Positions 1 through 64,000 of a stretch of DNA of 64,000 bases are shown here, one piece after another. Position 1 is the first letter of the stretch. The number at the start of each line of letters is the position of its first letter. Where the stretch lies: NCBI GenBank assembly GCA_027475525.1, contig JAMWFC010000126.1, positions 434,001 through 498,000 on the forward strand, written 5' to 3'. Below the pieces are notes generated by a model, which did not search any database, was not told the DNA's origin, and saw only the letters and a program-made list of their open reading frames with translations. The translations under genes were made by a program, and so were the position numbers. Origin of the DNA: Macrolepiota albuminosa (lineage: Eukaryota; Basidiomycota; Agaricomycetes; Agaricales; Agaricaceae).

Positions 1-1740
1 AGCACATCAAGAGGCACACTATAGGCCTACAGACATAGGCCATACTTGAGACCCTAGAGATCCTCTCGGACACAGGACACCACGGACCTTAGCACTTAAT
101 TATAGGTGTTGTTTATCAGTCTAAACCACCACTATTAAGCCTTCAGCATATACCACTTATTGACTTTGGAGAATTAGGAGACTCAGGACTCAGGGCGCTA
201 GCATAATGGTGGAGACGTGACTTTGACCAAACCCCAATCAGTTCTATAAAGAGGTTAGCATTAGGTGCTGCTATTGGATGAGGCACTTCAATCAGAAGTC
301 TAAAGAATCAGCAGCGACAGAACAGGATATACTCTAGCCCAACATTTTATCTATCAAGAATTGATACCAGGTTTAGTGCCAACAGTAGAACTCACGGCGT
401 CTGTTGAGGATTTTCTGACCATACCCAGCAAAGGCCTGGCCAATCAGAATTACACTAAAAAGTGAGCAGACTCATACAAAGTTTAAGTCAGTTTAGAGTC
501 GCCGTGGCCAATAGGCTATAATGCCATTGGTTGCCGTTATCTACAACCATGAGGAGAGGTGCTAATTGGTAGTGCCGTGAATGGACTTATTTTAAAAATA
601 TAGTAGCGCATAGTATAAAAGATAGCTACTTTGCATGTACCTCAGAACAACAAATCATAACCTCTTGAGCACCCAGTTATACTTAGTGTTCAAATTGTGC
701 TAGCTTTATCTGACTTTGTCACTAAGTCAGGCACTAGCCTCATCTATCTCATCTTCATCATTTATGGTGCCACCTACAGGCACATTACGCTGCGCTACTT
801 GTCTTTTCTTCTATATCTTTGCTTAAACTATGACACTTACCATCTGCTAGGTAGCACCTGAGGCACTATCATCTAGCACATTGTTCTATCACCTCTGCTC
901 AAGCACACCGGGACCCTGTCAGGACTCCTCACAACTATGTATGCAAGGCACTGAAGACGGTGTTTGTCAGGTTCCGCTGAGTCGGGGGCTTTCTGGGAAA
1001 GCAATCGCCCTTACAATGCAGACTTGACCTACAGATACTCGGGTGTCTGGAACTCTGGGGCTAGGACTCTGGGGTTCAAGACGCGGACAGGGGCAATCCC
1101 GGGAGAGGGGACTTGGTCCAGGGGTTTTGGGTTGTAAGTAGCTGGGGGATTCAGGTGGAGGTCGAGTCGTGAACCAGGGGTTCTAAGACGAGACCAAGTT
1201 AGTAAATTAAAGTCACGAAGTGCGTACCAATCTTTAGAGCACACGAGTATTCAAGTGTGCCAGTCAAAGCGTGCCAGTCAATGTGTACCAGTCAAACAGA
1301 GGGCACGCAACAATCCAAGTAATGCAAATGTAATATCAAGACTAACGAATACAACAGGGAACTACGCTATAAGTACTACGGGACTGGGTCTCAGGGTTTC
1401 CGGGGTGTCTGGGATGGGTTCCAGGAGTCATTGAGTAGTGGGCAGGGACTGTATACCGGGATCGCGTGTGTGGGGCGTGTGATCAATTGGCGCAGAGGGA
1501 GCTGTGATGTGTGATGCACATGATCCGATCGTTGATCAGGGCTGGTGGCAGCTGATGGCGGTCCTTGATGCGCGTGATGGTGGTGTTGGTAGTCGTAATG
1601 GCGGGCGTGTTCTTTGGGGTCAGAGGGAGGGTCCCGGATGGTGTTCCAGGGGTGTCCTAGGGTGGGTCCGGAGGGAAGGGGTTGTGACAGTGTTGTACTG
1701 CATATACGTCCAGCACACCCAACCACAATTGGCGTCATCA
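1..1740. mobile_element. LTR family D copy, 5' end outside the window, split by a solo LTR
   Basis: Positions 1-964 and 1690-1740 align by eye along their length with the complete solo LTR at 19,718-20,760: both contain the same 'catcaag...ataggcc' start region, the 'gcgctagc'-type stretches, and end in GGCGTCATCA. The copy is interrupted at 965-1689 by another LTR. It is richer in A/T than the 19.7-kb copy, with many C-to-T and G-to-A differences, so it is older or more heavily deaminated. No coding sequence is seen in it. The parent element is not in the window. Confidence 0.8.
965..1689 (-). mobile_element. Solo LTR of the gypsy-1 chromovirus family
   Basis: The sequence starts TGTCAGGTTCC and ends TTGTGACA and aligns throughout with the paired LTRs at 25,365-26,076 and 40,470-41,209. 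It is flanked by the 5-bp target duplication GTGTT (960-964 and 1690-1694). The empty site is visible at about 20,710 in the other LTR D copy. With no internal sequence between the duplications, it is a solo LTR left by LTR-LTR recombination. The minus orientation is set by the gag-pol direction in the full-length copy. Confidence 0.92.
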
Positions 1741-1937
1741 CTATTCAGAAAATTTGACACACCACTGGCATGCTATATCATATACCAGTAGGAGATGCTG
1801 AATCCCATCTATGTTGGTTGTCTTAACTGCTCATGTGATGGAAAAGTCTGTTTAAACCTGGCCTTCACCATAGGTCAAGTTTGTTACACTATTAGAAGCA
1901 AAGCAGCCATGCTGTGTACATGCCGTTGCAACAATAC

Positions 1938-2350
1938 TGTAAGGGCGACCTCTAGAGGCTGTGGCTCAGTCACACAGCTGGCAGAGGGAGATCCAAAGTG
2001 TATTAGAGTATGTACTGACAATATCATAATAACTACTTACCTGGCAGAGGGAGATCCAAAGAAAACAAGTCTAGGAATTCTCTATGCCAGGTTGGACACT
2101 TCTGGGGCTTCTGAAGCATCGAAAACAACTGTACAGTACAACAAAACCTTAAAAACTCAAAAATTGACTAACCAAACAACTGTGCAAACAAAGCAGGAAA
2201 GCTCTGGACTTTAGAAGTCAGAAAGGCAAACTCTGGCTTATATAAGCAGTCTGGAAGTGGTGCTGAAGGGCCCACACTTGTCTTAATGGTAGCTAAAGAG
2301 CCAGAGCACCTCAAGGGCTGAGTGTTGAACACCTACTGATAGATGAGGAG
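1938..2350 (+). mobile_element. LTR family C fragment
   Basis: It starts TGTAAGGGCGACC and shares long stretches with 45,642-46,097 (plus) and 63,717-64,000 (minus), including the AACTCTGGCTTAT region and the 'ccagagcacctcaa' segment. The end is diverged. A 62-bp offset repeat of the CTGGCAGAGGGAGATCC motif (about 1979 and 2041) is private to this copy. No TSD could be defined. 2351-2630 holds a diverged repeat of 'ttctgaagcacRacRacactagg' (about 2415 and 2470) and nothing coding. Confidence 0.65.
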
Positions 2351-2630
2351 TGACCTTAGTGCACATGACCAAAATATTATTTTCACTCCCTAGTGTCATT
2401 GTTTTCCTTTATTCTGAAGCACGACGACACTAGGTATGTATCTACTTTACATCACTTAAATATATTCATTCTGAAGCACAACAACACTAGGCCGTCTTCT
2501 GCTGCTGAGGTGTGACTCTGCTCCCGCTGCATACAACTAGCTGCAACAGGTTATGGGCCCCAGCCCCACAGACTCACACCAAAGACATAAGTAGAATCCC
2601 ATACCACTCTGTATACAAACGTAGCAGCGA

Positions 2631-2637
2631 TATAAAA
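2631..2637 (+). promoter_or_regulatory. TATA-like box ahead of copia gag
   Basis: TATAAAA lies 75 bp upstream of the gag ATG at 2712, followed by a pyrimidine-rich CACTCATCA leader typical of fungal LTR transcript starts. The placement fits the R region of a copia LTR, but LTR boundaries could not be delimited here. Confidence 0.35.
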
Positions 2638-2711
2638 TTCCCCCACACTTCACTCATCAATTGTACTCTCAGCTTTTCTTGCGCTTGCCATAATTGACTT
2701 GCTTGCTTATC

Positions 2712-3476
2712 ATGGATGATCCCACCCATGCAGTGCAATCGCTGATGGAAAAACTCGGCATCATAAAATACACTGAATGGGAAAAGGCCATGTTTGGCCG
2801 ATTAATGTCAGTGGGAGGTGCATGGATAGTCACCGGCAAAGAAGTACCCCCTCTTCTTGAACCAAACAGTGCCACATCAAATGCAGCCTGGAACTTGTAT
2901 CTCCTATGAAGTGACCGTGCAGCCAGCAAAATATACCAATGGCTAGACAAAGGTAACAAAATCCATGTGGATGCAATCTGCGATAAGCCATCGCTCATGT
3001 GGATTAAGCTCTGTGAGATCCACTCAAAATCAGCACCAAATGCCTGCTTCAATTCACTTGGCAATTTTTTCAATATACGATTGCGAGAAAATGAGACACT
3101 CATGCAATTGTGCACACGAGTGAAAGGTACCATGCAGTGCATTTGTTCCCTTCGGCCACTACCCAGATTCAACTCTGATGGAACTGTCAAACCTGGCTAC
3201 ACTCTTGAAATGCTCAACGATGAGCTCTGTTCTATGGCCATGCTTTGTGCACTCCCACATGATGAATATGTGTCCTTCATTTCTTCAGTCTTGATGTTCA
3301 ATACTCTGACCAATGATGCCATCAAAGAAGCATTTCAGACCAAGGAGGTACAATGCACAGTCACCGCAGAAGAGACCGCGGCAGCGGCATGCGCAATAAA
3401 ATCCCTTGAAGACCACAACAGACGAATCCGTCAGATGGAAGAGCAGATCCACAATATTTGGGGATATCACAGATAA
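2712..3476 (+). pseudogene. gag: Ty1/copia Gag (UBN2-type), broken
   Basis: From ATG 2712 (MDDPTHAVQSL) the reading runs to a TGA at 2907, then continues as a second open stretch to 3476. The second part contains the copia Gag core (WIKLCEIHSK...NSLGNFFNIRL...YTLEMLNDELCSMAMLCALP...VSFISS), which is closely matched by the minus-strand copia Gag at 49.7-50.2 kb. Gag forms the particle that packages element RNA. The CCHC knuckle and everything downstream are missing: from about 3430 the sequence runs into unrelated DNA. The TGA sits where an Arg codon fits (LYLL-stop-SDRAASK), consistent with CGA-to-TGA decay. Dead 5' fragment. Confidence 0.8.
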
Positions 3477-3489
3477 TGGTTGCACAGAT

Positions 3490-4203
3490 GCAACCTCAGA
3501 TGTGCTACTAGCAAGGCACTAGATCAGCTGGGGAGCAGCTATGACAGAGACATCTTCATAGGGGAGGATGTTCTGCCCTAGGCCAGCCTCCTGGCCAGAA
3601 ACAGAAATGCTCAATTGAGTCGAGTGGGAGGGTGCATCCTCCACTCCTTGCTGACATGCCCTTTTGCTAGAGTCAGTGTCCTGACTCAGAGGTGTAGTCT
3701 GCTGCTTGCAAGCAGCTGAGAGGGCAAGGAGATCAGTTTGTGCTGAGCATGCATGTGATCTATGTTGTCTATCATCTGACAAATGAGAACAATGGCCTCT
3801 GCATTATGGAGGAATGACAGAGCTTGGGTTAGTGTGGCATCTCCAGCTGCTATAACAAGGAGAGCCTGGCCAGGCTCTCCATTAGCACTTCAGCCAACAA
3901 CTCACTGCATGTTTCTGTAGTGAGAGCTTCTGTGCTCTCAGTGGCTGCAGTTGCCTGCATGAGGGATGCTTGGCATTCCTCTGGGGCATCTGTTGCTAAC
4001 TGAGAGGCTGATTTGCCTCTCTTGATGAATGCCTCATACAAAGCAAAAGCCAGGATGCAGTTGTATGTCATGTGAGTTTCTACAATTTTTTGCTTAAGTA
4101 ATTGTTGCACACCATGTGAATCTTTCTTAAAAGACCAAACATTGGGGCAGTTTTTACCCACAACAGTATGAGCAGCTGAGTAGGCCAATGACAGTCCTGC
4201 CAC
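3490..4203 (-). pseudogene. Gypsy ORF3 N-terminal fragment
   Basis: Two minus-strand open stretches (4203-3850 and 3782-3519) match the gypsy-3 ORF3 in order: QASLMQATAA.ESTE.L, ESLA.LSLL, TDLLALSAA.K.QTTP, DTDSSKRA..QGVED and LG..ILPYEDV. A stop-laden gap separates them. Only the Q/S-rich and predicted nuclear-localisation part (SSKRA) survives, and the folded C-terminal half is absent. The upstream 4203-4050 portion (SYSAAHTVVGKNCPNVW) is not in gypsy-3. This is a third witness that ORF3 is a recurrent gypsy gene. Confidence 0.75.
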
Positions 4204-4574
4204 CTGCCAGTTTAAGCTGATGATAAGCAGCTGATCAAATCAACCTTACTCCAACCTCAACAGCTGTGCCAACCCATCTGATGGACCACACATTATGTCA
4301 GCAGCCTGATCAAACTATTGACACCTTTTTCCACCCAACTAGAACATGCTTGATCAGCAAGTTTAACCTCTCTAAATTCCATCTCACTGGGCAACCCTAA
4401 CTATTTTTCCTGTTTCAAACAGGAGTGCAGTGGTCACATTGCTTCATCAAGTCACATGTTGATTGGTTCACCCAACTATGGCCTGCACAACAAAGCCTCC
4501 CTAGTCAACATGTGCAGGCAGTGGCTTTCTAGCGGCATTGAAATAACCCATGTGGCATCTAAGGTGTTTTCCAC

Positions 4575-4668
4575 ATGAGCGCAGTTTGAACTTGCATCCT
4601 CTTCACTTGCAAGAGCACGTGACCCCTGCTTCAGACCACGGTGGTGCCAGCTGAGCCACCGTGGCCTC
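4575..4668 (-). repeat. tRNA-like / SINE-like segment with Pol III A and B boxes
   Basis: Read on the minus strand, 4658-4647 is TGGCTCAGCTGG, a perfect fit to the tRNA A-box consensus. About 54 nt further, 4592-4582 (AGTTCAAACTG) resembles a weak B box. A 9-bp inverted repeat CCACGGTGG/CCACCGTGG (4636-4644, 4656-4664) brackets the A box. No convincing cloverleaf can be drawn by eye, so a tRNA pseudogene or tRNA-derived SINE head is more likely than a working tRNA. The rest of 4204-4954 shows no gene. Confidence 0.3.
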
Positions 4669-4954
4669 TAGCCTCCAGGTGATTCCAGCATAAAGGACAC
4701 TTGGCACACAACAAAAAACTGAGGTGAATGTGACATCTGGTCAATTAATAAGTGGGCGGACAGCATGCATGTATCATTAACATTAATTAGTTAGGGTTGG
4801 TGTAAGTCCAGTCTGAATTTGTGGGGGAACAAGTCACCGGGGCTACGCGTGAATCACGTGCCCACAATGGCTGATTTCGGTCTGAGGTAAGAAATAGGTA
4901 CAAATATGGTGGCAGCTGCAGGTTCGTTACTTGATATCTCCTTCTCCAGCACTT

Positions 4955-5881
4955 ATGTCTATTTCTACGAGCATTGTTTCTCAAACAATACCGGGCCTAC
5001 CCACTCGTGACGAGCTCGTCAAGCTTTGCAAAGCTCACGACTACGAACAATTCGAAATTAATAAACGTGGCACCTCTCATTATGTCTACAGACCTTCTGA
5101 TACTTCTACGCCGCTTGCTCTCGTTAAATTTGGTGGACATGTCACTCTTGGCGAGGCTCGTACACAACACTACGTCTATCAATTTTCGAAGCGTGATCCT
5201 AGTGCACCGTTCAAGGTTCCAGAAGTCTATGATGCATGGGAAGCACCCTCAGGATGCTATATTGTCATGGAGTACGTAGACAGTGTACATGCCACTGAAG
5301 CGGATATTCCTCGCATCGTAGAGGCGGTTCAATGGCTTATGAAGTTGCCACGCCCCGAGGATGGGAAGCTCGGGCCGGTAGGGGGTGGTGCGATGCGTCA
5401 TAGCTTCTGGCGGGATGCTGAGGGACCGACGTATGAATCCGTACAACAAATGGACTTTCAGATCAACAATGTAAGGTTTCTTTACGCAAAACATGGAAGA
5501 TACTGATTTTGAACGATGTAGGTATTGAAATTCCTTCAACATACCATAAATCTGTCTGCCGATCCTATTTGCTTCTATCATGATGACCTCACTCTGGGCA
5601 ACTTCCTTGTGTCTGGGCGAGATTTGTATGTCATTGACTTCGGGCGTAGCGGATTTGCTCCAGCAACGTTCATGTCTTACTCACTTGCAGATGCGTGGAG
5701 TAGTGTAATTAGCCGACATATCGGATTTCAGAAATCGCAGAACTTGTATAGCTTGGAACGTGCTGCCTATTTTTTCAAGATAACCAATAATAACAAGTTG
5801 GGTATGTATGAGGATTGCAGGCTATTAATTCCATGACTGACCGATGCTGTTTCAGGCTGGAATAAACCTGTAAAGTTTTAG
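4955..5881 (+). CDS. Aminoglycoside phosphotransferase-family (kinase-like) protein, three exons
   Basis: Model: exons 4955-5470, 5522-5801 and 5856-5881, with introns of 51 nt (GTAAGG...TAG) and 54 nt (GTATGT...CAG). The spliced frame gives 273 residues and ends at TAG 5879. The N-lobe has the nucleotide-binding-like GTSHYVYR and a VKFGG lysine strand (residues about 45-70); YIVMEYVDS is the hinge. The C-lobe has the catalytic loop CFYHDDLTLGNFLV (HxDxxxxN) and the metal-binding VIDFGRSGF. These are hallmarks of the APH/choline-kinase superfamily; in agaricomycetes such genes form large families of unknown substrate, so antibiotic phosphorylation should not be assumed. The start is the first ATG in frame. 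All catalytic residues are present and the gene looks intact. It is the only convincing host gene in the window. Confidence 0.85.
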
Positions 5882-6010
5882 ATGACTTGGAAATACATTG
5901 TGCCCCTGTTTTTGGGCGACGCAAAAGCTTTTTTGTCCTTAGTTCTATGCATGTGCAAAGTTCGCTCGCGGTTCAAGTGCTTACAAAGTCCGACCAATCA
6001 CCGAAATGTG

Positions 6011-6164
6011 CATTTCATTTTACTCTCATCGTTTATGCTCCGCGAGAGGCATTTCAGAGACGATCGACGTGATACATTAACTGATAACATTTCATTTTAC
6101 TCTCATCGTTTATGCTCCGCGAGAGGCATTTCAGAGACGATCGACGTGATACATTAACTGATAA
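6011..6164. repeat. Perfect 77-bp head-to-tail duplication (join 6087/6088)
   Basis: 6011-6087 is repeated exactly at 6088-6164. It lies in non-coding DNA 3' of the APH-like gene. One of eleven duplications with the same period; see findings for the assembly-artefact interpretation. Confidence 0.97.
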
Positions 6165-6169
6165 ACCTT

Positions 6170-6290
6170 CTAGTGTTGTTTTTTTCGTTGTTTTGTTTCG
6201 TTTCGTTTTTTTTTTTTTGTTTTTGTTTTTGTTTTTGTTTTTGTGTTTTTGTTTTTGTTTCTGTTTGTTTGTTTTTTCTTCTTCTTCTTG
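6170..6290. repeat. T-rich low-complexity tract
   Basis: Runs of TTTTTG units, a 13-nt oligo-T and a TTCTTC ending make up this tract. An open frame crosses it (Phe-rich), but it is compositional only. It might be a poly(A) tail of a retroposed sequence on the minus strand, but no parent is recognisable. Confidence 0.7.
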
Positions 6291-7192
6291 TGATCATCAA
6301 ACTCGCACAATAGACCGGACATCCATGGTTCAGTGCAGAGCAAATGTGTCGGTGAATTCCAGTTTAATTATCAACTGTCGAACCGTATGTCGAGAAAGGG
6401 TGAACGCGAGGAAGGGATTCTTGCAGCTGATCTTTTTAGAAAACACATTCGAGTCAAGTCGTGCTTCCTTCGTCTTTCATTTGCGTGCTTGTAGCCCAAG
6501 GGGGGTGCATAGCAGCCGAAGACTTTTCTGCTCTGACGGATTTCTCCAAGGAAGACGAAAGATAAAGGCAGTATCCGATCCCATTATGGCTGCATACCTT
6601 CATTAAGTTTTGTTAGGGTGTGAACAAGACATATTTCTATGTCTTGCCGCCACACAAGATTACGATGTTCAACAACAACACTTGAACGATAATAAACAGC
6701 CCTTATGTATACAACACTCTTTGATTTGAATACAACAAGGATGTCCTGGAAATTTTTGTTGTTTATGTTGCTTGTACAAGGGGTTGGTTACCCTGATTCA
6801 AATTATAAATACAGGGCCAACTTGGCTTCAAGACTTGCTCATCATAAATACTGCCTATTCTCCCTGATCATACCTACTCTACTATCTATCTGTCCGAACC
6901 ACCTAGCCATCGCAGTAAGTCACCCATATCGTCTTCTTCCTCACGTCCGAGTCGTTGATGGTCACTTCGTCCCCCCCCACGTCCGGTTTCAAATGATAGA
7001 TGACGGATTTAACTTCCTTCGACGTAAGATCGGAACCTATTCCGGCTCATTTCACCGATGCTATCCTTGGTGGACTCCTTTACATTCAATTTATCAATAC
7101 CGGGCCTCTTGTCTCCACAATACCCTTCCTACAGAGGTTAGATATTGGTAACAACTCTTATCATGGGATTACACTTTCCATGGAACTTGCTC
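6291..7192. other. Non-coding interval
   Basis: No gene, element end or structured RNA recognised. Short open frames here lack family features and codon bias. Confidence 0.5.
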
Positions 7193-7347
7193 ATGGGGGG
7201 AGCCTAGACTCTAACAGGGCCTATTACGAGCACAACACTACAAAGGCAGAACTCATATTGAAGATTATTATGGGGGGAGCCTAGACTCTAACAGGGCCTA
7301 TTACGAGCACAACACTACAAAGGCAGAACTCATATTGAAGATTATTA
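7193..7347. repeat. Perfect 77-bp head-to-tail duplication (join 7269/7270)
   Basis: 7193-7269 recurs at 7270-7346, plus one extra matching base. Non-coding context. Same period as ten others in the window. Confidence 0.97.
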
Positions 7348-7513
7348 AATATGATGAGCACACTTTCCAGATGATGCAGGCATTGATACGACTTGTTTTA
7401 CACAGTCCAACTCAGTTGGTGTGATAACGACTAATATTATATGCTACCTGTTTTACACAGTCCAACTATAGGTACACTATCAGCTCTCTTAATACTTTTG
7501 TGCAATGAGACAA

Positions 7514-7548
7514 CATACCTCAGTCGGTGTGATAACGACTGAGGTATG
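7514..7548. repeat. 12-bp perfect inverted repeat with 11-nt spacer
   Basis: CATACCTCAGTC (7514-7525) pairs with GACTGAGGTATG (7537-7548). The spacer plus right-arm start (GGTGTGATAACGACT) also occurs at 7418-7432 after a GTTTTACACAGTCCAACT repeat (about 7395 and 7450). It may be the tip of an uncharacterised element abutting the truncated 3' end of gypsy-2, or a terminator-like hairpin. No function assigned. Confidence 0.6.
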
Positions 7549-7600
7549 ATTAAGTTCCTCTTCGATTTGACTACTCTCTGGTCATGTGATCATGACATGT

Positions 7601-10153
7601 TCACAACTCTATCTCAAACACTCCCCCTGATTTGTGGTATGACACTAATCCATAGATGTACGCATGGTCCACCCATTCTACTGGAATATGATTCTGCAGC
7701 AGCACTCGAATGGCATCATCATTGCTGAAATTCTGCGACGCGCTTTTGGGCACGTATACTCGGTGGCAATCAAAGCTTTCCCTGCCCAGTGGCTGAAATG
7801 GGTGGTGAACATCCTTCTCATTGAAGGCCGCTACAGCCTCTCTGTACAATCCAGGTCATGCAAACACCAGTGCCAGCTGTTGCACTATGGTGGGTTGACC
7901 GGCTCCACTGGCACACACTGCCCATGCCAAGGCATAACCAAAGAGCGTACGGTAGTGTATCCGATATGCCAAGTCAAAGGCCAGGCCGGTAAATGCATTA
8001 TCCAGGCCTGGGCGGCCAAATACAATGGCGTATCGCGCCAATGTGTCAAGGTCAAACGGTTGTGCAGGTGGAGGGGGGCACATAGCCACGAGTTGCAAGC
8101 TGCCATCTTCCTTGCACGTTGTCAATTGAGGGGGTATGGTCACCCACTCCATCATGGCATCGTCCTCAGACACGCCCGGTCATCGTGAATCGACTGGGGA
8201 TGCAAACGTTGCATCGTCCAGTGCATACCTCATCGTATCGTCTCGGAATTCAGCCTCAATCATCCCCACAAAGTGCTGGAACTCCGTAAACAGCATGTAC
8301 GCCACAATATGTTTCCGCCATGGAGCGTGCTCGTTAGACAGGTACTTGAACAGCCTGTCGAGCTCGTGCAGGTTCATGGGGAATCCCCGTGGCGCATGCT
8401 TGTATACCATTGTGCGCAGTACGGCCGTGCTCTTCTGGTATCGCTGCTCAAAGTACGAGGCTTTATTGGCCTCGTTCCCAAAGAAGACAGCATTGGAGTA
8501 AGGGGACCAATAGAAGTACTCTCCCAGGCCCCCCACAAAACAGGAGTTGCATCGTTCCACGTTATGGGCGTTCCACACGTATGCCCCTAGCAAGTCCAGG
8601 ATTCTTCCAGACTGCAACTTGGCCTGTCTCTCAACAAGGCGTTCTGCCTCCAGCTTCCGATTCGCCTTTTTTTTGTGTGCCTGCGCAAGATACAGCTGTC
8701 TCCCCAGGCGATCCATCGAGGACTCTCTGGGCCTACCCTCTTTGCCATCTGATGCGGAGGAGGACAACTCCTGCCCATAATCACTGTCCTCGTCCGCTAC
8801 GTCTCTGAAGGCTGCCTTAGCCTTTCCTTTACCCTCCACCGTCCTGCCAGGAGCAGGTTGTGGATCACTCAGGACCAATGTTATGAAAAACACGCTGGCT
8901 GGAGTGGGCAGGAGCTTGGGAAGTATGAATTGTAGCTGGGCAGGTCCTGCCCCAAATGGAACATCAGCAGGAAAATTTCGCGAGACCAGCTTGCTCTTAT
9001 CAATCTGACGCCTAGGCCCCTGCCTCCTCGCTGGCGCTACCATCACCGGGCTGGGCGCATGTACGGATGCCTCCATACCCTTACTGGGCGCACTTGACGC
9101 CCCCACTTTCCCTGCTGGTGTCTCACTTACCCTCACCGCCGGTTCCTCTGCCCTGCAGATCCCCATACTTTCAGCGGTTGACACTTCTCCGGAGGGCAGT
9201 TCTCCTGTCTCCATACCTTCCTCACGACCCTCCACCGTGAGCCCGGTGAACGGTCCCTCCACCAACTCCACTAATGGCTTCCTCAGCTGCTTCTCATGCT
9301 CCCGTAGTACGTCACCGCACTCTTTCTTTGCTACTTTAGCCCTCTTGGGCTCACTCTTGTGGTTCTCCATCTGGCTCTGCGTTTTGCACTTCTGCGCATT
9401 TGATAGCTGCTGCAGTGCCATCTGCCGCTGACATCGCAAGTTATCATTTTCATCCAGCAGCCCACTCAACACCATCATCACGAGCGGATCGCTCAAGAAC
9501 TCAGCATCCGAGGGCACAGAGTACCCCGCTGCCCCCAATCTCCACTGCATGGCCTCTTGTGTTTCCTCCTCCGCCTCTACTGGCTCCTCCACCCGTCCCC
9601 TGCCCTTCTCCCGCCTGCTTTTTGCAGTGAGAGGGGCTTTTGGCGTCTCAGCGCCAGAGGGTCGAGCACCTGGAGTCTTCACAGTGCCTCCTTGTGCCCG
9701 GTATACTTGTGGCTCCATTCTGACATTTTGCGATTGCTGCGGTGCCTGCAGAGGCACTTGTGGCGCTAGGGGAGCTCCCATATAACCTCTTGGCGCATAC
9801 TGCGCCACTCCCCGTGGTTGTGAAATCGACTGCACCACTCCCCTCAGGTGCAGGTAGTAGTACTGCGGCGCATTCTGCACTTCGTCATCGACCTCCATAG
9901 GTACCAGGCCACCTGGGCCAGGCATCACCTGTGGATACTCCCACTGGGTAGCATGATAATATTGTTGTCCTGGGGGACCTTGTTGATACCGTCCTCCCAC
10001 ATAAAACATTTGTGCAGGTGACGCCTGCATTGACTGCTGACCGAACTCTTCGTAGCTCTCTTCCTCATAGTCCACTGGGTCATGCCCAGTTCCCCCCCTC
10101 CTCGAGCCTGCGCTCAAACTCTCAGGCTGTTTATGTCGCTGATAGTACGACAT
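7601..10153 (-). pseudogene. Gypsy-2 ORF3, unknown protein in env position (C-truncated)
   Basis: ATG at 10,153, open to 8180 (657 codons), then matching sequence continues in a shifted frame (8173-7856) and again (7849-7640). The N-terminal 200 residues are Gln/Pro/Tyr-rich. A helical segment (DNLRCQRQMALQQLSNAQK, about residues 235-253) and a basic PKRAKVAKK (about 267-275) follow. The folded C-terminal part has CNSCF.GGLGEYFYWSP.SN..FFG and APRGFP...ELDRL, then FGRPGL.N..TGLAFDLAYRI..R.LFGYAL. Each block has a counterpart in gypsy-3 ORF3 in the same order. No signal peptide, clear membrane span or known domain is visible, so an envelope glycoprotein is unlikely. It starts about 180 nt after the chromodomain. 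Function unknown; the basic stretch and lack of membrane features suggest an intracellular, perhaps nuclear, role (inference). Confidence 0.75.
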
Positions 10154-10330
10154 CTCACGAAAAATTGCGGAGGAGCAGACTGAGGTCAGGAGAGAAAAAA
10201 AATTCTCTCCTCGTTATGCTGCTGACAAATTCCACCATGCTGACATAACCCCATCCAAACATGGTCACGCTCCACCACATCACCTTTGTGACCTCCGTCA
10301 CCCTCACCATCGCCGGAGCCGGCGGCCTGG

Positions 10331-12166
10331 CCCAGCCACCCCCCTCACGTGTCACCCACACGTCTTGCTAGGTCCCGTGGGCGGCCAACGCCCTGCAGCT
10401 CCAGGTAACGGCTCAGAGCCTCCAATTTCACACAACTGCGCAATGGCTCCCACGTCGTGTCCCCCAGACTCCAACGCACCTTGAATTTGAGGCCACCCCG
10501 CGCCATCCAACGATGGCTGATAATCTCATCGACAAACCATTCCTGATCCTCAGCAGCCCCGAAATCATAGGGTTCTGGAGTGGCCCTGTTAGGAAAGAAC
10601 GCATCATCGCTCGGGCTGTAAGGTCACAGCAACGACACATGAAACTTAGGCACAATCCGCCTCTTCTGCAACGCAGCTGGCAACTCCAGCACATAGTTCG
10701 ACGTGCTCGGCTCCGCGCTATGGACCCAATAGGGTCCCACCCACCTTGGGCAAAGCTTTGCTGCCCTACCCTTAGGCAAGTTGAGATTCTTTGTGGACAA
10801 GAACACCAAATCACCCTGCACAATTGCCAGTTCCTCACCCCTACACGCGTTCACGTTACGCGTCTGGAATATGTGAGCCTCGATAATTGCGTCGTGCACG
10901 TCCGCCAAATTCACCAATGCCTGCTGCGCAAACTTGCGCACCCCCCAGTGCGCAACCCCGTCACTGCGAAACTCTTGCAGCATGGTGGGCATATACCCAC
11001 CATTCAACTCAAAAGGCGCATAACATGTCGTCTCAGACACACTTGCGTTGATCGCAAACTTGGTCATGGGCACCTTATCAACCCAGTCCCTCTGGTCCGG
11101 CCGGACCACCGTCCTAAAGATCTGTGCCACATTGCGGTTAGCACGCTCCGTCTGCCCATCAGTCTGCGGATGGAATGACGTCGACATGAGCAGCCTTGCT
11201 CCCAACAATTTGTGCAATTCCCTCCACCAAGCGGAAGTGAATTTTGCATCCCTATCACTGACAATGGAGCTCGGCAGCCCATGCAACCGCACTATCTCCT
11301 TGAGATATAACCACGACAACTCAGCCACCGTCATCGTAGTGTTGACCAGTATCAAATGCACCATGCTGGTCATCTGACAAATGACCACCCAGAGATAGTC
11401 ATAACCCTGGGACCTCAGGAAAGGACCAACAAAGTCCATCCCAATCGAGTCCCAAGGCCTAACAGGAATAGGCAGGGAGTGCAGCCAGCCTGCTGGCCTT
11501 GCATTGGAGGTCTTCAACCGTTGGCATGACTCGCACGTCCCACAGAACTTAGTCACATCCGCGACCATCTGAGGCCACCAATACCACCGCTGCACATAGG
11601 CCAGCATCCGCTGGGGGGCCAAAGTGCCCCACTATACGGTGCGCTTGCTCCAGCAAGGTCGTAATCAGCTGCCAGTCTCTCGGCACCCTGAGCACCCTAT
11701 TCCCCCTCATGTTGCTGGTGTATACCAGCCCGTCCTCCATGGTAAAGCGGGCGTGATCCCCTGGCCTCACCACGATCTCCACAAACAGCACATCATGCGC
11801 ATATTCACGTCTCACCATGTCTGCGAACTCACGATCCTCTGGGCCAACCGGCCCTGCTTCACCGCCACTCGACTTCAGGGCCTCCCCCAGGACTAGGCTT
11901 CCCAGCCCTGCTGCATGTGGCCCATCTCCCATTTGTCCCTCAGACATCTCCTGAGCCTGCGCCATATCGCATGCTTCCAGTTCATGCTGCTCCTGCCAGT
12001 CCCGTAGGTGCCAACTGCGCCTGGCCTCCTGAACCCGCATGGCCCGGATCTCAATCACATGCTCTTTGATCTCCTTGTATCTCTGCATGGGCAAATCCTC
12101 CCCGTCTGGATCCATGCGCCTGTCCGCCTGGACATATTCGTACTCATCATATATGTCCTCCTTCAT
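10331..12166 (-). pseudogene. pol: Gypsy-2 integrase with C-terminal chromodomain
   Basis: The linker and zinc-binding half (12,166-11,549) leads into WYWWPQM...CGTCESCQ (HHCC) and the catalytic core GMDFVGPF (first D), VSDRDAKFTS (second D) and QTDGQTERANR (E region), ending in PKFHVSLL at 10,627. A TGA at 10,624-10,626 stands where gypsy-3 has CGA, so it is a CpG-transition stop. In the same frame beyond it comes WFVDEIISHRW...FKVRWSLGDTTWEP, a chromodomain, ending at TGA near 10,331. Chromodomain integrases direct insertion to methylated-histone chromatin. A frameshift separates 12,166-11,549 from 11,622-10,624. Confidence 0.85.
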
Positions 12167-12181
12167 GTCACTCTCGAAGTA

Positions 12182-13750
12182 TCAGGACAAACAGTGGGCA
12201 ATCTTATTCAGCTCGCCTTTCACATATGTAATGTCAAACTGATACCTCGACATATAATCCACCCAGCGGTGTTGCTTCGGCGACAGGTGCACCTGTGTCT
12301 TGAAGAACTCAAGAGCCTTATGGTCGGTGATGACGTGTATCTTATACCCCATCAATTTGTCCTCCCATTTCAGCAGGGCCTCCAGTATGGCCAATGTCTC
12401 CAGCTCATGTACGGCGTAGTTCTGCTGTGCTGCTGTAAACTTCTTCGACATAAACTCGGCAGGGCAGCAAGTCTGCCACGACGCCCCCTGCCCATACATC
12501 GCCCCAACTCCAGTCTTGGACGCATTACAAATGAGCCATATAGGCTCATCCCGCCTAGGATCAATAGGACGCAACACCGGTGTCTTAGCACAAATCTGCT
12601 TGATCATCTCAAAGCACCGCTGGTGCAGCGGTCGCCAGTAGAACGGGGCCCCATTCAGCGTCATGGCCATCAGCGGCCCCGTATAGGCCGATATGTCTGG
12701 CAAGAAGGTGCCAATATAATTTACCAACCCCACAAAGCGCTGGATATCATTGTAAATCTGTGGTACACGCCACTCCTGAATCCTATCAATCTTATTCGCA
12801 TCGGGGTGGATCCCCTGGTCATCTATTACATGACCCAAACAGTCAATTGTCTCTGCATACAACTTGCACTTCTTCCACTTAAGATACAACCTATTCTCCC
12901 TGAGTCATTCCAACATGACCCTGAGATGGTCCTCATGCTCCTCAATGGAGTCCGAGAATATAAATATATCATCCAAGTACACATGCATGAACTTTCCGAT
13001 AACATCACGGAATATTGAGGTCATCAACCTCTGAAACGTCGCCGGTGCATTACAGTCACCGATCTGCATAATATTACTCACAAACGTCCCCATGGGTGAT
13101 GCAAACAGTGTCTTGTGTATGTCGGAAGTACGTATGCGCACCTGCTCATACGCATCAGTCAGGTCAATTTTTGACCGTACTTTCGCCCGAGCCACATCCT
13201 CCCGAATGACCTCCTGGTCCAGCAGGGGTGTCATGTCCTTAACAGTGTTATCATTGCGCTGCCACGCATCCAGCGCCGTGCGCAAAATCCCATCCTTCTT
13301 CAGAATGCACAACAGTGGCGCTGCCTGTGCCACCGGCCTCGCCTCCCACCAACATGCATTCAAGTAACGGTTGGTCTTGTCCTGCAGCTAGTCCTGCAAC
13401 GCTCATGGACAGTGAGGCAGATGATATTTATACCGCTTATTGTCGTCAATGAGGTTTATCTCATGATTGACATCCCTCCAGGGAGGCAACTCCTCCTTTG
13501 TTCCATTGACAATATCGGCATATTCCCTCTGCCATCGCTGGCACAGCAGCTCCACATCCACTCCTGGCCCCTTGCCTTTGTCAGCTGGCTGGTGTCTGTC
13601 CACCACTCCCTGCGGTTGCCCACAAAACCTGTCATTGAGGGCCTGCAGACGCTCAGCGCTGCCATCCCCAACGTTCAGTCGTAGTAGCAGCCCCGGTGCT
13701 GACTGCAGCTGCCCCCTTGAATCTAATCTCCGACGGCGCCAATACTTCAT
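12182..13750 (-). pseudogene. pol: Gypsy-2 reverse transcriptase and RNase H
   Basis: N-terminal linker 13,750-13,403 (NGTKEELPPWRDVNHEINL), then APLLCILKKDGILRTALD, IDLTDAYEQVRI, FASPMGTF...CNAPATFQRLM and the catalytic HVYLDDIFIFSDS (13,363-12,905). After one stop come LYLKWKKCKL, GFVGLVNYI-like blocks and the RNase H/tether region LICNASKTGVGAMYG, HELETLAILEALLKWEDKL and DHKALEFF. The YLDD box is intact. Two stops (13,403; 12,902) and a short loss around 13,390 break it. RNase H begins LICNAS where LICDxS is expected, an Asp-to-Asn change in the catalytic aspartate. Confidence 0.87.
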
Positions 13751-14291
13751 CCAGAGTAGCTAGGCGATATGCTTTGCCTCTACTAGACCCCCTGCGTACA
13801 TTGCGGATGCACATCAACGCCACCAGATCGTTCCACTCTCATGGCATCCGCGGGTCATAGGCCCATTGCACCTCGGGCACAACACAGGGCCGGTCCCACA
13901 AGATGCACCCGGCGCCTGCTACCGACGCCGCCTCCGCAGCCCATTGCCGCTCCTCTTCCTCTGTTACCAGGTCCTCTACTTTGACCTTCAACGTGGTTGG
14001 TTGGCACTCACTTGACGCTCGCACTGCACACCTCATCTCAACTCCGGCATCCCCGTTCCTCACTGTCCCAGGCCGAGCCATCCGACCCACCTGGAACTCC
14101 TCCTCAGTCATCATCAGGCATGGTGAATCTGCTGGTAGACTGGCCACAGGCTCGACTTCCTCTCTCACCTCCTCCACTGCCGCCTTGCATTGGCGACCAT
14201 GGAGTCAGTTCTTGTCACGGCGCTTCTCGGTTGCCCTCTGTTGGCACAGACGTCCATCTGTGTCTTCCAAGACCACTTGTTCTGCCTTCAG

Positions 14292-14627
14292 TCATTCACC
14301 ATTCACGACTACCTCATCCTTGCTAAAGTCCAGTAGGACTCCATTCTTGCGCATGAATGGCGTACCAATAATCATGTCATAGCGATCAAAGTTCGCTACA
14401 TCGAGGTACTCTGTCGTGGACACCCCGCCCACAGCCACCTTGGCCTTTGTCCCGAACTGGACTACCAACCTACTGCCCACTGTCCCCAACTGGAGAGTTA
14501 TGGGCTCCTCCAATTCGTTAACGCAAATCTGGTGCACATGCGCAAACTGGGGTGTGATTCCCGATGTGGTACTTCCCAAGTCCCACAACGTCCATGCAGG
14601 ACTACCATTCACATTCACGTATGTCAC
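14292..14627 (-). CDS. pol: Gypsy-2 retropepsin-like protease domain
   Basis: 112-codon open stretch with AWTLWDLGSTTSGITPQFA, LQLGTVGSR, and FDRYDMIIGTPFMRKN, the last being the conserved ILGxxF-type flap/core of gypsy proteases. The active-site triplet is DLG where gypsy-3 has DSG, so catalysis may be impaired. It lies directly downstream of the CCHC region and upstream of the acidic linker to RT (14,177-13,839). Single-copy, unlike the doubled protease of gypsy-1. Confidence 0.8.
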   Translation of the reverse strand: MTYVNVNGSPAWTLWDLGSTTSGITPQFAHVHQICVNELEEPITLQLGTVGSRLVVQFGTKAKVAVGGVSTTEYLDVANFDRYDMIIGTPFMRKNGVLLDFSKDEVVVNGE

Positions 14628-14645
14628 CAGACACGCCTTCTCATC

Positions 14646-16883
14646 TCACCTATATCTCGGGCAACTCAGTTTTGACGAGGCCTTATGCAGCATTACTTGA
14701 CGCATTCGCACGTGCTGGTCCCCTTCCGGACGATCATACTCATCCTCTGGATAGTCCGTGAGCGCCACCAGGTGTTCCAAGTTGCTATCGCAACTATAGT
14801 AATCATTGGCGTACACATCCACAGTCACCAACTCATCATCCTCCTCCACCGCATGCTCATCATCACTCGCTTTGCTGTCAGCCAATTCGGCCTCCGAGTC
14901 CCCTCCTGGCCCGCTACCGGCCTCACTGGTCTCCCCATCACTGCCATCCACCATATGGGCAGCTTGAAGCTGCACACGGTCCCACGGCCTATACTGAGGG
15001 CACTTTGGAGAATTCGCAAAATGATCGTGCACTCCACAGTTGAAGCATTGCTGGATCCCAGGCGTTCTCACCCTACTCACGATCTTCGGCCCCACCCTCG
15101 GGCCTCCACCCTCGTCTTTATGCAGCAGTCCCTGTCCCTGCACGTTTCCCTCATTCTTGGCCCGATCCTCTCATGGCTTCTCATCCCCACCTCCCCGTTG
15201 GGCAGCCCTATTCACCTTTCTATCATCACGGACCACAATCCGCGGGGTGCTACCCAACACCAAGTCGGCTCGCCGCATCATAAACGTGCCAATTTTATCA
15301 GCCGTCTGCTGAGGCGTCTGCTGCCTCGTTGTCCGCTGCTCATAGTGTGTTGCTGTCTTCAGCAACTGCTCGTATCGTATGGCATACGCCAAAAACTCAT
15401 CCACGGTATTGATCTCCAGAGACAAATTATTGTCGCAGATCATTATTGTCACAGATCAGCGACCTCCTCATCTCCGAGGGCAATCCGTCCAGGAATGCCT
15501 CATGTATGGTATACTCATCTGGGTATACAGCCATATTCTGAGCATGCTCCCAAAGCACATCATAAAACCCTTGCACGCCTGTCTTCTCACTATACTGCAC
15601 CTTCCGAAAGGCCTCACACACATCCTGCATAGTCGATGGGCTCACAAACCTATTGTAAAGTCCAATGAGGACGTCCTTGAACGTCCACTCCTGGACTGTT
15701 CGATTGGTATGCAGAATATGGTGGCGATACCACACCTTTGCCTCTCCTTCCAGGAACTCCTGCAAGATGAACACTCTCTCGTGATCCATATCATCTCCCC
15801 CATAGCGGCACGCCGCCAGATGATAGCACACGTCAATGGCCCAGTCCTTGAGCTGCGAGAACCAGTAACCCCCAGTATAAGACCATATAGTCTTTGCCTC
15901 TGCTCTATGGGGCTTAACCCCGTCAGGGAAATTGAAACGTGCCCCCAGTGCATCATCCACCAGGTGGATCAACCAATCATGCATGTTCTCCCTATGCACC
16001 CTGGCCGCCTCATTCATCCCAGGCGTGTTCTCCCGTGCCTCAGGCGCAGCAGGTGGCACTGCATTGCTCCCCTGCTGTCGCCTGCTGGCTGGTCGACTTG
16101 CAACTCTCGCCCCTGACCTCTCTGCGTATTGTGCTATCGTGCCTTGGGCCACCCCTGGCCCGTTGCCCTTGCACATACTGCCGATGCATATTATCCACAG
16201 GCGTCATGCCATTAGCGCCTTCAAACACAATGCCTTGATTATCCACCCGCGACTTCCCCCAAACTCGGAGGTCCTGGTTCCTCATTCTCTGGAAGTTGAC
16301 TCGCTCGGCCATAGTATTGGCCATCACCATCCGCTGGTTCCGCCACGGCTCCACTGGCCTCACTGGCCTCCCCAGCCCCAGCTGTTCTACCTGCACCTGT
16401 GGTAACTCTGCTCCTTCCCCAGAGTTTAAGGCTCCTTCAACCTGTACTGGGCGGTACTCCACCCCTGTCTCACTCCTCACACCTCCCGCTACATCCTGTG
16501 TCGACGTTTCAACTGTTGACTTCCCCTTATTATCCATCCCCATTGAGTATCTCTGCCTGCTGGCAGCAGCGTGCCGCCAAACAAAGTCTTCCTGAGACTC
16601 GTCAGCCTTCTTGGGTGCCTCTAGCAGTTCCATCACCTCCTCTATTGCTGGAGTACGATTGAACCACAGGGAGTCATATCCCACCGAGCTTGTTGGTGTA
16701 GAAGTAGACGCCATACTACTCCTCATCCTCTTTTGCTTGAGGTACTGCTGCAACTCAAGCTCGAAGATTCGAGCAAACAGCTCGACATACAAACCCTCTG
16801 ACTCTTCAGGGGGCACTGCCTGCTGGCGGTGCCTCATCATCTGGATGTGCTTTACCACATACAGCTGCAGGCGTGCTTGCTGA
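14646..16883 (-). pseudogene. gag: Gypsy-2 Gag with zinc knuckle
   Basis: Three overlapping open stretches: 16,858-16,040 (GLYVELFARIFELELQQYLKQKR), 16,176-15,427 (capsid core WFSQLKDWAIDVCYHLAACRYGG, EFLEGEAKVWYRHH, WTFKDVLIGLYNRFVSPSTMQD, HAQNMAVYPDEYT) and 15,143-14,646. The third holds a knuckle C-X2-C-X4-H-X6-C (CFNCGVHDHFANSPKC), two residues longer than the usual CX2CX4HX4C, then an acidic tail. The capsid core is matched block by block in gypsy-3 (53,017-53,532) and in decayed gypsy-4. Frameshifts at about 16,100 and 15,430 split it. Confidence 0.85.
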
Positions 16884-17097
16884 CCTATTCTTCATTCGCT
16901 TCACTCCAAATATGAGGATCTATAATTGAGATCTCCATTATCTGTCAATAGTGGAAACTTGTGTAATTGCTTTTCATCACAGATTGCCACTGAACATGAC
17001 ACTCCAACCACACTCATTCTCTATTTCCTTTCCTGACATATGCTCCTTACATAACCTCCATAAAACGTATATATACCTCAATCTGTTGTAGTGTAAG

Positions 17098-17946
17098 TGT
17101 TATGACCCCTCCTACCTGGAACCACCCCAGGACACCCCCGGAACTCCATCTGGAGCCTCTCCTCCAACTCTATAACACAACCGCTGACACTGCCATCACA
17201 AGCAGCAAGGCCTGCCATCATGCAGTACCCCCAACAGCCCCGCATTATGGACTCCAGGACTACCCAACAGCCTGACCACCACCCTGCAATCACTAATTGG
17301 ATCATGCCATTCAACTCGGCCATCACACATCACGCATCATGACTCACTCTCTGCGCCAATTGATTGTGTGCCCTGCATGCATGATCCCTTGTATACAGTC
17401 CCCTTCCTCTACTCAATGCCCCCCAGAACTTGTCCCAGACACCCCAGAACTGTGTAGTACTTATAGAGTAGCCCCCTCCTTGTATTTACTCAATGCCCCC
17501 CAGAACTTGTCCCAGACACCCCAGAACTGTGTAGTACTTATAGAGTAGCCCCCTCCTTGTATTTGCTAATCTTGATATTGCATTTGATTGTTTGTGTGCT
17601 CTTTGATTGACTGGTACACACTGACTGGTACGCTTGACTAGCATGCTTTGACTAGCATGCTCAATTTGTTCATGTGCTCTTAAGATTGGTACGCACTTTG
17701 CAACTTAAACTTTACTAACTGGGTCTTGTCCTAGAACCTCTGGTTCTTGACTCGACTCCATCCTCTTAAGTCCTTTTGACTTCACCTGATTCCCAGACCA
17801 AGTCCCTTATCTCAGGAATCCCCCTGTTCACATCTTAAACCCCAGAGCTCAGCCCAGAGTTCCAGACACCAGAGTACCTGTAGATTAAGTCCGCCTTGTA
17901 AGGGCGTTGCTTTCTCAGAAAGCCCCTAACTCAGCAGAACCTGACA
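17098..17946 (+). repeat. Gypsy-1o 5' LTR
   Basis: Starts TGTTATGACCCC (TGTCACGACCCC in the 3' copy) and ends GAACCTGACA. It includes a 77-bp duplication (17,410-17,564), leaving 772 bp without it. The primer-binding region that follows, TAATATCAAGACTC, is shared with gypsy-1i; no tRNA match is claimed. Confidence 0.9.
17410..17564. repeat. Perfect 77-bp head-to-tail duplication (join 17,486/17,487)
   Basis: 17,410-17,486 repeats at 17,487-17,563 plus one base. The related LTRs at 25.4 and 40.5 kb carry this segment once. Confidence 0.97.
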
Positions 17947-17976
17947 TAATATCAAGACTCTCTCCTTACACCGTTC

Positions 17977-19170
17977 TTGATGGCTATGTATACTCACACC
18001 TACTACCCCACAGGTTACCAGACCAACCCCTATGGACATCTGGTCCTGACCACTACTCTGCACAGACCCTCTGCCCTGTCTACCCACCTCTCCCATATGA
18101 ACCCCAATGCCTCCACTATCACTGGGCCCCTGATCTGTCCCTTTACAATCTGGAGCCCTCAGCCAGCTGGGCCCCTCCATCCAACCTAGCCATGGCCTGA
18201 CCTGTAGAGGCCCCCTTGTATCGGAGCATCCCTGGGGGCCTACCGGAGACCCTGCCCATTCTTAGTGGACCTCGCCCGATCCCCCCAGCAACGGTTTCTT
18301 TGCCCCCACTCCCTATTACAGTTACCAATGCCCTGCCCCCCAACTCTGCAGACCTCCCAACTACAATTACCCCCCTTGACACTACCCAGCTGCTGCCCAC
18401 CTGCACAGACCCCTCCATCGCCAATGGGACAACGACGCTTTGAGGAGTATGAACGTCAATGGAACAAGATGCTCCGCTTGCTTAGGATCTTGCCAGAGAA
18501 CTTCATGCAGTGGACGAGGGCATTACTCACAGAATTTGGACACGATGACTTCAAAGGCACTCTGGAGGACTGGGCCCACTGCTTGGTCAAATTTGGAAAT
18601 TGACTCACGTGAGGAGAACTGACAAAAGTATTTCTCAATCTTCATCTTATCTCTGGACCTGCAAGTAGCAACAGTCGCAAAGAATAATAGTTTTTATTTT
18701 TGCGTTCACCTACATGGAGTTCAACCTTTTATGTTGAACTCCAGGTAAGCACAATATTACTATTCTGTCCATACAATACACAATATTAAACCTCTTACGT
18801 TGAACTCCAGTTCCGTCTAATATCTAAGTCAAGATTTCATTGCCGCTTACCTGTGCTGACGACATCAACAACCCTGGTGACAGCCCACACCCCAACAAGC
18901 TTCCAGAAGACCCAGATGACCCCAAACTCCCTGATGAGAGGGACAAAGAGGCCTTCTGGGCTAACCAATTTCAGAAGAAGGGACAGCCTTGGATTGAGGT
19001 TCCAAAGGATGTGCAGGATCGACAGAGAAGGGAGGGTGTCTGTATACTCTGCAGTGAGAAAGACCACTTCATTCTCAAGTGCCCCCAATGACAGACCATG
19101 GGACATGCCACCTGGACTTTCAAGGGAGAAGACACCACCTACAAGTACTTGGAAAATGACCTGGCAATTT
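17977..19170 (+). pseudogene. gag: Gypsy-1o Gag, internally deleted
   Basis: Begins just after the LTR with ATG 17,977 or in an overlapping Pro/Tyr-rich frame (YPPLPYEP). Both frames are open here and in gypsy-1i, so the true start is uncertain. At 18,440-18,603 comes RFEEYERQWNKM...RALLTEFGHDDF...DWAHCLVKFG. The central Pro-rich and capsid portions present in gypsy-1i are missing, replaced by about 220 bp of foreign filler (18,615-18,838). Reading resumes with DERDKEAFWANQF and the nucleocapsid knuckle CILCSEKDHFILKC, a correct CX2CX4HX4C. Confidence 0.75.
18615..18838. other. Filler replacing the middle of gypsy-1o gag
   Basis: Not homologous to gypsy-1i gag. It contains the inverted repeat AGTTCAAC...GTTGAACT (18,719-18,741) and a second GTTGAACTCCAG (about 18,798). 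Origin unknown. Confidence 0.5.
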
Positions 19171-19243
19171 AGACCTGGAAGACACACTAACTCACAGAAT
19201 TGACCCTGACATCTTCTCTGCCCTGGTCTCTCACCTATGCTCA

Positions 19244-19717
19244 ATGACACTTGTACAGGACACCCTCATGGCTTACCTACCCTCCCACTCCTTGCACTCC
19301 ATCCTCCTGAAAACCCACATCACCTCCTCTGGAGACCTCTTCAACATCCTTGTTGATAGCGGTGCCACGGACAATTTCATTGATGAGGCCTGGTCCTTCT
19401 CCACCCTGGAGCCCACCCAACAACTTCCAATCTCCATCCAACTTTCGCCTCCACAGCTGGAGATATCACTTATTTTGTGTGTATGCCTGTTACCTTTGCC
19501 AACAGACAAACTCACACTCTCCAGATGTTGGTAACCAAACTCCACCCCTCCGCACCTCTGATTCTGGGGCTCCCTTGGCTCTGGGACACCAATCCCCACA
19601 TTGACTGGCAACACCTCACCCTCCAGCTAAATTGGGGACCAACAACTAATGACCAGCAGCTCTCCTTTGACATTCCCAATCCTCCAAGCTCCGATCCAAC
19701 CCTGAAGGACCCTCCGG
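19244..19717 (+). pseudogene. pol: Gypsy-1o protease-like domain 1
   Basis: MTLVQDTLMAYLPSHS leads to LVDSGATDNFIDEAW, the DSGA catalytic motif of retropepsins, then VTFANRQTHTLQML and LGLPWLWDTNPHIDWQ, the second conserved retropepsin block. Frame changes within, and the domain is cut near its end by the solo LTR D at 19,718. Domain 1 retains its active-site Asp. Confidence 0.78.
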
Positions 19718-20760
19718 TGATAGGCTTCTACTCAGACTGAGCGCATCAAGGGACATTATAGGCCGACCAACACTTGACACACTAAAGGCTCTAGTGACCA
19801 GCCTTGGGTACAGAGCAGCCCTAGCACGGGCGCTCTATGGCAAGACTTATCCATTCATCTCAATCACCAGTATCAGCCCCTCAGCGCACTCCACTCAGTT
19901 ACTTTGAAGACCAAGAAGACTCAGGACTCATAGCGCTAGCATAACGGTGGGAGGTGACTCTGACCAAACCCCGATCAGTACTGGAAGGAGTTAGCAATTG
20001 GCGCTGTCAATCACCGAGGCACCTCAATCAGAAGTCTAAAAGAATCAATGACGACAAGACAGGATACACGCAGACCCGACATTTAAATCTATCAAAAGAT
20101 GGTACAATGTTTAGCGCCAGAATTAGCGCTCACGGCGTCTGTCAAGGATTCCCCGACCATACCCCGGGATGGCATGGCCAATTAAATTACATCAAAAAGT
20201 GAGCAAACTCGTACCACTTCTAAGTAGTTTTCGAGTCGCCGTTGGTCGCCGTCACCCATGTGCTGCAGGTCGCCGTTGACAGGTGGCCATTAGCCACAGT
20301 CACAAAGAGAGGTGCTAATTGGTAGCGCTGTCAATGGACTTATTTTGGAAATAATGTAGCGCATAGTATAAAAACTAGCTACTTGCCATGTATATAACAA
20401 CGAATCGTAACCTCTTGAATACCCAGTTACACTTAGCGTTCAAATTGCGCTAGCACTGCCTGACTTTGTCACCAAGTTCAGCGCTAGCTTTGTCTATCTC
20501 GTCTTCGTCGTTTATGGTGCCACCTACGGGCACGCTACGCTGCGCTATTCGTTTATTTCTCTATAACCCCTCCAAAACTATGACGCTTACCACTTGCTAG
20601 GTAGCACCCGAGGCGCTATCGTTTAGCGCATCGCCCTATTACCTCTGCCCGAGCACACCGGGACCCTGCCAGGACTCCTCACAAACCCGTACACCAGGCG
20701 CTGGAGACGGCGTTGTACTGCGTATATGTCCAGCGCACCCAACCACAGTTGGCGTCATCA
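19718..20760. mobile_element. Solo LTR, family D
   Basis: 1,043 bp from TGATAGGC to GGCGTCATCA (TGAT...ATCA ends), flanked by the 4-bp duplication CCGG (19,714-19,717 and 20,761-20,764). Gypsy-1i is uninterrupted at this point, which gives the empty site. The second copy is at the window start. No ORF of note. The parent family is not identifiable here. Confidence 0.85.
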
Positions 20761-20777
20761 CCGGATAAACCCACATC

Positions 20778-21290
20778 ATTCTCCAGGCTCCAGTCTCACT
20801 CATTGAGATCCTTCATCATCAATGCCAGGTTGGACAGCACTCTGGGACCATTATCAGCCTTCATCAACAGCGGGGCCTCTAGAGTCTTTGCCAGCAATGC
20901 CCTTGACCTCTTCCACGATTCCCTCGATCAACCTCTCAACTTGCAGCAACTTGACAGTACCTCCTCCTCCTCCTGCCCCATCAGGAGGTCTTACTTGGAG
21001 CACGTGACCCTGGACAATAGTTTTGAATTCATGTCAGACTTGCTGGTCATGCGGCTTCACAACTTGACTCCACTCATACTGGGACTCCCCTGGCTATGGG
21101 ACGTGAAATCTAACGTTGACTGGAGGATGCTTACCATGATGTTCCCAGGACCTGAGGACCACTTGATGACCACTGTACACCTCCAGGCCCTTGGAAGTGA
21201 CCTGACAACTGAGACTCCAAGCCCTGGAACCAGTCCCAAGCTTCTTGGACTGACATCCTTGACTACGCTCCTGACACCTGCCTGAGTCTG
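20778..21290 (+). pseudogene. pol: Gypsy-1o protease-like domain 2 (catalytic Asp lost)
   Basis: INARLDSTLGPLSAFINSGAS is the retropepsin start, but with Asn in place of the catalytic Asp (D-S-G-A/S to N-S-G-A). It is followed by LDQPLNLQQLD, a FEFMSDLLVMRLH strand and LILGLPWLWDVKSNVDWRMLTMMF, the second hallmark block. It is the same fold repeated directly after domain 1, an arrangement preserved in gypsy-1i (36,462-37,160). In-frame stops follow at 21,283. Confidence 0.75.
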
Positions 21291-21417
21291 CAAGACCCCC
21301 AACCGACCTCCCAACATTTCCTGGAACAAGTACAAGGGACCAAACTACCCAACCTAGTCTCAGACATATACTCCTCCCGTTCTGGCTGATGGCCTGACAC
21401 CCCTGATCAACCCAGAG

Positions 21418-23060
21418 GTGGGGCCACCCCCTTTGCACATCTCATGCAGGAAGAAACCCCCACGTTTCAACTGCACACCTTGCTCTCCCTTCTGGAAGAA
21501 CACCTATGAGCAGATACCCCCCCAGAGAAAAAAAACTGAGGAACAGATCTTACAAGAAGTAGTTTCTCCAGAGTACTATGAATTCGCTGACATGTTCTCT
21601 GAAGGAGACGCCAAGGAGATCCCCCCTCATTGTCTCTACAACCGTATGATTGACCTTGAGGAAGAGGCTTCCCTACCCTTTGGCAAGGTATACAACATGT
21701 CAGAAACTGATCTATGTGCCCTCAAGGACTACCTTGACAAAATGCTCAGGAAGGGGTTCAACTGCTCCTTGGCCTCCGCTGCTGGAGCTCCAGTTCTATT
21801 TGCCAAGAAGAAGGACAGCTTGCTCTGACTTTGTGTCAACTACCAGGGACTAATAAGATCACCAAGAAGAATTGCTACCCACTCCTGCTTATCAGCAATC
21901 TGATTGATTGACTCTGCAGCACCAAGGTTTATACAAAAATTGACCTCCACTCCAATTACAATAATGTCCACATTGCCCTGGGACATGAGTGGAAAACCAC
22001 GTTCTGCATGCAGTATGGTCTGTTTGAGTACCTCGTAATGCCTTTTGGAATGACTAACTCCCCTGCCACATTCCAATACTTCATGAATGACATCCTCCAG
22101 AACATGAGTGATGTCTTTGTTATTGTTTACCTAGACAACATCCTCATCTACTCCAACTCGAAAGAAGACCACCAGAAGCATGTCCAGCAAGTTCTTGAAC
22201 GCCTCTGGGAACACAACCTCCATGCCAAACCTGAGAAGTGTTTATTCCACACAGAAGAGGTTGAGTATCTCAGCGTCATAGTATCTCCGAGCAGCATTTG
22301 CATGGACCCCCACAAGGTTGAGGCTATTGTCAACTGGCTGCAACCCTGGAATGACAAGGAAGTACAGTCTTTCTTGGGTTTTGCTAATTTCTACCAGAGG
22401 TTTATAGACAATTACTCTGGTATCACGAAACTCCTCAACCAGCTCACATGCAAGGATGTTGCATGGAACTGGGACAGTAAGTGCCAGAGCATCTTTAACT
22501 TGCTCAAGGAGGCTTTCACAGCCACCCCCATACTCTGGCATTACGACCCTGCCCTCCCAATCATCCTGGAATGCGATGTCTCTGACTATGCCATCGCCAA
22601 GATTCTCTCACAGATGGGACCTGACAGCGGGGAACCCCAGCCAGTTGCCTTCTACACCCAGTCTATGATCAACGCTAAACTCAACTACAACATCTATGAT
22701 AAGGAACTCCTTGCCATCATTGAAGCCTTCAAATAGTGGCAAGCCTACCTCGAGGAGGCCCAGCACCTGATTCAGGTCTACTCAGATCACAACAACCTGC
22801 AATACTTCACCACGACCAAGCGACTTAGTTGACAACAGGCCTGGTGGTCTGAGATCCTCTTGGAATATGACTTCACAATCCAGTACTGCCTGGGACAACT
22901 CAGAGCTAAATCTGATGCCCTCATCTGGCGACCTGACGTCTACCCCAAAAAGTCATTCAAGGCGGAGCACAATGCATTCAATCATTACATGGTGATCCCC
23001 CCTGAACATTTGAATGCAGTACTGATTCTAAATAACAAAGAGACCCTAAGCCAGATCCAC
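21418..23060 (+). pseudogene. pol: Gypsy-1o reverse transcriptase/RNase H with YLDN active site
   Basis: A linker EEQILQEVVSPEYYEFADMF precedes the thumb/finger blocks. The core is [25 protein letters not shown] then VIVYLDNILIYSNS, where the second catalytic Asp of YLDD has become Asn (G-to-A). FLGFANFYQRFIDNYS, RNase H LECDVSDYAIAKIL and IYDKELLAIIEAFK follow, with stops at 22,735 and 22,831. Polymerase activity should be absent. Gypsy-1i retains YLDD at the same place. Confidence 0.87.
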
Positions 23061-23061
23061 T

Positions 23062-24130
23062 GTGCCCCCCAAAACAAGTACTTCACCAACCACGATCTCC
23101 ACAACCCTCTCGATGGGACTGATCTGGACCCTGCCTTCTCCTTGTCTCCTGACAAAAAACTTCTCCTCCAGAATGGTCACATCTACGTTCCGGATCACGC
23201 CTGACTTTGATATAATGTCCTTCACCAACATCATGACCACAAGCTCTGAGGACACCCTGGGATATGTAAGACCCTCCAGCTTGTCTCCTGGACTTACTTT
23301 TGGCCAGGACTGAAAAAGGATGTGACCCACTGCATTTGATTATGCAAACCCTGCCTCTGGGCCAAGGTCCCCTGACACCAGCCCTACAGACTCCTGAAAC
23401 CTTTGCTGGTTGGACGACATTCCTGCTCCTCCATATCTATGGATCACATCATTGAACTCCTGGAATCTGAAAGGTTTGATGCTATTCTTGTTGTTGTGTG
23501 TAGGCTGACCAAACAGGGCATCTTCCTACCCTGCCACACTACAAACACTGCCCCAGACTTTGCCTGGCTATTCCTTGAGCATGTCTTTGCCAAGCATGGA
23601 CTCCCAGATAACATTGTCTCTGACCATGGCCCACTCTTCATGTCCAAGTTCTGGACCTCCCTGTATAAGGCCCTTGAAGTAAAGACTAACCTCTCTACTA
23701 CTTACCACCTGGAAACTGATGGCCAAACTGAAAGGGTCAACCAATCTCTTGAGCAGTACTGGCTGTATGCCAACTACTTGCAGGATAATTGGTGCGCTGA
23801 GCTCCCCCTGGCCAAGTTCACCTACAACAACACGCCGCACTCCACTACCAGGGTATCGCCCTTCTTCACCAACAAAGGGTACTACCCCCGACTGACCCTC
23901 TTGCTCTGGAACATCCCATTGCACGCCACCCATGAAGTCACCCAGAATCTCTGGTCCCTTCACAAGTTCCTCTGGGAAGAGATTGACACTATGAACTAGG
24001 CCTATGTGAAACATGCTGACCAAAAGTGGGAGGACACCTCTAACTGGGCCCCCAGGACAAAGGTATAATTAGACCGACACCACCTCCACACCCGCTGACC
24101 CTCCCCAAAGCTTGATCACAAGCACCTCAG
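23062..24130 (+). pseudogene. pol: Gypsy-1o integrase
   Basis: After the PxxLNAVLIL linker, the zinc-binding portion is present but broken (Cys-to-other changes around 23,340). The core 23,403-23,999 has SMDHIIELL, FDAILVVVCRLTKQGIFLPCH, GLPDNIVSDHGPLFMSKFW and HLETDGQTERVNQSLEQYW, the D,D(35)E core. A TAG at 23,997 interrupts the C-terminal half. Confidence 0.85.
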
Positions 24131-24143
24131 TCTGTTCAGGATC

Positions 24144-24537
24144 TTGAAGAAAGTCTCATCCCACATCTACAAGATCAAACTCCCCCTGGGACTCAAGGGT
24201 CTACACCTGGTCTTTCATGTCTGCCTCCTGAAACAACACCCCCCAGACCCCTTCCCCAAACAACACTCCAAATCCCCTCCCCCAGTTGAGGTCAAGGACA
24301 AATACCACTACAAGGTTGAAGATATCCTTGACTCCTGAAACATCTGTGGACAATTCCACTTCCTTATATGATGGAAGGGATACAGCCTGGAAGATGACAC
24401 CTGAGAGCTATGCCAAAACCTCAAGGGCACACTTGACAAACTCTGGGATTTCCAGCAACAGCACCCAGAAAACGACCTTCCCAGGTGCAGGACTCACAGA
24501 CAGCATTAGTGGGCATAACTCCTGCCTCTGGGTCTAA
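24144..24537 (+). pseudogene. pol: Gypsy-1o integrase C-terminus and decayed chromodomain
   Basis: [26 protein letters not shown] is the conserved integrase tail, followed by [21 protein letters not shown] and remnants of a chromodomain (KGYSLEDDT) broken by TGA and TAG codons. The intact counterpart is at 33,294-33,545. 24,540-24,680 is AT-rich and non-coding, ending in a TATATA run. Confidence 0.75.
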
Positions 24538-24680
24538 TATGGATTCAACTCCCACATATATTCCCCATCATTTTTCACTATTTCTCCTTTCTTACCCGTT
24601 TTAATATTTCTATGTACGACAGGATCTGAGAAGATCCCTTCACTTATAGCCAGTCCCCCTTACACATGCTAATCACTCTC

Positions 24681-25364
24681 CTAAGTCCTGAAGCAACAAG
24701 TATATATATATTTTTTGGTACTAGTACAATATTCTACAGAAAGCACAAACAAGGAACAAACGAGACACGTGAACAAGAAGGGGGCCCCTAATGCTGGACC
24801 TCTGAACCCCCCTCCCTCAGCCAACCTCAGAAGTCCTCCCCAACCCTCCCTTGGACTGTGCTCCTGCAACATCTCCTCCGTCAACTGGTCCCAAGACGGG
24901 AGCTGCTCACCCTCATTCAGGACCTGCTTGAACCATGACCCAGGGGCAGGAACGTTCCTTCGGTAGTGCACAGCCACCATCCTCCCCAATAGGTTGAGGC
25001 CCTGCTTGACCCCAAGATTTGCCAACTCCAGTAGCAACCCCTCCTGTAGGGATGCAAATGCCATGGCTGCCCCATCCAGAAGCAGGCAATGCTCCTGAGC
25101 CCAGCCTGGAGGTGTCAGCACAGATCAAACCAGGAGAGAAGGGACACTCACTCAATGAGGCCATACACACAATCACAATGTCCCAATGCAGAGCCTCTAC
25201 CAGCCCCACCCCCTGCCCCAGCCTGGCCCACAAGGTGTCTAGCTGGACTACTCTTGCCTCCTCCAACTCCTGGAGCACTGCCTCGCAATCCTCCTCCAAC
25301 CCCCTCTGGAGTGCTGCCTCCTCACTTGCCCCCTCCTTGCACTCCCCCTGCTCCTGCTTGGCCC
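24681..25364 (-). pseudogene. Gypsy-1o antisense accessory gene, C-terminal part
   Basis: Minus-strand frame starting at the inner-element junction: KQEQGECKEGASEEAALQ, a coiled coil LEELEEARV...LWARLGQG, then a GT-AG intron of about 50 nt before GWAQEHCLLLDGAAMAFASLQEG and RNVPAPGSWFKQVLNEG. It matches gypsy-1i 32,377-33,050 throughout, including intron position. The N-terminal half lies on the other side of gypsy-1i at 41,215-42,370. Together they form one gene split by the inner element. Convergent with pol. Confidence 0.78.
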
Positions 25365-26076
25365 TGTCAGGTTCCGCTGAGTCGGGGGCTTTCCGGGAAA
25401 GCAATCGTCCTTACAATGCGGACTTGACCCACGAATACTCGGGTGTCTGGAACTCCGGGGCTAGGACTCCGGGGTTCAAGACGTGGACAGGGATAATCCT
25501 GGGAGAGGGAACTTGGTCCGGGGGTTTTGGGTTGCGAGTAACTGGGGGACTCAGGTGGGGGTCGAGTCGTGAATCGGAGGTTCTAAGACAAGACCAAGTT
25601 AGCAAATTAAAGTCGCGAAGTGCGTATCAATCTTAGAGCACGTGAGTATTCAAGCGTACCAGTCAAATAGAGGGCACGCAACAATTCAAGTAACCAAGGG
25701 AAAACAGTGTAAGCAGTGTAATATCAAGACTAACAAATACAACGGGGAACTACGCTATAAGTACTATGGGACCAGGTCTCGGCGTTCCGGGGTGTCTGGG
25801 ATGGGTTCCGGGAGTCATTGAGTAGCGGGCAGGGACTGATACCTGGATCACACGTGTGGGGCACGCAATCAATTGACACGGAGGGAGCTGTGATGTGTGA
25901 TGCACGTGATCTGATCGTTGATTGGGGCTGGTGGCAGCTGATGGCAGTCCTTGATGCGTGTGATGGCGGCATCGGTGGTCGTGATGGCGGGGCGTGTCCT
26001 GTGGGGTCGGAGGGAGGGTCCCGGGTGGTGTTCCGGGGGTGTCCTGGGGTGAGTCTGGAGGGAAGGGGTCGTGACA
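25365..26076 (-). repeat. Gypsy-1i LTR (3' LTR relative to gag-pol)
   Basis: 712 bp, nearly identical to 40,470-41,209. The accessory gene reads away from this LTR, so its promoter is presumably in or near this repeat at 26,077-26,205. Confidence 0.92.
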
Positions 26077-26205
26077 TCACCCTCCCCTCAGCGCCGAGAC
26101 CCTCTGAGGCGCGCGTAGCTGGTGGTCTGGACCGGGGTCCAACCGTGGGATCCTGCACCTAACCTGCCACGTATTGAAAAAAAAAATTTACCATCAAACT
26201 CAACC

Positions 26206-27250
26206 ATGTCGCGTACGCCGACGCATTCCCCGACGCCCCTGCAAACTAACAAAGTCACACCCCTCATGGCTTGGGAAGCCTGGGATGTGCGGTATCGAGC
26301 CTGCCTGGACCGGGAGCACGTGGTGGCGCTCATGCAACAACGTGAGTATTTCCCACGCTGCTCGCTTGTCGTTACTGACCTTTCCTTTTCAGAACAACAC
26401 AACATTACTGCCTCGGAGGCAGGTCCCAGCCGGCTCCCAGAGCCTGTTCCTGATGCAGGTCCTGGGGGTCCTTTGGGGTCAGGCCCCAGTCGTCCCACGC
26501 CCACTTTTGCACGGATGACCGTGCATCCTCCCCGTCCCCTTCCCCCTCCTCGTTCTAGACTGGTCACCCCTCATTTCCATCGCTCTGGGATGGCAGTGGG
26601 GGCCATTTCCGAGGTCCTGGAGACTCAGCACGTTGAGTGGGCCAGCACAACGCAGGAGGCCTTCAAGGGGGCGCTGGTGAGGCCCCAGGGCTTGCCTCCC
26701 CATGCCTGGTGTATCAGCAACGGGCCAGTAAGTGGCTTCGTACCTCCGGTCCCGTGGCTAATCCTTCCTAGTGTCTTCACTGCGCACATTGCTTGTTGAC
26801 ATGTTTGTTTGAGGCCCCGTCTGCCTCGTCCTGGCGCGACACTTCCGTGTGTGAGGCCTGTCGCCTCAATCATGAGTGATGTTCCGTTTCGGGCCTCTGG
26901 AGGGCATATTGCATTTCGCGGGAGCAGGGTTGGCCGTTGGGAGGGATCACCCGGAGGATGGGGGTGGAGGAGAGGGATTGGGTCGTGGGGGCAGCAGCGG
27001 TTCAGGAGGAGGCGCTGGGGGTGGGGCGGGAGGACGGGGGGTTGTCCAGGTGGGCAGCCGGGGCCGGCCCGTGGTCTTGATCACACGCTGGGTGACCCAG
27101 TCTGGTGCCCCAGGGCAGGAGGAACGTGAGGGGCGCCCTGACAAGGGGAAACAGCGGGCGTCGCCTAGCACTTCCCCAGGGCCCTCCAAGAGGGTGCGCT
27201 TGCCCCCGGAGACCCCATCTCTGGTCTCCCACCCACACCTATCCTCAGCG
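26206..27250 (+). CDS. Antisense accessory gene of gypsy-1i, N-terminal exons: six-cysteine (Zn2Cys6-like) protein
   Basis: Exons 26,206-26,341 and 26,393-26,727, then from 26,772; introns of 51 and 44 nt have GTGAGT/GTAAGT donors and CAG/TAG acceptors, and both recur in gypsy-1o. The spliced frame begins MSRTPTHSPTPL and contains WEAWDVRYRACLDREHVVAL and a Pro-rich linker. Residues 158-194 hold CLHCAHCLLTC and CEACRLNHE-x-C, two CX2CX6C triads with a 15-residue linker. That is the cysteine pattern of fungal Zn2Cys6 binuclear clusters, although the usual linker is shorter. Residue 193 is a TGA (26,877) where gypsy-1o has AGG, a single nonsense mutation. Downstream GPSKRVRLPPETP is in another frame, implying an unrecognised intron or a frameshift. 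The PLE interrupts the gene at about 27,250. A nucleic-acid-binding regulator is one inference. Known genes of this exact type are not recalled. Confidence 0.72.
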
Positions 27251-27254
27251 ACAT

Positions 27255-27947
27255 AGTATACCAAACCTAACACTAACTTAACCCTAACCTAACACTAGGT
27301 TTACCTTAACCAGGTTTAATCAACGTGGTTGCTCTGATGAAGGACCCCTATCACAGGGGGAGATACGTTGAGCCCTAAGGGCAATATACGGCTGCCTAAT
27401 CACCAGCACTTCTATGCGCCCGCTTAAACCCTAGGCAAGGTCATCACCGAATAACCGATCGAATCACGGTGCGATCGTTCTCCTTGATTCGGCTAGTATA
27501 ATGCGCGTCTATCACTGACAGTTGATAAGCGCCGAGGCCTTTATCAACAGACATCACTGATAATCACTGATAATCAGTGATAATCACTGATTGATCTGAT
27601 AAATGATAAGGTCTCCCTGACGATTCTGAAGAACAATAGAGTGTGGCAACCTTGTGGCAAACATGAGGCGCTCACAATATGCCATTGGATGGCTATTGTT
27701 CTATTGTTTTCTATTGTTCTTATTGTTCTTATTGTCTTTATTGTCAGCAGTAAGGCCCTGGCTCGGCGCCTGAGGCGTCTGAACTAGGAAACAAGTCAAA
27801 CGTATGCAAATAGGCCTGATGAGACTTATATAAAGTCGAAACTGGTCGGTTGGGAAGTCCCCAGCCAGTTGCCAGCATACGACAACACCTCCAGACCTAC
27901 CATCGCCCTCTCCTTCTCGCTTCGCTCGAAGTCGAGAGGCTCCTCCC
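27255..27947 (+). repeat. PLE 5' terminal repeat (pLTR), intron-less copy
   Basis: 693 bp, colinear with 31,628-32,376 at an offset of 4,429 (4,373 for the first 28 bases). Only one substitution was noticed (T27,399 versus G31,828). It begins with CTAAC-type degenerate telomere-like units (27,264-27,296), carries a hairpin GCCC-TAA-GGGC (27,372-27,382), a stretch of ATAATCACTG units (27,545-27,600) and a pyrimidine-rich TATTGTT repeat (27,703-27,745). Confidence 0.92.
27801..27881 (+). ncRNA. Type I hammerhead ribozyme (5' pLTR)
   Basis: Helix I: CGTATGC (27,801-27,807) with GCATACG (27,875-27,881), then internal loop AAATA/A, then GGC/GCC (27,813-27,815/27,871-27,873). Core CTGATGA 27,816-27,822. 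Helix II GACTT/AAGTC closes loop ATATA (27,823-27,837). Core GAAA 27,838-27,841. Helix III ACTGG/CCAGT (27,841-27,845/27,865-27,869) is capped by an extra TGGG/CCCA pairing. The predicted cleavage follows T27,870. All invariant core nucleotides are present. Hammerheads in PLE terminal repeats are known in other eukaryotes; self-cleavage here is inferred. Confidence 0.93.
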
Positions 27948-27956
27948 TAACCCTAA
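27945..27956. repeat. Two telomere-repeat units (CCCTAA)2 at the pLTR/body junction
   Basis: CCCTAACCCTAA follows the last base shared by the two pLTRs. At the 3' pLTR end the element meets target DNA without it. It fits a former junction with chromosome-end repeats in a tandem PLE array (inference). Confidence 0.7.
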
Positions 27957-27973
27957 GCTTGCGATCTTTCCTC

Positions 27974-29165
27974 ATGTCTCGTACTCAGCATTCTACCCAC
28001 TCCCGGGCTGATACGGCTATGGCCGTGGATCGTGCGCCCGCTTATTCTTCGTCTTCACACTTTGATATTGACGATGACGATCGTGCTGATGCTGCAGCCG
28101 CTGCGTTGGCCCCCAGCGTCGACGATTCGTCGGCACGGTACGCCAAGTACCAAGCAGCTTCGACGTTGTCGGAGCTGCTCGCGGCACTCCCCTCAGAGTA
28201 CCGTGTCCCCCTTCGTGATCCGCTTATGCAGATCCAGGCTGTGGCAAGGAAACTTGTCGCAGCAAGGTCCACCGTTGCTCGGTGGGAGGACCTTGCGTCC
28301 CGGGACGAACTTCCCCCTGCTTTCAAGGGGAAGGCCTCTCCAAGCGTTCAGCTGTCGTCGCTGTTCGCTGGGACTGCCACCGGCCAGAACGATCTGGCCG
28401 ATATTGCTAAGACCGCTGTCACTGGCAATAAGGCTGTGTTTACTGCTGCGCTCGCTGCAAAGCGTCGCGACGTAACGCACCTGGAATCTCTTTTACGTCC
28501 CCAGAATATCTGGGATGGCCTCCATCCCACCATCTCTGCCCGGTGGGAGGCCATCAAAGGTTCAGCTCAACGGCCAATCTTTGCTAGCGACGTAAACGGA
28601 GAGGTTCAACTCTCTGGATGGGTTACGGACCCTGCTGCTCAGCAGGTGTACAACGCCCTCCGAGAGGACTTGGTCCCGATCGGCGTTCGCGCCTGGATCA
28701 TGGTGGAGTCGCAGGAGCTCGCTTCTGCCTCCAAGAAGAAGGCCAAGTCCGCCCTCAAGAACGATGCTGACGTTGAGATGGGCGAGATCACTTCCGACTC
28801 TATTCGGAAAATGGTCTCCTCAGCCGTTAGCAAAGCTCTCGCCGGCAAAGTGAGTACTCCTACCATGACAGGAGCCATTGACCAACAACGAGGAACGTTT
28901 GTTCTTCGTTTCGGTTACGGCCTCTCTGTCTTGGGACAGGTTTCAGATCTATTACTGATCGATACTCTTCTTTTTCTTCAATCCTTAGGGTGGCCCAAAG
29001 AAGAAGTCCGGCACTCGCTCCGCGCCCACCTCTCGAGGTGGCCCCGGTCCTTCATCCTCGAAGACCGGCTCCGGCAAGTCCAAGAAGTCCGGCGCGGTGA
29101 AGAAGTCGAAGAAAGTCAAGTCCTCGACTTCGCAAAAGGCAAGGAAGGGGAAGGGGAAAGCCTGA
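27974..29165 (+). CDS. PLE ORF1 protein, two exons
   Basis: ATG 27,974; exon 1 to 28,849, intron 28,850-28,988 (GTGAGT...branch-like CTGAT...pyrimidines...TAG, 139 nt), exon 2 28,989-29,165, giving 350 residues. The N-terminus is Ser/Asp-rich, then an alpha-helical body (ASTLSELLAALPSEYR, QIQAVARKLVAARSTVARWEDL, ALREDLVPIGVRAWIMVESQEL). After the intron the tail is very basic: GGPKKKSG...KSKKSG..KKSKKVK..KARKGKGKA, suggesting RNA or DNA binding. If the intron is retained the frame also stays open to 29,251. ORF1 proteins of PLEs are poorly conserved, and I recognise no domain. It lies immediately downstream of the telomere-unit junction. Confidence 0.75.
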
Positions 29166-29183
29166 TTCTCAGGCGTGTCATTT

Positions 29184-29291
29184 GTAAGTACGATGACCCC
29201 TCCACATACCCTGACTGGTATCTAACAATACCACGACCATTAGTTACTTGAACATTATTATCTACTGTTCCGCTTAACGTACTATCTGCAG
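29184..29291 (+). other. Predicted intron between PLE ORF1 and RT ORF
   Basis: Donor GTAAGT, branch-like CTTAAC 18 nt before the acceptor, acceptor CTGCAG; 108 nt. Joining 29,183 to 29,292 fuses the frame that runs through retained ORF1 intron 1 (ends ...LILRRVI) in frame with the RT reading (RYRSFVHTSPNV). Spliced intron 1 ends ORF1 at TGA 29,163 instead. Confidence 0.5.
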
Positions 29292-29368
29292 CTCGTTATC
29301 GTAGCTTTGTACATACATCGCCTAATGTAACGTTGCCTGACGACATTCATCTCCATCTAAGCACGGGC

Positions 29369-31477
29369 ATGAACTTCATGTTTCCGACTAAGCTGAATAA
29401 GGACTTAATAAAATCAGCTTGGGAAGACTTTGAAGCACGCCTTACATGGCGTCTTTACTTTGCTTTCAGTCAATATGGAATGGAGTCCGACTATGATCCT
29501 GACTATGAGGTACCGCATGAGCGTAAAGCGAATCTACCTCAACTACCTACATATCTTCAGCGTGGCATTCGCGCAGGGAGGTCTTTTGTTGACCGATCGC
29601 TACTCAGCATCCCTGACCGATCTCCGAAGGGTCCATACTTCTCGCTAGACCCTAAGACGTACCGCCTGAAGAAGTTCTTGATTGACCATGACTACATTGT
29701 CACTGGCACCGACAAGAACCTCGGAATAGCTGTCAGTAGGCGAGACTGGATCATAGAAAAATCGTTAGAACTACTTAACAACCCAGAGGACTATCATATC
29801 CTCAATCCGCTCATAGCTATAAGTAGACTAACTAAAACAGCGACTGACATGCAAGCAATTGCTAAACAGGCGGACAATATTGACCCCGCCGGACAACTGG
29901 GTAAATTTTTCCGACATCTTATACCTACAAGTGTTAAGGGAGTCATCCCTGTGGAGAACTTTAAGATTCCGCAGTTTTACGGTATTCCTAAAATACATAA
30001 AACTCCGGTTAAATTTAGACCAATCATACCGTGTCACTCTGCCATCCAGAACCCAGCCGCTAAATATGTCAGTAAAAGACTTAAACCGATTATTCAATTG
30101 GCGCCTAGTATCATTCACGGAACGAAAGATCTAGCGCAAAAATTAAGCAGACTCTCGTTGCGGCCTGGTCGCCAGTACTTTATTGTCACTGGCGATGTCG
30201 TAGCTTTCTATCCGCACATAGATCTGACACGCGCTAAGACTTATGCCTTAGACGCATATGCAGAACACTATCTTGGACGCGTGATGATCGCAGGTGAGAA
30301 CCTGCGTGAAAGCTTCGGCGACGAACTAATAGATGAATACAAGCTATTCTTCGACTGTCTTCGTGTAGGAAACGAGAATCTTATTGTACAATTTGAGGGT
30401 ACATACTATCACCAACACAGAGGTCTTGCAATGGGTGTTGCGGACTCTCCAGACTTGGCGAACATTTATGGACTGTGCTTTGAGAGGCACTTTGATATCC
30501 TCAACGATGACCGAGTCCCGTTTTACGGTCGTTACATAGATGACTGCCTAGCTATTGTATATGCCTCCAGTGAAGCTGAAGCTATATCAATTGTAAGCAG
30601 AGTTAGATTCTATAACTGTACAATAGAATGGAACGCGTCGGCTTTCTCACAGCCATTTTTGGATATGCTGATTTATCGAGACCATGATAATAAGCTACAG
30701 CATATGCCCTATCGGAAAACGCGTAACCATCATGAAAGAATCCCATGGCACTCCGCCCATCCACTAGATGTCAAGAAAGGCACCTTTTCGGGCGAGATGA
30801 GCAGGATGGCCACCCTCTGTAGTAACTTAGACGTCTACAGGGATGCGGTAGGAGACCTTATTGGGTTGTACCGTGCGCGTGGCTATCCAGATAACTTGGT
30901 TAAAAGCTGGGCTAAATCCCAGTTCACTGAACGATGGAATAATAGGCTCAATGTCAAAGAGCAGCACGATCACGGCGCGTTCGTACTCAAATCTGAGTTT
31001 AACCAAACGTGGGAATTCTTCAATGTCAAAGAACTTGGCAGGATAATAACTAGTAGCTGGCGAATGTGGTTAAACAAAGCCGAACTCGTGACTTGGAAAG
31101 AGCCCGAGCTTCGCCGTACGTTGGATCTAGGCGCTTTGCGCCAAGTGGACCCGGACGTGGCATTGGTAGTTGCAGTGTCACGGCCGCCCCTTGATGATTT
31201 GGTTCTTCTAGTCCCTGACGTCCGGAAATTAGATCTACTAGACAATAGATGGATTACTTCTCATAAGCGTACTCTTAACATTCGAGACTTAACTTTGTCT
31301 TGGAAAAATATTGTCATGCAACGGTTAGCAGAAGCCCAGACTTCACAACCCCAGACAAGGAAGGAGGAAACTCGAAAGCGTGGTCGGAGACAATCCGACG
31401 ATGACATCACGATCTTTCTACATCGACGAAGTCGGTCTCCTCCGGCACCTGGGGCCTGGCGAGCCGCTCCATTCTGA
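29369..31477 (+). CDS. PLE reverse transcriptase (endonuclease-deficient)
   Basis: First ATG 29,369 gives 702 residues; the frame is open upstream to the acceptor at 29,291. Blocks in order: DKNLGIAVSRRDWI (about residue 113), FYGIPKIHKTPVKFRPII (about 203), the catalytic GDVVAFYPHIDL (274, first Asp), HRGLAMGVADSPDLANIYG (350) and FYGRYIDDCLAI (388, YIDD). This is the telomerase-like RT fold of PLEs. The C-terminal region ends in a basic KRGRRQSDDD segment; no GIY-YIG motif is visible, so the enzyme probably primes on existing 3' ends, as Athena/Coprina elements do at telomeres. No stop or frameshift and all catalytic Asp present: potentially active. It would copy element RNA in the nucleus. 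Confidence 0.92.
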   Translation: MNFMFPTKLNKDLIKSAWEDFEARLTWRLYFAFSQYGMESDYDPDYEVPHERKANLPQLPTYLQRGIRAGRSFVDRSLLSIPDRSPKGPYFSLDPKTYRLKKFLIDHDYIVTGTDKNLGIAVSRRDWIIEKSLELLNNPEDYHILNPLIAISRLTKTATDMQAIAKQADNIDPAGQLGKFFRHLIPTSVKGVIPVENFKIPQFYGIPKIHKTPVKFRPIIPCHSAIQNPAAKYVSKRLKPIIQLAPSIIHGTKDLAQKLSRLSLRPGRQYFIVTGDVVAFYPHIDLTRAKTYALDAYAEHYLGRVMIAGENLRESFGDELIDEYKLFFDCLRVGNENLIVQFEGTYYHQHRGLAMGVADSPDLANIYGLCFERHFDILNDDRVPFYGRYIDDCLAIVYASSEAEAISIVSRVRFYNCTIEWNASAFSQPFLDMLIYRDHDNKLQHMPYRKTRNHHERIPWHSAHPLDVKKGTFSGEMSRMATLCSNLDVYRDAVGDLIGLYRARGYPDNLVKSWAKSQFTERWNNRLNVKEQHDHGAFVLKSEFNQTWEFFNVKELGRIITSSWRMWLNKAELVTWKEPELRRTLDLGALRQVDPDVALVVAVSRPPLDDLVLLVPDVRKLDLLDNRWITSHKRTLNIRDLTLSWKNIVMQRLAEAQTSQPQTRKEETRKRGRRQSDDDITIFLHRRSRSPPAPGAWRAAPF

Positions 31478-31655
31478 AAGAAGCGGGTTTCAGTACTCTC
31501 ACCCGGCTAGGGAGGAGTAGACTGCCCAGGACATCGGAATAGCCAACAAGTTCTCTCTTGCCGCCTTACGGTAAGTAGACGTGAACGTTGATATGGTGAG
31601 GACTATGCTAACCTCATCATAGTTGGGAGTATACCAAACCTAACACTAACTTAAC

Positions 31656-31711
31656 GTGCGTCAATCCCTTAGTAATAAGGGCTCTTAGCTGACAATCAGA
31701 ATGCATTACAG
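31656..31711 (+). other. 56-nt intron-like segment absent from the 5' pLTR
   Basis: GT...AG ends, a CTGAC branch site about 20 nt before the acceptor and a length typical of basidiomycete introns. In the 5' repeat the flanks (ACTTAAC and CCTAACC) are fused without loss, exactly as splicing would leave them. Confidence 0.75.
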
Positions 31712-32229
31712 CCTAACCTAACACTAGGTTTACCTTAACCAGGTTTAATCAACGTGGTTGCTCTGATGAAGGACCCCTATCACAGGGGGAGATACGTTGA
31801 GCCCTAAGGGCAATATACGGCTGCCTAAGCACCAGCACTTCTATGCGCCCGCTTAAACCCTAGGCAAGGTCATCACCGAATAACCGATCGAATCACGGTG
31901 CGATCGTTCTCCTTGATTCGGCTAGTATAATGCGCGTCTATCACTGACAGTTGATAAGCGCCGAGGCCTTTATCAACAGACATCACTGATAATCACTGAT
32001 AATCAGTGATAATCACTGATTGATCTGATAAATGATAAGGTCTCCCTGACGATTCTGAAGAACAATAGAGTGTGGCAACCTTGTGGCAAACATGAGGCGC
32101 TCACAATATGCCATTGGATGGCTATTGTTCTATTGTTTTCTATTGTTCTTATTGTTCTTATTGTCTTTATTGTCAGCAGTAAGGCCCTGGCTCGGCGCCT
32201 GAGGCGTCTGAACTAGGAAACAAGTCAAA

Positions 32230-32310
32230 CGTATGCAAATAGGCCTGATGAGACTTATATAAAGTCGAAACTGGTCGGTTGGGAAGTCCCCAGCCAGTTG
32301 CCAGCATACG
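32230..32310 (+). ncRNA. Type I hammerhead ribozyme (3' pLTR)
   Basis: Exact repeat of 27,801-27,881 at offset 4,429; predicted cleavage after T32,299. Cleavage at both sites would release a 4,429-nt unit-length RNA from a tandem or read-through transcript. Confidence 0.93.
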
Positions 32311-32376
32311 ACAACACCTCCAGACCTACCATCGCCCTCTCCTTCTCGCTTCGCTCGAAGTCGAGAGGCTCCTCCC

Positions 32377-33050
32377 CCCTGTCTGGGGAACTCCAAGCTG
32401 ACGAAGTTGGGGCTCTGCAGAAGCAGGAGCAGGGGGGCCACGGGAAGGGGGCGAGGGAGGAGGCGGCAGCTGGGCGGGATCTGAAGGAGGGTCAGGAGGC
32501 GATGATCCGGGACCTGGAGGAGGCCAGGGTCGCCCGAGGAGAAGTGGAGGCCGAGTTGGAGGCGCTGCAGGCGAGGCTGGGGCAGGGAGTGGGGAGCCCG
32601 GAGAGGATCCCCTCGGAGCTGGAGTTGATGGAGGGGCTGCGCCATGATGTGGTCATTGCGCGCATGGTGTCCTTAAGTGAGTCCCTTGTCACTCACTCAC
32701 CTCTGTCGCTAACGTCTTCAGGCTGGGCCTGGGAGCACCATCTGCTCCTGGACGGGGCTGCCACGGCACTCGCTGCGTTGCGGGAGGGGCAACGCCTGGA
32801 GGTGATGACTCCCAGGGTGGAGCGCGGCCTTGATCTCTTGGGGCGGCTGGTGGCCGCACATCGGCAGAGGAACGTGCCCGTCCCAGGATCCTGGTTTGAG
32901 CGCGTGCTGGACGAAGGCAAGCCCCTCCTATTCTGGGATCTGTTGGCCAAGGAAGTGTGGCAGGAGCATGGCCCAGAGGGGATGGGGGAGGGTTTCCGGG
33001 GCTGGCCAAGGGGAGGGGAGGGTGAGGGTAGTTTGGGGCCCCAGCTCTAG
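32377..33050 (+). CDS. Antisense accessory gene of gypsy-1i, C-terminal exons (coiled coil)
   Basis: Continuation of the gene cut by the PLE. The frame reads GELQADEVGALQKQEQGG, then a long coiled coil (RDLEEARVARGEVEAELEAL), then RHDVVIARMVSL. Intron 32,677-32,721 (45 nt, GTGAGT...CAG) keeps the frame. The last exon has WAWEHHLLLDGAATALAAL, RGLDLLGRLVAAHRQRNVP and PGSWFERVLDEG, stop 33,048. The intron and all blocks are matched in gypsy-1o. It ends about 240 bp from the stop of the convergent integrase-chromodomain. Coiled coil plus six-cysteine cluster resembles dimeric fungal regulators in outline only. Confidence 0.75.
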
Positions 33051-33293
33051 GGGTCCCCGTTTTCTTGCTATCGCTTGTCTTGTGGTCTCGTAACTGTAGC
33101 ATAGTGTACCTCTAAAAATGTATATACTCGGTTGTCCTGGATCAGTGAGAAGTATGAGTAAGGGGGCGAAGAAACTGAAGGAAACCAGAAAGAACACCTT
33201 GCCCAGATTTCGGGGCACTACTACGAAGAGGTACTAAAAAAGAGTAAGATCTAGAAAGGGAAAGTAGAAAGTATACATGGGAGTTGAATCCCT

Positions 33294-33545
33294 ACTGAGC
33301 CCAGAGGCGGGGGTTATGCCCACTACTGCCGTCTGTGAGTCCTGCGCCTGGAAGGTCGTTTCCCAGGTGCCGTTGTTGGAAGTCCTGGAGTTTGTCGAGG
33401 GCGCCTTCGAGGTTTCCACGTGGTTCCCAAGTGTCGTCTTCCGGGCCGTATCCCTTCCACCGTACAAGGAAGTGGGGTCGTCCACGAATATTCCGGGAGT
33501 CGAGGATGTCTTCAACCTGGTAGTGGTACTCGTCCTCGACTTCGA
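33294..33545 (-). CDS. pol: Gypsy-1i chromodomain
   Basis: [38 protein letters not shown] and [11 protein letters not shown] form a canonical chromodomain with aromatic residues Y, W and W in the expected cage positions; stop TAG 33,291-33,293. A small frameshift separates it from the integrase tail (HPPDPSPSP), whereas gypsy-1o is continuous there. Chromodomains steer chromovirus integration to heterochromatin, which agrees with the nesting seen here. Confidence 0.85.
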
Positions 33546-34672
33546 CCGGGGGAGGGGGAGGGATCCGGGGGGTGTCGTTCCAGGAGGCAGACGTGGAATA
33601 CCGAGTGCAGACCTTTTAGTCCCAGGGGAAGCTCGATCTTGTAGGCGTGGGATGAGACCTTCTTCAATATTTTGAACAGGCCGAGGCGCTTGTGATCGAG
33701 TTTTGGGGAGGGCCGGTGGGTGCGGAGGTGGTGTCGATCTAACCATACCTTTGTCCCAGGGGCCCAATCGGGGGTGTCTTCCCATCTCTGGTCGGCGTGT
33801 TTCACATAGGCCTGGTTTGCGGTATCAATCTCTTCCTGGAGAAACTCGTTAAGGGACTAGAGATCCCAGGCGACCTCGTGGGCGGCGTGTGACAGGATGT
33901 CCCGGAGTGAGAGCGTCAGTCGAGGGTGGTATCCCTTGTTGGCAAAGAAGGGTGATACCCCGGTGGCAGAGTGTGGTGTGTTGTTGTAGGTGAACTCAGC
34001 CAGGGGGAGCTCGGCGCGCCAGTCGTCCTGCAAGTAGTTGACGTACAGTCGGAGGTACTGCTCAAGGGACTGGTTGACCCTTTTGGTTTGGCCGTCAGTT
34101 TCGGGGTGGTAGGTGGTAGAGAGGTTAGTTTTTACCTCAAGTGCCTTACACAGGGAAGTCCAAAACTTGGACACAAAGAGGGGGCCGTGGTCGGAAACGA
34201 TGTTGTCTGGGAGGCCATGTTTGGCGAAGACGTGCTTGAGGAACAGCCGGACGAAGTCTGGGGCGGTATCCGTGGTGTGGCAGGGTAGGAAGATGCCCTG
34301 TTTGGTTAGCCTGCACACAATGACAAGAATGGCATCGAACCCTTCAGATTCCAGGAGTTCAACAATGTGGTCCAGAGATATGGAGGACCAGGGACATCGT
34401 CTGACCGGCAGGGGTTTCAGGAGTCCGTATGGTCGGTGTTGGGGGACCTTGGCCTGGAGGCAGGGTTCGCACAATCGAATGTAACGGGTTACGTCCTTCT
34501 TCAACCCTGGCCAAAAGTAAGTCCAGGAGATAAGCTGGAGAGTCTTACGTATTCCAGGGTGTCCCTGGAGCTTGTGGTCGTGGTGTTGACGGAGGACGTC
34601 GTAGCGGAGTTGGGCATGATCCGGGATGTAGATGCGGCCGTCCCGGAGGAGGAGTTTTTCATCAGGGGACAA
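33500..34672 (-). pseudogene. pol: Gypsy-1i integrase
   Basis: HHDHKLQGHPGIRKT...CEPCLQAK is the HHCC zinc domain; SLDHIVELL, NIVSDHGPLF and ETDGQTKRVNQ supply the catalytic D, D and E. TAG at 33,857 interrupts before the tail RWEDTPDWAPGTKVWLDR...[26 protein letters not shown]. The core is intact, unlike gypsy-1o, where the zinc Cys are lost. Confidence 0.87.
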
Positions 34673-35618
34673 GGAGAAGGCGGGGTCCCAGTCGGTTCCA
34701 TCGGAAGGGTTTCAGGGGTTGTGATCGGTGAAGTACTTGTCTCAGGGGGCGCAGCGGATCTGGCTCAGGGTCCCTTCATTGTTTAAGATTAGTACGGCAT
34801 TCAGATGTTTGGGAGGGATCACCACACGATGATTGAACACATTGCGTTCCGCCTCAAACGACTTCTTGGGATAGACGTCCGGTCGACAGGTGAGGGCATC
34901 GGGTTTAGCTCCGAGTCGTCCCGGGCGGTACTGGATTGTGAAGTCGTATTCTGAGAGAACCTTGGACCATCGGGCCTGTCGTCGACTAAGTTGCTTAGTT
35001 GTGGTGAAGTACTGCAGGTTGTTGTGATCCGAGTAGACCTGAATCTGGTGCTGGGCTCCCTCGAGGTAGGCTTGCCATTGTTTGAAGGCTTTGATGATGG
35101 CGAGGAGCTCCTTGTTGTAGATGTCGTAGTTGAGCTTGGCGTTGATCATGGACCAGGTGTAGAAGGCGACTGGCCAGGGCTCCCCACCGTCAGGTCCCAT
35201 CTGCGAGAGAATCCTAGCGATGGCGTAGTCGGAGGCGTCGCATTCCAGGATAATCGGGAGGGCCGGGTCGTAGTGCTGGAGTACGGGGGCGGCCGTGAAA
35301 GCCTCCTTGAGCAGGTTAAAGACACTCTGGCACTTACTGTCCCAGTTCCAGGCGACGTCCTTTTGTGTGAGCCAGTTGAGGGGTTTTGTGATACCGGAGT
35401 AGTTATCTATGAACCTCCAGTAGAAGTTAGCAAAACCCAAGAAGGATTGTACTTCCTTGACGTTCCAGGGCTGCGGCCAGTTGACAATGGCCTCAACCTT
35501 GTGGGGGTCCATGCGAACACCATTCGGGGATACTATGACGCTGAGATACTCAACCTCTTCCGTGTGGAATGAACACTTCTCGGGCTTGGCATGGAGGTTG
35601 TGCTCCCAGAGGTGTTCG

Positions 35619-35772
35619 AGGACTTGCCGGACATGTTTCTGGTGGTCCTCCTGCGAGTCGGAATAGATGAGGATGTCGTCCAGGTAGACGATCACAGGAC
35701 TTGCCGGACATGTTTCTGGTGGTCCTCCTGCGAGTCGGAATAGATGAGGATGTCGTCCAGGTAGACGATCAC
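35619..35772. repeat. Perfect 77-bp head-to-tail duplication (join 35,695/35,696)
   Basis: 35,619-35,695 equals 35,696-35,772. It duplicates the YLDD region of RT, which would be lethal to the enzyme and is absent from gypsy-1o. Confidence 0.98.
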
Positions 35773-36171
35773 GAAGACGTCGCTCATGTTGTGAAAGATG
35801 TCATTCATGAAGTATTGGAACGTGGCGGGGGAGTTAGTCATTCCGAAAGGCATCACAAGGTACTCAAACAGACCATACCGCGTGTGGAACGTGGTTTTCC
35901 ACTCATGTCCTGGGGTGATGCAGACGTTGTTGTAACCAGAGCGAAGGTCAATCTTCGTGTAAACCTTGGCACTGCGGAGTCGATCGACCAGATTGCCAAT
36001 GAGCGGGAGCGGGTAGCGGTTCTTCTTGGTGATCTTATTGAGTCCCTGGTAGTCGACACAGAGTCAGAGCGAGCTGTCCTTCTTCTTGGCAAATAGAACT
36101 GGGGCTCCGGTGGCGGAGGCGGAGGGTTGGATGAATCCCTTACCGAGCATTTCGTCGAGGTAATCCTTGAG

Positions 36172-36327
36172 GGCCCGGAGTTCGACCTCCGACATGTTGT
36201 ACACCTTGCCGAAAGGGGGGGCAGCTCCTTCCTCGAGGTCGATGGTATGGCCCGGAGTTCGACCTCCGACATGTTGTACACCTTGCCGAAAGGGGGGGCA
36301 GCTCCTTCCTCGAGGTCGATGGTATGG
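36172..36327. repeat. Perfect 77-bp head-to-tail duplication (join 36,248/36,249)
   Basis: 36,172-36,248 equals 36,249-36,325 plus two bases. It lies in the RT N-terminal region and is absent from gypsy-1o. Confidence 0.98.
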
Positions 36328-36461
36328 TCATAGGGGCGGTGAGGGGGAATCTCCTTGGCATCTCCTTTGGAGAATACATCAGCGAACTCATGATACTCCG
36401 GAGGAACTACTTCTCAGAGGATTTGCTCCTCGGTTTTCTTTTCTGGGGGAATAGCGTCCCC

Positions 36462-37160
36462 TCATAGATGTTCTTCCGGGAGAGAAGGCAAGGTGTGTAG
36501 CTGAAACGTGGGAGTTCCATCCTTCATGAGGTGGGCAAAGGGGGCGGCCCCAATGATCCTAATGTCAAGTGCGTTCGGGTTGATTGGGGTCGCAGATGCA
36601 TCGGCCGAAGCGGGTATGACATGTGTCTGAGACCGGCCGGGGTAGTTCGGCTCTTTATACTTGTTCCGAGGAATGTTTGGGGGTCGATCAGGGGCCTTGC
36701 AGTCTCGGACAGGCGTGGGGGGCGCGGCAGTTGTCCTGGGGGTGTCGGGCGTTGGGTCGTTTCCTAGAGCCCGGAGGTGCACGGCGGTCGAGGGGTGGTC
36801 TTTGGGTCCTGGGAAGGTCATGGTAAGCGTCCTCCAATCGATGTCGGGGTTTGTGTTGCGCAGCCAGGGTAGTCCCAGCACCATCGGGGTCAATTCGTGA
36901 AGTCGCGTGACCAGGAAGTCAGAGGTGAACTCGTAGTCGTTGTCCAGGATCACGCGTCCCAAGTGAGACCTCTGGATGGGGCTGGAGGAGGAGGGGGTGC
37001 CGTCGAGGTGTTGCAGGCGGAGGGGCTGGTCAAGGGAGTCGTGGGGAAGGTTGAAGGCATCGCTGATGAAAACTCCGGTGGCTCTGCTGTCGATGAGGGC
37101 CGATATCGGTCCCAGGGCACCGTCCAGCCTGGCATTGATGACGAAGGATTGGGACGAGCG
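36462..37160 (-). pseudogene. pol: Gypsy-1i protease-like domain 2
   Basis: INARLDGALGPISALIDSRAT (DSR where retropepsins have DSG), LDQPLRLQHLD, RVILDNDYEFTSDFLVTRLH and MVLGLPWLRNTNPDIDWRTL, then a Pro/Thr linker toward RT. The catalytic Asp is kept but the obligatory Gly is Arg, the opposite lesion to gypsy-1o domain 2. A TAG at 37,164-37,166 separates it in frame from domain 1. Confidence 0.77.
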
Positions 37161-37163
37161 GGA

Positions 37164-37825
37164 CTAGAGTCTGGGGGGTGGTGGGGGCCCGTTCTTCGGG
37201 GTAGGGTTCAGGAAGTGGGAGATGTCGAAGGGGAGTTGCTGGTTGTTGGGTGTCGGGTCCCGGGTCAGGCGAAGGGTGAGATGTCGCCAATCAATGTGGG
37301 GGTTGGTGTCTTGGAGCCACGGGAGCCCTAGGACCAGGAGGGGTGGAGTTTGGTTATTAACATCTGGAGGGTGTGAGTCTGTCCGTTGGTGAAAGTAACG
37401 GGCATACACACGAAATAAGTGACGTCCCCCGCCGTAGAGGCGTCTCCATCAAAGAGGCAGAGCCGTACCGGGACTGGGAGTCGCTGAGCGGGTTCCGGGG
37501 TGAGGGTAGACCATGCTTCATCGATGAAGTTGTCAGTGGCGCCACTGTCAACGAGGGTGTTGAGGGGGGTTCTGGAGGGGGTGAGGCAGGTTTTGAGAAG
37601 AAGAGAGTGCGAGGAGTGGGAGGGTAGATAAGCCATGAGGGTGTCCTGTATGAGTGTCATAGAGCGAAGATGTGAGACCGGGGCAGAGAAGATGTCAGAG
37701 TCGATTCCGCAATTTAGGGCATCTTCTGGATCTAAATTGCTGGGTTGTTTTCCGAATACTTGTAAGTGGCGTCCTCCCCTTTGAAGGTCCAGGTGGCACG
37801 TCCCATGACCTGCCGTTGGGGGCAC
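37164..37825 (-). pseudogene. pol: Gypsy-1i protease-like domain 1
   Basis: MTLIQDTLMAYLPSHSSHS, NTLVDSGATDNFIDEAW (intact DSGA), VTFTNGQTHTLQMLITKLH and LGLPWLQDTNPHIDWRHLTL; one frame change near 37,340. It is the better conserved of the two tandem retropepsin domains and presumably the working protease that processes Gag-Pol. Confidence 0.8.
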
Positions 37826-38720
37826 TCGGAGATGAAGTGGTCTTTCTCACCGCAGAGTATGCAGACACCCTCCCTTCTCCGTCGGGACCTCCACCCAGGG
37901 TCGCCCCTTTTTTGAGAGCCGGTTGGCCCGGAGGGCCTCTTTGTCCCGTTCATCGGTGAAGTCAGGATCTTCGGAGTCTTCCGGAGGTTCCTCGGGGTTT
38001 GGTGCGTCGCCCGGGTCGTTGGCGGCCACGGCGGCGTTGAGTTGGGCCTGAGGGCGGGCGCCGCTGCCAGGGTTAGTATTGGGCGGGCCGCAACTCACTG
38101 GGGATCGGCCACCAGGGAACGCGGGAGGACCAGGGTTTTGGGTTTGGGGGTTGGGGGTTTCACCGGGGGGCCATGGGGGTCCTCCCCTAGGGTTCCAGAG
38201 GGTTCAGGAGTTTGAGTACTCGCTGCAGTCTTCCCAGTAGTGCTGGTCGATCTGCATGACGAGGGCCTTGTATCTGTCATAGGAGGGTTGTTTTGGGGCA
38301 AGTCAAAGGATGTCCTTGATATGTTGCAGCAGTGTGTGGCGGAGGGCATACTGGAGAGCACTGTAATTCCAGCCTGTCTTGTAAGCTTCCTTCTCGAAAC
38401 ATATGATGAAGGTGGTGAAGCGTTCCTCAGAATGCATCTGGAAGTTGAAGAGGTTGTCCTCAGCCTCGGCCATGGTGTCGTAAATCCCGAACTTCCTGGA
38501 GAACTCGTCAACAAAAGCTTGCCAGCAGGAGAGCGCCGGGTTGTTGGGGTCGAACTGGATGAGGGCCGTGTAGTGGTCAAAGGCGATCCCCTGGAGGTAC
38601 GAGGCGGCAAAGGCCACTTGGGAGCTGTCAACCTGAAATGTGAGTGGTTTCGCCTGAAACGTATTGAGACACTGAGTGAGGAATGTATGCCATTTTCAGA
38701 GGTCCCAGCCTGTGAATGCA
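37732..38720 (-). pseudogene. gag: Gypsy-1i Gag: capsid core and zinc knuckle
   Basis: FAASYLQGIAFDHYTALIQFD, CWQAFVDEFSRKFGIYDTMAEAEDNL and FITFIICFEKEAYKTGW-like blocks form the Retrotrans_gag capsid region (38,617-38,303); the nucleocapsid knuckle CILCGEKDHFISEC (CX2CX4HX4C) lies near 37,860. A stop follows TGWDL at about 38,696, and frames change around 38,220 and 37,900. Gag assembles cytoplasmic particles. Confidence 0.82.
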
Positions 38721-38775
38721 TCGGGTTTCTGAATGTCCAGACATCCTTTGCGGGTGAGAGCGTCGCAAGCGTCGT

Positions 38776-40440
38776 CTAGTCTGGCAGTGTTGCGGAGGGA
38801 AGGGCTGGCATTGTAGTAGTAGTAGTAGTAATGATTACCCCCCCTCCTTGTGGAGGAAAAGCACCGAGGGCAGGACCCCACCCGCCTGGAGGGCCTCCTC
38901 TGGGTGGCTCACCTGGGGGTCCACGCCTGCGGGGTCCATTGTCCCAGGGGGATTCGTTCCTGCTAGAAGGAGGCCCAGGTCTCCACGCAGGGGGTGGTGG
39001 AGGTGGGGGACCTGGGAGTTGTCCTCGAGGTTCGGCTGGGGGTGGCGGAGGCAGTCGGGGAGGGTTCAGCGGTGTCGGGTCAGGTGGAGGGGGGCCGGGT
39101 GCTGGGTCAGGTGCCGGATTGCGTGGGGGACATTCAGCCCAGGAGAGTCGTGCTTGCATCGGGGGTCGCGGGGGGTTCCGTAGGTCGAAGTGGGGTGGCG
39201 GATTGCGACAGAAACTGGGTTCTGGAGGGGCCGGGGTGGACATGGGAGGCGGTGCCAGAGCAGGTGCGGGCGCGGGACGTTGTTTGTTGTTGCAGTGCGT
39301 GAGCTCGTCGATGTAGCACAGCATGTCGTCCGTGCTGGGGGTGTCCACCTGGGCTCTACCGGGGTTCGCTGGGGACAGAGGTCGGGCGTTGTCCATTCGC
39401 GGGAGCAGTTTCAGGGGTCTCTGGGGCTGTCCCCAGGTCTCGAAGGTACTAGGAACGGAGTTAGCCCTGCAGCAAGTTGACAAGCCTACCGTGTGGGCAG
39501 CGGGTTGATCAAAGAGACCTCCAGTCAGATTGAGGGACCGCAATATGGCTGAGGCGTTTTGTCGCTCTTCCCGTTGTCATTGTTCCGGAGTGGGGGCCGC
39601 GGGGGCTGTTGGGGCTGCCGGGGCCAGTTCTGGGGGTTCTTGTCGAATGTGAATTGAGCGACCTGGGTCCGCGGGGTTGTTGAGGGGTCGAGGGGAGGGG
39701 GACGCGTGGACTTCGTTGAGCAGCTGCTGCAATTCTTCTTGAAGGATCGTATTGCGCCTATACTTTACCATAGTTTGCTCCGGGAGTTCTCCTCACGTGA
39801 GGCAATCCCCAAATTCGACCAAGCAATGAGCCCATTCCTCTGGAGTGTCTTCGAAGTCGTTGTGCCCGAATTCTGTGAGCAGCGCCCTTGCCCGTTGCAC
39901 GAAGTCCTCCAGCGAGATCCTGAATGAGTGGAGTACTTTGTCCCATTGCCGTTCATACTCCTCGAGGCGTTGTCATCCCATTGGCGAGAGAGGGGTTCGA
40001 GCAGGTGGAGCGGTGGCCGGGTAGTGACGAGGGGGATAGTCGGGGTAGGGGGGTCCTTGGGGCTCTCGGGGTTGGGGAACGGGGTGCTGGTAGCCGTAGT
40101 AGGGGGTGGGTGCAAAGGGGCCCTCGCTGGGGGGAATCGGGCGAGGCCCACTGGGTACTGGTGGGGTCTCTGGCAGGCCCCCGGGGATGCTCCGGTACGA
40201 GGGGACCTCCATGGGTCGTGCCATGACTAAGTTGGGTGGAGGGGCCCAGCTGGCTGAGGGCCCCAGATCATAGAGGGATGGGTCGGGGGCCCAGTGGCAG
40301 TAGAGATACAGAGGTTCGTACGGGAGGGGTGGATAGATGGGGCGGGGGGTCTGTGCAGAGTAATGATTGGGTACCGGGCACCCGTAGGGTCGGTCTGGTA
40401 GCCCGTGGAGTAGTAAGTGTGAATATATGTAGCCATCATG
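38776..40440 (-). pseudogene. gag: Gypsy-1i Gag N-terminus and Pro-rich region
   Basis: From the 5' LTR inward: a Pro/Tyr-rich segment (YPDYPPRHYP) with an overlapping 70-codon ATG frame at 40,439 (MMATYIHTYY) that is also open in gypsy-1o. Then RLEEYERQWDKVLHSF...RALLTEFGHNDFEDTPEEWAHCLVEFGD (about 39,976-39,800), MVKYRRNTILQEELQQLL (39,771), a stop, and a very Pro-rich block 39,543-38,776 with PPPPP runs. Which of the two short frames supplies the start is unresolved. Confidence 0.7.
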
Positions 40441-40469
40441 AACAGTGTAAGGAGGGAGTCTTGATATTA

Positions 40470-41209
40470 TGTCAGGTTCCGCTGAGTTGGGGGCTTTCCA
40501 GGAAAGCAATCGCCCTTACAATGCGGACTTGACCCACGGATACTCAGGTGTCTGGCACTCCGGGGCTAGGACTCCGGAGTTCAAGACGTGGACAGGGGTA
40601 ATCCTGGGAGAGGGAACTTGGTCCGGGGGTTTTGGGTTACGAGTAACTGGGGGACTCGGGTGGGGGTCGAGTCGTGAACCGGAGGTTCTAAGGCGAGACC
40701 AAGTTAGCAAATTAAAGTTGCGAAGTGCGTATCAATCTTAGAGCACATGAGTATTCAAGCGTGCTAGTCAAAGCATGCCAGTCAATGCGTACCAGTCAAA
40801 TAGAGGGCACGCAACAATTCAAGTAACCAAGGGAAAACAGTGTAAGCAGTGTAATATCAAGACTAACAAATACAACGGGGAACTACGCTATAAGTACTAT
40901 GGGACCAGGTCTCGGCGTTCCGGGGTGTCTGGGATGGGTTCCGGGAGTCATTGAGTAGCGGGCAGGGACTGATACCTGGATCATGCGTGTGGGGCACGCG
41001 ATCAATTGACGTGGAGGGAGCTGTGATGCATGATGCGTGTGATCCGATCGTTGATCGGAGCTGGTGGCGGCTGATGGTGGTCCTTGATGCGCGTGATGAC
41101 GGCATCGGTAGTTGTGATGGCAGGGCGTGTCTTGTGGGGTCGGAGGGAGGGTCCTGGGTGGTATTCCGGGGGTGTCCCGAGGTGGGTCAGGAGGGAAGGG
41201 GTCGTGACA
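40470..41209 (-). repeat. Gypsy-1i LTR (5' LTR relative to gag-pol)
   Basis: 740 bp; 28 bp longer than its partner because of one extra unit of the GTGCCAGTCAA-type short repeat near 40,770. The TSD GGCCC follows at 41,210. Confidence 0.92.
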
Positions 41210-41214
41210 GGCCC

Positions 41215-42370
41215 ACTCCAAACACTTCTGCAGGACCCCCACATCAATGTCTAGTGGCCTCCTGGACAAGGGAGAAAAGGCCTCCAGAGAAAGATGCGCT
41301 GAGAAGGCCAGAATTGGGGTCTCTACAGGCAGATGTGCCCTCTTGGAAGGCCCCGAGAAGGGGCTAGGCAACATCCGCCACTTCCCCTTATTGAGGCACC
41401 CCTGAGTACCGGACCAGGTTGCCCAGCATGTGATCAACATCACAGGCCGGCCCTGGCCCCCACCTGGCTGACCCCCCTCTCCCCTGCCCCACCCTCAGAA
41501 ACTCCCGTGGGCACCTCCTCCAAATCTCCTTCCAGCTTTGCCATCCAGTCTTTCTCTTCCACCCCCATCCTCCAGGTCATGCCCCCCAGCGGCCACCCCT
41601 GCTTCTGCAAGACACAATAGGCCCTCCACAATGCCGAAATGGAGCACCTCTCATGGTTGAGGTGGCACGCCTTGCACACAAATATGTTCCTCTAGGTAGA
41701 GGAGCCCAGGGCTTCGAATAGACAAGGCACAATATGACGGGTGCAATGTAAGCACTGGAACCGATGTCAGCAGCAAATCAAAGGTACAGAGATACTTACC
41801 GGCCCATTGCCAATGCACCACACATGGTGATGTAAACTCTGGGGCCTCTTTAGGGCCCTCTAAAAGGCCTTCTGTGAGTTGTCCTCACACAAGAGTCTCT
41901 GATTTTCTAAGACCACTAAAATGGCCCCCACAGCCATGCCAGAGCGACGATAGCGAGAAGCCACAAGGCAGAGTTGTGGAGAAGGGTGTGGGTGAGGGGA
42001 GCCCACAGTCATCCATGCCAGGGCAGGCACAGGACAACTGGGACCTGCCTCAGGGGCAGGTTTGGGAATTGACCTGAGAGGACTAAGCGAGCCTGTCTCA
42101 GGATAAGGCTCTGAGAGATGGCTGGGACCCACTTTCAGAGCAGAAGTGTGGTGTTGTTCTAAGAAAGGGAAGTCAGTCGTGGTAAGTGGGGCAAGCACAG
42201 ATAAACTCACATTGGACTAGTGCCACCATGCACTCACAGTCAAGCCAACACCAGTACTTTGCATTCCAGGCCTTCTACATGACCAGGAGGGCAATTTTAT
42301 TTGTAGGTGGAGGCATCGGAGAATGTGTTGGCATGTGTGACATGTCAAGTTTGATGGTAAAATTTTTTTT
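41215..42370 (-). pseudogene. Gypsy-1o antisense accessory gene, N-terminal part with six-cysteine cluster
   Basis: Starts MSHMPTHSPMPPPTNK near 42,345, decayed by a TAG in the first exon. It keeps the first intron and HRSGMAVGAI-like block (RYRRSGMAVGAILVVLE), and intron 2 with GTAAG...TTCCAG (45 nt). The second-intron acceptor is directly followed by CLHCTRHIVPC, then after 15 residues CKACHLNHERC (41,753-41,650), two perfect CX2CX6C triads. ISALWRAYC and GWPLGGMTWRMGVEEKDW come next. It ends at the GGCCC insertion site of gypsy-1i within LEWA. Agreement with the gypsy-1i copy in exons and introns shows this is a true gene. Confidence 0.75.
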
Positions 42371-42473
42371 TTTGCTATGTGTCAGGAGGTGAGACAATTC
42401 CCATGCTTGACCCTCCAGTCTGAGCTACTGACAACACGTGCCTTGGAGAGTCTTGGTGCTGAGGAGGGGGTGA

Positions 42474-43030
42474 TGTCACGACCCCTCCCACCTGGAACCA
42501 CCCCAGGACACCCCTGGAACTCCGTCTGGGGCCCCTCTTCTGACCCCATGACACAACTCCCCACCATCACAACTGCTGACACTGCCATCATGAGCAGCAA
42601 GGCCTGCCATCATGCAGTATCCCCAACAGCCCCATATCACGAACTCCAGGACTACCTGATGGCCTGACCACCACCCTGCAATCAACAATTGAATCATGTC
42701 ATTCAACCTAGCCATCATATATCACGCATTATGACTCACCTTGACCACCACCCTGCAATCAACAATTGAATCATGTCATTCAACCTAGCCATCATATATC
42801 ACGCATTATGACTCACCTTCATGCCAATTGATCATGCACCCTGCATGTGTGATTCTCAGTATACAGTCCCCTTCCGCTACTCAATGCCCCCCAGAACCCT
42901 GTAGTACTTATAGAGTAGCCCCCTCCTTGTATTCGCTAATCTTGATATTGCATTTGATTGTTTGCATGCCCTTTGATTGACTGGTATGCACTGACTAGTA
43001 CGCTAGCCTTCAACTCAGCGGAACCTGACA
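42474..43030 (+). repeat. Gypsy-1o 3' LTR
   Basis: 557 bp, TGTCACGACCCC...GGAACCTGACA; 480 bp after removing the 77-bp duplication at 42,665-42,819. It lacks a middle segment found in the 5' LTR. TSD GTAAG follows. Confidence 0.9.
42665..42819. repeat. Perfect 77-bp head-to-tail duplication (join 42,741/42,742)
   Basis: 42,665-42,741 equals 42,742-42,818 plus one base. Lies in the 3' LTR of gypsy-1o and is absent from the 5' LTR at the homologous place. Confidence 0.97.
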
Positions 43031-43505
43031 GTAAGACAAACTCTCAAAATACAGGACTCGAACTAGTTCATTGTCATTTGCTTTCTCAGCAGCCTTGTGT
43101 CACATATCTTTTATTACAATTGTGACATGTTTTGTAACACTCTAAACAATGTAATGCATCAAGAATGTGGGAATATGAGTCTGTTGCATGTTCTATGCTA
43201 GTCATGCAAATTTTAGATGAAGAAAGAAGAGGCAGGAGGCAAATCATGATGAGAAAAGAATATGAAAAGAAAGACCAAAAGTCTAAGTGGCCACAGCATA
43301 TTGTGGCCCAGAAAATTAACATTTGCTCTTGTCTGAAATGATTGAGAGTGCTACTTACTTAGTACAGTACAGTAATATATTGAGTATGTTATGAAATGAT
43401 AGAGAGAGGGGGGATGAGATGAATGTAGCATATATTTTGGACCAAAGCGTGACTGAAATTGGTTGATTTGCAACTGCTAGCTCATGCTCATAGATAGCAC
43501 ATTTA

Positions 43506-43717
43506 CAGTGTTGATTGGATGAAGGTGAAGATATGCAAAATGCCAATGGCAAAAGTCAGGACAAAGCTGTGCACAGAAAACAAACATCCAACATGTCACT
43601 CACTTTTTCCCCAGTGTTGATTGGATGAAGGTGAAGATATGCAAAATGCCAATGGCAAAAGTCAGGACAAAGCTGTGCACAGAAAACAAACATCCAACAT
43701 GTCACTCACTTTTTCCC
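43506..43717. repeat. 106-bp perfect tandem duplication
   Basis: 43,506-43,611 equals 43,612-43,717. It is the only immediate tandem duplication here whose period is not 77 bp, so its origin (biological or assembly) is unclear. Confidence 0.95.
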
Positions 43718-44574
43718 ACATAGCAGTGAAAAGGCAAAGATGAAACACATGACAAACAATAACTGCACAATATGCTGTAGTACTTGGGATGCAAGTATTA
43801 CTATAGTTCTGTAGCTTTCTTATAGCCTTAGAAAGTTGCCTCTAATCCACACTGCTTCTTGATAATGAAGTTGATGTATTGAAGATTTGAATGCTTCCCA
43901 AAATATCAAATATCCTGAAATGCAGAGAGTCTCAACAAACTGTAGCCTAAGTGATTCACTCCCTGGGAACCACCAAGCCTTTGCCTATCAATTTTTATTC
44001 CATGCTTCTTTTGACATCCTTTCATTTTTCTTTCCTCTTTTTTTTTCAGTCATAAAAAATTGGGCATTGTTAGATCAGATCTTCCTTCCTTGATCCAGAT
44101 CATTACAATTTGATCTCATTTTGCTCCATCTGCCAGCCTCATGCTTCCTCTCCTCATAACAGTGGCTAGACTATTATTGAATTGATAGCTTGAGCTGGTC
44201 CTTGCCTTTTTATTCTGTACTTTCTGTGTATTTATTGGGGGGTCTTTGGAGATATTACTTGTTGCAACTGCTACCAGGTGGCTTACAGTTTTCAATCTTA
44301 TAATTAAATGTTTATTTTGATTTCTGATATATGTTGTGTCTCTGACTGCTGGTACAGTATTGTATCATCTCTCCACCAATAAAGACTGTTCTCAGTCATT
44401 CACCATTCTAGATTGAGTCAAGTCCCATTTCTTTGCTATAATTTCAAAATTCTTGTCTAGACCTTCTGTAATATTTTGAAGTTTCTTTTGCATGTTTTTG
44501 CTGTCTCCCATTTTGCTTCAAAGAGCATTTAAGCCCTCCATACTGTCTTCTACATCCTCACTTCATCATTTTCC

Positions 44575-45594
44575 ATGGCTCATCCTACTGGTCTCAAAAG
44601 GCCTCTTGGTCCAGACCCATATTCTCTCCTCAAAAATGCCATTATCCAAAGCAAAAACCAGTGCATCAAATTTGTTAAGCACATTACTGCCTTTACTACT
44701 GCCATCACCTGTCTTGCTGAAAGAGCCCTTGCAAAAAAAACATTAGGCATGTTAGAGCTGCTGGACTGGTGTGTTGTTTCTATTTTTAGCTCTTGTTCTA
44801 AAATTAATCTCTGCACATTGCCCTAGATCTTTGTAGATCACTCCAACTTACCCTTTATTTCTGAGTAGCCCTGTCTTTACAATGCTTTCTACAAGGTCCA
44901 GAAGCACATTAACTACCGTCTTGCACAGTTTTTCTCCATCATTAAAAATTGGTGTATTTTTGCAGGCACTATTCTAAAATTAATCAATGATAACTGTGCC
45001 AACAAAGCAGTCAAACAAGCTGCTCATGAGGCCAAAGAGCCTGCTCAGGTAACTCTTTGCTTCTTCCCTCTATTATTTCTCTCTCACTCTTTATTTCTCC
45101 TCAGATCCATTGATATGAGAATAATCATTACCATTATCAGAAATGCAACAGCAATGTGGAGATGATGAGTGTGTCATCTCCCCACTCTACTGAATGCAAA
45201 AGTAATAATATGAGTGCCTTTTCTATTTTCAAATGCAAATTGACAAATTATTTATGCACTTGTTTCTCATTCTGACTTTGGCCTATGTTCAAGGCAGCAC
45301 CTGATGCCAAGAAACTGTGCATATCTTTCTTTTAATCATATAACTCTGCCCTAATTTAGCCACGCTAGCCTCCTATCACCCTGACAGCTCTTGCATGCAG
45401 ACTCTTCTTGACAAAACTGACCAAATCCTTGCCAAGAATGACAAGGTTTCACATGCCATCTTATATGACTACTCCCAGATACTTAAACAGACTGCCTGCC
45501 AGCAACTCTGCAAACAACTTATTGCATGTGATGAGGCCATCCAGACTACTCTCAACAATCAAGCTGTCTTCAGTATCGAGCTCAGAATTTAAGA
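44575..45594 (+). pseudogene. Possible spliced hypothetical gene or fragment
   Basis: ATG 44,575 opens an 83-codon frame (MAHPTGLKRPLGPDPYSLL, FVKHITAFTTAITCLAERALAKK). Further on, a TTTTTGCAG acceptor at 44,968 precedes a stretch reading LINDNCANKAVKQAAHEAKE, followed by GTAACT donor-like sequence at 45,049, and a last open stretch reads QTLLDKTDQILAKNDKVSHAIL to a stop at 45,590. Amphipathic helical composition is consistent throughout, but no family is recognised and exon joins are uncertain. It could be a decayed host gene. Confidence 0.3.
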
Positions 45595-45641
45595 GCTGCA
45601 AGTTGGTTTTTCCTCCAAATTAGTTTGTTTTTTCCACTTCC

Positions 45642-46097
45642 TGTAAGGGTGACCTCTGGAGGCTATAGCTCAGTCACACAGCTAGCAGAGAGAAATCCAA
45701 AGAGAACAAGTCTAGGAATTATCTATGCTAGGTTGGACACTTTTGAGGCCTCTGAAGTATGGGAAACAACTCTATAGTACAACAAAACCTTAAAAACTCA
45801 AAAATTGCCTAAATAAACAACTGTACAAACAAGGCAGGAAAACTCTGGACTTTGAAAGTCAGAAAGGCAAACTCTGGCTTATGTAAGCAGTCTAAAAGCA
45901 GTACTGAAGGGTCCATACTTGTCTGAATAATAGCTAAGGAACCAGAGCACTTCAAAGGTTGAGAATAGTACTAACAGATAGTGTTAAAAGAATAGAAACA
46001 ATAAAATGAGAAAATGACAGAAGGAATAAAAAAATGAATGAAAGGAGAGTCAAGAAATAGAGAGTGAAAAAAGGAAGAAATGAGAAGTCCTCTGACA
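45642..46097 (+). repeat. LTR family C, probable 5' LTR of gypsy-4
   Basis: TGTAAGGGTGACC...TCCTCTGACA, 456 bp, related to 1938-2350 and to 63,717-64,000 (reverse). Gypsy-4 Gag sequence begins about 65 bp downstream, the expected LTR-leader-gag spacing. No TSD was found. Confidence 0.65.
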
Positions 46098-46159
46098 TTG
46101 TCTATTTAGTTACAACTGGTGTTGGACCAATATTCATTGGTTACTAAAAAATCAATGTG

Positions 46160-47512
46160 AAAACATCTGCAGCTTTATATAATGAAGCATTTACAATTGC
46201 TGGCTGCTAAGAACCACAATGTATTGCAAGCAGATTCAACAGAATATATCAAATTGTTTGTACACATCTTTGAACTCAAAGTAATTGAGTAAGTATCTCA
46301 AGCATAAGGCAGCTCAAGGGTCAGCAGTCTCAATGACCATGCTAGCTGACTCAGTAGAATGTGAAATAATTGTGTGTCAACAAGCACTAGTAATTACAAA
46401 TGTGATGAATTATGCTGAATGCATCTTATCAGACCAATGAGTCACATCAAGACTATATTTGGCATCAAAATGCTGCAAACCATCAACAGAATGTGAGCAG
46501 GGTATCTCAACAGGCACTATCTAATGTTGAGACTGTGACAACTACTCTGGCAGAGCATGAAGAGCCAATTATATGTAGCTCAAAAGGTTAAGATATCTTA
46601 GAAGCAGGTACCATCAAAAGAAGAGGTGAACAAAGTCAATTTTCTGGAAGAACAGGCTAGACCTTGTTGCATAGCATAACATATCCACCTGGTAGACAAT
46701 TGAAATAAGCACATGAATTACCAGAGAATGTGCAACCAGGATTTGTGCAACTATAGCAAGTCATTAATTAATAATCAGTAGATAGTATTTGAAGAATATG
46801 AAGGAGTGATGCCTGTCAATGATATGTACCAACCAGTTCACTGCTTGAACTGCTCAACTAGACAGATGTTCAGAAAGTAATAACAATAGTAGTGAACACT
46901 ACAATGACAGAGAGCAAAATTGTTGCAATAATGACAATGAATGCTGTGAGCATAGAAATAACAATTAAGACAACAGAAATCATTGTGATGGTGGCAGACA
47001 TTCTCATGTACCACTAGTAGACCAAGATGTGAGGCAGCAGCCTACACTATGGCCAGAAAGAATGTTTAATGAATACCTGTTTTGCAGCCTCCAGGCATTC
47101 TCAATACACACCCCTCATGACTTGCATGAAAGCATTCCTGGAATGAATGAGCAGGATCCATATGAATCATATGCATGACCATCTTACTTGATTATTGAAT
47201 GATTCTCTTGAAGTCAATTCAAGTTTTTTTGCAAAGGTGAGTCCCCATAAATCTGATGGCAAGCATATACAAGCATATGCTGGAGATCATAGATTCTCCT
47301 AGTTGAAAGACTGTGCCATGAACATCTGCTACTACCTAGCAGCATGCTGCTATGATAGTGACAATATGGACCAAGAAAAAATATTTGTGTTACATGAATT
47401 TATGAAAAGAGAAGCATGAAACTGGTTCTGCCATCATGTTCTCTACATCAATTGCAATAAATCACATTAGACATTTAAAAAAGTCCTCATAAAACTATAT
47501 AACAGATTGATC
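46160..47512 (+). pseudogene. gag: Gypsy-4 Gag, heavily decayed
   Basis: Many stops, but the gypsy-2/3 Gag order is readable: a HLQLYIMKHLQLLAAKN stretch and LFVHIFELKVIE (46,160-46,290), then DCAMNICYYLAACCYDSDNMDQEKIFVLHEF and a TFKKVLIKLYNRL end (47,300-47,510). AT-rich, with CAG/CGA-type codons turned into stops. It breaks off at about 47,512 where copia begins and resumes at about 50,866. Confidence 0.7.
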
Positions 47513-47519
47513 AATGCTG

Positions 47520-48333
47520 TAACAATACAAGTGCCACTGTCCTTGAGTGAGTTCATTTTATCACACATTGCTTTATACCACTCCAATATGTTCTTGTTAG
47601 CCATTGCTTTCTTGTACAATTTAGGGTTCATATTACATGCACCAATCTGCTGCAATGCAGTGGCATTTGCGATGGCCTTGTATCCACTAAAATCTTTGCC
47701 ATGCTCAACAAAGGCACAATCAGCAAGTATTAATGCATCTTCCAACTTGACATTCAAGGCAAGTGCCACTTCCCATTCCTTATCCACATCAGCATCTTCA
47801 ATGTTGATATGCCATAGGGGCTCTTCTGCCAGCTCCTTGAGATAAGGCAATAGTGGCAGTAGTGGTGGCAGATTGTGTGTGAAGGGTGATTCCTTGTTTT
47901 GTTGTCTGTGTATGGCATCATAGTACTTGGCATCAGCACTGCACACTAGGAATCAAACACGTTGGCTAAATTTGCATGGCAGTGGCAGAGGTCTGAGTTG
48001 ATGCAGCACCCATACCTGTGAGATGGGCTTGGCTCCTACTGCACTGTCATGCTGTGGTGGGTCTGCTTCCATAATTGGCAGCTGCTTGTTAACTCCTGCT
48101 CCCACCAATTCTGTGGCATCTGATTTGATGTTTGTAAGGGGCTCATCATCATCAAAGGTGTATTTGTTACTTGCTAGTGCATTTGGTGCCTGCATTGGCT
48201 TTGTCTGAGGTGTGATAACATTGTCCAAATCATATGGTGGATAATCTTTGAGGCTATCAAATGTGCTGACATTTAGTGCTGGAAGCACATTCTTAAGAGA
48301 AAGCCTGGAAAAATGGGTCTTGTCAAATATCAC
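47520..48333 (-). pseudogene. pol: Copia integrase-RT linker and RT N-terminus
   Basis: 48,333-47,953 is the variable linker (DDDEPLTNIKSDATE). 47,946-47,520 has EWEVALALNVKLEDALI and MANKNILEWYKAMCDKMNSLKDSGTCIV, equivalent to the A..S.....W..AM..E..SL...GTW.LV start of copia RT. Catalytic motifs are lost with the truncation. Confidence 0.72.
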
Positions 48334-48432
48334 ATCATAAGATATGATTATTTTCCTGAGGCTGGGTACATAGATGCGCCACTCTACATAGTTGTCTGCA
48401 TAGCCAATAAAAATACCTGAAGTAGTGTGTCC

Positions 48433-49190
48433 TTATAGTCCACAATGTTTGTTATGTCCAATGAGCATGTAGGCAGCACAGCTAAATATGTGCAGGTACC
48501 ATACATGAGGCCTCTTGTGCTTGTAAGCTTCAAAAGGTGTTCCATGGGTTGTGAGTGCAGATGTGGGAGTGCGATTGTATACATGTCTATACATGCTGAG
48601 AGTGTAAGTCCAGAAGCTCTCTGAGAGTTTTGCTTCAGCTAGCATGCATGTTATGGCTTCCTGAATGGTTCTGTTGAGCTGTTTGGCTACCCTGTTTTGC
48701 TGTGGCAATGTGATGTTGGTGAATTTGAGATGTATGTCTTCATCCTTACAGAATGTGAGAAATTTGTTTAAGATGTACTCACCACCTTTATCATGGTGTA
48801 CACACTTGATCTTCATACTAGTTTGACATTCAATGAGGGCTTTATAGGATTTAAAAGTCTTGAATACATTGCTTTTCCACTGCATGGCATAAGTCTCCAT
48901 CCACTGAGTGCTGTCATCAATAAAGATGCACCACCACTTATCATTAGTTTGATGTCCACCTGTAGGTATTGGACTATGCATATCTGAGAATACTCTGCCC
49001 AACACCTCTGTTGCATGATCTGCTGAGCATGAGAATGGGGCATGGTGCTGTTTACCTTGCAAGCATAGTTTACAAACATCAGAGAGGCATGACCCTGGCT
49101 TGATTTTCAGATCTTCAGTAATCAGACATTCTAGATGTTTGGTGCCTATATGACACATTCTCCAATAGAGCAGTTTCTTTCAATCATGCG
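48433..49190 (-). pseudogene. pol: Copia integrase
   Basis: GAG-pre-integrase zinc region RMCHIGTKHL...CKLCLQGKQHHAPF, then core FSDMHSPIPTGGHQ (D), KCVHHDKGGEYILNKF (D) and NRTIQEAITCMLAEAKL (E), HVYNRTPTSALTTHGTPFEA and LHIFSCAAYMLIG. A 241-codon frame is open from 49,158 to 48,433. It inserts the cDNA in the nucleus. Confidence 0.87.
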
Positions 49191-49348
49191 AGAGGATGTT
49201 AGGCCTACATTAGCTACTTTAGCAGCTTGTGGCAGTGATGAGATGAGTGTATGTCTGTCTAAATAGGATGCAAGGGTCTTATCTATTGTGGCAGAGAAGA
49301 TTGGCTTGTCCTGAAAACTTTGCAGCCACAGAAAATGATAGTGAAGCC

Positions 49349-49615
49349 TCAATGCACACTCAAAGCAATGATGGAAAGGAGGTTGTTGACTAGCTCAGAT
49401 ATGAACAAAATGTTGGTAATAATAACATTTTTCAGAGTGTCTTCATTTCTGTCTTTCTCATCTGGTCTAAACAATACATCTCCCTTTTCTGCTGAGTAAA
49501 CTACTATGTTGTTTGCAAGGTATATGGGGACTCTCCATGGCTTAAAAGAATCTGCCATGAACCATTCTCAATGAGATGTCATATGCATTGAGACACCAGA
49601 GTCTGTATTCTACAG
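49349..49615 (-). pseudogene. pol: Copia protease
   Basis: NTDSGVSMHMTSH near 49,600 is the copia protease active site (DSGxSxHMT), followed after one TGA by EWFMADSFKPWRVPIYLANN and VVYSAEKGDVLF. Confidence 0.75.
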
Positions 49616-49722
49616 TGTGTCAGCTGATAAAGAGGAAGGTGTAGTTGATTGACAAATAGCTGCCTCAGCTTTGATGGCAGGTCCATCGCAACCCACCTCC
49701 ACTTTAGTCATGTTGGTGGTTT

Positions 49723-50408
49723 TCACAACATCAGCCCTTGCTCTCCTTTGACCCCCTCACTTTTGGATTTCACACTGTTGTCACCCTTCTTAGTGTTTAT
49801 CTCTGCTTCTTCTTTGGCAGCGTAGCACTGAATTTCTTCTGTTTGAAAGACCTCAAGAACTGCTTTTTTGGTCAGCTCATTCAATAGTAACACTGACAAG
49901 ATGAATGAGGCATAGTCCTTGCAGAGCAGAGCACATAGCATAGCCATGGTTGAGAGTTCATCATTAAGCATGTTCAGTGTATATCTAAGTGACATTTGTC
50001 TGCCGGGACCTGCAACGGCTGGTGAGCAAAGTGCTTTAACCTGTTGCATCGTGCCCTCTATATGTGTGCAAAGTGCAGTCAAGCTTTTACCGTCATACAG
50101 ACAAATATTGAACAAGTCACTAAGGGAGTTGAACCACATGTTTGAAGCGGACTTTGAGTGGATTTGTTTCAGCTTGTGCCACATAGCTGCGGGGTTATTA
50201 TAAATGTTGTTGACATGGGTTTTGTTCCTTTTATCAAGCTATTGATATATCTTTCCTGCAGCTCTGTTGCTGCAAAGTCGGTATAATTGAACCATCTGGG
50301 CTGATGCAGCATCTCCTTGGTCTTGTGGCTCCATTTCTTGTCCAGAGACAATTTGTAATCCTCCAATAGACATAAGTCATCTGTACATTGCTTTTTCCTA
50401 TTATGCAT
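49723..50408 (-). pseudogene. gag: Copia Gag
   Basis: MHNRKKQCTDDLCLLEDYKL...PRWFNYTDF, then WHKLKQIHSKSASNMWFNSL, YTLNMLNDELSTMAMLCALL and KKAVLEVFQTEEIQC. The second part aligns with the plus-strand copia Gag at 2967-3476. A frameshift is present at about 50,180. Confidence 0.78.
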
Positions 50409-50865
50409 ATTTAATCATGCTGAGCTTGGACATCAGCAATTAAGAAGTTGTGTCATCTATGTGAGGTATACAGGCCAAAATTAATTGGCACTAAAGTTGT
50501 GAAAGTAAGAAAGTTTAGAATAAATGCAGGTAATGCTTCTATATTTGAAAACAGAGCAGAAATGATTTGATCTAGAATATAAGTCTGTAGGCCAGGGCCC
50601 ATATCCTGTTGCAGTTGATTACGTGCAGGAAATGAACAGATTTATGTCTGTAGGGGTTCAGATTCAGTAATCAAACTGGTGTTTTGCATTTAGTAGATAA
50701 TATATTAATAGTGGTGTAATTACACATACCTGGCATTTTGTATTTAGTAAATGAAGAATACAAAATGCCAGTAGTTGAAAAATATAAACTAAAAGTCATG
50801 TAAGTCAATGCAGTTAGTATGTACATTGTGTAGTGGTCCTGGCACCTATAATCTCAACAGCAAGA

Positions 50866-51073
50866 AGCCCACAACACCTTCATAAAGGCAGTATATAACA
50901 CTAAGACTAGTGTCTAAATATTTTGTGATAACCTGGTCAGTCATGTTCAGAATATGGCCATCTATCAAGACAAGTATACAATTCATGAGACATTCCTGGA
51001 TGGAATATCAACAGATATAAAGAGAGCATTGATATGCAATAACAATTTGTCTCCTGTCAACATGGTGACTAAG
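50866..51073 (+). pseudogene. gag: Gypsy-4 Gag, second piece
   Basis: Reads HNTFIKAVYNTKTS, VQNMAIYQDKYTIHETFLDGIS and KRALICNNNLSPVN, continuous with 46,160-47,512 and matching gypsy-2 HAQNMAVYPDEYTIHEAFLDGLPSE block for block. Ends at the CTTTT target site of gypsy-3 (51,074-51,078). Confidence 0.78.
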
Positions 51074-51078
51074 CTTTT

Positions 51079-51312
51079 TGTAGCGTAGTCCGCTATGTGG
51101 CGTTGGCCACATAGCTTTACTTACTGTATAGTAGTCAATATTATATTATATTTATTATAATATAATATTATTTACATTATTATATAAATAGTTTTACCAG
51201 CTGCTTACAAAGCAGCTTATTTTGTGTTGATACTACATAGTCAATAGACCAGACTGGTCTGATTCTGTGCAGTGTGAACCTAAGCTCTCACGATTCCTGT
51301 AACTTCATTATA
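51079..51312 (+). repeat. Gypsy-3 5' LTR
   Basis: TGTAGCGTAGTCC...AACTTCATTATA; the 3' copy ends GTTACA, so two transitions have destroyed the CA terminus. It contains GCTATGTGGC/GCCACATAGC (inverted repeat), an AT palindrome around TATAATATAATATT, and a TATATAAATAG box near 51,183. Confidence 0.92.
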
Positions 51313-51443
51313 TTTTTTTGAATCCGCCAGCTAGGATCTATTGCCTAGCATCTGACGTCAGTCGCTGAGTTTGTTGACAGAACTCTATCAGCTTCTTGAG
51401 CTTCTTGCACAGCCACACCGTGCAAATTTCAGACAGAGAATCG

Positions 51444-52883
51444 ATGAGTAATCCCATACCTGCAGTTTCCACTGACAGCGGGCGGAATGCCCATGACTTA
51501 TGGGGAGACCCAGCAGACACCCAGGACGCGTCAGCGTCCAATGCAGGTCAGACAAGACCCAAGGCTCAAGACTGAGGTCAGAGCACCAACCTGGCTGGGA
51601 ATGAAAGCGAGGCCTGGAGAGCTGAAAGCTCACAGCAGGACGGTCAGCAACGCCTCCAGGACAAGATGCCAGGGGGATTAACGCCCCCAGTTACGCAGCT
51701 GCCAGGAAGACTGCGACAGTCTAGCCGATTGGTTTCCAAAGGACCCCCTGAGGACAGCCGACAGTCAACAGGCACCTATGGCGCCCCAGGAGACGCCGAG
51801 TCATCAGTACAGACTGGGAGAGCCCTCCCGCCGAGCTGGAGTAGTGGGACCAGGCGGTCCACCATGGGCTCAATGCCTTTTAAAATAGCAGAAGCCCGCA
51901 TAGAGGAGGTACCGGAGGAGGCTGCAAGGCCTGAAGTATCCTGCGCGGAAAACCGATTCCCATGCACACCAGCAGTGGAGGAAGCTCCGGAGGTTGTAGA
52001 GCTTCCAGAGGAGGTGATGGAGTCGTCAAGTGACAACGACACCGGAGCAGAGGAGCAGCAGCTGAAAACCATGTACACCGTGCACTTGTGGGTGTTCTGG
52101 GACTTGCACCCAGAGGTGATGAAATACACCACCCAAGCGCGACTTGAGCACTACGCATCAGCACATATAGTAGCACTTAGGCGACAAGAGCACGAAGTGC
52201 CCAATGTATTCAGTACAAAATATACTGATTTGATGGTGAGAGTGCTCACTATAGAGCTGCAAATGTATGTGCAGCGGAAGGCCACACGGCAATTGGGGGT
52301 CTCGACCTCCTGGAGCCACACGTCTGAGGAATGCTTGGCACAATGCAATCAAGACATCGGAATTGAGCTAGTGGAGGCACTAGCACGGGCGCAGGAAGTG
52401 CCCGAAGTAAGACCGGTGAGTACTTTCTATACTCCAGCAGGACGCTAGTGGAGGCACTAGCACGGGCGCAGGAAGTGCCCGAAGTAAGACCGGTGAGTAC
52501 TTTCTATACTCCAGCAGGACAAGGGTGGCATGAGGAGCCCCCACACATGCGTAACCAAGACTGTAGGACAGATATGTCAGGTCCGGATGGGCATGATAGT
52601 ACTGTGCTCAAGGTGGAGAGCGAGGCATCTGTGATGCCACGCGTGCCCATGGCTGAAACATTGAGCGACAGAGTCGCGTATCAACGCATGTGCAATGGCG
52701 ACCTCAGGACTAAGGGACAGTCCCTTATTGACGATCAGGGCATCATATTTGAGGGCACTAAGCCCATTGATGAGATGTGTTGTCAATTTGTCACGCAGGG
52801 TCAGGAGAATCAAGCTCCTCCAGTTCCAGGACGGTGCAACGATCATGGGTCAGCGGGAGGCCATTCAAATGCATCGTGAAGCC
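51444..52883 (+). pseudogene. gag: Gypsy-3 Gag, N-terminal part
   Basis: ATG 51,444 (MSNPIPAVSTDSGRNAHDLW) is in frame with 51,666-52,448; TGA at 51,573 interrupts. Contains acidic VVELPEEVMESSSDND, MKYTTQARLEHYASAHIVALRR and DLMVRVLTIELQMYVQRKA, as in gypsy-2. The 77-bp duplication at 52,367-52,520 breaks the frame. The following VAYQRMCNGDLRTKG...IIFEGTKPID block matches gypsy-2. Confidence 0.78.
52367..52520. repeat. Perfect 77-bp head-to-tail duplication (join 52,443/52,444)
   Basis: 52,367-52,443 equals 52,444-52,520, inside gag; it repeats the ALARAQEVPEVRPV peptide in a shifted frame. Confidence 0.98.
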
Positions 52884-54132
52884 ATGCATGATCACCTGCA
52901 TTGAGTAGTCGATGATGCCCTGAGTGTAACCTTACGGTTACCAGACGGAGTGAAGCTGCATAAAGCAGACAGTAGGCACATTCACGTCCAAGTTCAGCGA
53001 CCTGGAAGATTGGGCGATGGATGTATGCACCCATCTCGCCATGTGCTTATACGGAGGCAACCGTATGGAACGAGAACAAATCTTTGTCCTTCCTGAGTTC
53101 TTGGCCGGAGAGGCCATGGGGTGGTTTCGATGGGCAGTACTGCACATCAACCATGTCCAATATGACTGGACGTTCAAAGGAGTCCTTACAGGACTGTACG
53201 ATCGATTTGTGCACCCCTCAACGCTCCAGGATGCGAGGTGGGACTTCCAGTCCACCAAGTACACCAAGAAGTTAGGGGTGCAAGGGTTCTATGATACCCT
53301 TAATGACCATGCCCAGAACATGGCAGTATACCCGGACGGGTATACAATGCTCGAAACGTTCTTGGATGGCATTCCAGCGGACATGCGCCGCTATTTGATA
53401 CGTGAGGACGGACTGTCCCCAGAAGTCAACGATGTGGAAGAGTTTGTGGCATATGCCATCAGGTATGAGCAGTCCCTGAAGACTGCTAACCACTACGAGC
53501 ATCGGAGTGGACACAAAGGGGGACCCAGGTGACTACCGCCTGGTGGGACACTCTCATGGGGTCAGCATGTGGGGACCTTCCTGGCCAAAAAGACTGACTT
53601 GGACCGTGACTGCAACACGCGGTTTGTGGTATGCAGAACCCCTGCTGCAAACTGAGGGCAGAGCCACCCACGCCCAGAGTGGGCGCTGGACAGAGAACGT
53701 CCTAAACCAAGGCCAGACTTCAAGCCGGCCAACCCACCAGGGCAGACAGGGACTTGTTTTGTGTGTGGCCAACCAGGCCACTACGCTACCAACTGCCCCA
53801 CGAAGCCGGGAGCCCTGAGGAAGGGGTATACACCCCGCGCCCACCTTCGAGCTGCACATACTGCAGCCACGAGTGGGAGTGATGGAGACGTATCTGCTGA
53901 GTCTGAGACAGAGCACCCCACAAATGACCAGGAGCCCCCAGAGGAGGCATCGGGCGCTGAGCCTGAGAGTGTGGTCGTGGAGGGGGAGGAGTACGCCACA
54001 GTCGACGTATATGACAACGTCTACGACAACGAGTACTACAGTCGTGACAGCAACTCCAAGTGCTTAGCAGCGATGACGGATTGGCCGTCCACAAATGATC
54101 CCAAAAAGAATAATGTGGTTCGGATGAAGTAG
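52884..54132 (+). pseudogene. gag: Gypsy-3 Gag capsid core and zinc knuckle
   Basis: HREAMHDHLH-stop-VVDDAL, then CTHLAMCLYGGNRMEREQIFVL, WTFKGVLTGLYDRFVHPSTLQD and HAQNMAVYPDGYTMLETFLDGIP (53,017-53,532), then a frame change and TCFVCGQPGHYATNC (CX2CX4HX4C) with an acidic tail ending in DVYDNVYDNEYYSRDSN. Frame breaks near 52,900, 53,532 and 53,750. Confidence 0.83.
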
Positions 54133-54624
54133 GTGACTCTTCATCGTGCAGAGGGCACTTTGCAGCGCCCTACATTGAAACGGGCAGACAAGGAGTGCCT
54201 GGTCTTGTATGTGGATGTTGATGGCCACAAAGCATGGACCCTATGGGACTCTGGGAGTACTACATTGGGCATAACACCCCAGTTTGCTCATGTGTACGGA
54301 ATATCCGTGCAGGAGTTGGATATGCCATTGGCGTTACAGCTGGGCACCATAGGGAGCCGAGCCATGGTGCAGTATGGGACAAATGTGACTGTCCAAATGC
54401 CGGGCTCACGTAGCTGGGAATACATGGATGTAGCAAACTTCGATCGCTACGATATGATACTGGGAACGCCATTCATGCGGCGTAACAAAGTCATATTAGA
54501 CTTTGACCACTGTCAGGTACTAGTGAATGGGAAAGTGATCCCAGCCAAACGAGCTACAGCAGATGACACTGATAATTGTCTGCGACGTCATCGCACTACA
54601 GAGAAATGCAAGGAGTCTCCATGA
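54133..54624 (+). CDS. pol: Gypsy-3 retropepsin-like protease
   Basis: AWTLWDSGSTTLGITPQFAHV (active-site DSG intact), LQLGTIGSRAMVQYG, NFDRYDMILGTPFMRRNKVILDF. Open for 163 codons after a TAG at 54,130. Single domain. Processes the Gag-Pol polyprotein. Confidence 0.83.
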   Translation: MTLHRAEGTLQRPTLKRADKECLVLYVDVDGHKAWTLWDSGSTTLGITPQFAHVYGISVQELDMPLALQLGTIGSRAMVQYGTNVTVQMPGSRSWEYMDVANFDRYDMILGTPFMRRNKVILDFDHCQVLVNGKVIPAKRATADDTDNCLRRHRTTEKCKESP

Positions 54625-54834
54625 CTTGGCCGGCGCAGAGTGCCGGCGGTGGAGGATGTGGAGGAGGAAGTGCAGGCTATGCCTGGACTAAGCGCAGACC
54701 ACAACGTGGTAATGATGAGCGAGGAGGAGTATCAAGCCTCCAAGAGGAGCAACGAGCAAATAATCGCTCCTGAGATTCAAGGCGCAAAGCCTCCAGACAA
54801 ACGCCATTGAAAGGCGAGACAACGGGAGGACTCA

Positions 54835-56798
54835 GTGGATGTATGTCCACCTATGTCCTCACGAGTCAAGTTGGAAGACTTGAGAGACAGCATCCGAGAG
54901 GCAGAAGCCTCAGGAGAGGGGGACACACGGTCCCTATGGGAGCGACCAGCACCCCTGCCAGAGTATGACTGGGCATACGACCCCCGAATGCCGCAAGAGT
55001 GGAATGAGCTGGTGGCAGCCATGTGTGTGCAAAATGCGCACCAGAGACGGATGACCGTCAAACCAGTGTATCGCCAGCCAGCCTTGGATGAGGTGTCCAT
55101 AGTGTACTCACTTGTACGTGAGGGAAAAAGCCTTGTGGCTTATAAGGCAGTGGCAGCGGGTGCTTCGCTGAGACTACATATACCCAATGACAGTGTCAAT
55201 TGGGTGCTTGCAATGCATGAGCAATATGCACCGCCACCTCGGCCACCCTCAGAGACGGTGGAAGTACTTCCCCCGGTATGTATGAAGGGGAAGCAGAAGG
55301 CGACAAGCCTTTGTGAGGAAGATATTCCTCGGTTGCATCAGCAATGGCAAGAAGAATTTGCCGACATGGTCAATGGGACCAAGGAGGAGCTCCCGCCATG
55401 GCAGGAGGTGAACCATGAGATCAATCTCATAGACGAGAGCAAGCAGTATAAGTACCACTTGCCATGCTGCCTGTGTGCACTCCAGGAGCAACTACACGAT
55501 AAAACTAATCGCTATTTAAATGCTCAATGGTGGTCTCCATGCACCACTGCCCAAGCTGCACCATTATTGTGCATCTCGAAGAAGGATGGAACCCTTCGAA
55601 CAGCTCTTGATGCGCGTCAGTGCAATGACAACACTATAAAGGATGTAACTCCTTTACAGATCAGGAGATGATCTGGGAAGACGTGGCTTGGGCGAAGTAT
55701 CGCTTGAAGATTGACCTTACTGACGCTTATGAGCAGGTGCGCATTCGCACCGAGGACGTACTCAAGACTATATTTGCATTGATCATGGGCACATTTACGA
55801 GCAACATAATGCAGATTGGAGACTGTAATGCTCCTGCAACCTTCCAGAGGCTAATGACCTCTATTTTTCGAGACGTAATAGGACATTTCATGCACGTCTA
55901 CTTAGATGATATATTCATCTACTCGGATTCTATGGAGGAGCATGAGCAGCACCTCAGAGTCGTATTCGAACGACTATGCAAGTACAAGCTGTACTTGAAG
56001 TGGAAGAAATGTGAGCTTTACGCTCAGAGTATAGACTGCCTAGGGCATGTCATAGATGAGCGGGGTATCCACCCCAATCAGGACAAGCTCGATCGCATTC
56101 GGGAGTGGCACACACCCCGAAACTACAATGACATCCAACAATTTGTTGGCCTTGTCAACTACATATCGAGCTTCTTGCCCAATGTCACAGCCTATACTGG
56201 GCCACTTATGGCCATGACACAGAACGGGTCACTGTTCAATTGGAGGCCGTTGCACCAGCGGTGCTTCGAGATGGTCAAATGGATCTGTACAAAGACTCCG
56301 ATGATCCGACCAATTGACCCTAGACAGGACGAGCCAATATGGCTTATTTGTGACGTGTCCAAGACAGGCATCGGAGCCATGTACGGTCAGAGAAGCAGCT
56401 GGCAGACGTGCCGCTCAGCAGGGTTCATGTCAAAGAAATTCATGACAGCCCAGCAAAACTATGTGGTGCACAAGCTCGAGACTCTTGCCATACTCGAGGC
56501 CCTCCTCAAGTGGGAGGATAAGCTGATGGGATATCCCATCCACATCATAACGGACCACAAGGCCCTTGAGTTCTTCAAAACTCAGGTGAACTTGTCGCCG
56601 CATCAGCGACGTTGGATAGACTACATGTCAAGATATCAGTTTGACATCACCTATGTTAAAGGTGAACTCAACAAAGTGGCAGACTGCTTGTCATGCTACT
56701 TTGAGAGTGATGTAGTTGGGGAGGCTCACAAGCCTCATGAGTATGTGCAGGCAGACTGCCGCATAGACCCTGATGGAGAGGATTTACCTCTCCACTGA
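54835..56798 (+). pseudogene. pol: Gypsy-3 reverse transcriptase and RNase H
   Basis: WAYDPRMPQEWNELVAAM linker, NGTKEELPPWQEVNHEINL, APLLCISKKDGTLRTALDARQ, then after a short frame break at 55,668 IDLTDAYEQVRIRTEDV, CNAPATFQRLMTSIF, HVYLDDIFIYSDSMEE (intact YLDD), CLGHVIDERGIHP and RNase H LICDVSKTGIGAMYG, with ALLKWEDKLMGYPI and DHKALEFF. 376 open codons from 55,668. The best-preserved RT in the gypsy-2/3 lineage here. Confidence 0.9.
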
Positions 56799-56837
56799 TA
56801 CCAGGAGCTCAGGGAGCATGTCCTGGAAGTATGCGCT

Positions 56838-58500
56838 ATGCGTGACAATGAATGGAGGCAAAGCACTCGCCTCAGGGAGCAGCGTGAAGAGCGGGACGTA
56901 GCCGCCCAGTTGCTCAAGGAGCATGAAGCCATGGACCCAGCGCCCACTGGGGAGCACGAGCGCCCCGATATACCCGTTATGCTTGCGGAGATGCTCGAAG
57001 GTGAATTGCCTTCAGCCCAGCCCCCTAGCCTAGTCAGCGACGACTTCCAGAAGGAAGTGGTGCAGGACTATGGCAATGATTCTCTCTTCACCGAGATAAT
57101 CGCCAACCCTGACGGCCATCCTCAGTTCAGGCATGAGCCTGGTGGACTGATCACGACGGAGAACCATCAAGGGGTGGCAGTGGTCTGCCTCCCCCATACG
57201 CGAACCATTGTTATGCGGGTCTTGGACCAGGCCCATGCACTGGTGGGGAACTTTGGTGCTGCCCAGACGTTGGGCTACATCCGGAGATGGTATTGGTGGC
57301 CACATATGGCCCAAGAAGTGACTAAGTTCTGCGCCTCATGCGCAGCGTGTCAGAGATCCCCTCCCGGGAAGCTACACCAGCTACCCGTACCGGTGAAACC
57401 TTGGGATTCCATTGGAATGGACTTCGTAGGTCCCTTTCCCGAGTCCAGAGGGTTCGATTACCTCTGGGTGGTAATATGCCACATGACGAGCATGATGCAC
57501 CTCATACCGGTGCGAACTACGCTGATGGCTAAGGAGCTGTCATGGATCTACCTGAGGGAGATCATTAGGCTGCATGGGCTGCCTAGCACCATTGTGGGCG
57601 ACCGTGACTCAAAGTTCACATCTCAATGGTGGAGGGAACTCCACAAACTGCTAGGAGCACGACTTCTCATGTCGACGTCCTTCCATCCTCAAACAGATGG
57701 GCAAACAGAGTGGGCTAACCGCAGTATAGGTCAGATTCTGAGGGCAGTTGTTTGCCCTGACCAACGAGACTGGGTGGACTGGTGTCCACTCACTAAGTTC
57801 ACGATTAACATGAGTATCTCAGATACAACAGGGTATGCGCCCTTTGAGCTCAACAGAGGGTACTTGCCCTCCATGCTGCACAAAGTTCATGCTGATATGG
57901 TGGCCCACCGAGGAGTTGTTGAGTTCGCCAGGCAGGCCCTGGAGAACCTTGCGGCGGCGCATGACGCCATCATAGAGGTGCGAGTCTTTCAGGCAAAAAA
58001 TGCCAATCACCGTAGGTGAGCAGAACCGCCAATAGCAGTAGGAGCATTGGTTTACCTGTCAACACGTAACCTGAGACTTCCAAAGGGTCGGGCGAGTAAA
58101 CTCTGCCTGAAATGGGTAGGCCCATACCGCGTTCTAGACGCAGAGCCAAGTACCTCCAACTACGTGTTGGAGCTGCCTCTGGCATTGCAGGAACGATGCA
58201 TTGTTCCAAAGTTTCACGTGTCGCTGTTGCGACCATACAGCGTGTCTGACAATGCGCTATTCTCTAACAGGGCAACCCTGGGCCCCTATAATTTTGGGGC
58301 TTGAGACGATGACAAATGGTTCGTCGAGTGCATCATTGGGCACCGGTGGACTGAGCATAACACACTCGAGTTTGAGGTACGCTGGTCCTTCGGGGACACA
58401 ACATGGGAGCCACACTCCCATTGCTCCAAGTTGGTGGCACTTGACCGTTATTTGGAGTTGAAGGGCGTTAAGCGCCCACATCAATTAAGTAAGCGTGCTG
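56838..58500 (+). pseudogene. pol: Gypsy-3 integrase and chromodomain
   Basis: Open 56,838-58,019: linker, FAASCAACQR-like zinc region (CASCAACQR), GMDFVGPFPESRG, IVGDRDSKFTSQWW (Gly for the usual Ser before Asp), QTDGQTEWANRS, TGYAPFELNRGYLP. After a TGA, 58,047-58,304 gives WVGPYRVLDAEPSTSNYVLELP and PKFHVSLLRPYS, then after another TGA the chromodomain WFVECIIGHRW...FEVRWSFGDTTWEP to about 58,500. Confidence 0.87.
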
Positions 58501-58611
58501 GCGCTTAATTTAATTGGCAGTGCCGATCACGGCTTGGCTGAGTTGGTCAGCAGCTGTGGCTGAAACACGTCTTAAAAGGCGAAATTTCTTTTTTGCTTTT
58601 TTCCCTCAACC

Positions 58612-61600
58612 ATGGACAACATGCCCGTGGATCAGACTGAGCAGCAGCAGCAGGAGCAACAGCAGCATCACATTGAGTTTGCGCCGTTGGTCTTATCGTC
58701 AGCTGAAGGAGGAATGCAGATGGCTCCCCCGCTGACCCAAAATGCGCCCCAGTGAGGACAATCGCAACAAGCTGTGGGCTTTCCACAGCAGCAGCAACCA
58801 CCAGCGGTGGGCTACCTGCCACAGCAGCCGGTGATCAGTGGCTATCCGCCACTCCAACCCATGCAGGGCAACTTCATGCCCCAGAACGCACCTGTGGGCG
58901 GCTATCAGCCCCAACAACCAGTATCGGGCGCTTATGCGCCACATCACACAGAGGGCCAATCCCAGCAACAGGCCTACAGGGGGCTAGTCAGCCCCCAAGC
59001 AGTGCCAGGATGGGGGCAGTTTGCCCCTGCTATGGTGAGAGGGGCTATGGGCGCACATCTTTTGCCCCAGTTTACTGCCCTGGCGCACTACCCTGGGATG
59101 GGTGGTGTGCCCGTAATGATGCCATACCCCCTGGCTTGGATCGGGGCTTGGGGTGCAATGCCCCAGTACAGCGACTTGCATGAGGCGCCAGCCAAGGGAG
59201 GCTGGTCGATTTCCCTGTCGACCACAGCACCAATTGACAATCTAGAGGGACACCAAGCATCCCTCATGCAGGCCACCGCGGCCATTGAGAGCACAGAAAC
59301 TCTCAGTCCAGAACGGAGCATCAGTTCATCAGCTGATGCGCCAACAGAGAGCTTGGCCAAGCTCTCCTTGCTACAGTGGCTGGAAATGCCGCACCAATCC
59401 GAGCCCAGCTCGGAAGAAGAGTCACATCCTCGACGCAACAAAGGAAAAGCATGGGCTGTCGAGCCCAGTCACAACCAGGACTTAGTCCTGGCTACCCTTC
59501 TCCAACGTCTGGAAGACAATGGGTACGATGTACCCGCAGAGTCATCATTCCTCCGCAATGTGGAGGCAGTCATCCTCATCAGCTGGATGATGGACGACAT
59601 GGATCATATGCGCGTCCAGCGCAAAACTGATCTCCTTGCCCTATCAGCTGCTCATAAGCGGCAGACTACACCCCCGAGTCGGGACACCGACTCCAGCAAA
59701 AGGGCACGTCGGCAAGGAGTGGAGGACGTGCCCTCCTGCTCAATTAAGTCGAGCATTGTTGCCCCTGGCTGGGAGGCCGGCCTAGGACGGGACATCCTTC
59801 CCTATGAAGATGTCCCTGCTCCAGCCGCCCCCCGGCTTATCCAGCGCCTTGCCAGCGGCACATCTGAGGTCGCATCTTCGCGACCAGTATCCGTGGTTTC
59901 CACCACATACTCTGGGGAGCAGAGTTCCAGGGGCGTGAGCACATGCCCCACTGAGGCTAAGGCCTCACAACCCTGAAAGGATTGTCGGGGTAAGCAACCA
60001 GAAGGGCACGCATACGTCAACATGCACTTCCCTGAGGATGCCCCGAAAGGGGCCCCAGGGGCTAACATCCCCTTTTTACCCGCAATACTGGTAGAGGGCC
60101 CACCAGCCTGACTCCTGCAGTGTGTGTGGGCAATGGACCCACGGTCTGATAAGTCGGAGCCGGAGAGGCTGCCATCCCCGCCCTCCAATGACAATTGGTA
60201 TGAGGAGCCTGAAGAGGCTCGTATGGAATCCCCTGTGCCGCACGAGATGGCAGCACAACATATGGCACGTGAACGGCACAACAGCAATTGACGGGCCAAG
60301 ATAGAGTGTCGGGCACAGAATAGCGCCAAGCGAGGAGCTGCCCTCCTCGAGGACCAAACCGGGCGCATCCCTGATGCGCTCGGTGTTGTGATCTACCGTG
60401 ATCACACTATTGAGTGCCAGAACTCATTCTTTGGCGTGGGGTTAGCTCCCCAGTTCTATTGGTCGCCAGTCACCAATACCATCTTCATCGGGCAAGAAGG
60501 CCGCGCAGCCAGGTCCTTCGAGACCGATAAAGAGGGCAACGCCGTGTCGACACTCCACAACAGTAAAGTGTACCAAGTGGCACCTCGTGGGTTTCCCCGC
60601 AGTCCTCGAGAAGTCTGCAGGCTTCATGCACTGGTTAACAACCAGTTTACGCTGATTCATTAGTGTCAGTTGGGCTACCTATTGCTCAATGAATTCAAGC
60701 GGGTGGCACTCAATTGCCACCCTACTGCCCAAGACAGAGCTATGTCTCACTTACTTGACGAGGTCAAGTATAGGACCATCACGGTACCTTTTGTGAGTCC
60801 AGAGGAGCGGGAGAACATCCTGCGAATGATTGTGCCAATGCAGATCTATTGCTGCAAAGAGGGAGGGAGAATTGCCTTCGTTGGCCTTACCCCCCCTGAT
60901 CCAAAGCAACCATTTGCTTTGGACTACCTGGGCTCATACGCCCTCCTCTATGGACATCCTGGGACGTCCAATGTATGGACCGGTCTGGCCATGGACCGTG
61001 CCATGTGCATTTATTGGCGCAGCCTCTTTGGATTTGTGCTTGTACACGCCCTCAGCGCCAGCCACCCCTCCAAGTCCACAGTACACAAGTACCTGGCCTA
61101 TGTATTCGCAAGGCCAGGCCTCTACAAAGAGGCCGTGGCTGAGTACGAGGTGGCTACGGGGCAAGTCTTTGTGCCCCTCCATGCTGACGACCCTAACTTC
61201 GAGGCTTGGGCTGTGGACATTCCCAAAGCATCAGCTTCCGTGTTCACCACTTCGGACGCATTACATGTCCTTCTTCACAATCAAATTCTGGTCAGCTGGG
61301 CTGACCATGTGTATACTTATGGGGTCACCTACTTGGCCCACCTATTCTTCAGCGACAGCTGGCTCTACAACAAGGCGGCCGCTATCAATGATGAGAGGCT
61401 GCAATACCTTGATCATTACGGTACACCCCAGTCCATTGCTCAGTGGGATGGGTGGCGCGAGGCCACCATTGGCGATCAACAACGCCTGATGCTCCAGCAG
61501 CAGGACAGTCGTCGTGCTTACGACGACACACTCACCAAGGAGATGTACCTCCTCATCGGGCAAGACATTTATGCCTGCAAGATCTGGACGCACCAGTACC

Positions 61601-61848
61601 CATCTGACACTGGAGATCTTCCTGATCCCCAACCACCTATCCCGGGGATTGTTGACCCCAATCCCACACTGTCCTCCCTCCGGGACTATGACGACTCCCT
61701 GCCAGTAGCAGGGCCTTCGGGCACTTCCTATGCGCCTGCACCCAAGGATGAACTCCTCGACTGCGACATGGACGACGCGACTGCCGATCCATTCCAGGAG
61801 CCTGGGGACTCTTCCATTGCCCCCGTCCCTGACTTACCGACGGCCTGA
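58612..61848 (+). pseudogene. Gypsy-3 ORF3, unknown protein of about 1,078 codons in env position
   Basis: One reading frame from ATG 58,612 (MDNMPVDQTEQQQQ) to the TGA at 61,846, interrupted only by in-frame stops (near 58,753, 59,974, 60,109, 60,289, 60,661), with no frameshift. N-terminus Gln/Pro-rich with repeated GYQPQQP-like units; helical DDMDHMRVQRKTDLLALSAAHKR; basic SSKRARRQG; ILPYEDV; then a folded half with CQNSFFGVGLAPQFYWSP.TN.IFIGQEG, APRGFPRSPREVCRL, YLLLNEFKRVALNCHP, YCCKEGGRIAFVGL, YGHPGTSNVWTGLAMDRAM, FARPGLYKEAVAEYEV and DALHVLLHNQILVSWADHVYTYG. Gypsy-2 has matching blocks in the same order. No recognised domain, signal peptide or clear membrane span. Starts about 110 bp after the chromodomain and ends just before the 3' LTR. 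Confidence 0.8.
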
Positions 61849-61854
61849 CTGTCG

Positions 61855-62009
61855 TATTATCTCAAGACCATAGCTCGGTCTGATTGGGGGGTGTGTAGCA
61901 TAGTCCGCTATGTGGTGTTGGCCACATAGCTTATTATCTCAAGACCATAGCTCGGTCTGATTGGGGGGTGTGTAGCATAGTCCGCTATGTGGTGTTGGCC
62001 ACATAGCTT
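61855..62009. repeat. Perfect 77-bp head-to-tail duplication (join 61,931/61,932)
   Basis: 61,855-61,931 equals 61,932-62,008 plus one base; it duplicates the polypurine tract and the first bases of the 3' LTR. Confidence 0.98.
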
Positions 62010-62281
62010 TACTTACTGTATAGTAGTTAATATTATATTATATTTATTATAATATGATATTATTTACATTATTATATAAATAGTTTTACCAGCTGCTTAT
62101 AAAGCAGCTTATTTTGTGTTGATACTACATAGTCAATAGACCAGACTGGTCTGATTCTGTGCAGTGTGAACCTAAGCTCTCACAATTCCTGTAACTTCGT
62201 ACTACATAGTCAATAGACCAGACTGGTCTGATTCTGTGCAGTGTGAACCTAAGCTCTCACAATTCCTGTAACTTCGTTACA
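61971..62281 (+). repeat. Gypsy-3 3' LTR
   Basis: TGTAGCATAGTCC...CTTCGTTACA, 311 bp. Without the 77-bp duplication at 62,123-62,277 it is 234 bp, the exact length of the 5' LTR. Confidence 0.92.
62123..62277. repeat. Perfect 77-bp head-to-tail duplication (join 62,199/62,200)
   Basis: 62,123-62,199 equals 62,200-62,276 plus one base. Inside the gypsy-3 3' LTR; the 5' LTR has this segment once. Confidence 0.98.
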
Positions 62282-62286
62282 CTTTT

Positions 62287-63716
62287 GGCATATGCCATTA
62301 GATATGAGCAGTCAACACAACCTGAAAATCATTATGAGCAGCATAGTTCATGCCAAAGAATAGTTAAATGTCAGGCAGTGAAGGTGGGAACCTTGCTGGC
62401 TAAATGGTCAGAGATGGAGAAGAATTGCAATCTGCAATTTGTTGTCTGTAAGACAATCTTGGTAGGCCAACAGCCTAGACTTAAACCTGCTAGATATTTA
62501 CCAGTTAAAGATAGTCAACTCTACTCAGGTCAGAACCAAGTAGCAGCCAGAGAGGCACCAGTGCCTATATCATGCATAGATGGAGGCAAAACTGGTGCAG
62601 TTGCAGAAGCAACTTAGAGGAAACCAGTGAGAGACTTCTCTGGATGCTACAACTGCAGGAGAGCAAAACTGGTGCAGTTGCAGAAGCAACTTAGAGGAAA
62701 CCAGTGAGAGACTTCTCTGGATGCTACAACTGCAGGAGAGTTGGATATCAAGGATATTAACAAAAACATAGTGTACAGTATAGTTGGAATTGTAGAGAGC
62801 ACACAATTGCTATGGAATCAACCAGTGCCTCAACTAGAAGTTCAGTGGGCATATGACTTATGCATGCTACCACAGTGGAATAAATTAGTAGCATCAATTG
62901 TGACACATATGATTGGAAGGGTGCAATCAACCCAGACTAGAGAAATATACTGTTATGTATGAGAGAAGACAAGATTTTTGAACTATTAAATATAACATTT
63001 GATGGTTTATTGCTGAAAGTAAGGAGTGTGCAATTATTGTTGAAGACAACAAGAATGGTAAAGGTTCAACCAGTAGTAAGGTTCAATCCTGGAGACCTTA
63101 CAGAAGAGCATATACATGTCTTATAGAAGCAATTTGAACCAAAAGTTCAACAATGCATATCATGTGTGTCAAAAGGAAAAGATAAGGCTATAAGCCTTTC
63201 AGAGAAAGACATTCCTCAATTGTGCCAGCAATAGCAACATGAGTTTGCAGACATCCATCAATGAGACAAAGAAGGCACTTTTCTCTTGGAGGAAGTGAAT
63301 CACAAAATTAATCTCATTGATGAGAAGAAGCAATATAAATATCATTTGTCTTGCTGTCTGCAAGCACTTCAGGATCAGCTTCATGAAAAAACAAACAGGT
63401 ATATAAATGCAAAGTAGTGAGAACCAAGACCAGCAGTGCAAGCTGCACTATTACTATGTATTCCCAAAAAGAATAGGATATTACAAACAGCATTGAATGC
63501 ACAGCAGCACAACAATAATATGGTTAAAGATGTAACCCCTCTTCCAGATCAGAAAGGCATACACAAGAATGTTACCAAAGCAAAATACAGATCACAAATT
63601 GACCTCATGGATACATATGAACAGGTTTGCATACATGAAGAAGACATACCAAAAATGTTATTTTTTTATGGAGACATTTATAAGCAATATGATGCAAATT
63701 GACGATTGTAATGCAC
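62287..63716 (+). pseudogene. gag-pol: Gypsy-4 Gag end and RT start, heavily decayed
   Basis: Resumes with LAYAIRYEQSTQPENHYEQHS, then a GCYNCRR zinc-knuckle remnant (62,640), then jumps directly to QLEVQWAYDLCMLPQWNKLVASI (62,830), so the protease is deleted. LFLEEVNHKINLIDEKKQYKYH-type linker and ALLLCIPKKNRILQTALNAQQ and IDLMDTYEQVCIHEEDIPKM (63,436-63,690) are RT fingers. Stops in every block. Cut at 63,717 by LTR C. Confidence 0.75.
62586..62740. repeat. Perfect 77-bp head-to-tail duplication (join 62,662/62,663)
   Basis: 62,586-62,662 equals 62,663-62,739 plus one base, in gypsy-4 gag around the zinc knuckle. Confidence 0.98.
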
Positions 63717-64000
63717 TGTCAGGAGACTCCTCATTCTTTTCTTCCTTCACTTCCTATTCCTTCACTCTCCTTTCAGTCATTTTCTTATTCCTTTTATCAT
63801 TCTCTCATTTTGCTGTTTCTATTCTCTTAACACTATCTGTTAGTACTATTCTCAGCCTTTGAGATGCTCTGTATCATTCTCTCATTTTGCTGTTTCTATT
63901 CTCTTAACACTATCTGTTAGTACTATTCTCAGCCTTTGAGATGCTCTGGTTCTTTAGCTATCATTCAGACAAGTGTGGGCCCTTTAGTACTACTTCCAGG
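63717..64000 (-). mobile_element. LTR family C copy, runs off the window
   Basis: Begins TGTCAGGAGACTCC inside gypsy-4 RT and reads as the reverse of 45,642-46,097; it contains a 77-bp duplication (63,795-63,948). Its far end and TSD lie beyond the window. Confidence 0.75.
63795..63948. repeat. Perfect 77-bp head-to-tail duplication (join 63,871/63,872)
   Basis: 63,795-63,871 equals 63,872-63,948. The related LTR at 45,642 carries it once. Confidence 0.98.

Follow-up and report, generated by a model that had tools for sequence, protein, structure and literature searches.

An intron-bearing antisense accessory gene with a conserved six-cysteine module in a chromovirus family of Macrolepiota albuminosa

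Between pol and the 3' LTR of a chromovirus family in the genome of the basidiomycete Macrolepiota albuminosa lies an accessory gene, opposite in strand to gag-pol and interrupted by three short introns, whose reading frame is under purifying selection at the amino-acid level. Its product is predicted, with a probability of about 0.55, to act in the nucleus and to regulate its own element family by binding DNA; the layout resembles that of the retroviral gene HBZ. That such an intron-bearing antisense gene exists had been proposed in a preliminary description of two decaying copies, and its placement, splice sites and selection now establish it as real. Both copies lie in the window, i.e., the whole analysed stretch of 64,000 nucleotides, and their parts are the following:

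25365..26076, minus strand: 3' LTR of copy 2, preceding the accessory gene, with TG...CA ends; repeat of 40470-41209
26077..26205, plus strand: leader of 129 nt, probable promoter or 5' UTR, including the polypurine tract of the element beside the LTR
26206..26341, plus strand: exon 1, 136 nt, ATG and donor read; same length in 43 of 47 copies
26342..26392, plus strand: intron 1, 51 nt, with GTGAGT, CTGAC and CAG; aligned across copies
26393..26727, plus strand: exon 2, 335 nt, Pro/Arg-rich N-terminal region; dN/dS 0.24 (891 pairs)
26728..26771, plus strand: intron 2, 44 nt, with GTAAGT, CTAAT and TAG; aligned across copies
26772..27255 (end approximate), plus strand: first part of exon 3, with the cysteine module, RGRP and a basic stretch
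26772-26882, plus strand: six-cysteine module; TGA at 26877-26879 in copy 2
27256..32384 (borders approximate), plus strand: presumably Penelope-like element within exon 3, not part of the accessory gene
32385..32676 (start approximate), plus strand: second part of exon 3, Glu/Arg/Leu-rich stretch; dN/dS 0.31
32677..32721, plus strand: intron 3, 45 nt, with GTGAGT, CTAAC and CAG; aligned across copies
32722..33050, plus strand: exon 4, C-terminal domain with GSWF..VL.EG and stop TAG; dN/dS 0.17
33234..40150 (borders approximate), minus strand: gag-pol of the host element (copy 2), several broken frames; integrase, RT and RNase H profiles
40470..41209, minus strand: 5' LTR of copy 2, direct repeat of 25365-26076
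24780..25364, minus strand: 3' remainder of the copy 1 accessory gene (end of exon 3, intron 3, exon 4)
25151-25106, minus strand: copy 1 intron 3
41210..42343, minus strand: copy 1 accessory gene, 5' part, from the ATG at 42343 into exon 3
about 42210-42159, minus strand: copy 1 intron 1
42474..43030 (end approximate), plus strand: copy 1 3' LTR

Copy 2 is flanked by a 5-bp target duplication (GGCCC at 25360-25364 and 41210-41214) and was inserted into copy 1, whose 5' LTR begins at 17098 and whose accessory gene was thereby split; the end of the latter (about 24780) is approximate, the usual stop being lost. Over 700 aligned sites, the LTR pair of copy 2 (25366-26077 and 40482-41209) shows 42 substitutions, of which 40 are transitions. 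Neither accessory gene of the window is intact, each having one stop codon within the cysteine module. For copy 2, the proposed start and end of the gene proved right (ATG at 26206, stop TAG at 33048-33050), but the interval between them also holds an insertion of about 5.1 kb in exon 3. This insertion, which we take to be Penelope-like from its RT motifs, has terminal direct repeats of 665 nt (99.85% identical) and open frames at 27869-29251 and 29333-31477, and gave no match in Pfam and PDB searches. An Rfam scan of 25000-41500 yielded no match. The pol of the window copy matches the profiles Integrase_H2C2, rve, RVT_1 and RNase H, and a Pfam scan of the pol of a related copy gave rve, SH3_Tf2-1 and Chromo; with the C-terminal chromodomain of the integrase read in that related copy, the host family is a chromovirus (chromodomain Ty3/gypsy).

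In the same genome, exon 4 has at least 150 scored matches, obtained from 789 first-look candidates, which is not due to chance. At 68 of the 70 loci fetched, pol lies on the opposite strand, the pol end being absent at the other two and the same strand never being used; at these 68 loci a gap of 203-479 nt separates the gene and pol matches, which therefore do not overlap there. Seen from the other side, of the 150 RT matches listed, 56 are followed by the gene on the other strand, 2.87-3.20 kb downstream; between these matches and the 150 exon 4 matches listed, it never occurs on the same strand or upstream. In 31 of the 32 copies (the window copy included) that have 780 nt or more of upstream sequence, a distance of 126-132 nt separates the ATG from the TGACA end of the 3' LTR. 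From the 70 loci, 48 gene stretches with a start were obtained (some internally deleted), which became 47 after removal of one identical copy; codon counts are based on 43 of these, four with large gaps being left out.

Among the aligned copies, the signals GTRAGT, CTRAY and YAG are mostly preserved, while the intron interiors drift, and the introns measure 49-51, 44-48 and 44-46 nt in most copies. The preliminary count of at least three shared GT-AG introns can be set at three, as no fourth was present in the copies aligned. After splicing, five of the 47 copies have a frame open for at least 480 codons, and without it one does; the exon lengths of the five open copies differ by multiples of three, and the predicted spliced protein has 522-548 amino acids. 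From its sequence, the gene is predicted to be transcribed in antisense and spliced. By lengths and alignments, none of the 47 copies has precisely lost an intron, which agrees with the earlier suggestion that introns in antisense can persist, the sense RNA alone being copied.

The spliced frame evolves at a dN/dS of about 0.25 (0.13-0.34 by region), with the lowest value, 0.13, in the cysteine region. The five other frames give 1.2-1.4 in four cases and 0.42 in one antisense frame, the latter perhaps an echo of third-position change. Codon models agree: for the five open copies, lnL is -5051.6 with free omega and -5243.2 with omega set to 1 (the best among seven kappas), and for the cysteine codons in 42 of the 43 copies the values are -2300.3 and -2423.5 (kappa 6, best of three). 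The five open copies are diverged (pairwise dS 0.33-0.80) yet constrained (dN/dS 0.19-0.32), and their source lineages have thus long retained the gene. In many copies it is preserved about as well as the neighbouring pol end, for which dN/dS is 0.20.

The two CX2CX6C triads described earlier, with a linker of 15 residues, are indeed present in both window copies. Of 35 open stretches of the cysteine region, 26 entered the profile alignment and nine with a frame shift or deletion in its 70 residues were left out; as this alignment is biased towards clean copies, cysteines were counted in the 43-copy codon set instead. There, each of the six cysteines of CX2CX6C-X15-CX2CX6C is retained in 95-100% of 41-43 copies and the exact spacing in 37 of 43. 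The module is probably zinc-binding. Of the refuting conditions given in the preliminary description, those on sequence did not arise: diverged copies retain the gene, dN/dS lies far below 1 and the cysteines are conserved.

It resembles the fungal Zn2Cys6 cluster (PF00172) in its two CX2CX6C halves, in basic residues between cysteines 2 and 3 and in its fungal host, but membership, which the preliminary description had suggested by the cysteine spacing, is not borne out: the displayed scores stay below the Pfam cut-off of 21 bits, and the linker of 15 is too long. Zn2Cys6 linkers usually comprise about 5-12 residues, and those of seven host domains comprise 5-11. Zn_clus was the commonest sub-threshold match, found for 19 of the 26 aligned members at E up to 10; the best displayed score was 17.3 bits, against 39.0 and 33.3 for two host controls, and the member with the best E value (0.0017) would score about 19, a figure obtained by scaling and not directly displayed. 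Matching of six single proteins placed triad 2 on the first half of the profile in five cases and triad 1 on the second half in one, whereas hhalign preferred the collinear order; with host Zn2Cys6 domains it brought the six cysteines into register (E 0.0062) at a probability of only 6%. A full-length open copy matched no Pfam family at E up to 10, a PDB profile search was empty, NCBIfam and PDB sequence searches returned nothing beyond chance-level matches, and the 21 places found by a PF00172 search of the own genome included none near an accessory-gene place among the exon 4 matches listed.

Downstream of the module, the five open copies carry an AT-hook-like RGRP motif (WGRP in one) and a basic stretch of the type KGKRR..KRAR, which is nuclear-localisation-like. 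The conserved GSWF..VL.EG end reported before was recovered as part of the C-terminal domain in exon 4; the predicted fold of this exon from two window pieces was uninformative (pLDDT 49.3). Zn2Cys6 regulators carry a coiled coil behind the cluster. The coiled coil assumed here is not supported: for the five open copies, 178-709 of 2000 shuffles attain the observed heptad contrast, which is indistinguishable from composition.

Searches of 5.8 billion proteins with the whole protein and the cysteine region gave no homologue at E 0.001 (7992 and 62 candidates), while 5399 of 6325 candidates matched a piece of pol; this suggests a narrow spread of the gene, under a length rule that can miss single exons. 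Viral contigs contained no match to the cysteine region or exon 4, and none to pol either, which makes this collection uninformative. Among the titles and opening abstract lines listed from the accessible, mostly open-access literature, none showed a spliced antisense gene in a fungal LTR retrotransposon; the accessible text of a survey of fungal chromoviruses does not contain the word 'antisense' (PMC2864245), and that of PMC10119272 holds nothing on the element.

Antisense genes at such a place are already known, and by location and conservation the present gene fits the class aORF-3R, exemplified by Grande gene23, RIRE2, Retand TRP28, PvRetro13 and, in Botrytis, Boty (PMC7264820, PMC11963269). 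It shares with them the antisense orientation, the location between pol and 3' LTR and the presence in most copies. Some aORF-3R products are nuclear or DNA-binding, as shown or predicted, and Grande has its own promoter (PMC7264820, PMC11963269). The present gene differs by its basidiomycete chromovirus host, its three spliceosomal introns and its six-cysteine module; introns are not mentioned for aORF-3R frames in the accessible parts of these two papers, and a Pfam scan of a full-length copy gave no match to TRP28 or SMC. The second parallel is HBZ and the related APH-2/3/4 of HTLVs, which are driven in antisense by the 3' LTR, spliced, and act as nuclear regulators of 5' LTR transcription (PMC10186651). 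The likeness concerns layout, i.e., an antisense gene starting beside the 3' LTR with conserved splice sites and, here, a presumed expression; HBZ itself comes from an infectious retrovirus and belongs to the bZIP proteins, in contrast to the cysteine-rich module, and a Pfam scan of two long open frames found no bZIP match at E up to 10.

The leader points to control at the DNA level. In 32 copies, its mean pairwise identity amounts to 82-93% in five 30-nt segments from 26056. Besides, TCCGGG is 5.7 times more frequent in LTR and leader than expected from a Markov model, a value based on 32 related and thus non-independent LTR copies, compared with 1.6-2.9 times in the coding parts of the element and 0.2-0.6 times in two further sections of the window; the LTRs of the old copy 1 have only 0.5 site each. 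According to the favoured reading, an antisense transcript would begin in the 3' LTR or the conserved leader, opposite to gag-pol, and would be spliced at the three short introns. The resulting protein, with its putative zinc-binding module, AT-hook-like motif and basic stretch, would enter the nucleus and bind repeated sites in LTR and leader, for which TCCGGG is a candidate. Once bound, it may set LTR transcription or shield it from silencing. A bolder version, in which a zinc-cluster protein with possibly swapped halves recognises its own TCCGGG sites and blocks CpG-methylation silencing, as a fungal, intron-bearing counterpart of HBZ, appears rather unlikely.

The foremost alternative, tentative but worth considering, is a factor of the replication cycle: a nucleic-acid chaperone, a nuclear import or export factor or a partner of the chromodomain integrase in integration targeting. 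The cysteine module and basic stretches would suit such a role, as would a constraint close to that of the pol end, and LTR elements do possess nuclear export factors, e.g., Cer1 CERV (PMC10309623). However, the antisense placement uncouples expression from gag-pol, and the conserved leader and repeated LTR motifs indicate DNA control. Nucleocapsid knuckles have the pattern CX2CX4HX4C, from which the present cysteine spacing differs.

A regulator gene captured from the host, hitch-hiking or beneficial to it, seems improbable. Introns and Zn2Cys6 likeness recall host regulators, and fungal transposons do capture genes such as the TET/JBP dioxygenases, which are thought to counter methylation silencing (PMC12730594); the parallel ends at the presence of an accessory gene within fungal mobile elements, since those are enzymes in DNA transposons and the present gene encodes a predicted DNA-binding protein in an LTR element. 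The accessory gene, however, accompanies pol at nearly all loci fetched, keeps a fixed distance to the LTR, decays alongside the element and matches the profile of host PF00172 domains weakly.

Still harder to sustain is a function of the antisense RNA itself, by dsRNA formation or interference with gag-pol RNA, the frame being a relic. This was raised for antisense ORFs in PMC7264820 and agrees with the convergent orientation to pol, but it is disfavoured by the frame-specific amino-acid selection and by the gap between the gene and pol matches. That the features are mere remnants devoid of present function is scarcely credible: the two window copies do contain insertions and stops, and 42 of the 47 copies fall short of an open frame of 480 codons, yet the five diverged, constrained open copies refute it for the family, leaving it only the two window copies.

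For years, antisense accessory genes have been recorded in LTR retrotransposons with no function assigned to them. The present gene combines introns, clear amino-acid selection, many diverged copies and a cysteine module with a conserved leader and with candidate target sites, and features so defined make both the role of antisense genes and their placement on the opposite strand directly testable. In addition, the proposed rule that introns in antisense persist where the sense RNA alone is copied offers a simple test that may be applied to other elements.

The accessory gene, which consists of four exons and three introns, lies between pol and the 3' LTR of a chromodomain gypsy element and runs opposite to gag-pol. 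In the window, two such elements are nested, copy 2 having inserted inside the antisense gene of the older copy 1. Neither is intact, with stops and frame shifts in both.

Nested elements in the window (coordinates, strand, feature)
LTRs 25365-26076 and 40470-41209, minus strand, copy 2, a gypsy element with the 5-bp target duplication GGCCC
LTRs beginning at 17098 and 42474, plus strand for gag-pol, copy 1, an older gypsy element interrupted by copy 2
26206-33050, plus strand, antisense gene of copy 2, opposite to the copy 2 gag-pol (minus)

Exon 3 of the copy 2 gene is itself split by a 5.1-kb Penelope-like element (about 27256-32384), the insertion of which looks recent. Direct repeats of 665 nt (99.85%) form its termini, with telomere-like CCTAACC/CCCTAA stretches close by; it has two long open frames, its RT frame gave no Pfam or PDB match, and it is similar to the fungal Coprina type. 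In addition, 965-1689 holds a third LTR of the gypsy family, which is more diverged (82-92% to the others in matched blocks).

The antisense arrangement is a property of the whole family. A search of the 100-Mb assembly from which the window derives, using exon 4 of copy 2, yielded at least 150 scored matches and 789 first-look candidates, the listed matches being 71-100% identical. Among 70 loci fetched by exon 4, and not by their cysteines, the C-terminal part of pol was opposite to the accessory gene in 68; no locus had it on the same strand, and two lacked a pol end. Likewise, at least 56 of 150 listed RT matches (2743 candidates) have an exon-4 match on the other strand, 2.87-3.20 kb further downstream; among the listed matches, no such neighbour occurs on the same strand or upstream. 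Among named sequences, Termitomyces sp. T112 gave the best matches to a related pol (74%, covering 91% of the query), which makes Termitomyces or a near relative the probable host. Besides, equal-score pairs on single contigs (L009 and L010 at C27:466721 and C27:640915; also on C59, C30 and C126) point either to recent duplication of large segments or to duplication in the assembly.

The dN/dS check for purifying selection called for in the preliminary description gave a mean dN over mean dS of 0.25 in the spliced frame, while the five alternative frames reached 1.21, 1.28, 1.38, 1.25 and 0.42. By region, the ratio was 0.18 in exon 1, 0.24 in exon 2, 0.13 in the cysteine region, 0.34 in the middle, 0.31 before intron 3 and 0.17 in exon 4; the adjacent pol end showed 0.20 (59 loci and the reference). 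For the five copies that are open when spliced, a codon model with free omega attained lnL -5051.6 versus at best -5243.2 with omega fixed at 1 (kappa 1.5, 2, 2.5, 3, 4, 6 and 8). At synonymous sites the accessory gene has diverged by 0.55-1.07, depending on the region, which is about twice the 0.28 of the pol end or more, measured in overlapping sets of loci.

The predicted intron structure, described earlier from two copies, recurs in 47 aligned copies, in which donor, branch site and acceptor are mostly kept and the interiors vary. The AG of introns 1, 2 and 3 is retained in 43, 42 and 41 of 43 counted copies and the GT in 34, 43 and 42; the losses at the intron 1 donor (A for G in seven copies, C for T in two) are as decaying copies would show. 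Intron interiors differ at 0.32-0.51 per site, comparable with the 0.34 of third codon positions and unlike the 0.16 seen at first and at second positions. Moreover, splicing opens 5/47 copies over at least 480 codons, compared with 1/47 unspliced, and exon lengths of these five differ only by multiples of three, whereas intron lengths do not. No precise intron loss was seen in the aligned copies, some of which have larger deletions across an intron; this fits propagation via sense RNA only, as had been proposed for the persistence of antisense introns. In two individual copies, L072 and L077, a piece spanning an exon-intron border is tandemly duplicated, the stretches measuring 123 nt for intron 2 and 126 nt for intron 1. 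Intron types are shuffled among the 47 copies, one intron 3 type being paired with differing intron 1 types, which together with the greater synonymous divergence relative to the pol end points to recombination between subfamilies.

The two CX2CX6C triads in exon 3 stood up well, their six cysteines being kept in 42/42, 40/42, 41/41, 42/42, 42/42 and 43/43 copies having a residue there, with exact spacing in 37/43. Flanking cysteines six positions before (43/43) and ten after (37/43) the motif are also conserved, versus 6/41, 5/43 and 3/42 for the remaining three reference cysteines. With E values up to 10 allowed, 19/26 members matched Zn_clus (PF00172), the sole Pfam family that most of them hit (best E 0.0017), and in hhalign against seven host Zn2Cys6 domains the six cysteines aligned collinearly (E 0.0062). 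Nevertheless, the displayed scores lie below the Pfam cut-off, two host Zn2Cys6 control domains reaching 39.0 and 33.3 bits, and a full-length open copy matched nothing in Pfam at E up to 10. Where a single protein had a Zn_clus match (six tables), the best stretch placed triad 2 on the profile's first half in five cases and triad 1 on its second half in one. Because of these scores, the conflicting half order and an hhalign probability of 6%, the module is said to resemble Zn2Cys6 and is not assigned to that family. A GRP motif is present in each of the five open copies, reading RGRP in four of them and WGRP in the fifth, as is a nuclear-localisation-like basic stretch. The coiled coil also described was not supported by the test.

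Between LTR and ATG, a leader of 126-132 nt (31/32 copies, counted from the TGACA ending the LTR) is 82-93% identical between copies, above most LTR windows, the lowest of which (0.23-0.39) include length variation. The role of the polypurine tract can explain conservation only of the LTR-adjacent nucleotides of the leader. At 26086-26109 and 26128-26141, the conserved leader contains an inverted repeat, CCTCAG N12 CTGAGG, and the palindrome TGGACCGGGGTCCA, both possible binding sites. An LTR with its leader contains 5.6 sites of TCCGGG or its complement, versus 1.0 expected; observed/expected ratios are 1.6 in the gene body, 2.9 in the pol end and 2.1 in copy 2 gag-pol, while two further stretches of the window have 0.2 and 0.6. 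In the old copy 1 LTRs the count is just 0.5 site per LTR, and in the LTR at 960-1700 it is two. Of the ten CCGGG-type positions of the window copy, nine are common to 14-26 of 32 copies. Since the copies share ancestry, this enrichment is no more than a lead towards a candidate binding site.

The best reading of these features is that the gene would encode a nuclear, DNA-binding regulator of its own element, with antisense expression driven from the side of the 3' LTR. HBZ of HTLV-1, as outlined in PMC10186651, has the same layout and is a nuclear regulator. Further sources record antisense genes of unknown function at this position in plant elements and fungal Boty (PMC7264820) and predicted DNA binding for Retand TRP28 proteins (PMC11963269). 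As far as searches of the open-access literature show, the novelty lies in the three introns, in the cysteine module and in the setting, a basidiomycete chromovirus. The copy 2 LTRs differ at 42/700 sites, 40 of them transitions and 26 of these at CpG, which suggests methylation-driven, CpG-type mutational decay; with such decay, an anti-silencing factor would make sense, a link that we infer.
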